A program made the translations under genes and the position numbers. Under the pieces are notes generated by a model. The model saw only the letters and a list, made by a program, of their open reading frames with translations. It searched no databases and was not told the DNA's origin. Shown here in pieces: positions 1 to 33,407 of a DNA stretch of 33,407 nucleotides. This DNA is from a virus, in IMG/VR virus record IMGVR_UViG_3300014720_000103, positions 1-33,407 of that record, one strand, 5' to 3'. Within the stretch, counting starts at the first letter, position 1, and each line of letters begins with the position of its first letter.

Positions 1-1
1 A

Positions 2-3000
2 GAGCCTAAAACAGCTCTGCAAAGATTCTTTGACATGCTTAGAAAATTATTAGAGTTCTTTGTTAAAAACAAAAGTTTAATTGAAAACACTTATCAAAAA
101 ATTCAAAGTGGTCACTATGGTAATAGAACTTACCAATCAGGTATTTTTGAAAACAAGGTTGCATTTGAATTAATACCAATACAAACAGTAAGAACAAAAA
201 CTCCAGATGGTAAAAGTCAGTTTGCTAAACATGTTACATTAACAACTTATGAGCAAACTCAATTACTTAATATAATTAATGCACAAATTTTTTCAGATTA
301 CACTGAGAAAGAATCATTTGATGTCAAGTTTCAAAAGGCTGTAGACACACTTTTAGAAAAAGTTATTTCTATTGAAAACCTTGTATCTCAAAATCCATCT
401 AAAAAAGATGAAATCATGAGAAGCAAGTGGGCTGTGTTATTTAACAAATACAGATTTGTTCTTGGAGGAAGAATGAAAAATCTTCCTGTATATGATATTA
501 ACTTAACTGATGACCCAACATTTGATAAGAAGAAAACAAAACTAATGTTTGCTTCACCTGATGGATTGGTAGATAATAGTGATGGTAGTCAATCTTTTGA
601 ACTATTAAAAAAGTTGTCAAAAATATCTTATGAGAAAGCTAATAGCTTGGATATTATTAGAGATGAGCAATCTGATGTTGTAGATTCTGATGAATTGCAA
701 AAAGCAATAAATGGTGAGACTCAAGAACAATACTCAGATGAACAAGCTACTTCTGCACAAGATGAATTAGAAAGTAATGATTTTGATTCTAGTTATGGAC
801 AAGCAAATCCAATTGACTCTTATGTGAGACAAGTAAGAAGATACTTTGCTACAATTAGAAATGATATTGAAGATAAAGAATTAGGTATTAAAATACCTAG
901 AGTTATTGATGGTAACATGGTATTTCCATCCATGTTAAAAACAAGTGCCAATGTTCAACCAAGATTTATTATTCAGACTATTGGAATGATGGCTGAAAAA
1001 ATGATTCAAGATGGTTATGCACAACAAGGTTCTGACATGAAAGCTGTATATGATGATATAGTTTTAACAACTGGAATGGACCCTTTAACAGGAACTCCTA
1101 CAAAAAATCATCAGTTGTTTAATGTTGTTACAGATGCTTTGCATGGTGTTGAGTTAAATTATTTGTTCTTTAATCATAGATTGCCTGAAGAAGCAACTAT
1201 GGAAATGACAGCACAACAAACTATGGAATTGGCTAATAAACAATTAGAATTTAGTTTGATTGACAAAGTTGCTGATACAGATAGTACAACAAAAAGAAAT
1301 CAAATACTCACAGCATTTATAAAATCATTTAAACAAAATGGAAACAAAGAAGAATATAAAAAAGCTGTACAAAAAATATCTACATTAATTGAAAACATTA
1401 TTATCAATCCAGATTTCTTGAATGGCAGAAAAACTCAATCTGTTATACTAAAAGAGATGGCAGCAGAGTTTAATGAAGCATTTGAAGAAATTGGTTTTAA
1501 GTTGCCAAAATCACTTATTGAATTATCATTAGCTACTATTTATACAAAAGAGAATGGTATGTACAATGAGCTTGACAAAGAAGATAATCTTTTCATGACA
1601 TTAAATTCTAACTTCATAAGTCAAAACCAATATCTAGAATTGGATTTCTTCAGAAGCTTAAAAGACATATTAAAAGATGCATATATAACATTGGAAAATG
1701 GTGAGGTAAGAGCTAATAGAAATTTTGCTAAAAGATTAGATGACACTACAAAAAATCCAACTGATAGAAGATTATTATTAATCTTGAAAAAAGCATCTGC
1801 ATATATTTCTAAATATGACCCTACAAGTTTGCCTCCTGTAATTAAAAACGCAGAAGGTAAATCTATCTATCGTTATGCTAAAATAAATCCATTATTAAAT
1901 CTTGCACAAAGATTAAATACAATGACATTGGATGAAGCAATAAGTAATGACCCTTACTATTCTAGAGTAAGAGATTACATGTTAGATAATCCATTTTTAG
2001 CACCATTACTTAAAGATCCAGAATCTGAAGAAGCAAGAATACCAAAACTATTTTTACAGAACTTTAATGTAGCAATGTTTGGAGGTGTTCAGCAGCAGGT
2101 TGGTAAGTTTACAAAAGATGGTAAGACATTTAAAAATATAGATAAGCGTTCAATGTACGCATTACAAATCTTGTCTTTCTTAAATAGAAGAAAAGTTAAT
2201 GATAAGTTTGATAATGAATTGTCTTTATTCTACAGATCTTTCCATCAAAATGAAGCTACACAAACAAACTTTTTAATTCCTGCAATCTACACACCTTTTA
2301 TAAATCCAAATCCTATTGCTGATGATTATAAAATCAGAGAAAATGGTTCTGATAAAATTGTAAATACTTTATTAGATACTGTTAAGCAAGAGTACAATAG
2401 AATACAAAGAGAGTGGTCAACAAGAGTTCAAAGAAAAGAAGACTATGATTCTGGTAAAGGAAATAATAATATTGTAAAATTCAATGGTGAATTAAACCCT
2501 GATGGTAAAACTCTAAATACTGAAAATGATAATTTAAGAGCATATAACTTTAACAAACTTGCTGACTTCTTTTCTATGCCTATAAATGCTGGTCTTAAAG
2601 AACAGCTTATAGCTTTTGCAAAACAAGAAGGTGACTCAAAAGTTAGCTTTGAAGAAATAACAAATACAAAAGAATTAAAAAAAGCATTATCAGAGTATGC
2701 TGATTTAGAGTTTCAAAAATATAAACAAGAGTTAATTAATGAAGGACTAATAGAAGTAAAAGCTATTCCTGATGATAAACTTGACACTAAACCTGTCAAT
2801 GCATTAAAACCTGCAGTAAAAGTTTATTATACTTCTTCATTATTGCCTAAGTATGTTAAAACAGATGTAAGCAAAAATGAAAAAACAGATTTGAGTGCAG
2901 TGTATCCAAACTTACCAGGGTTTGACCATAAGACAACATTTCCTGATATTGTTCCATTAGATCACATGTTGTATGATTATTTCATGAATCATTGGAAAAA

Positions 3001-6000
3001 CTCATTAGAAACAAATGAACTTATGGATGGTGATATTGCTATGAACGTCAAAAACTTTCAAGACTATGTAAAACGTCTTAAAAAGATTGTGGCAAGTGGT
3101 AGTAACTTTAAAGAAGGTTTTCATACTGTAGCATATATAAATACCATAAAAGGATTTGTACATGATAAATATCCTTACCATGGACCTTATTATTCTTTGG
3201 AGCAATTAGAAAATGATTTCAGTGTACCAAATGAAACAATACGTGCTGAGTTGCGTGAAGGATATAAAAAAGCAGAAGCAAATGTTAAAGAACCTATTGA
3301 TGGTAAAACTGTCAAATGGGGTGATATGATGCGTGAGACATTTGATGGTCAAAGTATATCTACATTGTTTCATCAATTGGATATGCATGATTCTATTGGA
3401 AGGGTTGATGACAGAGTGATAGATATTCTTATTGCTAAAAACTATAGAGCTTTGACAGAATCTGAGATTAAGTATTTAAGCAGTAAAAAAGTTGTTAATA
3501 ATGCTAAGAAAACTGTAACAGCTGGTAGAAATATTTACAACAAAAATTCAGAAGATTATACAGATAGATTAGATGTAAGTAGATTGATTATAGAGCCACA
3601 AGAAGGTGAGTCTATGCAAGATGCTACTAACAGAGTATTTGATGAACTTCATGCAGCTTATGCAGAAGTGTATAGTTTGAGAAGAGCATCTCACTACTTG
3701 TCAATACTTGATAATAATCATCCAGATATTGCTAAGTATAAATTACAAATTCAAAAAATATATACTGATAAAATTCATCAATATTATGAAGCATTACCTC
3801 ATAGAAAATTATTACACAATGTTTTAAATTCTATGGAGTATCATCAAATTGATCAACTTTTAGATACAACAGCAACTAAAAATGCTACAAAAGTTCCTAT
3901 TGATATTTTTAAATATGAAAGAGATGAGAATGATTATATAAGATTTGATTTATCATCTACACAAATTCCTAATGAAGATAAATATCTACAGGTAGAAACA
4001 AGTGGTGTAAAAGAAAAAGCAAAACACTCAGTACAATCTAAGTTGTTATTGCCTGCTGATTTATCAGAGAAGATTTTAAAACATGTAGTTGATCAAGCTA
4101 ATGAGAAACTTGGTATAACAAGAACTGAAGCTCAAGATAGAGATATTGCAAGAGTTCAAGAAGACTTGAAAAAATATCAATTATCACTAGGTAAAGCAAC
4201 TAAAGCAAGGTTGGCATATTTTAAAAATATTTTAAGAGAAGGAAAAGACTTTGAGGTTGGTAAAATTTACAAAATGATTAGAAAGAGTTTGGAAGAGCAA
4301 AATGCTCCAACAAATACTTTAAAATATTTTGACCTTAAACCTGATGGTAGTCCTGTATATAGTCCTAACTTAAGTGTAATACGTTCTACTTTAGAATATT
4401 ACTTGTTATCACAATATTCAAATAATGTTACTGATGAAAAAACAGCTGGTGGTAAAAGTTTCCATACATCTTCTGTGGGTCATGATGTATTAGTTGACAC
4501 TGTTACAAACACAGTAATAACTAGTGAAGAAGTATCACAAAATCCTGAAAAATATAATGATGAAACAAGATATAAGTCTAGACCATTAAGTGTTAGTATT
4601 GAAGAACAAGCAGATGGTTCTAAAATTTATTTTACAGAATGTATCATACCAAAACCAATTTTTGAGAACAAGCAACAGGAAGCATTCTACATGGAAAACT
4701 TGATTAAGATGTTTGCTGTACGTATCCCTACTGAGGACAAACGCTCTATGATTGTACTTAAAGTTGTAGATTTTATTGACTCAAGTAAAATGAATAACAT
4801 AATTGTACCTCATTATGTACATATGTTATCAGGTTCTGACTTTGATATTGACTCATTGTTTATGAGAATGAAATCATATTACAAAAATGGTAAAAATGAA
4901 TACAATCTTTTTGGTGATTATAGCAATTATAAAAATGAACAAGCAGGAAAATTTGTAGAGTTTATTCACTTCATGCAAAAACATGATGACTTTGCCCTTG
5001 CTCTAAAAGCTGAAAAGCAAAGATTAATAAATGAAAATACATTTGAACTATCAGATGAAAGTCCAGTATTTGAATTGTTAGATGCAATGAACTATAATCT
5101 TGCTACAGATGTATTAGAGTTTTTTGATAGAAAAGAGTTAAAGTCAAAGTTAAAAGATGAAAAAGAATTTACATCTTACATGATCAGCTTGGCTAAAGAT
5201 GCAAAAGAATTATATATAGAAACTAAACTTGATGCTGAAGCAAATCCAGTAGACAAAGAATTATCAAAACTTAGAAATCAATATGGATATGAGTATGCTG
5301 TAATCAAAGATGTAAAACAAAAATCAATACAAGAAAAAAGAGCATTACGCGAAAGACTTAAAATTGTTGATGCAGCTTATGAATATCAAGCAGCTCTTAA
5401 TGTTTTTGCAGACTTAGGTATTCCTGCAAGCATTGAAGCATTTAATTCTAATCCAGTGTATAATGATATGGTATCAATGAAACATCAGAATGATAATCTT
5501 GATGCTTCTATTGCATTGTTATCTAATGAAGCTGTATTTAATTCATTATACATAAATCAAAGAGCTTCAGTAGAACAGTTTTTAAATATACTTGAAAAAG
5601 GATTTGGATTATCTCTTGAAGATCTTACTCAAAAAGGTAATTTATATACAGCAACCAACATGGTATTATCTAAAGTAGAAAACAGTTCTAGTAAAGATGG
5701 TCTTGGGCGTTCTGCTGTAATGAATAAATTTTTAGCAGTAGCAAGTCAAATTGAAGCAACACTACTTGAGCAAAACACAATTTGGAAATTTAGAAATGAA
5801 AAAGGAGAGTTAAAAACTTATGATAAATTTGGTCAAATTAATGAGCAAGGTGATAGAGTAATTTCTTTAATTGGAAATATTTTAGGGATGTTTGCAGATG
5901 CTGCTAAAGATCCAATTCCATCTGCGTTACAATTGAATGAAGTTAATATTACAACAACTCTTGCAATGTTAGGAATTGGTTTAAAACCAGAATTTGCATT

Positions 6001-8203
6001 AGGTTTTAATTTTTTACCAAAAATAAGAGAGGCATCTAAAAAGGTACAACAAGCAAACTTTGCTATTTCTGAAGACATTTATGATGACTACGCTTTCTTT
6101 GACAAAGCTATTGGAGATGAAATAAACAACATGCTATCTAATAGTACCATACTTGCTGAACTTTCAAATCTTGGAGTTGTAGAACCTACTTCTACAAATT
6201 ACCAACCTAAAATTAAAGGACAAAATGTTGTTATGCAATTTGAACCTAAAAGTCTTAAAGGAAAAGATTTAGATACATTAATACCTTCTGAAATTGGATT
6301 TAAAATTACAAATGCAAAAGGTGTGGAATTAACAGATGCTCAAGCAGAAGCTTTGTTAATGATGTATTATTGGGAACAATCAAAACAAACTTGGTCTATA
6401 AACAGAGTAGCTAATATGACTAACTTGTTTAAAAGATTAAATCCTTCTATGGCAGCGTTTGATAGACAGCGTGATGGTATATCAAGAATTAAATCTGGTG
6501 AATTGTTTACAGAAGAATCTGTAGATAGATTATTCAAATCACAAGATTCAATATGGCAATATTTATCAGAAGGTTTAGATGATGCAAATGAACAATTTTC
6601 AAAAATACTTTTAGAGAGAAGTGACTTTTTTCAAAATGTTACTGGTATGTATTCTAAGTATTTTAAAGAACCTAAAGTGTTTGCCAATGTTGTGACAAGT
6701 TATTTAGGTTTGAGCAGATTTGTAAAAACATATCCAGGTTCAAGAAGTGTTGACAATGAATACATGCAAGACATCATTGATCAAGATGATATGATTTTAA
6801 AAGAAAGCTTTACTCCTGAGTATTGGTTTACTAATTCATTAGCAGCAGAACTTGAAGAAATGCAAAACAAGTATCCTGAAAATGAATTTTTAAAATTGTT
6901 AAAACCACAAGAGTCTGATAAAACTGCAGTTGTTAATTTTGAAGGTAAAGATTATACTACACCTGAAAGATTTTTGCAAATCATGTCAAGAGCTAAAATT
7001 ACTGGTGAATTTCAAAATACTATTACTGATAGTATCTATGAGCTTTATAACAAAGATAATGCTGAAGATAGATTGTTTATCAAGAAATTATTTTACCATG
7101 AGTTAGTAAGAACTGGTATGTTACCTAAAATGGGTTCATTCTTTCAGTTTATGCCTGCAGAACTAGTATTACCTATTTCTCAAAACATAGATGCATTCAT
7201 TGATTACATGCGAAATGCTGATAAAGATGCTAGAAAAAACATTGTAGGGTTTATGAAAGATTATTTGGGAACAGATGATGAAACAGAAACATTCAAGTTT
7301 TTTGATGAATTATTTAATCAAATAGCGTATGCTGCAGCAAGTGAAAAAGGTAACAGCAAAATACCAACTTACAAATACTATGGTGAAAAAAAGAAATACC
7401 CATTGTCAATTAAAAAAATTAGTTCAACTAATACATTTAGAACTAACATAAATATTTACAACTATTTGGAAGAAGGGAATAATAATCCTTCACTAGCTGA
7501 CATGATTCAAGCTAGATCAAAACTTATCACTGCTTTCTATAAGATGTTTAATTCTAAATTTGATGAGTCTAAAAATATTGATGAAGCTAATTCAATTAAT
7601 CTTGAAAGTTTGTTAAAAGATGAGTTTACATTAAATTTAAATGATGATTTAGCTAAACCAACAAAATCATTATCAAAAGTGTTCAAAGTTAAATATGACA
7701 AAGATGCAGAAGCATTTGAATTTCCAACTTTAATTAGAGTTGCAGGAAAAGTATATGTATTACAATCTACTGACATATCTTCTGCAGAAGGTATGAGTTC
7801 AGGTGAGGCTTTGATAAAATCATTTGCTGGTGAATCTATTTACACAAACTTGGGTGTAGTTGCAAATTACAAAGCAATTCCTGAAATTTACTCTTCTGAC
7901 AAATTTAGTGCACTTGCATTTACTGCAGAACAAGCAGATAGATACAAATCTTATACTCAAAAAGAACAAAAAATTAAATTTGTAAAACCTGGAAGTACAA
8001 CTGAAACAGAAACTGTAACAGCACCCAAAGTTGAAAAAACTACTCAAGTTCCTGTAAGTGCTGTTAAACCAAAAAGTGTGGGACCATCAGAAGATATCAT
8101 GGGAGCAAATGAGACTATGATGAGTGCAGATTTCTTTAAAAATATGGAAGGATTTGATTGGACAAAAGTGGATAATGATTCAGAAGATCCATTAGATTGT
8201 TAA
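2..8203 (+). CDS. Giant crAss-like phage RNA polymerase (5' end beyond window)
   Basis: This is a giant single-polypeptide DNA-dependent RNA polymerase. The reading frame is open back to base 2 with no stop and no leader before the first visible ATG at 35, so the true start lies left of the window. Residues below count from that ATG (2722 aa visible). The key signature is D1602-F-D1604-I-D1606 in the context LSGSDFDIDSLF. It is preceded by the R1563-I-P-T segment, a pair typical of the catalytic double-psi barrel of crAss-like polymerases such as phi14:2 gp66. An acidic linker lies near 215-260 and a low-complexity T/V/K tail ends the protein. In characterised relatives this enzyme is packaged, injected and transcribes early genes; that role is inferred here. 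The visible N-terminus looks like the inside of a longer polyvalent protein. Stop TAA; 18 nt precede the next gene. Confidence 0.85.
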   Translation, partial: EPKTALQRFFDMLRKLLEFFVKNKSLIENTYQKIQSGHYGNRTYQSGIFENKVAFELIPIQTVRTKTPDGKSQFAKHVTLTTYEQTQLLNIINAQIFSDYTEKESFDVKFQKAVDTLLEKVISIENLVSQNPSKKDEIMRSKWAVLFNKYRFVLGGRMKNLPVYDINLTDDPTFDKKKTKLMFASPDGLVDNSDGSQSFELLKKLSKISYEKANSLDIIRDEQSDVVDSDELQKAINGETQEQYSDEQATSAQDELESNDFDSSYGQANPIDSYVRQVRRYFATIRNDIEDKELGIKIPRVIDGNMVFPSMLKTSANVQPRFIIQTIGMMAEKMIQDGYAQQGSDMKAVYDDIVLTTGMDPLTGTPTKNHQLFNVVTDALHGVELNYLFFNHRLPEEATMEMTAQQTMELANKQLEFSLIDKVADTDSTTKRNQILTAFIKSFKQNGNKEEYKKAVQKISTLIENIIINPDFLNGRKTQSVILKEMAAEFNEAFEEIGFKLPKSLIELSLATIYTKENGMYNELDKEDNLFMTLNSNFISQNQYLELDFFRSLKDILKDAYITLENGEVRANRNFAKRLDDTTKNPTDRRLLLILKKASAYISKYDPTSLPPVIKNAEGKSIYRYAKINPLLNLAQRLNTMTLDEAISNDPYYSRVRDYMLDNPFLAPLLKDPESEEARIPKLFLQNFNVAMFGGVQQQVGKFTKDGKTFKNIDKRSMYALQILSFLNRRKVNDKFDNELSLFYRSFHQNEATQTNFLIPAIYTPFINPNPIADDYKIRENGSDKIVNTLLDTVKQEYNRIQREWSTRVQRKEDYDSGKGNNNIVKFNGELNPDGKTLNTENDNLRAYNFNKLADFFSMPINAGLKEQLIAFAKQEGDSKVSFEEITNTKELKKALSEYADLEFQKYKQELINEGLIEVKAIPDDKLDTKPVNALKPAVKVYYTSSLLPKYVKTDVSKNEKTDLSAVYPNLPGFDHKTTFPDIVPLDHMLYDYFMNHWKNSLETNELMDGDIAMNVKNFQDYVKRLKKIVASGSNFKEGFHTVAYINTIKGFVHDKYPYHGPYYSLEQLENDFSVPNETIRAELREGYKKAEANVKEPIDGKTVKWGDMMRETFDGQSISTLFHQLDMHDSIGRVDDRVIDILIAKNYRALTESEIKYLSSKKVVNNAKKTVTAGRNIYNKNSEDYTDRLDVSRLIIEPQEGESMQDATNRVFDELHAAYAEVYSLRRASHYLSILDNNHPDIAKYKLQIQKIYTDKIHQYYEALPHRKLLHNVLNSMEYHQIDQLLDTTATKNATKVPIDIFKYERDENDYIRFDLSSTQIPNEDKYLQVETSGVKEKAKHSVQSKLLLPADLSEKILKHVVDQANEKLGITRTEAQDRDIARVQEDLKKYQLSLGKATKARLAYFKNILREGKDFEVGKIYKMIRKSLEEQNAPTNTLKYFDLKPDGSPVYSPNLSVIRSTLEYYLLSQYSNNVTDEKTAGGKSFHTSSVGHDVLVDTVTNTVITSEEVSQNPEKYNDETRYKSRPLSVSIEEQADGSKIYFTECIIPKPIFENKQQEAFYMENLIKMFAVRIPTEDKRSMIVLKVVDFIDSSKMNNIIVPHYVHMLSGSDFDIDSLFMRMKSYYKNGKNEYNLFGDYSNYKNEQAGKFVEFIHFMQKHDDFALALKAEKQRLINENTFELSDESPVFELLDAMNYNLATDVLEFFDRKELKSKLKDEKEFTSYMISLAKDAKELYIETKLDAEANPVDKELSKLRNQYGYEYAVIKDVKQKSIQEKRALRERLKIVDAAYEYQAALNVFADLGIPASIEAFNSNPVYNDMVSMKHQNDNLDASIALLSNEAVFNSLYINQRASVEQFLNILEKGFGLSLEDLTQKGNLYTATNMVLSKVENSSSKDGLGRSAVMNKFLAVASQIEATLLEQNTIWKFRNEKGELKTYDKFGQINEQGDRVISLIGNILGMFADAAKDPIPSALQLNEVNITTTLAMLGIGLKPEFALGFNFLPKIREASKKVQQANFAISEDIYDDYAFFDKAIGDEINNMLSNSTILAELSNLGVVEPTSTNYQPKIKGQNVVMQFEPKSLKGKDLDTLIPSEIGFKITNAKGVELTDAQAEALLMMYYWEQSKQTWSINRVANMTNLFKRLNPSMAAFDRQRDGISRIKSGELFTEESVDRLFKSQDSIWQYLSEGLDDANEQFSKILLERSDFFQNVTGMYSKYFKEPKVFANVVTSYLGLSRFVKTYPGSRSVDNEYMQDIIDQDDMILKESFTPEYWFTNSLAAELEEMQNKYPENEFLKLLKPQESDKTAVVNFEGKDYTTPERFLQIMSRAKITGEFQNTITDSIYELYNKDNAEDRLFIKKLFYHELVRTGMLPKMGSFFQFMPAELVLPISQNIDAFIDYMRNADKDARKNIVGFMKDYLGTDDETETFKFFDELFNQIAYAAASEKGNSKIPTYKYYGEKKKYPLSIKKISSTNTFRTNINIYNYLEEGNNNPSLADMIQARSKLITAFYKMFNSKFDESKNIDEANSINLESLLKDEFTLNLNDDLAKPTKSLSKVFKVKYDKDAEAFEFPTLIRVAGKVYVLQSTDISSAEGMSSGEALIKSFAGESIYTNLGVVANYKAIPEIYSSDKFSALAFTAEQADRYKSYTQKEQKIKFVKPGSTTETETVTAPKVEKTTQVPVSAVKPKSVGPSEDIMGANETMMSADFFKNMEGFDWTKVDNDSEDPLDC

Positions 8204-8221
8204 TGCTAAAAATTATTAATT

Positions 8222-10219
8222 ATGGCAAAGAGTTGTGAATTTAAAACAGCAGAAGCTTCTACAAAAGCTTGGTTAAGAACAAATGAAATGATAGATAATT
8301 ACCTCAACATTCGTGAAGGAATGTTGGGGGCTTTTCGCGAACAGAATACCAAGTGGTCAAAAAAAGCATTTCAAAAATATAATGGTGCAGGTATAAAACC
8401 TTATGATAGATTATTTTATGAAACAGATAATGGTAGAAAGGTAATACCAAATACTGAAATGTTTCAAAGAATAGATGCTGCAAAAGGAGTTTTTTACAAA
8501 GAGAATTTAAAATATGCCAATGATATAAAAACCACATCTAACTTAAGCACAAATATAAAACCAGGAGTAGCAGAACTATTTGAATCTAATGAAAGTTTTG
8601 CTAATGCTGTGTATGAAGCTGCTGAGTTTACGGGTGCGAATATAAATATTCCTAATTATGTTGTAGTAACAAGACCTTATTCTGATGAAAATATAGGCTC
8701 TAAAGGTAGAACTGGTAATATGGTGGAATTTACAAGTACTGAAGAAGACTTGTATAGACAAAATATGGGTGGATATTTAATTCAAACCAATGATGAAGGT
8801 AGATTATATATTACAGATATTGAAAAATTTAACGAGGATTCTACTTTTAACGGTTTAGGTACAGTTGCTTATGTAGATTTTTATGAAAATTATAAACATA
8901 AATCTCAAGGGTTGACAACAGACAAATCTTTAACTTCTGATGGAATTAAAGTTCTTGAACGTCTTGAAAAAATAGGATTAGTATATAAAACAGACGCAGT
9001 TTTAGTAGATGATACACAAAAACATCGTATATTAGGTACTACGTTATATAAATATAATAAACCCTTATATGAGTTTAATTTTAATTGGTCAAGAAATCAA
9101 ATAACCTCACAACAAAAACAACAAGCTCAACAACTTTATAGCTCCTACTTACAAACTACTAATAATCCTACTATTGAAGGGTTTAAACAATGGAACAATA
9201 GACAACAACAAATAAATGAATTATTTGAATCTAATCCTGAATTAGCTAATGCTGTGTATGAAGCTGCTGGGTTTAAAATAACTAATAAAGAATTTATTCC
9301 TAATTTTAATTATTATAAAAATGTTTTACCTATAATATTAAAAACAAAAGAGAAAGAAATATTAAAGTTATTACATAATAAAGGTAGGTATTTAAATGAT
9401 ATTGACTTAAAATTTATAAAAGTAAGTGAACGAGATTATTTAGAGAAAGGATGGTTTGATTTAAAAAAAACTATAAATGCTGCCAATAGTATTTCAATAG
9501 GATTTAGACTTACTGATAAAAATGGAAGAACATCAGGTTTGGGATTAAGATTATTACAAGATGGTAGTATAGCAGAAAATGATTTAGTATTTGGAAAAAT
9601 AAATCTACTTCCAAACATTGATATAAAAGAAGTTGATGAGTCTAACTCACATAAAACAATAGAATACTTTATTAATGGTGTAGAAATAGGGAAAGCAAAT
9701 CTTATTAAATCAGAAGAAGATGATAGTGATATTGATTATATAGAAGATTGGAACATTAAATCAGAGTACCAATCTGCTAATTTAGGTTATGTAGTAAGAA
9801 AAGCTATTCAAGATAAATACCCTACTATAAAATTATCTTCTTCTGCTACAGATAAATCTAAATATTTATATGAAAAAGCTATAGCTAATCAAATAACCCC
9901 ACAACAAAAAGCAACTGCTCAACAACTATACTCTCAATATCTTGATACTATATTTCCTGATAGTAAAGTGAAGGATATTGTTTATCATGCTACTTTTAAA
10001 AACTTTTTAAATAACACATCTAAGGAATTTTCAAGTGAATTTGTAGATGATTTGTACAATCTTAACCTAACTCCTGATGTTATTAAGTATCTTTATAGTG
10101 AAAATGGTTCTAGACATAATCTTAATGATTATGGTTTTTTATTAAACAGGCTTGTAAATACACTTAGAAGCCAAGGTAGAACTAATAAAGAAGTACTTGA
10201 TGATATAAAATGTTTGTAA
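8222..10219 (+). CDS. Mosaic 665-aa polyvalent-type protein with duplicated modules, GNAT-like segments and ART-like remnant
   Basis: No single named family is recognised. The protein is built from repeated modules. ELFESN-x-NAVYEAA-F occurs at residues 118-136 and 333-351. A Q-rich linker, QIT-QQK-AQQLYS-YL, occurs near 293 and 557. The segment after the first ELFESN module (about 140-285) and that after the second (about 355-550) each look GNAT-like: LTTDKSLTSDGIKVLERL near 236-250, and an IGKANLI strand at 489 followed by EYQSANLGYVVRKAI and LYEKAI at 549. VYHAT at 587 resembles the first strand of ADP-ribosyltransferase domains in polyvalent phage proteins, but the remaining ART motifs are not seen. 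It lies between the RNA polymerase and the nuclease giant, with only 1 nt before the next start. The A/T-rich leader AAAATTATTAATT precedes ATG. It is probably a co-injected virion protein; the enzymatic calls are tentative. Confidence 0.7.
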   Translation: MAKSCEFKTAEASTKAWLRTNEMIDNYLNIREGMLGAFREQNTKWSKKAFQKYNGAGIKPYDRLFYETDNGRKVIPNTEMFQRIDAAKGVFYKENLKYANDIKTTSNLSTNIKPGVAELFESNESFANAVYEAAEFTGANINIPNYVVVTRPYSDENIGSKGRTGNMVEFTSTEEDLYRQNMGGYLIQTNDEGRLYITDIEKFNEDSTFNGLGTVAYVDFYENYKHKSQGLTTDKSLTSDGIKVLERLEKIGLVYKTDAVLVDDTQKHRILGTTLYKYNKPLYEFNFNWSRNQITSQQKQQAQQLYSSYLQTTNNPTIEGFKQWNNRQQQINELFESNPELANAVYEAAGFKITNKEFIPNFNYYKNVLPIILKTKEKEILKLLHNKGRYLNDIDLKFIKVSERDYLEKGWFDLKKTINAANSISIGFRLTDKNGRTSGLGLRLLQDGSIAENDLVFGKINLLPNIDIKEVDESNSHKTIEYFINGVEIGKANLIKSEEDDSDIDYIEDWNIKSEYQSANLGYVVRKAIQDKYPTIKLSSSATDKSKYLYEKAIANQITPQQKATAQQLYSQYLDTIFPDSKVKDIVYHATFKNFLNNTSKEFSSEFVDDLYNLNLTPDVIKYLYSENGSRHNLNDYGFLLNRLVNTLRSQGRTNKEVLDDIKCL

Positions 10220-10220
10220 T

Positions 10221-13200
10221 ATGAGTCCATGTCCAAATAAAAATACTCCTGAGTGGAAAGCTTTAGTTGAAGCATATAATGAAGCAGACGCAATGACTGC
10301 TTTTGTAATGAATAACCATACAATACCTTCTCTTACAGAAGCTGCATACATCTTTAAAAACTTAAGTGTAAAAGAAAAGGATGAAATATTATCATCATCA
10401 TCTGATGAGTTTAAATTAAAAAGAGCAAAAATGCAAAACGCAGTAATTGAAAAAGTTTCTTTTACTGCAAACCCAGCTCAACAAGCAACACTCAAAAAGA
10501 TACAAGCAATGAATGAATCTTATCAAAAGTTTCTTCAAGATAATATTGATGCAATCAATAGTGGAAAACCAGGAACAAAAACAAAAAGTGTATCTGCATT
10601 TACAGGTACATCAGAGTTTAAAGGAGATCCATCAGAGTATGAAGCATATAAACTATTTGGAACTTTTGTGCATGAAGTATTAGAGTTGTCACAAACCAAA
10701 GCTATTGTTGAAAACAAAACAATAACAGAAGTTTACACAAAAGAATATTTTGATGAAATGTATGAAAATTACATTAAGAAAAATCCTTTCACAATAGAAA
10801 ACTTATCTAAAGATGAGTTATATGCAATGGCTCAAGGTATTATTTCTACAGTAGCTCAGCCAGGTAAAGCTGGATTTAAAGTATTACCTGAGATTACAGT
10901 GTTTGGTAAAAGTAGTGTAGGAACTCCTATTGTAGGAAGACTTGATTTATTGTTAGTAGACCCTTTAGGTAGAGTACAAATATTTGACTTTAAAACAAAA
11001 AAGTTAAAAAGACTTTATCAATGGAATAGCTTGACAAATCAAAGTGAAGTTAACATTGATGCTGCATTGTATGAAATGGCAATGAAAGAAAATCAAATTG
11101 CTAACTTATCAGCTACAGGTATATCTTTTAGACAGATTGGTGCACGTTCAGTTTATGACAACTGGATGGTACAATTAGGTGTTTATGAAAACATGCTAAT
11201 TCAAAATGGAATTGACATGATAGAAGAACAAAATAAAACTATTGTTTCTTTATTGTACCAGGTTGATGAAAATACAAAAGAATTTAAAGGTGCTGTAGAG
11301 TATATTTTTAATGGTGAAAACTATTATGATTTAGTAAGAAACACTTACTATGGTCAAAATGGTGCAACAATGAGTAGTGTTGATGCTACAAATCAGCACG
11401 TTTTAAGATTGAGACAAGCTGTAGAAAAAGAAGTTCCTACAGGAAAAGTAATTGAAGAAGAAGCAGTTGCAAGTAAATCTATTGATGAAGTTTATGATGT
11501 TACACCAACAGAACAAAACATTAAAAACTTTATTGCAAATATTGAAAAGCTTATAGATGGGCAATTGCAATCAATTACAGAAGACATTGAAAATGCTAAT
11601 TCAAAAACAGAAGAAAAGCGTGATGAAGATTATATCAGAATGCTTAGAAAAAGACGTGATACTATCAATGAATATAAAACAATTGTAGATAAGTTAAAAA
11701 CATCTAATCCTTCAGATTTAATGTATGCAACAAACTTTGCTAACTCATTAAGTATTGCTGAAGATGATTTTAATACATTATTAAAAGTATCAAACAGTGC
11801 TGCAGCAGTATTTACTGATGAAAATTCAACAGAAGATCAAAGAACTAAAGCATTAAAACAAGCAACAGAAGCATATGATAAAGGTATAATGCTTAAGCAT
11901 ATTGTTGATGTACTTGAAGAGATTGTAGATGAAGCTGCTTCTATGCCAGACTCAACTATTACAGCTGATAGCCCTGTCAGAAAAAAGTTATCAGATATAA
12001 GAATGGCATCTAACATTATCACATCTAACTTTAAAGATAAAGTAGGTATGAACCATGCTATTTGGATGTTACAACAATTAGATGAAGAAACTGTAAGCAG
12101 AGTATCAGAACAACAAAAAGATGTTGCTAAAACAACATTAAATGTTATTAATAAAGAATTATACCAATTAAAAACAGATCCTAAATTAGGTGTATATACT
12201 AAATTAAAATATACTTTATTTTCACTCACTGACAAAGATTTTAAAGAAAAATTTAAAACTGCAATGGGTAAAGGTGGTGATATGGCATTAGCAAGAATTG
12301 AAAAACTTGAACGTAAAAAACTACAATTAGAGTATCTTATAAAAGGGTATGACGTATCAGAAGAATCTTTAAAAACATATATCAATGGTATAACAGATCC
12401 TGCAGCTCCAATTTATCCAGGTATGCAAAACCCACTAGAAACTGATTCAATGTTATCAGGTTGGATGATGGATTCTACAATTGCTTCTGCTAGTAACTCA
12501 GATAGATTACTTGCAACAGCCACCATGTTTTTGAAAAATCAAAAAATGCAAGGTGAGCATAATGTTATGAAGGACCCCAAACTTAAAAAACTTATTAATA
12601 ATGTAAACTCCTTAGTAGAGTCTGGTGCATTTACTCTTGAAGAATTAAATAAATTCATATCAGAGTGGAGAACCATAGAGTATGTTGATTCAAAAGGAGA
12701 GCGTCAAGAGAAAAGAGTTTTTGATATTGCAAAGCCATACAGTGAAGAATATGAAAGAACCTATAGAAATTATAGTATTAGATTAAAAGAGCTTACTAGA
12801 GAAATCTTTGACCTAAAAGCTGATTACAATAGAAAGTTTAAGACTGATCAAAAAGATGAAGCTTATAGAGCATTAGAAGAAAAGAGAAATGAGCGTGACC
12901 AATTTAACAATGAATACATAGAATGGATATTAGAAAATGCCAGTCTACCATATTCTGACAAGTTTTATGAATTGCAACTTAAACTACCCAATGAAATCAG
13001 AGAGCAAATACAAAAGTTATATCTAGAACAAGAAACAATAATGTTTGATGTTGGTAGAGGTAATGAAGCATTGTTAGAAGAAGAAGATTTTGTTAGACTG
13101 CAAGAAATTGATATAGAAATCAAAAAGCTAAGAATAAAAGCACAGGAAAATAATGCTGATTATACTCAATACCTTGAACAATTAAATGATTTGTATGAGT

Positions 13201-16200
13201 ATGGTTTAAATGATGATGCCTACTTGCGTGCAGAAAATGATGCTAAGATTAGATTTTCTGATGATCCTGAAAGATTAAATGTATGGTACAAAACTAACTC
13301 AGTGACCAGACCTAAATCAGAATGGTATGAAAAGACAAATGAACTTTATGAAGAAAGAGCACAAATTTATGGTAACAGTAATGATGAAATAAAAGATTTA
13401 GCTGATAGAAAAAGAAAAATCATGTTGCCTTATAAGCAAAATGGTAGATTTAATCCTAAATTTTTATCATTTGAAGAAATACAAGAGTTAGATCAAATTG
13501 AAGCTAGAATAGAAGACATCATAGAAGAAAGTTCTAGATTATCTAAAGGTCAAAATAAACTTGATCCTGCAGATAGAAAACGTGCACAAGAAATCAGAGA
13601 TGAATTATCAAGATTAGTTTCTGGTCAAATTAACCCATTGTATCAAGAAGAGTTTGACCAAAGATACAGAGTTCTCAAAAAAGAATTTGAAATGTTTATT
13701 GAGGCTGACTCTAAATATAGTGCTATAAATTCTGGAGTTTCTTCACTTACAGAAGATGAAAAAAACCAAGCAAAAGATGAATGGATATCTGCTACTATGT
13801 CTTTCATGAGAGCAGAAAGAGACTTTGAGTCTTGGTATAATAATAATCATTTAAATAAATATCAATTATTAGCTACTGGTCAAGATAATGTAGAAAGTAG
13901 ACAACCAAAATCATTCAATTTTGAAAAACTACCTAACAGCTCTGTAGCAGCTGATTATATGGAAACTGTACCAAATCCTAAGTATTATAAAACAAGAGCA
14001 CTTAGAATTGGAAACTGGTCATTAGATGGAAACAGATTGACAAACAAAGAAATAAAAGAACTTAAAAATGATCCACAGCAAGTTGAAGATTTACTTTTAG
14101 CTGGTAGATTAATAACTTTACCTGGTGCAATTAATGAAGACTTCTTGAAAAGTCCTGATGGTATACCAATGCCTAAAGAAGTTAAAAAATCAACTGATGG
14201 ACATTACTATATAGACCCTAATGTAAGACCTTCTCAGAACATCAATAATAAGTTTGTTGAATTGATGAACAATCCAAAAATGTTTGAGTTGTATAATAAT
14301 CTTACAAGTTTGTTCTTTGACTTGCAAAAGAAAATGGATGGAAGAAAGATGGGTTATCAAGTTCCAGGTTTTGCAGCTTCTGTAGTAGAGAGTATGAAAG
14401 AACTTGGTGGGGCAAAAGGATTAAATAAGCAATACAAAGCGTGGTTAGATAAAAACCTTAAAGCAGAAAGTGAGCAAGATAAAGCTTCTAATGTATATGG
14501 TAACTCAGCAGCAAAAGTTAGAATGAGATTCTCTAATCAATTGTCTGAAGAAATACAAACTACAGATGCATTAGGTGCTGTTGTAAAATGGGCCACTGAA
14601 GCTCACATGAGTATTGCTATGCAAGAGGTTGCTCCAAAATCAGAAGCATTCATAAAATTCCTTGAGCTACAAGCTGAAAAACTTAAAACAGATAGTTTGA
14701 CAGATACTTATATAACAAATGAGAAAGGTGAAAAAGTAAAAGTTGATTTATCTAAAAAAGTAAAAGAGGTAGAAAATGTAATTGATATTCTTAAATATGA
14801 AAACAAGAAATACTTGTATGGTATATTAGAAGAAGAACAAAACCTTGCAGTAAAGAAAAAAGTTGATGCATTTTTCAAATATACAAGTTTCATACGTATA
14901 GGATTTGATGTTGCCAACCAGGTAAAAAACTTTACATCTGGTAATGTTCAAGCATGGTTAGCAGCTGGTGGTTCTGACAGTGACCATTATACTAAAAAAG
15001 ACTGGCTCTTTGCAAAAGGTAAAGTATATGGACAACAAGGATTTTTAGCAAATTATTTAAAAGACTGGGGTAAAGTTGATGATTTAGCTGATACTACATT
15101 GCTTTACAGAATGATGAATCCATTGCAGAAGGATCAATTAAAATATTACTCTGATATTTTAGGAGGTAAAGGAAGAAGATTAAAAGAAAAATTCTCACAT
15201 GTAGCAGAACTTGGTTATATTCTACAAGACAAAGGTGATACTGAAATTGGTGTTACAGTTATGTATGCTGTAATGAATAAAAATAAGTTTGAACTTATTG
15301 AAAGCATTGACCCAGCAACAGGTGAAAAAGTTTTTAAAAGAGATGCTAATGGTGATGTAATAATGGTTCCTGCACATGAATCTTATGTGCAAGATGGTGA
15401 AGGAAATTTAGTAAGACGCAATGATGTAAATTATACTGAAACTGATGAAGCACGTTTAAGAAACATCATTTACTCAGAAATGAGAAGAGCTCAAGGTAAC
15501 TATGCTACAACAGATCAAACAAAATTTGAAAGTAGAATCTTAGGTAAAATGGTATTCTTCTTTAGAAAATTCTTAGTTCCACAATTTCTAAACAGATTTG
15601 GATACTTGAGAACAAACTGGGAAGGTGCTGAAGTTACAATGGGATACTGGAGAGCTACACGCAGAGCTATAAAAATGTTTGGTATGGGTAACACTGCCAA
15701 AGAATTTTTTATTGGTTCTAAAACAATGTCAAAAATTGGTATGTCAGGTGGTACAGAAGCATATGAAGTAATTGACCCTAACACTGGTGAAGTTGTAGAA
15801 AAAGAAAAAATTGGTGATTTTTACTCTAAAAGAATACGTCACGCCAGACAAGATGCAATTATGATGACACTTCTCACAATTTTGTCAATGGCATTATTAT
15901 CTTATGTGAAAAGAAAAGATGATGATGATGAAGAAATTGGATTCTTAGAAGGTAATGCTATACGTGTTATATGGGGTACAAAAGCAGAAACAGTATCAAT
16001 GTTTCCTATAGGAGAAGGTTCAAATGAATATGTAAAAAACTTTACAACTGCTATTCCATTTATGCGTGAAGCATCATCATTAATCAAATTTGGAAACCAT
16101 GCTGTAAAATATGGTATTGCAATGACTATGAATGGTGGTGAAGAACCAGATGCAGGATATGATTCTGAATTTTATCAAGAAGTTTGGAAAGATGCTTTCT

Positions 16201-16337
16201 ACACAAGAAAGTATGGAGCATATGAAAAAGGTGATGCTAAATTTACAAAAGACTTTGTTGATTTAACAGGTATAAAAAACTTTAGAGATTTAGTTACTCC
16301 ACAATACAGAATTGATGTGTTAAAAGGTAAACAATAA
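10221..16337 (+). CDS. Giant virion-type protein with N-terminal PD-(D/E)XK (RecB/Cas4-like) nuclease domain
   Basis: This 2038-aa protein carries a RecB-family nuclease signature near the N-terminus: H151 in GTFVHEVLEL, D242 in VGRLDLLLVD, and D256-F-K258 in the FDFKTKK strand. These match the His, Asp and D-x-K metal-site pattern. About 1,500 residues that follow are rich in charged helices and coiled coil (roughly 430-1200), with no catalytic motif I recognise. A hydrophobic stretch at about 1880-1899 (MMTLLTILSMALLSYV) is followed by an acidic cluster and could cross or insert into a membrane. In crAss-like phages large proteins next to the RNA polymerase are virion cargo. I infer that this one is ejected with the genome and that the nuclease acts on host DNA or genome processing. 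It starts 1 nt after the 665-aa gene, indicating tight co-expression. Stop TAA. Confidence 0.78.
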   Translation: MSPCPNKNTPEWKALVEAYNEADAMTAFVMNNHTIPSLTEAAYIFKNLSVKEKDEILSSSSDEFKLKRAKMQNAVIEKVSFTANPAQQATLKKIQAMNESYQKFLQDNIDAINSGKPGTKTKSVSAFTGTSEFKGDPSEYEAYKLFGTFVHEVLELSQTKAIVENKTITEVYTKEYFDEMYENYIKKNPFTIENLSKDELYAMAQGIISTVAQPGKAGFKVLPEITVFGKSSVGTPIVGRLDLLLVDPLGRVQIFDFKTKKLKRLYQWNSLTNQSEVNIDAALYEMAMKENQIANLSATGISFRQIGARSVYDNWMVQLGVYENMLIQNGIDMIEEQNKTIVSLLYQVDENTKEFKGAVEYIFNGENYYDLVRNTYYGQNGATMSSVDATNQHVLRLRQAVEKEVPTGKVIEEEAVASKSIDEVYDVTPTEQNIKNFIANIEKLIDGQLQSITEDIENANSKTEEKRDEDYIRMLRKRRDTINEYKTIVDKLKTSNPSDLMYATNFANSLSIAEDDFNTLLKVSNSAAAVFTDENSTEDQRTKALKQATEAYDKGIMLKHIVDVLEEIVDEAASMPDSTITADSPVRKKLSDIRMASNIITSNFKDKVGMNHAIWMLQQLDEETVSRVSEQQKDVAKTTLNVINKELYQLKTDPKLGVYTKLKYTLFSLTDKDFKEKFKTAMGKGGDMALARIEKLERKKLQLEYLIKGYDVSEESLKTYINGITDPAAPIYPGMQNPLETDSMLSGWMMDSTIASASNSDRLLATATMFLKNQKMQGEHNVMKDPKLKKLINNVNSLVESGAFTLEELNKFISEWRTIEYVDSKGERQEKRVFDIAKPYSEEYERTYRNYSIRLKELTREIFDLKADYNRKFKTDQKDEAYRALEEKRNERDQFNNEYIEWILENASLPYSDKFYELQLKLPNEIREQIQKLYLEQETIMFDVGRGNEALLEEEDFVRLQEIDIEIKKLRIKAQENNADYTQYLEQLNDLYEYGLNDDAYLRAENDAKIRFSDDPERLNVWYKTNSVTRPKSEWYEKTNELYEERAQIYGNSNDEIKDLADRKRKIMLPYKQNGRFNPKFLSFEEIQELDQIEARIEDIIEESSRLSKGQNKLDPADRKRAQEIRDELSRLVSGQINPLYQEEFDQRYRVLKKEFEMFIEADSKYSAINSGVSSLTEDEKNQAKDEWISATMSFMRAERDFESWYNNNHLNKYQLLATGQDNVESRQPKSFNFEKLPNSSVAADYMETVPNPKYYKTRALRIGNWSLDGNRLTNKEIKELKNDPQQVEDLLLAGRLITLPGAINEDFLKSPDGIPMPKEVKKSTDGHYYIDPNVRPSQNINNKFVELMNNPKMFELYNNLTSLFFDLQKKMDGRKMGYQVPGFAASVVESMKELGGAKGLNKQYKAWLDKNLKAESEQDKASNVYGNSAAKVRMRFSNQLSEEIQTTDALGAVVKWATEAHMSIAMQEVAPKSEAFIKFLELQAEKLKTDSLTDTYITNEKGEKVKVDLSKKVKEVENVIDILKYENKKYLYGILEEEQNLAVKKKVDAFFKYTSFIRIGFDVANQVKNFTSGNVQAWLAAGGSDSDHYTKKDWLFAKGKVYGQQGFLANYLKDWGKVDDLADTTLLYRMMNPLQKDQLKYYSDILGGKGRRLKEKFSHVAELGYILQDKGDTEIGVTVMYAVMNKNKFELIESIDPATGEKVFKRDANGDVIMVPAHESYVQDGEGNLVRRNDVNYTETDEARLRNIIYSEMRRAQGNYATTDQTKFESRILGKMVFFFRKFLVPQFLNRFGYLRTNWEGAEVTMGYWRATRRAIKMFGMGNTAKEFFIGSKTMSKIGMSGGTEAYEVIDPNTGEVVEKEKIGDFYSKRIRHARQDAIMMTLLTILSMALLSYVKRKDDDDEEIGFLEGNAIRVIWGTKAETVSMFPIGEGSNEYVKNFTTAIPFMREASSLIKFGNHAVKYGIAMTMNGGEEPDAGYDSEFYQEVWKDAFYTRKYGAYEKGDAKFTKDFVDLTGIKNFRDLVTPQYRIDVLKGKQ

Positions 16338-16343
16338 AAAATT

Positions 16344-16375
16344 ATTGCTAACTTATATATGAAAGTGTAACTTAG
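16344..16375 (+). promoter_or_regulatory. Possible Bacteroidota-type promoter for the tail-appendage genes
   Basis: ATTG at 16344-16347 is followed after 20 nt by TAACTTAG at 16368-16375. Bacteroidota primary-sigma promoters have TTTG near -33 and TAnnTTTG near -7 with about 19-21 nt between them. The second box here has one mismatch. It sits in the only sizeable gap after the giant genes, 15 nt before the ATG of the next gene, implying a very short leader. The region is AT-rich, so chance matches are likely. Confidence 0.3.
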
Positions 16376-16390
16376 ATAAAAATTAAAATA

Positions 16391-17020
16391 ATGGCAACTA
16401 AAATATTCAGAAAAAATAACTATATAGTATTGTTAGATGAAGCTAATGATATATATTTTGAAGAGCATTACTCAAATGTAATTGTCAAAAAGTTGTATGC
16501 TACAGATACAGAATACACTGTATCTTTTGTGAGAGAGAATGGTTTGATACAAAATTTTTATAAATTAAAATTTGCAGACATAAGACAAGAAAACAATACA
16601 GTTTATGCTTCTGTTACAGCTTGGGAAGAATGGTATACTTCAAATACAGGTTTTAACAATTCTGGAAGTGTTTCTTCTGATGTAAATGCTAACTTAAAAG
16701 TAGGTGGATCAAATGTTTCTAATACTAATCCTGTACCTGTAAACATAATTACAGGTGGTGGTACTACTCAAACAGCTAGTGTAGAAGTATATAGAGTAAC
16801 AGGAACAACGCCTCAAGCTGTTGTTGCAAATGCTTTAAGTATCAGTGTTCAAAATTTAGGAAACTATAACGTAAATGTTACTACTGATGTTTCTACAGGT
16901 GTTGCAATTGATGCTGGTGTAAGTGTCACCTGGGATGCACCTACTGGATATAAATTACCTGCATATAGTTTTGTAAACTCAAATGCTGCAGGAGTATTTT
17001 TATTAACTGTTGTAAGATAA
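16391..17020 (+). CDS. Putative tail appendage / baseplate-associated beta-rich protein
   Basis: This 209-aa protein has two parts. Residues 1-85 form a charged domain (MATKIFRKNNYIVLLDEAND...). From about 95 onward comes a Ser/Thr/Asn/Val-rich beta-strand region with alternating polar and hydrophobic residues (SVEVYRVTGTTPQAVV, VQNLGNYNVNV), typical of phage surface or fibre-connecting proteins. No enzyme motif is seen. It begins the tail-fibre cluster, 6 nt ahead of the 735-aa fibre, and has an A/T-rich leader (AAAATTAAAATA) directly before ATG. The role as an adaptor or short fibre at the tail tip is inferred from position and composition. Its family is not recognised. Confidence 0.55.
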   Translation: MATKIFRKNNYIVLLDEANDIYFEEHYSNVIVKKLYATDTEYTVSFVRENGLIQNFYKLKFADIRQENNTVYASVTAWEEWYTSNTGFNNSGSVSSDVNANLKVGGSNVSNTNPVPVNIITGGGTTQTASVEVYRVTGTTPQAVVANALSISVQNLGNYNVNVTTDVSTGVAIDAGVSVTWDAPTGYKLPAYSFVNSNAAGVFLLTVVR

Positions 17021-17026
17021 TAGGCC

Positions 17027-19234
17027 ATGACTAAAATAAAAAGAAATTTACCTAATAATCAATACCTTGCAGCTATTTTAGCTAATTCTCCTTCTAGTAC
17101 AAATGTGTTTGCTACTATGGCTGACTTATCTGGTTTAGGTGGAGGAACTACAAGTGTTGCTGCAAGAGTTCAACATGATGTAAAATATGCTGAACAAATA
17201 AACATTGGACAAGCTGTTTATGTTTCTAGTGCAGATGGTACAAACATGATTGTTTCTAAAGCTAGTTATGGTTCAGAAGCTACATCTAGTAAAACAATGG
17301 GTCTTGTTACTCAAACTGGTAATATAAATACTCAAGCATCAGTTATAACTGAAGGTTTGCTTGCAGGACTTGATACTACAGCAGCTACCATTGGAGATCC
17401 TGTGTGGCTTGGTTCTACTGGAAATTTATTATTTGGACTTGCAAACAAACCTGTTGCACCAAATCATTTAGTATTTATTGGTATTGTAACTAGAGTAAAT
17501 GCTAATAATGGTGAAATATTTGTAAAAGTACAGAATGGTTTTGAAGTAAGTGAATTACATGATGTATCTGTTGCAACAAGAGCTAACAATACAGTCTTAG
17601 GATATAATACTAGCACATCATTGCATGAATTTAAATCAATAACTCAATGGTTAGGTTATACTCCTGCAAATGAAACTGTAACTATTAGTACTACAGGGCC
17701 CCTTTCAGGTGGTGGAAATCTTTCTGCAAATAGAACTTTGTCTATCTCAAAAGCTGATTCAGGAACTGATGGTTATCTTGCAAGCACTGATTGGTCAATA
17801 TTCAATAATAAAGCAAATGCTTCTGTTACTATTAGTACATCTTCACCTCTTGCAGGAGGAGGAGATTTATCAGCTAATAGAACAATATCTATTCCACAAG
17901 CAACAGCATCAGTAAATGGTTATTTATCATCAGCAGACTGGACTACTTTTAATAACAAACAAACTGCGTTAGGATTTACTCCTGTTAATAAAACTGGTGA
18001 TACTCTTACTGGTAATTTGTTTGCATTAAACCTGTCTGGTACAAATAGTGGAGATGAAACAACAGCAACTATAAAAACTAAACTAGGAGCTGCTACTTCT
18101 ACTTTAGATGGATATTTGCTTGCATCTGATTGGGTTATATTCAATGCTAAACAAAATGCAATTGGATATACTCCAGCTGACAAAGCAGGTGACACCTTTA
18201 CTGGTAATATTACTGCAACAAATTTATCTGGAACCAATACAGGTGATGAAACCACTACTACTATTCAAAATAAATTAGGTACAGCTTCTGCATCTACTAG
18301 TGGATATTTAATATCAACTGACTGGAATACTTTCAATAATAAAGTTTCTACTTCAATATCTTTATCTACAACTTCTCCATTACAAGGTGGTGGTGATTTA
18401 AGCAGCAATAGAACTCTTAGTATATTACAAGCAGGTTCAGCACAAGATGGTTATTTATCTAGTACACACTGGAATACATTCAATAATAAACAAAATTCAA
18501 TAAATTTAACTACAACAGGATCTAGTGGAGCTGCAACATTTGATGGTTCAACATTAAATATACCACAATACTCTGCTGGTGCTTCTGAAAAATCAGGTTC
18601 TGTATTATCTACAGCAAGAAGTTTACCTTTTAGAATGGGAACTAATATAACAACTTACCGTTCAGCTTCTGGTGTAGGTAGTACAACAGTTTCTTCTACT
18701 ACATTTGCAGGTGAGTCAACTCATTTTTTTCCTATATCTCTTAAAGAAGGTTCTCCTGTAAAAGCAGCAGCATTTAGAGTAAATTCAGCAGGCTCTGGAG
18801 GACTTGGCACAGCAGAAATAGAAATTGGCATTTATAATGCAACAACAAATGCAAATGGAGAATTGATACCTGGAACACTAGAAGTTCAATTTGGTAAAGT
18901 TTCTGTATTAACAACAGGTGTTAAAGAAGCTGTTTTGGCTAATGCTCATACATTGGGTGCAACTATAGATAATATTTATTGGATTGCTTTTAGAAGTTAC
19001 TCTACTAACTCAACATCATTAAACATTTATTCTTCAGCTGATCTTCTTTCATCTTGGATTGGTATATCATCTTCATTAGCCCTTGTTAAGTTAGGCATGT
19101 TTGTAGCAACAACTCCATACACAGCATCAACAGGATTACCAGCAAGTTTACCAGCAACAGGTGGTGTAGGTTTTACACAAAGTAATACTGTAGCAGGTTA
19201 TGTAAGTAACCAATTATTAATAGGACTTAGATAA
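17027..19234 (+). CDS. Tail fibre with tandem repeats
   Basis: This 735-aa protein is a likely tail or receptor-binding fibre. Residues 1-200 form an attachment-type domain that includes a capsid-decoration-like stretch (GDPVWLGSTGNLLFG). From about 217 to 515 there are degenerate tandem repeats of three kinds. Type A, PL-GGG-LS-NRT-SI, occurs three times. Type B, GYL-S-DW-FNNK, occurs five times. Type C, GFTP-NKTGDT-TGN followed by LSGTNSGDETT, occurs twice. Such repeats are common in fibres of phages and prophages of Bacteroidota and usually build a trimeric shaft. The C-terminal 200 residues (TARSLPFRMGTNI... to VSNQLLIGLR) look like a globular beta-rich tip. The trimeric structure and host-range role are inferred. 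Repeats make this gene prone to recombination. Stop TAA; 10 nt before the next start. Confidence 0.75.
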   Translation: MTKIKRNLPNNQYLAAILANSPSSTNVFATMADLSGLGGGTTSVAARVQHDVKYAEQINIGQAVYVSSADGTNMIVSKASYGSEATSSKTMGLVTQTGNINTQASVITEGLLAGLDTTAATIGDPVWLGSTGNLLFGLANKPVAPNHLVFIGIVTRVNANNGEIFVKVQNGFEVSELHDVSVATRANNTVLGYNTSTSLHEFKSITQWLGYTPANETVTISTTGPLSGGGNLSANRTLSISKADSGTDGYLASTDWSIFNNKANASVTISTSSPLAGGGDLSANRTISIPQATASVNGYLSSADWTTFNNKQTALGFTPVNKTGDTLTGNLFALNLSGTNSGDETTATIKTKLGAATSTLDGYLLASDWVIFNAKQNAIGYTPADKAGDTFTGNITATNLSGTNTGDETTTTIQNKLGTASASTSGYLISTDWNTFNNKVSTSISLSTTSPLQGGGDLSSNRTLSILQAGSAQDGYLSSTHWNTFNNKQNSINLTTTGSSGAATFDGSTLNIPQYSAGASEKSGSVLSTARSLPFRMGTNITTYRSASGVGSTTVSSTTFAGESTHFFPISLKEGSPVKAAAFRVNSAGSGGLGTAEIEIGIYNATTNANGELIPGTLEVQFGKVSVLTTGVKEAVLANAHTLGATIDNIYWIAFRSYSTNSTSLNIYSSADLLSSWIGISSSLALVKLGMFVATTPYTASTGLPASLPATGGVGFTQSNTVAGYVSNQLLIGLR

Positions 19235-19244
19235 AATTAAAATT

Positions 19245-19613
19245 ATGCAACAATTTGAAAACATAGAAGTATATCAAAATGGTAGATTGATAGATTCTAA
19301 AATTATTAATTATACTTCAGAAGAACTTGTGCAACGTGAAATAGAAAAGTACAAGTCAAGAAAAACAGATGGTGAAAAAACTTTTTTGGAATTTGCAGGT
19401 GAAATAAGAGTAAAAAAATTACTTGGTGTAATTACAGAAGAAGAGTTTGCTAATCTTGAACAAGTGATGTTTCCAGTAAGAACTGAAATAACTTTAGGAC
19501 AATGGAAATCAGCATTAATAATTCTTGAGCAAATTGATTCTTCACTTATAAATCAAGATGTTTTTAACAAAATTCATACTACAATTACTGATTATATTTT
19601 AAATAATTACTAA
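19245..19613 (+). CDS. Small tail-fibre-associated protein (possible fibre chaperone)
   Basis: This 122-aa mixed alpha/beta protein has no recognised domain. It starts with MQQFENIEVYQNGRLID, then a charged helix (EELVQREIEKYKSRK). A helical C-terminal half contains FLEFAGEIRVKKLLGVITEEEF and LEQVMFPVRTEITLGQWKSALIILEQI. It sits between the repeat fibre and the lectin-like gene, with a leader AAAATTAAAATT before ATG. Small genes in this position often encode fibre assembly chaperones or adaptors, and that is my inference only. It is separated from the next gene by 1 nt. Confidence 0.55.
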   Translation: MQQFENIEVYQNGRLIDSKIINYTSEELVQREIEKYKSRKTDGEKTFLEFAGEIRVKKLLGVITEEEFANLEQVMFPVRTEITLGQWKSALIILEQIDSSLINQDVFNKIHTTITDYILNNY

Positions 19614-19614
19614 A

Positions 19615-20400
19615 ATGTCACTTATTATAAATCCTTACACATTTGGAACAAGTGGTGGTGGTATATCACCTAGTGTTCCTACAACAAACTTAAGAGTATG
19701 GTTGGAAGCTACAAATGAAGTTACAGCTTCTTCAGTAAGTCCATTTAATGTTTCTGCATGGAATCATGTTCAATCTTTAGGTACAAATAATGCATTATCA
19801 TCACCTACTAGTAGAAATCCTAGTTATATTACAACAGGTAGTTCATTTGTAGATAAACCATACTTAACTTTTTCACAAGCTCAAGAAGATATAATGTCAA
19901 TTGCTTATAACAGTAATATAGATTTTTCTGCAAATGGTTTTACTGCTTATGTGGTAGCATCAATTAATGCTTTAAATACATTGTCATTTTTCTTAGCACA
20001 TAGCAATGACGCAGTGTTAACACAAGGTTGGGGTATTTATTATACTAATGGTTATTTACGTTATTTTGTCAATAACTGGAACAATGTTGCAAACTATGTT
20101 GAAATACCTAATGCTGCACTTGGTGCAAGAACTTTGTTTAAGTTCACATGGGATAAAACAACTATGAAAGCATCTTATAGACAATTAAACTCTACAGTTC
20201 AAGGTCAAAAAAATTACTCAGGTGCATATACAAATCCTTCAGGATATCCAATGACAATCATGAGTTTATCTGGTGGTACTTTTTCACCTTATGATACTTC
20301 TGCAAATGTCGCAGCTGTTCTAGTTTATAATGGGGTGTTAAGTTCAGCTGATGAAATTCAACTTGAATCATATTTAAAAACAAAATATTATATTACATAA
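19615..20400 (+). CDS. Concanavalin A/LamG-like carbohydrate-binding tail protein
   Basis: This 261-aa protein resembles lectin-fold (concanavalin A/LamG-like) domains. It has LRVWLEA near residue 26 after a Gly/Ser-rich N-terminal anchor (INPYTFGTSGGG). Alternating beta strands with aromatic residues follow (FTAYVVASINAL, WGIYYTNGYLRYFVNNW). The closing segment, AAVLVYNGVLSSADEIQLESYLKTKY, is the pattern that typically ends this fold in Bacteroidota proteins. It is the last gene of the plus-strand tail cluster. Binding of surface polysaccharide during adsorption is the likely role (inference). No glycoside hydrolase active-site motif is visible. The stop TAA lies 5 nt before the stem of a convergent hairpin. 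Confidence 0.65.
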   Translation: MSLIINPYTFGTSGGGISPSVPTTNLRVWLEATNEVTASSVSPFNVSAWNHVQSLGTNNALSSPTSRNPSYITTGSSFVDKPYLTFSQAQEDIMSIAYNSNIDFSANGFTAYVVASINALNTLSFFLAHSNDAVLTQGWGIYYTNGYLRYFVNNWNNVANYVEIPNAALGARTLFKFTWDKTTMKASYRQLNSTVQGQKNYSGAYTNPSGYPMTIMSLSGGTFSPYDTSANVAAVLVYNGVLSSADEIQLESYLKTKYYIT

Positions 20401-20405
20401 TAATC

Positions 20406-20430
20406 AGTGGGGAAATCAAACTTCCCCACT
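20406..20430. terminator. Bidirectional hairpin between convergent operons
   Basis: A perfect 9-bp stem (AGTGGGGAA / TTCCCCACT) with a 7-nt loop lies between the plus-strand tail genes and the minus-strand small-gene cluster. It overlaps the last codons and TGA stop of the minus-strand 87-aa gene. U-rich tails are weak on both sides (TAAATTATT on the plus strand; GATTATTATG on the minus strand), so termination efficiency is uncertain. Position and strength suggest a shared terminator that prevents readthrough in both directions. Confidence 0.6.
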
Positions 20431-20679
20431 TAAATTATTATATATTTCTTTTTCAGAATCACTAAGTGTATGATAAGCATATACACTAGGAGTAAGTAAA
20501 TCTTCTTCTGTAAAATATGTTTCTTGTCTACTTCCTAAAATATAATCAGGTTCTGGAGGAAAATACTTTTTAAAATTTCTTTTAATGTATGATATTGGTA
20601 TTCCTGTTTTAGAGTGTATTTCTTCAATGGACCATCCATCAAGTATATACTTTAATAGATGTAAGTGTTTTATTTTCAT
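20416..20679 (-). CDS. Small helix-turn-helix protein
   Basis: This 87-aa protein has an N-terminal helix-turn-helix pattern: HLLKYILDGWSIEEIHSKTG followed by IPISYIKRNFKKYF, at residues about 6-40. The second helix starts at the GWSIEEI turn and the recognition helix is ISYIKRNFKK. The C-terminal half (LTPSVYAYHTLSDSEKEIYNNL) is unrecognised. It probably binds DNA, perhaps as a regulator or terminase-like small adaptor; the target is unknown. Its ATG overlaps the TGA of the upstream 201-aa gene (ATGA), so the two are translationally coupled. It is the last gene of the minus-strand cluster and its stop lies inside the bidirectional hairpin. Confidence 0.65.
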   Translation of the reverse strand: MKIKHLHLLKYILDGWSIEEIHSKTGIPISYIKRNFKKYFPPEPDYILGSRQETYFTEEDLLTPSVYAYHTLSDSEKEIYNNLSGEV

Positions 20680-21281
20680 GGTCCAAAATAATGAAAACCT
20701 TGAGCACTTATTTCTTCATCATTTCCTTCAACAATATTCCAACATAAACTTGCAAGAGTAGATGTAATTTCTAAATTCTTATCTTGCTTTTTAATAAAGT
20801 ACTTAGAAGTTTGTAAGTATTTTACATCATTTTCTGTACATACTTCTACATACTTTTTGGTAGCATTAAGAACCAATTCCCATGTGTACTCAGGATAAGC
20901 TTCAAAGAACCAACAAAATCTCTCATGCAACTCTTTTGGATTTGTCCTATAAGCTATTGTAGAACCATCTCTTTTGCCTTTTGGAAACATGTTGTTAAAC
21001 TGGTTAATTTCATCAATCCATGTACCATAAGGAACTTTTTTAATTTTCTTAGTAACCTCAACCAATAGCTTTTCTGCAGTTTTAATTGTAGTAATTGCTT
21101 TATCAGTTAAAGTATAGTTGTCATCCTTTTCATAAAGAAACTCTGTCATAGCTAATCTATGTTGTTCAGTTCTTATGTTTACAAACTTTTCATGATAATA
21201 TTTATTATAAGTAGCATGTAAGACATAATAACCATTTGGCGTCAAACCTTGAGACGCCAAATAATCATAAAATTTTTTCAT
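20676..21281 (-). CDS. Putative winged-helix protein of unknown function
   Basis: This is a 201-aa protein. Residues about 1-65 (GLTPNGYYVLHATYN... EFLYEKDDNYTLTDKA) look like a winged helix-turn-helix, with YTLTDKA as the typical post-wing segment. The remainder is helical and Trp/Tyr-rich (WIDEINQFNNMFPKGKRDG, YPEYTWELVLNATKKYVEV, YLQTSKYFIKKQ). The family is not recognised. It lies in a cluster of small genes and overlaps the following HTH gene by 4 nt. A strong hairpin covers codons about 7-16, directly after the start. A role in gene regulation or replication control is a guess from the fold. Confidence 0.6.
   Translation of the reverse strand: MKKFYDYLASQGLTPNGYYVLHATYNKYYHEKFVNIRTEQHRLAMTEFLYEKDDNYTLTDKAITTIKTAEKLLVEVTKKIKKVPYGTWIDEINQFNNMFPKGKRDGSTIAYRTNPKELHERFCWFFEAYPEYTWELVLNATKKYVEVCTENDVKYLQTSKYFIKKQDKNLEITSTLASLCWNIVEGNDEEISAQGFHYFGP
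21234..21262. repeat. Perfect 10-bp GC-rich inverted repeat at start of the 201-aa gene
   Basis: ATTTGGCGTC (21234-21243) and GACGCCAAAT (21253-21262) are exact reverse complements separated by 9 nt. The stem is 50% GC in a genome of roughly 30% GC. It falls about 20-48 nt inside the coding sequence of the minus-strand 201-aa gene. It could be an mRNA hairpin that affects translation or a palindromic protein-binding site. Coding constraint alone is possible. Confidence 0.7.
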
Positions 21282-21282
21282 G

Positions 21283-21537
21283 TTAATTAAGAATGTAATT
21301 GTGATTAACTTCTTTGTGTTCTACTGACACATCTTCTAGAGGAACAAATCTATCAGATCTGTAACCAATCCAAGGTAAACCATGTTTAGTTTTACCTTCA
21401 TTGCAGATACCTTGTATAATGTAAACTACCTGATCAAAAGAATTAATAAACTTTCTCTCAACAAAATAAGTCATACCTGATTCAACTTCCCCACCAGGAG
21501 GAAGTTTGTCAGAATCTATGCATAACACTCTAAACAT
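21283..21537 (-). CDS. Small conserved-type phage protein, unknown function
   Basis: I place the start at the ATG of MFRVLCIDSDKLPPGG, giving 84 aa. That ATG overlaps the TAG of the upstream 182-aa gene by 8 nt (ATGTTTAG), matching other junctions in this cluster. A longer form from 21576 is open but adds only 13 residues read from the end of the upstream gene. The protein is beta-rich with LPPGGEVESGMTYFVE and GLPWIGYRSDRFVPLED, suggesting a small SH3-like barrel. The family and function are not recognised. It lies just upstream of the 201-aa gene, with 1 nt between them. Confidence 0.6.
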   Translation of the reverse strand: MFRVLCIDSDKLPPGGEVESGMTYFVERKFINSFDQVVYIIQGICNEGKTKHGLPWIGYRSDRFVPLEDVSVEHKEVNHNYILN

Positions 21538-22078
21538 TTTCTTCAGGTTTTTTACCATACATGATAGATTTGCCAAGCTTATTCAAAGCTTCAACAATCT
21601 CTTCAACACCATGACCTTTTGCATCTGTTTTAGATAATGTCAATGGGTATTTTTTGTCAATTATTTTTACAAAATCATAACAATGTTTAAATAACAATTG
21701 TAATCTTTTGTCTGTGTATTTCATTTCTAAAACATCATTACAGATAGATTTAGATTTTGCATATAGCATTGCCAATGCAGTGGTTTCTTCATCAATAATG
21801 AAGATTTTATTAGAAAAATCATTAAAGATTGCTTGCAGTTCCATTTGAACAACATCATCTGCTTGCACAAAGGATGTTAAAAATGCTGAACTAAATTTGT
21901 CAACATAATCTCCAAGTTTTTTGAAAGGAGCTTTTACTTCTTGTTTTATATACCTAGAAGATTTATTGTTCATGCTTTCTTCAAGAGTGTCAAAATCACT
22001 CAATAAATCAGAACATTTTATTACTATACGTACAATTCTTATTGTATCTTCTTCAGTTATATGAGGAGTAATTTTCAT
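21530..22078 (-). CDS. Helical protein of unknown function
   Basis: This 182-aa, predominantly alpha-helical, acidic and Lys-rich protein (ITEEDTIRIVRIVIKCSDLLSDFDTLEESM...; DEETTALAMLYAKSKSICNDVLEMKYTDKRLQLLFKHC) has no recognised motif, no signal peptide and no membrane segment. It ends with TAG, which overlaps the next ATG. It lies in the middle of the minus-strand small-gene cluster, 19 nt after the 59-aa gene. No function can be assigned. Confidence 0.6.
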   Translation of the reverse strand: MKITPHITEEDTIRIVRIVIKCSDLLSDFDTLEESMNNKSSRYIKQEVKAPFKKLGDYVDKFSSAFLTSFVQADDVVQMELQAIFNDFSNKIFIIDEETTALAMLYAKSKSICNDVLEMKYTDKRLQLLFKHCYDFVKIIDKKYPLTLSKTDAKGHGVEEIVEALNKLGKSIMYGKKPEENV

Positions 22079-22097
22079 TCAATAATAATTTTAAAAA

Positions 22098-22277
22098 TTA
22101 ACTTCCACAATTTAAACAACCTTCATCATCATCTTCTTCTGGATGTTCTTCAATACGTGGATTTAACTGTTTTTTTAACTCATAAATTGCTTGTTGAGTT
22201 TCCCCATCTTCAAAAATGTTTCCTGTGAGCGTTGCTTTTAACTCAGCAATTTTTGCTCTGATTTCTTCTTCTGTCAT
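22098..22277 (-). CDS. 59-aa acidic protein with C-terminal CxxC
   Basis: This short gene reads MTEEEIRAKIAELKATLTGN and ends in an acidic run followed by GCLNCGS, 59 aa in all. A helical N-terminus (EEEIRAKIAELKA) precedes a linker and a Glu/Asp-rich tail (EEHPEEDDDE). The single CxxC could hold half a metal site or act in a dimer. It fills the gap between the 88-aa and 182-aa genes on the same strand, starting 4 nt after the former's stop. The start follows an A/T-rich leader (AAATTTTAATAAG). Function unknown. Confidence 0.6.
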   Translation of the reverse strand: MTEEEIRAKIAELKATLTGNIFEDGETQQAIYELKKQLNPRIEEHPEEDDDEGCLNCGS

Positions 22278-22281
22278 CTTA

Positions 22282-22548
22282 TTAAAATTTAACTTCTGTA
22301 ATGAATTTTATAGGATTTTTTTCATGTGCACTTTCAAGTGTTTTATCAACAGCAGATTTTAGTTCTTCAGCGGTTATGCAATCTTTCATAAATTCAAATT
22401 TAGATTTAGATGTGTTACAACCTACTGTTATCCTAGAAGGTTTGCAAGGACCAAAATGGGAAATTGCTTTATTAGTCAACAGTTGTACTTGTACGATTGT
22501 CAACTTATTTTCAAATTCTACAATATATTCTATATATTCTATCATCAT
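22282..22548 (-). CDS. Small protein of unknown function
   Basis: This 88-aa protein begins MMIEYIEYIVEFENKLTIVQ, so the start could be either of two consecutive ATGs. Beta strands at the N-terminus are followed by FGPCKPSRITVGCNTSKSKFEF and a helix (TAEELKSAVDKTLESAHE). It is compact alpha/beta, with no motif recognised. It sits 2 nt after the 54-aa gene's stop and 4 nt before the next start, consistent with one polycistronic transcript. Function unknown. Confidence 0.55.
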   Translation of the reverse strand: MMIEYIEYIVEFENKLTIVQVQLLTNKAISHFGPCKPSRITVGCNTSKSKFEFMKDCITAEELKSAVDKTLESAHEKNPIKFITEVKF

Positions 22549-22550
22549 TT

Positions 22551-22715
22551 TTAGTTTAAATCATCATTTGTGCAATTTAACAATTTTCTATCTCTTCTGA
22601 TATGATTTATCACACCTTTTCTATTCTCTCTAAATTTAAATCTTCTGTAACTTTTTACTACAATTGACGTAAAACATTTTAAACATCTGTTTCTGTGCTT
22701 GTTATCTTTTTTCAT
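22551..22715 (-). CDS. 54-aa basic protein with CxxC, first gene of the small-gene operon
   Basis: This 54-aa gene begins MKKDNKHRNRCLKCF and is strongly basic throughout (KSYRRFKFRENRKG, NHIRRDRK). It has C11-x-x-C14 and a further Cys near residue 47, compatible with a tiny zinc-ribbon-like or nucleic-acid-binding protein. It is the first gene of the minus-strand cluster, preceded by an A/T-rich leader (TTAAATTTTAATATAAAAT) and facing the divergent lysis genes. Its charge is opposite to that of the 59-aa neighbour two genes away. Function is inferred only from composition. Confidence 0.55.
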   Translation of the reverse strand: MKKDNKHRNRCLKCFTSIVVKSYRRFKFRENRKGVINHIRRDRKLLNCTNDDLN

Positions 22716-22842
22716 ATTTTATATTAAAATTTAACTGCAAAAATCACAAATTTTTTTTACCTATTATGCATACATATCCTATATAATTTATGATATTTGT
22801 AACATAGTATTCAACGGGAGATGAAGCACAACAAAACTAAAC
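22716..22842. promoter_or_regulatory. Divergent intergenic region, probable promoters for both directions
   Basis: This 127-nt gap separates the minus-strand small-gene cluster from the plus-strand lysis genes. A perfect TATAAT lies at 22782-22787 for rightward transcription. The best upstream hexamer, TTTACC at 22756-22761, is a poor match with long spacing. The region also contains an unbroken run of eight T and a GATATTTG at 22792-22799, one mismatch from the Bacteroidota TAnnTTTG box. Gene orientation requires promoters or readthrough here, but no single element is convincing. Confidence 0.4.
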
Positions 22843-23025
22843 ATGAAGAGTGTTATTTTATTTGTGCTATTTTTACTATTACTTATCTTATGTAGTAGGT
22901 TTATTGCTTATGCAAGCAATGAGAAATTCCACATGTACTCAAATTTTTTCATTGTTGGTTTTGTATCTATATTCTATTTTTTAACATCTTTTATTTTCAT
23001 ATTATGGATCAAGCAACAGTATTAA
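22843..23025 (+). CDS. Small double-membrane-segment protein, holin-like
   Basis: This 60-aa protein has two hydrophobic segments, about residues 4-23 (VILFVLFLLLLILCSRFIAY) and 33-56 (FIVGFVSIFYFLTSFIFILW). They are joined by a short polar loop, and the tail is WIKQQY. The size and topology fit small phage holins or accessory lysis membrane proteins. It opens the plus-strand island that contains the endolysin, and its 3' end overlaps the next gene by 22 nt, indicating coupled expression. Lysis function is inferred from context. Confidence 0.55.
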   Translation: MKSVILFVLFLLLLILCSRFIAYASNEKFHMYSNFFIVGFVSIFYFLTSFIFILWIKQQY

Positions 23026-23306
23026 CAGTAGTGTTATTTATTGCAGGTGCAATATTGACAATTTTTGGTTTCTTTTTAAGGACAGCTTATAATGATACCA
23101 GAAATGATATTGAAATTTTAATGCAAAATGACACAAAATTTTCTGAAGAACTGGGAAAACTCAAAGGTAAAATTGAGTTAGTACAGCAAGAAAATCAGTT
23201 AAAGTATCAAGCTATACAAGAATTGACACAGCTTGAGATAAAAAATCTTGCTAAACACGTTGGAGAACTTTCAGATGCTGTTAAAGAGTTAATAATAAAA
23301 AAATAA
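23004..23306 (+). CDS. Membrane-anchored coiled-coil protein of the lysis island
   Basis: In this 100-aa protein residues about 5-25 (TVVLFIAGAILTIFGFFL) form one membrane segment. The rest is a charged amphipathic helix (IEILMQNDTKFSEELGKLKGKIELVQQENQ... LAKHVGELSDAVKELIIKK) predicted to form a coiled coil. One N-terminal anchor plus a periplasmic or cytoplasmic coiled coil resembles inner-membrane spanin or holin-type proteins, but no lipobox partner is seen nearby. It overlaps the upstream membrane gene by 22 nt and precedes the amidase by 4 nt. Confidence 0.55.
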   Translation: MDQATVLTVVLFIAGAILTIFGFFLRTAYNDTRNDIEILMQNDTKFSEELGKLKGKIELVQQENQLKYQAIQELTQLEIKNLAKHVGELSDAVKELIIKK

Positions 23307-23310
23307 AATC

Positions 23311-24000
23311 ATGAGTGCAAAGCTAGATTTAAATAAAATCAAACAGGTTCCTCTAAAAGAATCACAGTACATTAAAGAAGAAGTAAAAAAAGTACAAATT
23401 GTACTACACCACACAGCTGGTAACTCTTCAGGTCCTGCAACTATCAAAATGTGGGATGCAGATGACAGAGGTAGAATTGCTACCTGTGTTACAATTTCAG
23501 GTAAAGGATTATCAAAAGATACATTTGATGGTGAAATCTGTCAAGCATTTTCATCAAAACACTGGGCGTATCATTTAGGTATCAAACCTGATGTGTTCAG
23601 ATCAAAAGGAGTACCTTATCAAAATCTTGACAAAATTGCTATTGGAATTGAAATATGTAACTGGGGACCACTTGAAAAACGTGGTGACAGATATTTCAAC
23701 TATGTAAATAGAGAAGTTCCAAAAGATCAAGTATGTGAATTAGAAGTTCCATATAAAGGTCATAAATACTACCATGCTTATACTGATGCACAAATTGAAT
23801 CTGTTAGACAGCTTTTAGTGTATTGGAATGAGGTTCATGGTATCCCATTAGACTATAGAGAAAAAGATATGTGGGAAGTTTCTGTTGTAGCTTTAAGAGG
23901 AGTTGATGGTGTGTTTACTCACAACTCTTACAGAAAAGATAAAACAGATATATCACCACAACCAAAAATGATTGCAATGTTAAAATCGTTAAAACAATAA
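23311..24000 (+). CDS. N-acetylmuramoyl-L-alanine amidase (endolysin)
   Basis: This 229-aa amidase_2/PGRP-type enzyme cleaves the bond between MurNAc and L-Ala in peptidoglycan to lyse the host. Visible motifs are VLHHTAG with H33/H34, HWAYHLGI with H84 and H88, IGIEICNWG with E114, and a C-terminal THNSYRKDKTDISP with H204 and D213. The two outer His and D213 fit the three zinc ligands of the family. There is no signal peptide, so export would rely on the neighbouring holin-like proteins. It has no separate cell-wall-binding domain and fills the usual length of a single-domain amidase. It is flanked by small membrane proteins, forming the lysis module. Confidence 0.9.
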   Translation: MSAKLDLNKIKQVPLKESQYIKEEVKKVQIVLHHTAGNSSGPATIKMWDADDRGRIATCVTISGKGLSKDTFDGEICQAFSSKHWAYHLGIKPDVFRSKGVPYQNLDKIAIGIEICNWGPLEKRGDRYFNYVNREVPKDQVCELEVPYKGHKYYHAYTDAQIESVRQLLVYWNEVHGIPLDYREKDMWEVSVVALRGVDGVFTHNSYRKDKTDISPQPKMIAMLKSLKQ

Positions 24001-24002
24001 TT

Positions 24003-24272
24003 ATGAGTAAACTAGTAAAAAGATGGAAATCTGAAACACCAGACTTTTGGAAAAAAGTACAAAAGATTGGAATTGGTATTGGTGCTATTGGTGGCGTTAT
24101 TGTTAGCGCACCTGTTGCGTTACCAGCAGCTGTAGTTACAATTGGAGGATACATGGTAGCTGTTGGTTCAGTTGCAGCAGTATTAAGTAAATTAACTGTA
24201 GCAGATGCAAATGTATTAAAAAATGCAGTTAATGACCAAATCACTGATTCAGTAACACAAGCAAATTTGTAA
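24003..24272 (+). CDS. Small hydrophobic protein, holin-like
   Basis: This 89-aa protein has a basic N-terminus (MSKLVKRWKSETPDFWKKVQ). A Gly/Ala/Val-rich hydrophobic stretch spans about residues 25-62 (IGIGIGAIGGVIVSAPVALP, then VVTIGGYMVAVGSVAAVL) and can form two membrane segments. The tail is polar. It follows the amidase by 2 nt, the classic position of a holin or antiholin. The glycine-rich pattern could also be a bacteriocin-like membrane peptide. The lysis role is inferred. Confidence 0.6.
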   Translation: MSKLVKRWKSETPDFWKKVQKIGIGIGAIGGVIVSAPVALPAAVVTIGGYMVAVGSVAAVLSKLTVADANVLKNAVNDQITDSVTQANL

Positions 24273-24273
24273 A

Positions 24274-24393
24274 ATGAATAAGCATAAGAACAATATTAAA
24301 ATTTCAAGACCAGGTGTACATGCTAAATGTAAAACATCAAAGTCTAAGAAGTCAAGAAACTATCGCAAGTCTTACAAAGGACAAGGGCGATAA
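24274..24393 (+). CDS. 39-aa highly basic protein
   Basis: This tiny gene reads MNKHKNNIKISRPGVHAKCK, continues with a Lys/Ser-rich stretch and ends YRKSYKGQGR. It starts 1 nt after the preceding stop and is the last gene before the strong terminator. The composition is Lys/Arg/Ser-rich with no hydrophobic core, suggesting nucleic-acid or envelope binding. From memory, short ISR-x-VH-K-K-SK-NY-K-Y-GQG proteins recur in crAss-like and related Bacteroidota phages, but I could not check this. Function unknown. Confidence 0.6.
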   Translation: MNKHKNNIKISRPGVHAKCKTSKSKKSRNYRKSYKGQGR

Positions 24394-24441
24394 AAAGAGA
24401 CAACTATGCTCTATGTTTAGTTGGTTTTTCTTTCTTCTGTT

Positions 24442-24476
24442 GAAAGTCCCCCATCACTGGGGGATTTTCTTTTTTA
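24442..24476. terminator. Strong rho-independent terminator after the lysis island
   Basis: TCCCCC (24447-24452) pairs with GGGGGA (24459-24464) around a 6-nt loop. The stem extends outward through GAAAG/TTTTC to about 11 bp. It is followed by TTTTCTTTTTT on the plus strand, an excellent U-rich tail. A weaker hairpin (CAACTA / TAGTTG, 24401-24423) with a TTTTTC tail lies just upstream. The minus-strand dNMP kinase stop is at 24474, so the stem may also stop leftward transcripts, though the minus-strand tail is poorer. Confidence 0.85.
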
Positions 24477-25097
24477 CAGATTATAGGTCTCACAAAATGC
24501 AATAACATTTTCCAACAATTCAGTAAGAGTCCCATGATTTTGAATAGTATAATCAAAGTCATAATCATCAAGAGCAGTTTCTGATGGATGTGTACCAGTA
24601 ACTAAACCTCTATCAACTCTTACAACAATGCCACCTTTCTTTTTAACAGCCTCTGCTTCATTTGGAAACCTTACATCAGTAATTAACCAATGACTTTCAG
24701 GTTTAAAATCACTAAACAAACTGTTAATCCAAATATCTTCATTCACTTGATCTCTTAATGCATTAGTACCTAGAGTTTGCAAAAATTGTCTTACAGTAAT
24801 GTCACCCCATTCAGAAGGCATTTTTGTTTTTTTAAATTCTTGATCTTCAAATTTTTCTCTAGGAATACCAGTAAGTACAGAAGTAATCTTTTTAAGATTT
24901 TCTGCATACTTTACAATTTGCCATGTGTTATTTTGAAGAATAAAATTTTTAACTGACTCTTCATCAAAAACTCTTTCTGCAATATTGCGAATCTCTCTAC
25001 CATTGTTTATACCATACTTTGTCACAAGCTGAATAAGCTCAGCAGTAGTATCTTTACCTGAGCCTATTTTACCTGATATACCAATTATGTTCAGCAT
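24474..25097 (-). CDS. Deoxynucleoside monophosphate kinase
   Basis: This P-loop kinase phosphorylates dNMPs to dNDPs to feed phage DNA synthesis. I choose the ATG of MLNIIGISGKIGSGKD (207 aa). Here the Walker A GKIGSGKD lies within the first 16 residues, as usual for this family, and the ATG overlaps the TGA of the upstream 44-aa gene (ATGCTGA). An in-frame ATG at 25118 would add seven residues. Other family-like features are LTGIPREKFEDQEFKK, the VRQFLQTLGTNALRD segment, and LITDVRFPNEAEAVKKKGG, which resembles the DxRFxNE strand-loop of phage dNMP kinases. It is last in the minus-strand metabolism operon. Confidence 0.8.
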   Translation of the reverse strand: MLNIIGISGKIGSGKDTTAELIQLVTKYGINNGREIRNIAERVFDEESVKNFILQNNTWQIVKYAENLKKITSVLTGIPREKFEDQEFKKTKMPSEWGDITVRQFLQTLGTNALRDQVNEDIWINSLFSDFKPESHWLITDVRFPNEAEAVKKKGGIVVRVDRGLVTGTHPSETALDDYDFDYTIQNHGTLTELLENVIAFCETYNL

Positions 25098-25225
25098 GGG
25101 TTGTTTTCCTTTTTCCATAATTTATCCCTTTCTTCAATAGCTGTTTTACTCATATTAATTTTGTACCTCATTCTTAGGTATCTTTTCCATAGTTCCATTT
25201 TATTGAAACTTGTTTTCTTCTTCAT
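25091..25225 (-). CDS. 44-aa basic protein upstream of dNMP kinase
   Basis: This short gene reads MKKKTSFNKMELWKRYLRMR, followed by a charged helix and ending in KENNPC. It is Lys/Arg-rich and mostly helical. Its TGA overlaps the preferred ATG of the dNMP kinase by 7 nt, the same type of coupled junction seen elsewhere on this strand, which is the main support that it is real. It fills most of the otherwise empty 160 nt between the kinase and the DUF932-like gene. Function unknown. Confidence 0.5.
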   Translation of the reverse strand: MKKKTSFNKMELWKRYLRMRYKINMSKTAIEERDKLWKKENNPC

Positions 25226-25257
25226 CACTAGACAATAAGAAAACTTAACTACATCTA

Positions 25258-26103
25258 TCATGGCAATACATCAATTGGGTTATTATTAACTGCTTCTTCC
25301 CATTCTTCTTTGGTTGGCAGTTTATATTTGCTTTCAGTAGATTCATCTTCACCCAAAACTTCGCTTGCATCTTCTACATATGGTTTTGCCACATCTATTA
25401 AATAAGAATGCAAACCCATTTGGTGTTCTAACCACTCAGAAGGATGAGCATCCTGTAAAGCTTGACCTACAATGTTATGAAAATCATAAAGAGAAATATA
25501 CTCTTCTTTCTTTTCATCAAGATAATTCTTAAACAATGTTTTAATTGTGTTCATCTGCATTGTATTAAGAATGCGAGTTTTAAAGAATAAATTTGCTGCA
25601 TGACCATATGCTTCATCCATAGTAGCAAAAGTTCTTATAAATAATTGCTTACTATCTAAAAGATTAGTCCAGTATCCATCAGCATTATTAATAATTTCTT
25701 GAATTTTACCTGCAGCTAATACATCTGCTGTTCCTTTGTGTAATCTTTTATAAAAACCAAAAGTTTTATCATCAGGTATCATTGCTGAACCTGAGTTTTT
25801 GTCAACACCACCTAGACTAAATCTAAATGCAAATTGTTTGTTGTATGAGTTTACAAAGTTTGCAGACAAGACAATATCTGGGTCTGCTTTGTAAACTAAC
25901 ATCATAGAACCTAATGCTACCATTCCATCATGAGAACATCTAAAAGCTTCTGCAGAGACAGAGAAACCAGCATTCCTGATTTCACTTCTCATGCGTGTGA
26001 TGATTTCTATATGACTGATAGGGGTATAGGTTTTTGTTTTTTCTGGTAATGGTGCACTGATCATTTTACCAAATGCATCAAATCCTGTTAATGTACGTTT
26101 CAT
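25258..26103 (-). CDS. DUF932-like phage/plasmid protein
   Basis: This is a 281-aa protein. Segments that resemble DUF932 (phage/plasmid-like proteins) are YTPISHIEIITRMRSEIRNA near residue 26, the NSYNKQFAFRFSLGG strand pair near 86, and LYDFHNIVGQALQDAHPSEW in the C-terminal third. The family is common on plasmids and phages and has no established biochemical role. The C-terminus is acidic (VLGEDESTESKYKLPTKEEWEE). It starts with ATGA, overlapping the DNA polymerase stop, so it is translationally linked to the polymerase and probably acts with replication. The family call is moderate. Confidence 0.55.
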   Translation of the reverse strand: MKRTLTGFDAFGKMISAPLPEKTKTYTPISHIEIITRMRSEIRNAGFSVSAEAFRCSHDGMVALGSMMLVYKADPDIVLSANFVNSYNKQFAFRFSLGGVDKNSGSAMIPDDKTFGFYKRLHKGTADVLAAGKIQEIINNADGYWTNLLDSKQLFIRTFATMDEAYGHAANLFFKTRILNTMQMNTIKTLFKNYLDEKKEEYISLYDFHNIVGQALQDAHPSEWLEHQMGLHSYLIDVAKPYVEDASEVLGEDESTESKYKLPTKEEWEEAVNNNPIDVLP

Positions 26104-28091
26104 AATTCTAATGTTAATTGTACTGTTTGATTGCTAGGAACCACTTCTGATTTTGATTCTATCTTAAGAATCTCATCATATATTTTGTCAAGATAAAACT
26201 TCTTATTCACATTGTATTCTTCCCAAGGTGCAACATATGCCTTGTTATACAATGTAAGCAAGTGTGGTCCACTTTCTAATTGAATCTTTCTTCCATCTGG
26301 ATGACATTTTATAATCTTCATGCCTTTTTTAGATACAAAATATCTAACAAGTTTCTGAAGATTTTTAGTATAGTACTTGCCACTTTCAACACCACGTTCT
26401 TGAAAATACCAGTCCCCTTTGATTTTGGAACCAATACAATAATCAAAAATATTTCTGTTGGTTTTAATGTAGTCTTTAGGATCTACACCATTTACAAAGT
26501 ATTCATACCAGGCTTTTGGAACAACAAGCATAGACTTGTTTTTATGTAGTGGTAAATCTTCAAATTCAAATCTACCTTTGCATTTAGTCTTGCCATCTGC
26601 ATAAACTGCAATGTAGTTGTTTACATCACCAATGATCATCTTGGAATATTCAACTGATTCTAGTTGAAGTTGCGTCATATCTTCCCATTCTTTACATATC
26701 TTAAAGAATAGCTCTTCATCTTTTTTGTCAACAATAAACTCTAAACCATCTGTATTTTGCATCAATGGTTGTGCTGTAGGAATCTTTACTGCAATCATTT
26801 CATATAGCATTGAAAGCAATAATTGACCATTGACAGTAATTCTAAATGTCAACTCTGGGTCATATAAGAAAGAATATTTACTCTTACTTAAACCATAAGT
26901 AGAGTTCAACACAATCTTGAATAGATAGTTCAAAGGGTCTGACTTTGGATAAGTCTTTCTTGTTTCAAAATACCATTCATACAGTTCACAAAATTCTTTC
27001 TTTGGAATATGTGCTGGAGACCACTTGTTCCTAATAGCTAAATTAGGATAGAAACTAGTAACATCAACACTAAGAATCTTCTGATGAGGTAAAGGTTCAT
27101 ATATACCAGATTTAATACAACCATGAATACCACCTAACGCATAGTCAGTAGGCACACCTTTGTATGTCATTCTGTATTTTGGTCCTTTCTTTTTCTGTTC
27201 TTCTTCTGAACCATCAAGAATTGTAGTATCTACTATTAAGTTCTTAAACCAATTATAGACACCATTAAATTCAGGTAAGTCAAACTTTACATAAGGTAAA
27301 ATAATATCGCGTATGACAACATTCTTGCGATATGTTCTCATGTTGCGTATTGTCTTTTTGTCAATATTCAGTTTCTCAGAAAGAAAGTGAAGAAATATCT
27401 CTTTAGATATCTTAGGTTCACTAGCAGAATACAAGTTCACATTATATGTAGAACTAAGCTTTGCTCTCAAGTTGATTTGATTGCTCATCAACTTTTCACC
27501 TTTCTTACCAGTAAGATTAAAAATTGCTTTTGTAGAAGCAACGTCATTAATACAATAACTTACTACTAAATCTTCTACTTCTTTACTTGGTACTTTATTA
27601 TAGTGATGATGAGGCATTTCTTCAACATTTTCCCAGTCCATACTAAACTGAGTATATTTTAAAGAAGTACGCTTAGCATTACTATCCCAGTGATTAAGTC
27701 TATAAATGTCTACACAACGTATAGTCATCTTAAATTCTGGGTAATCAAGAAATTCACCACTATCAGCTTTACCTATTACATATTGAGCATAGGAATAAAT
27801 CATAGCAGCAATCTCATCACCAGTACTAAAAGTACTATGTGCAAGGTATTCTTCTTGATTAGCAAGAATGTGTTCAGTAATTTGAGCATCAAAGTTGATA
27901 TTGTTAAAACCTAAATGCCAATCTTTGCATTCTCTTGATTCATTAAGAAAATTTATAAACCTTTCAGTATCATTCTGATACTCACTAATGATAAAAACTT
28001 CACGCTTAGAACTACCATGTGCTTCAAAAACTGCAATAAAAGAGTTGACTATGGTTTCATAATCCATCACCCAGAACTCGCGATGTCTCAT
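26100..28091 (-). CDS. Family B DNA polymerase with 3'-5' exonuclease domain
   Basis: This 663-aa replicative polymerase is small for the family. Exonuclease motifs are D10-Y-E12 (Exo I), FNNINFD with D68 (Exo II) and Y179-CIN-D183 (Exo III). Polymerase motif A is D343-VTSFYP and motif B is K392-IVLNSTYG400. Motif C reads QNTDG with D448, so the usual first Asp of DTD is Asn446. No terminal-protein-primed TPR insertions can be identified by eye, and the adjacent primase argues for RNA-primed synthesis. It is coupled to the downstream DUF932-like gene by an ATGA overlap and lies 1 nt after the 118-aa gene. Confidence 0.9.
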   Translation of the reverse strand: MRHREFWVMDYETIVNSFIAVFEAHGSSKREVFIISEYQNDTERFINFLNESRECKDWHLGFNNINFDAQITEHILANQEEYLAHSTFSTGDEIAAMIYSYAQYVIGKADSGEFLDYPEFKMTIRCVDIYRLNHWDSNAKRTSLKYTQFSMDWENVEEMPHHHYNKVPSKEVEDLVVSYCINDVASTKAIFNLTGKKGEKLMSNQINLRAKLSSTYNVNLYSASEPKISKEIFLHFLSEKLNIDKKTIRNMRTYRKNVVIRDIILPYVKFDLPEFNGVYNWFKNLIVDTTILDGSEEEQKKKGPKYRMTYKGVPTDYALGGIHGCIKSGIYEPLPHQKILSVDVTSFYPNLAIRNKWSPAHIPKKEFCELYEWYFETRKTYPKSDPLNYLFKIVLNSTYGLSKSKYSFLYDPELTFRITVNGQLLLSMLYEMIAVKIPTAQPLMQNTDGLEFIVDKKDEELFFKICKEWEDMTQLQLESVEYSKMIIGDVNNYIAVYADGKTKCKGRFEFEDLPLHKNKSMLVVPKAWYEYFVNGVDPKDYIKTNRNIFDYCIGSKIKGDWYFQERGVESGKYYTKNLQKLVRYFVSKKGMKIIKCHPDGRKIQLESGPHLLTLYNKAYVAPWEEYNVNKKFYLDKIYDEILKIESKSEVVPSNQTVQLTLEL

Positions 28092-28092
28092 A

Positions 28093-28449
28093 TTACTTCT
28101 CTTTTATAAATAATTGATAAGATTTATGACTTGGGTTAATTGCAAATCTTTCTACAAACTCTCTAATATCACCTTTTTCAGTAATATAATATTCATAGTA
28201 AGCTTCTAGCACAACTCTTTGTTCTTGCAAACCTAAAGTACCATCTGGTCTTTTTACTTGAATAGGTAAACCTTTGTCAGATAGTTTTGGTAACATTATA
28301 GGTTTCTCTTTTGCATCTTTGCTAATAATTGCAAGAACTTTTTCTGTTGGGTCATAAATTGCCTCATTGAATGGACAATCTTTGTCCACAGGTAGCAAGC
28401 GAAATGTCTCTTGATCATTCCACTTTGCAGCATAAATCATCATACTCAT
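28093..28449 (-). CDS. Small unknown protein upstream of DNA polymerase
   Basis: This 118-aa protein begins MSMMIYAAKWNDQETFRLLP; starts at residues 1, 3 or 4 are all possible. It is beta-rich in the first two thirds (FNEAIYDPTEKVLAIISKD, KPIMLPKLSDKGLPIQVKR) and helical at the end (EYYITEKGDIREFVERFA). I do not recognise the family. Its position between the 181-aa gene (3-nt gap) and DNA polymerase (1-nt gap) suggests a replication accessory role, which is an inference. Confidence 0.6.
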   Translation of the reverse strand: MSMMIYAAKWNDQETFRLLPVDKDCPFNEAIYDPTEKVLAIISKDAKEKPIMLPKLSDKGLPIQVKRPDGTLGLQEQRVVLEAYYEYYITEKGDIREFVERFAINPSHKSYQLFIKEK

Positions 28450-28452
28450 ATG

Positions 28453-28998
28453 TTATTTGTTTAAGGTTTCTCTTTCTAAATTATACTTGTCACAAAGTTC
28501 ACCAACTTTTTGTAATGTGTCATATGGAACAAGTAATATTTCAGCATAAGCTTTAAAATACTTTTTAGGAAATAGAAATGATTCAATATAAACCCACTCA
28601 GGTGTGTGAATACCATAATAGTCAGTAATCAATTTCTTACCTTTTTCAGAAAACTTAGAATATTTACCAATTGTAAAATTATCAAAGTCATTCTTAAACA
28701 TGTGTAAATCAAACACAAATGCCATTCTATTTGAATCAATTTTTTGAACAAAGTCCAGCATAGGATGACATAACAAAGATTTAGTTTCAAAGTTATGCCA
28801 CTCTTGGCTATCATCTATTTCATAAACACATATTAATTTTTTATCATTAATTGTGATGTTGTCATTACCATCTTCTGTGTTAGACCAGCTCACATAAGTT
28901 TGAGCTGGTTTGAATGCAGAATTTTTCTTGAACCCTAGCAATGGGTATAAAAAAGTATAAGACTTTTGGAAATAGTCTTTGTACAGAGTTTTTATCAT
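28453..28998 (-). CDS. Unknown protein in the replication operon
   Basis: This 181-aa mixed alpha/beta protein is rich in aromatic residues (MIKTLYKDYFQKSYTFLYPL; MAFVFDLHMFKNDFDNFTIG; PEWVYIESFLFPKKYFKAYA). It has no signal peptide, membrane segment or known catalytic motif. Its ATG overlaps the TGA of the PD-(D/E)XK exonuclease gene (ATGA), so the two are translationally coupled and may act together. Function unknown. Confidence 0.6.
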   Translation of the reverse strand: MIKTLYKDYFQKSYTFLYPLLGFKKNSAFKPAQTYVSWSNTEDGNDNITINDKKLICVYEIDDSQEWHNFETKSLLCHPMLDFVQKIDSNRMAFVFDLHMFKNDFDNFTIGKYSKFSEKGKKLITDYYGIHTPEWVYIESFLFPKKYFKAYAEILLVPYDTLQKVGELCDKYNLERETLNK

Positions 28999-30047
28999 AA
29001 TTCAAGTTCATCATTGTTTACTAAAAACTCATAAGGCAAATCAAAATTTTTATTAGCAAAGTGATAATTTGCTTTTGTAATTTCATAATCTAACTTTTCT
29101 TCCCATTCTTTCATTGTCTCATCTTTAATTTTGATTGAGGCAATTTGCATATATGGATCAGTTACAATAAATCTGAATACAATTTTGAAATCTGCATACT
29201 GAGGTTGCGACAAATACACATGCTCTACAAGCTTTTTATACATTGGTGCTTGGAGATAATACTTAAAGTATTCTATTGAGTCAGAAAATTGAGACAAAGA
29301 TTTACCTGTTTTCTTAAGGTCATTTACTCTAATCTCTTTTTTGTCTTTATCAATAACTAAATTATCTACAATACCTCTTAAACCAAAGTAATCACTATGG
29401 TCAAACTTCACAAGCTGAAGCTCATTTGACTTTTCTACTTGATCAAATGAATCAGCAAAAAATCCCATCACATCCATCACTGCAGGTGTAGATTTAATTT
29501 TGTCAACAACAGCATTACAAAATGCATACATTTCATCATCAATAACAATGCGACCTTCTGACTTTTTTAAGTAGTCAAAATATGCTACATTTTTAGGAAT
29601 CAGCATTTTTTCTACACGTTGTGCATCTGTTTTCAAAGATTGATATAAATTAACATCTTTTAGGACATCAATAATAGCACTTTGAAATTCTGAAAGTTCT
29701 TCTCTTGCATCTCCATGTTCTTTAAGCTCTTTGTAGTGATTATATACTATGTTAATCACATTGCGAGCGTTGTCAGAAGGTAAATCATTAGAGCTAATAA
29801 CAAATTGCTCTTCAAACTTTTCAGGAGTAAGTAGCAAACAATGAATAAGTGACCCCTCCATTGTATTTTTATCATAGGAATCTTCTTTTTGATCCATCAC
29901 ATAATGCATGTAAAAGTTTGCTGGACTAAAAGCCAACTTACTTAAACCACTATATGACATCAAGAAAGGCTTGTCATAAAATTCTGAATCTTTTTGTATC
30001 CTTTCAGATATAGGAATTTCTACTAAATACTTTTTCATACTACTCAT
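28995..30047 (-). CDS. PD-(D/E)XK exonuclease (RecE/DUF3799-like)
   Basis: I start it at MSSMKKYLVEIP (350 aa), where the ATG overlaps the TAG of the GIY-YIG gene. An ATG at 30038 (MKKYL) is the alternative, and an open frame back to 30098 reads through the upstream gene. RecB-family exonuclease motifs are visible: H69 in EGSLIHCLLLTPEKFE, D228 in FGLRGIVDNLVID, D243-L-K245 in VNDLKKTG, and Q266-APMY270 (motif QxxxY). Similar phage enzymes resect double-stranded ends to start single-strand annealing or recombination. Neighbouring SSB-like and RecA-like ATPase genes fit a recombination and replication module. No Rad50-like partner is seen. Confidence 0.8.
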   Translation of the reverse strand: MSSMKKYLVEIPISERIQKDSEFYDKPFLMSYSGLSKLAFSPANFYMHYVMDQKEDSYDKNTMEGSLIHCLLLTPEKFEEQFVISSNDLPSDNARNVINIVYNHYKELKEHGDAREELSEFQSAIIDVLKDVNLYQSLKTDAQRVEKMLIPKNVAYFDYLKKSEGRIVIDDEMYAFCNAVVDKIKSTPAVMDVMGFFADSFDQVEKSNELQLVKFDHSDYFGLRGIVDNLVIDKDKKEIRVNDLKKTGKSLSQFSDSIEYFKYYLQAPMYKKLVEHVYLSQPQYADFKIVFRFIVTDPYMQIASIKIKDETMKEWEEKLDYEITKANYHFANKNFDLPYEFLVNNDELEL

Positions 30048-30048
30048 T
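30039..30048. repeat. Right-hand gene-junction copy of 10-bp direct repeat flanking the GIY-YIG gene
   Basis: ACTACTCATT (AATGAGTAGT on the coding strand) contains the TAG stop of the GIY-YIG gene and the ATG of the downstream exonuclease. An identical copy lies at 30499-30508, so the two bracket exactly one gene. Confidence 0.75.
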
Positions 30049-30507
30049 GTTACAATTTTCCATATCACCAGGAAAGTATTTACCCATAATATTACCATTA
30101 TAACTATTTGTAGTTAGCACATCATTTTTAATTTGATGTTTAATCTCACAATAGCCAAGGTATTTTTTATTGCAGCATACTTCAATAATTTCTCTACTGA
30201 AATTATTAGGACCAAATGCTTGCACATGTTCTTTAAGCTCAACACATGATCCCCAATATTTCTTCCAATCAGATTCTTTGACTACTTGTTTGAATTTCTT
30301 CCTGGTTGCAGTAGCCACTTTCTCTCTATTAGAAATTTTAGTCTTTCTCTCAGAGTATAAACTCTTCTTACCAATATAAAATGTACCAGTAATGTTGTTG
30401 GTTATTTTATATACAAATCCAACAGCTGATTCACTATTTGGTAAATCTTCAATTTTCAGGACTTCTCCTGTCAAACCACTTTCTGTGGTATAAGTCCAAC
30501 TACTCAT
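30040..30507 (-). CDS. GIY-YIG endonuclease (free-standing, homing-type)
   Basis: This is a 155-aa protein. The GIY-YIG signature is GFVYKITNNITGTFYIGKKS, with Y33 and Y44-IG. Next come YWGSC near 84 and the NFSREIIEV strand, which carries the conserved Arg. E121 in GYCEIKHQIKND is the probable metal-binding Glu. This layout matches small phage GIY-YIG nucleases of the Seg type. It is inserted between the primase and exonuclease genes, and both junctions consist of the same AATGAGTAGT sequence, as if the gene had been added as a unit. No intron is visible. It may nick DNA at a target in related phages to spread itself (inference), or serve recombination. Confidence 0.8.
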   Translation of the reverse strand: MSSWTYTTESGLTGEVLKIEDLPNSESAVGFVYKITNNITGTFYIGKKSLYSERKTKISNREKVATATRKKFKQVVKESDWKKYWGSCVELKEHVQAFGPNNFSREIIEVCCNKKYLGYCEIKHQIKNDVLTTNSYNGNIMGKYFPGDMENCNNE

Positions 30508-30508
30508 T
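30499..30508. repeat. Left-hand gene-junction copy of 10-bp direct repeat flanking the GIY-YIG gene
   Basis: ACTACTCATT contains the TAG stop of the primase and the ATG of the GIY-YIG gene. It is identical to the copy at 30039-30048, 460 bp away. Confidence 0.75.
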
Positions 30509-31507
30509 AGTCAATGTATTTTTGTATTTTTCCATTGCTGTATGTAGTCTTGGATAAAAATCTTCTATTGCAACTTTTACACCATGATGTTTGACAATAT
30601 CACTGATATCTTTCTCTCTTGGTAAATATATCATTGGTAAATTAAAATTGTCTTTGTAATACTTCATGGCTTTGATGCCTGCTTCATCACTATCCATACA
30701 TACAGTTATGTACTGATACTTATTTGCAAATTGTTTTAATTGCTGTTTAGTCAATTTTGTAGACTCACTATCTGGTGCGATAACATCTACTGTTAAGCCT
30801 AAGCTTTTTATTGCCATTATATCTTTTAGGGAAGATGTAATTACAAGGGTGTTGCGTTTTTCAAGTTGTTCAGAACCTTGAATATAATCCTCAATCTTTA
30901 AAAACTTGCGTTTTCTATTGTGAGGTTTATAAATTTTATACAACTCACCAGCTTTTGTAAAGTAGCCATAAGATACTTCATCAGAAGTAAATGTTCTTAA
31001 AGTTGTCCCATCTTTAGGATTAATCTCACTCATCTCAAAATACTCAAGAGGCTTGACGCAGTATTTTGTCAGCAAAGAACTGCCTATGTTGTATTTTAAC
31101 CAATACTCAGCATCTTTCTTCATCCATCCTCTGACAACATGATTGGTTACTTTCCAGTTAGTATATTCTAACTCTTCACCTCCCATAAAACTATCATCAC
31201 CATCATTGATATATTTTGTGTAATCTTTGATAATTCTTTTGCAGGTATCCACAAAATCTAATTTCAAAATATAAGATACAAGATTAATACCATCACCATA
31301 CCTACCACTTGAGTGGCATTTAAAAACATATTTATTCTTAGTCTTGTGTACATATAACACCATAGAAGGGTTACTATCTTTAAGATTAAAAATGCTTTTT
31401 ACACTCATAGATTGTCCAGTAAGTTTGATAGGAATGTTCATGTAGTAATTGAATATCCATCCAGATGGAATGTCATCAATACTTAAATGATTTTTACTTG
31501 TAAACAT
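30500..31507 (-). CDS. DNA primase, TOPRIM type (DnaG-like)
   Basis: I choose the ATG of MFTSKNHLSIDDIP (335 aa). Ten further in-frame residues to 31537 would run back into the upstream hairpin and look untranslated. The N-terminal region has YVFKCHSSGRYGDGINLVSY at about 60-79, a degenerate form of the primase zinc domain with only C64 kept. The TOPRIM domain covers about 218-305. It has D272-S-D274-EAG (DxDxxG) and KDISD at 299-303, but the usual EG of motif I is SS in LVITSSLKDIM. It synthesises RNA primers for the family B polymerase in the same operon. No helicase domain is fused. Its TAG overlaps the GIY-YIG start. Confidence 0.82.
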   Translation of the reverse strand: MFTSKNHLSIDDIPSGWIFNYYMNIPIKLTGQSMSVKSIFNLKDSNPSMVLYVHKTKNKYVFKCHSSGRYGDGINLVSYILKLDFVDTCKRIIKDYTKYINDGDDSFMGGEELEYTNWKVTNHVVRGWMKKDAEYWLKYNIGSSLLTKYCVKPLEYFEMSEINPKDGTTLRTFTSDEVSYGYFTKAGELYKIYKPHNRKRKFLKIEDYIQGSEQLEKRNTLVITSSLKDIMAIKSLGLTVDVIAPDSESTKLTKQQLKQFANKYQYITVCMDSDEAGIKAMKYYKDNFNLPMIYLPREKDISDIVKHHGVKVAIEDFYPRLHTAMEKYKNTLTNE

Positions 31508-31515
31508 GGCAAAGC

Positions 31516-31552
31516 ATAAAAAAAAGGGTAGAGTCAAAAACCCTACCCTTTA
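31516..31552 (-). terminator. Intrinsic terminator-like hairpin between SSB-like and primase genes
   Basis: Read on the minus strand, AAAGGGTAG pairs with CTACCCTTT (9 bp, 11-nt loop rich in T) and is followed by an unbroken run of T. Plus-strand positions of the arms are 31523-31531 and 31543-31551. It sits after the SSB-like stop and just before the primase start. It would cut transcription from the AAA/SSB genes before primase unless it is read through or antiterminated. Confidence 0.7.
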
Positions 31553-31566
31553 TGAGTTATTGTATA

Positions 31567-32334
31567 TTATTCAAATGGCAAATCTAATTCACTTGTAGGA
31601 ATACTAAAATCATCCATTGAATCTGTGATTGCTGGTTCAGCAACAGTTGTAGTTGGCTCAAAGCTATCAACTGATGTGTTTTCCTCTTCTTTCTTAACAG
31701 CACCTTCAGTATCTTTTAAGATATGGGTATCTGCATCAAAATAGATTAAGTTAACTGGCTTTTTGTTTTCATCCTCAATAGCTGAGAAAGGAAAAGTCAA
31801 TTTAACATTTTTAGGAAAGAATAATCTATAATTAGGATTGCTGTATCCTTCATTAAAATACTCTTTACCTGCAATAGTAAAGTGACCCCATAGTTCTGGA
31901 TCAATAAGGTACTTGCGTACTTCCATTACATATTCTTCAATAGTATCTGCTTCAACACCTTTAGCATTCATTTTGTCAAGAATGTTCATTTGTCTTGCAA
32001 GATTATTAATCCATCTGAAGATTTGCTGATCTCTTTCAATTGTTTTACCATCATACTCATAAGTACTGAAAGCATACTGACCAGATTTTACATAAGCAAC
32101 TTGACCTCTGTATTTACCTAATGAAGGATTGTTTTTATCAATATCAATACCTTCAAATTCATCTCCTCTATCTTCACCTTCTAACTTTACATTGATAAAA
32201 TATGCACCTTTTTTGTATGGTGGTTCATCCAATGTAATATCTATAATTCTACAATAGTGTGTTCCAGGGTTTAATAATTTTGGAATACCTGCACCTGTTG
32301 AAGGTTTGAAGTCTGCTGATTTAAACGCGCTCAT
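31567..32334 (-). CDS. Putative single-stranded DNA-binding protein
   Basis: This 255-aa protein opens with MSAFKSADFKPSTGAGIPKL and strands typical of a phage SSB-like OB-fold region (PGTHYCRIIDITLDEPPYKK, GAYFINVKLEGEDRGDEFEG). A helical middle contains WINNLARQMNILDKM. The C-terminal 45 residues are acidic and disordered and end SELDLPFE, resembling the acidic D-x-x-x-PF tip that bacterial and phage SSBs use to recruit partners. It lies 30 nt after the RecA-like ATPase and upstream of primase, a common SSB context in phage replication blocks. The fold call is inferred. Leader TTTAAAATTTAAGATT precedes ATG. Confidence 0.65.
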   Translation of the reverse strand: MSAFKSADFKPSTGAGIPKLLNPGTHYCRIIDITLDEPPYKKGAYFINVKLEGEDRGDEFEGIDIDKNNPSLGKYRGQVAYVKSGQYAFSTYEYDGKTIERDQQIFRWINNLARQMNILDKMNAKGVEADTIEEYVMEVRKYLIDPELWGHFTIAGKEYFNEGYSNPNYRLFFPKNVKLTFPFSAIEDENKKPVNLIYFDADTHILKDTEGAVKKEEENTSVDSFEPTTTVAEPAITDSMDDFSIPTSELDLPFE

Positions 32335-32364
32335 AATCTTAAATTTTAAAAGTTTTTTTACTAA

Positions 32365-33132
32365 TTAATCAATATAAATTTTATCCCAGTGTGTTACTAC
32401 ACTTCCATCTTCTGCTGGTTCAGAAATAACAAATTCTTGATTTCTCAAGTGCTCTGGTCTTGCACCACAAGCAATTTCGTCAGTGGTTGTAAAGCTAAGA
32501 ATATTCTTTTTACCTTTTCTGTAAAGGTATCCTATAGCATCTGAGTTTGAAGTAGTTATACGTTTTAACTTACCTGTCAAATCTAAGTCAAGTGAGTTAA
32601 ACTCTGCTCCATTCTTCTCTAACAAAGTGTCTTTAATGTGCCCTACAAATATAACATGAGGAGCTAAAGTTTTCACATAGTTAAGAATTTTCTCAAAAGC
32701 TTGGCGTAACCAAGGGTATCCAGAACCATTAGGCATATTAAGAATATTTCCATATTGTGCTTTATGTTTTGTGTACCATTCTTTACCCATAAGAGTTTTA
32801 GAATACAATTCCTCTGCATAAGGAACACACATACCTTCTAGGGCTGTGATTGTGTCAAGTGCAATAAATTTGTAAGGTCTGCCAGCAGCTTCAATAGCTC
32901 TACCAATCTTAACAATATCTGCAACAGTTTTAGCTTTTACTTTTAAAGCATCTACATAGTCTGAACCTTCTTCACAATCTATGATAAGACAATTATCTAA
33001 TTGTGATAACAAAGTTGTTTTACCAACTTTAGGTTTACTAAAAATTACCATGTTTTTTGGACTTTTTGTTTCAGCTTTTACTTTTGAAGTAGGCAATACA
33101 AATTCTACTTCTATTTTTGATTCTCCAGCCAT
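32365..33132 (-). CDS. RecA-like AAA ATPase (phage nucleotide-binding, Sak4-like)
   Basis: This is a 255-aa P-loop ATPase. Walker A is FSKPKVGKTT (G37-K38-T39-T40), the Walker B strand is KFIALDTITAL with D93, and a following strand is HVIFVGHIKD. The layout and size match phage single-domain RecA-like ATPases of the AAA_24/Sak4 type, which assist single-strand annealing and recombination together with an SSB. It is directly upstream of the SSB-like gene. Its ATG overlaps the end of the preceding partial gene by 22 nt. The exact family member cannot be settled by eye. Confidence 0.8.
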   Translation of the reverse strand: MAGESKIEVEFVLPTSKVKAETKSPKNMVIFSKPKVGKTTLLSQLDNCLIIDCEEGSDYVDALKVKAKTVADIVKIGRAIEAAGRPYKFIALDTITALEGMCVPYAEELYSKTLMGKEWYTKHKAQYGNILNMPNGSGYPWLRQAFEKILNYVKTLAPHVIFVGHIKDTLLEKNGAEFNSLDLDLTGKLKRITTSNSDAIGYLYRKGKKNILSFTTTDEIACGARPEHLRNQEFVISEPAEDGSVVTHWDKIYID

Positions 33133-33407
33133 TTTCTAGAATTTAAAATTAATTGATTTAACCAAGGTTTGTCAGACATAGGAACATTATGCGTAATGCA
33201 ATAGTGATCTTTCATTGTCATTTTGCTCATGTGAGCATCTGATTCATCAAAAGATGCATCATACTTCGCTTCAATAATACCAGGAAATACTTCTGGTTCA
33301 GTAGATTTTAGCGTGTAAACTTCAGCTTTTAAATTTTTAGAAGAAGTCTTATTAACTACTTCTAAATCAGAAATTCTAACAGCATATGTAGCTGTTGATA
33401 AACTTGA
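33111..33407 (-). CDS. 3' end of an unknown gene cut by the window edge
   Basis: The frame is open from the right edge to a TAG at 33111, giving 98 visible residues that start inside the protein (SSLSTATYAVRISDLEVVNK) and end WLNQLILNSRKWLENQK. A short strand-rich part is followed by EPEVFPGIIEAKYDASFDES, and then DAHMSKMTMKDHYCITHNVP. No motif I recognise is present. It overlaps the downstream RecA-like ATPase start by 22 nt, so it belongs to the same operon. The start codon and function lie outside the window. Confidence 0.6.
   Translation of the reverse strand, partial: SSLSTATYAVRISDLEVVNKTSSKNLKAEVYTLKSTEPEVFPGIIEAKYDASFDESDAHMSKMTMKDHYCITHNVPMSDKPWLNQLILNSRKWLENQK

Follow-up and report, generated by a model that had tools for sequence, protein, structure and literature searches.

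Polyvalent proteins are multidomain phage proteins carrying ART, GNAT, peptidase and ParB-type domains; some of them are fused to virion RNA polymerases, and early delivery and host modification have been proposed as their role (Iyer et al., 2017, PMC5512222). In crassviruses, the proteins associated with the RNA polymerase were identified as virion cargo by mass spectrometry (PMC10172136), which is likewise supported by the notes of the phi14:2 record. Moreover, exchange of protein fragments between phages is ongoing (Smug et al., 2023, PMC10684548).

The window analyzed here, i.e., the whole stretch of 33,407 nt of virus DNA (positions 1 to 33,407 of IMG/VR record IMGVR_UViG_3300014720_000103), encodes a 665-aa protein (8222..10219, plus strand, frame open throughout) with short connector sequences, A, B and C, framing two slots. 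We favor, at a probability of about 0.7, the view that a crAss-like phage here encodes an additional cargo protein with effector domains in exchangeable cassettes; the protein most likely travels in the virion and is ejected together with the virion RNA polymerase (vRNAP). Like the polyvalent proteins (PMC5512222), under which name such domain mixtures and vRNAP fusions are already known, it combines several effector-type domains in one polypeptide, namely two GNAT-like inserts and an ART stump. What differs here is a pair of slots, each set between constant connectors and open to alternative occupants, in carriers that are crAss-like phages; the terms "linker" and "shuffl" are absent from the main text of PMC5512222. 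In contrast to the cases of Smug et al. (PMC10684548, whose main text lacks "crass", "linker" and "effector"), the exchange borders are defined connector sequences. The known crassvirus virion cargo (crAss001 gp47, gp49 and gp50; phi14:2 g065-g067) shares with the window the vRNAP class, the gene neighborhood and the chain-end cysteines, but the 665-aa protein is an additional chain. A single query with a consensus A-B-ART-C cassette found nothing among the INPHARED phages, so that no cultured example is known. In polymorphic toxin systems, effector cassettes are exchanged behind a constant part. The present case appears to differ from these systems (PMC3482391): connectors flank the variable domain at either end, and a protein of the phage cargo type carries it.

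The literature searched, in which subscription journals are poorly covered, yielded no description of the framed two-slot grammar, of exchange bounded by connectors or of the terminal cysteines. If the proposed reading is true, crAss-like phages own a defined route to swap host-modifying enzymes within their first-injected proteins, and the effector repertoire of this very abundant phage group becomes searchable by connector sequence. The cysteine pattern offers a directly testable idea for the ordered ejection of giant cargo proteins.

The locus around the virion RNA polymerase

The 665-aa gene lies on the same strand as both of its large neighbors. Upstream is the vRNAP megaprotein (35..8203, plus strand), recognized by tblastn to annotated Crassvirales RNAP catalytic subunits and by alignment of its DFDID motif near residue 1602 (about nt 4838-4852); this motif and the relation to crAss-like RNAP place the window in the Crassvirales. 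Downstream follows a 2038-aa cargo-type protein (10221..16337, plus strand) with a PD-(D/E)XK domain (Pfam PF12705, E 1.5e-7). Of 100 cassette records, 86 contained one vRNAP by a 30-row profile of the DFDID region. All 79 cassette ORFs counted in the vRNAP-bearing records were on the vRNAP strand at -10.2 to +8.6 kb from it; the interval from +0.5 to +7 kb contained 58, against ~4.5 under uniform placement (two records were handled as circular in this count).

As a whole, the 665-aa protein had no PHROG match, no PDB sequence match, Pfam matches that were all sub-threshold and no tblastn match in INPHARED, and its one relative in IMG/VR was a contig end. A second contig confirms the gene only for about residues 523-665. 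Its parts were more informative. The N-terminal head (residues 1-93, 8222..8500, plus strand) matched other phages by blastp at 52% (L061), 45% (L132) and 48% (L141) identity, with E from 1e-23 to 3e-20; the matches in L061 and L132 are cassette proteins with other domains, and that in L141 is an ORF. The C-terminal tail (10034..10216, plus strand), ending IKCL, has homologs at the C-terminus of the vRNAP ORFs of L004, L012, L124 and L125 (31-36% identity, E ~2e-5 to 3e-5). L124 and L125 have the same locus without any cassette, in L004 and L012 the cassettes are fused into the vRNAP ORF ahead of the same tail, and in the window they form a separate ORF that retains it. On these alignments, the tail of the 665-aa protein is the displaced vRNAP C-terminus of its relatives.

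The first-pass annotation, made from the sequence alone, had suggested an injected effector beside the RNA polymerase. Adjacency to the vRNAP stood, and injection is plausible, being strengthened by the position and by the cysteine pattern (see below). From these two features, we infer delivery of the 665-aa protein into the host, where its domains would act on host proteins. The protein would be a polyvalent-type effector carrier packed in the virion and then ejected together with the vRNAP. Its terminal cysteines suggest a place in a cargo chain coupled head to tail, where it would be an inserted wagon with the vRNAP on one side and the 2038-aa protein on the other.

Connectors, slots and their occupants

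Degenerate DNA patterns for FESN[P/A]ELAN, QYLDTIFPD, LGSKQDIEGFK and ITPQQKQQA retrieved 38, 47, 60 and 40 IMG/VR stretches, respectively, in overlapping scans. Reading these stretches in frame showed the same connectors in 100+ metagenomic viral loci. The connector peptides are A, ELFESNPELAN; B, ITPQQKQQAQQLYSQYLDTIFPDSKVKDIVYHGT; and C, LGSKQDIEGFKEFV, and the frames showed one order: A, slot 1, B, slot 2, C. Among 116 A units followed by B or C, slot 1 was empty in 52, with exactly 6 residues of the IGTPEQ type from A to YSQYL, and filled in 64, mostly over a length of 100-270 aa. Its occupants overall were GNATs, P-loop kinases, metallopeptidases and ParB-, NADAR- and ASCH-like domains. 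The GNAT of L048 matched Pfam Acetyltransf_1 at E 2.4e-5, the NADAR-like (E 0.008) and ParB-like (E 0.03) matches were both weak, and the P-loop, HExxH and ASCH-like domains were assigned from motif alone. The spacing from B to C was mostly 80-160 aa. Slot 2 is usually occupied by ART-PolyVal, 72 of 90 slot-2 sequences falling into one similarity group; in L039, the domain matched PF18760 at E 5e-7, just below the curated cut-off. L029 has instead a kinase in this slot (AAA_33, zeta-like, E 1.3e-17). In eight proteins (window unit 1, L008, L028, L126, L136, L140, L141 and L151), slot 2 was empty, B being joined to C by a short joint of the TTNNPT or GKQD type. The comparison of module content among related phages, proposed in the first-pass annotation, found constant connectors and slots that are empty or filled by varied domains.

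A scan for the A pattern in bacterial genomes returned 11 stretches. Four of them, L146, L147, L151 and L152, resemble genuine cassettes; their contigs were binned as bacterial MAGs but may belong to phages. A tandem pair of connector units was also seen in proteins of L104, L017, L027 and L072. The N-flank domain ahead of A in L137 is DUF4326-like by eye, and similar N-flank ends were present in L013, L031 and L032.

The 665-aa protein comprises two such units, all parts of which are on the plus strand. Unit 1 consists of connector A (IKPGVAELFESNESFANAVYEAAEF, 8555..8629), a GNAT-like insert in slot 1 (8630..9097) and connector B joined directly to C (QITSQQKQQAQQLYSSYLQTTNNPTIEGFKQW, 9098..9193). 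Unit 2 begins with connector A (INELFESNPELANAVYEAAGF, 9212..9274), followed in slot 1 by an extra segment (9275..9616), for which no relative was found, and then by a GNAT-like part (9617..9886), and its connector B (9890..9994) ends in VYHAT. In terms of the grammar, slot 1 is filled twice by GNAT-like domains, and slot 2 is empty in unit 1 and holds an ART stump in unit 2.

The GNAT-like character of the inserts, already suspected from their sequence, was borne out by profile and predicted fold. A profile built from eight slot-1 inserts of other phages only (A10) matched 19 PDB chains at E<=0.1. Almost all of these are acetyltransferases by name, and the others are presumably GNAT-like as well. 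The same profile matched the window inserts at P=3.6e-4 (GNAT1, residues about 137-292) and 1e-4 (GNAT2, residues about 466-555), while two unrelated slot inserts gave P 0.41 and 0.94. The structure prediction suggested earlier gave AF2 models of moderate confidence (pLDDT 73; pTM 0.61 for GNAT1 and 0.55 for GNAT2), GNAT1 with a bbbb-a-a-bb topology. GNAT structures dominated the Foldseek matches of both models, albeit with weak E-values, none passing 0.001 and the top GNAT1 matches at 1e-3 and above. The models are not independent of the profile evidence, since their alignment rows were GNAT inserts of other phages; alignment A3, used for folding GNAT1, includes GNAT2 as a misaligned row. GNAT2 was also 41% identical to the insert of L073 over 41 aa. 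Compared with motif A (Q/R-x-x-G-x-G/A), the acetyl-CoA loop of GNAT1 (TFNGLG) keeps G-x-G and has lost Q/R, and that of GNAT2 (EYQSANLG) keeps Q and the last G, the middle G being replaced by N. Model, Foldseek and profile therefore support the assignment of both inserts as GNAT-like domains with degenerate acetyl-CoA motifs, resembling GNAT acetyltransferases in fold and profile but not in their incomplete motif A, which makes their activity uncertain.

The truncated ART domain noticed at first reading was supported by comparison with relatives. Connector B of the relatives normally leads into an ART-PolyVal domain (PF18760 in L039, see above), the usual occupant of slot 2. Of the full ART core, with its H, Y and D positions, the 665-aa protein keeps the first strand alone, VYHAT (residues 587-591, nt 9980-9994). 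The comparison supports slot 2 of the second unit as the stump of a lost ART domain.

The degenerate acetyl-CoA motifs, the tail homologous to the vRNAP C-terminus and the fixed position beside the vRNAP would also suit a part of the virion RNA polymerase assembly that has a structural role or assists transcription, and whose GNAT-like inserts are non-catalytic and serve for binding or spacing. This reading is unlikely, given that the slots of relatives hold unrelated enzymes, some with intact motifs (the AAA_33, Acetyltransf_1 and ART-PolyVal matches at 1.3e-17, 2.4e-5 and 5e-7), and that L124 and L125 exist without any cassette.

Domain exchange at the connectors

Pairs of phages with a common insert indicate how the effector cassettes might be exchanged. 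The slot-1 domain is common to L066 and L139 at 90% and to L061 and L111 at 84% amino acid identity, and no similarity was detectable in slot 2 or either flank of these pairs. By blastn, the matching stretches of pairs with common inserts had 75-95% identity; homology set in <=~50 nt from the LFESN codons and, where visible, ended near YSQYL (some of the loci compared were cut by contig ends). The connectors themselves were conserved at the codon level, with identical codons at identical residues in a share of 0.78-0.85; two vRNAP motifs of these loci gave 0.54-0.62, and pooled codon usage predicts 0.48-0.57. The DNA conservation of the connectors fell sharply at their edges. Since the search patterns admit all codons per residue, the search should not have created this conservation. 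We infer from these DNA comparisons that the domains move by recombination within the connectors, which would serve as joints for the exchange of effector domains. The connector peptides, helical in the predicted model of the window, would in addition act as helical stalks.

Conserved peptides of predicted helical structure might also mean that the connectors are kept for protein function only, as stalks or cleavage sites, and that exchange proceeds by ordinary illegitimate recombination. Against this stand the codon conservation, higher than in the catalytic vRNAP motifs of these loci, and the position of the exchange borders at the connectors in the pairs examined, so that an explanation by protein function without recombination joints is improbable.

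The DNA repeats of the 665-aa gene were as first described: 25 identical letters at 8600-8624 and 9245-9269, and 23 of 24 matching at 9095-9118 and 9887-9910. Exact 25-mer pairs are expected within this ORF by chance at ~3e-7, and the repeats could be extended to 79 nt at 77% and 44 nt at 84% identity. What had been read into them, a recent tandem duplication of the whole module inside the gene, is very improbable and was rejected. The identical 25 bp and the double occurrence of both A and B within one ORF would fit a duplication, but only the short connectors recur. The DNA of the two inserts is not alike above chance, their longest common word being 11 nt (~10.6 by chance). Each connector copy of the window is as near or nearer to the connectors of other phages than to its sister copy, connector A copy 2 matching L034 and L008 at 44 of 45 nt, and such connectors occur in about a hundred viral contigs.

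Because Delta and Zeta crAss-like phages often carry inteins and introns (PMC7886860), the cassette might be considered a mobile element of an intein- or intron-like kind. This is hardly credible: the reading frames continue across the inserts, the inserts are of several types, and in the Pfam scans they matched enzyme families, with no Hint or homing-endonuclease family among the matches of the proteins scanned.

Terminal cysteines of the cargo chains

The only cysteines of the 665-aa protein are residues 5 (nt 8234-8236) and 664 (nt 10211-10213). The vRNAP of the window has cysteines at residue 1536 and at its last residue, 2722 (nt 8198-8200), and the 2038-aa protein has a single one, residue 4 (nt 10230-10232). 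The core of the cassette and vRNAP ORFs (197 kaa) contains 0.14 cysteine per 1000 aa vs 2.07 in other ORFs. The slot-1 inserts, 5755 aa in total, lack cysteine and slot 2 has ~0.09 per 1000 aa, so that the composition of the slots appears to be virion-type. Low cysteine may, however, be general to virion proteins, as the proteins at 16391-20400, probably tail proteins, are also free of it. The special feature is the terminal cysteines rather than the low content: cysteine was present on both sides in 75 of 103 gene junctions touching cassette or vRNAP ORFs vs 3 of 93 other junctions.

The pattern extends to known genomes. In 11 Crassvirales (L154-L164; Steigviridae, Intestiviridae and Suoliviridae) with 13 vRNAP-cargo junctions, the upstream chain had a cysteine in its last residues at all 13, and the downstream chain had one in its first five annotated residues at 11; the exceptions were crAss002 (position 35) and cr110_1 (position 17), in which the annotated starts may be too early. 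The terminal pair is missing in fused cargo chains, several of which hold a few internal cysteines. In crAss001, the pattern implies the order gp47-gp50-gp49, although gp47 is on the opposite strand, which argues against a cause in the DNA of gene junctions. The cysteines that would pair are gp47 C2339 with gp50 C5 and gp50 C2404 with gp49 C5 in crAss001, and g067 C1797 with g066 C3 and g066 C2179 with g065 C3 in phi14:2. A naive combined probability for 14 proteins was ~1e-31, a value that ignores relatedness and was computed after the pattern was seen.

The terminal cysteines suggest a disulfide coupling of the injected proteins, head to tail. Tentatively, at slightly less than even odds, the Crassvirales might eject the vRNAP and its partners as one such disulfide-joined train, which would be reduced apart in the host cytoplasm. 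The C-terminal cysteine of one chain would bond the cysteine near the N-terminus of the next, reduction would release the chains, and phages could add an effector wagon, such as the 665-aa protein, via a coupler cysteine at each end. Bayfield et al. (PMC10172136) described disulfides in tail assembly and ejection with partial unfolding; the term "cystein" is absent from the main text of that paper.

Two minor observations concern other parts of the window. A large protein at 17027-19234 with repeated GGGDLSANRTISI / DWTTFNNK segments is tail-fiber-like by eye, and a 155-aa ORF on the minus strand (30040-30507) is GIY-YIG nuclease-like by eye.
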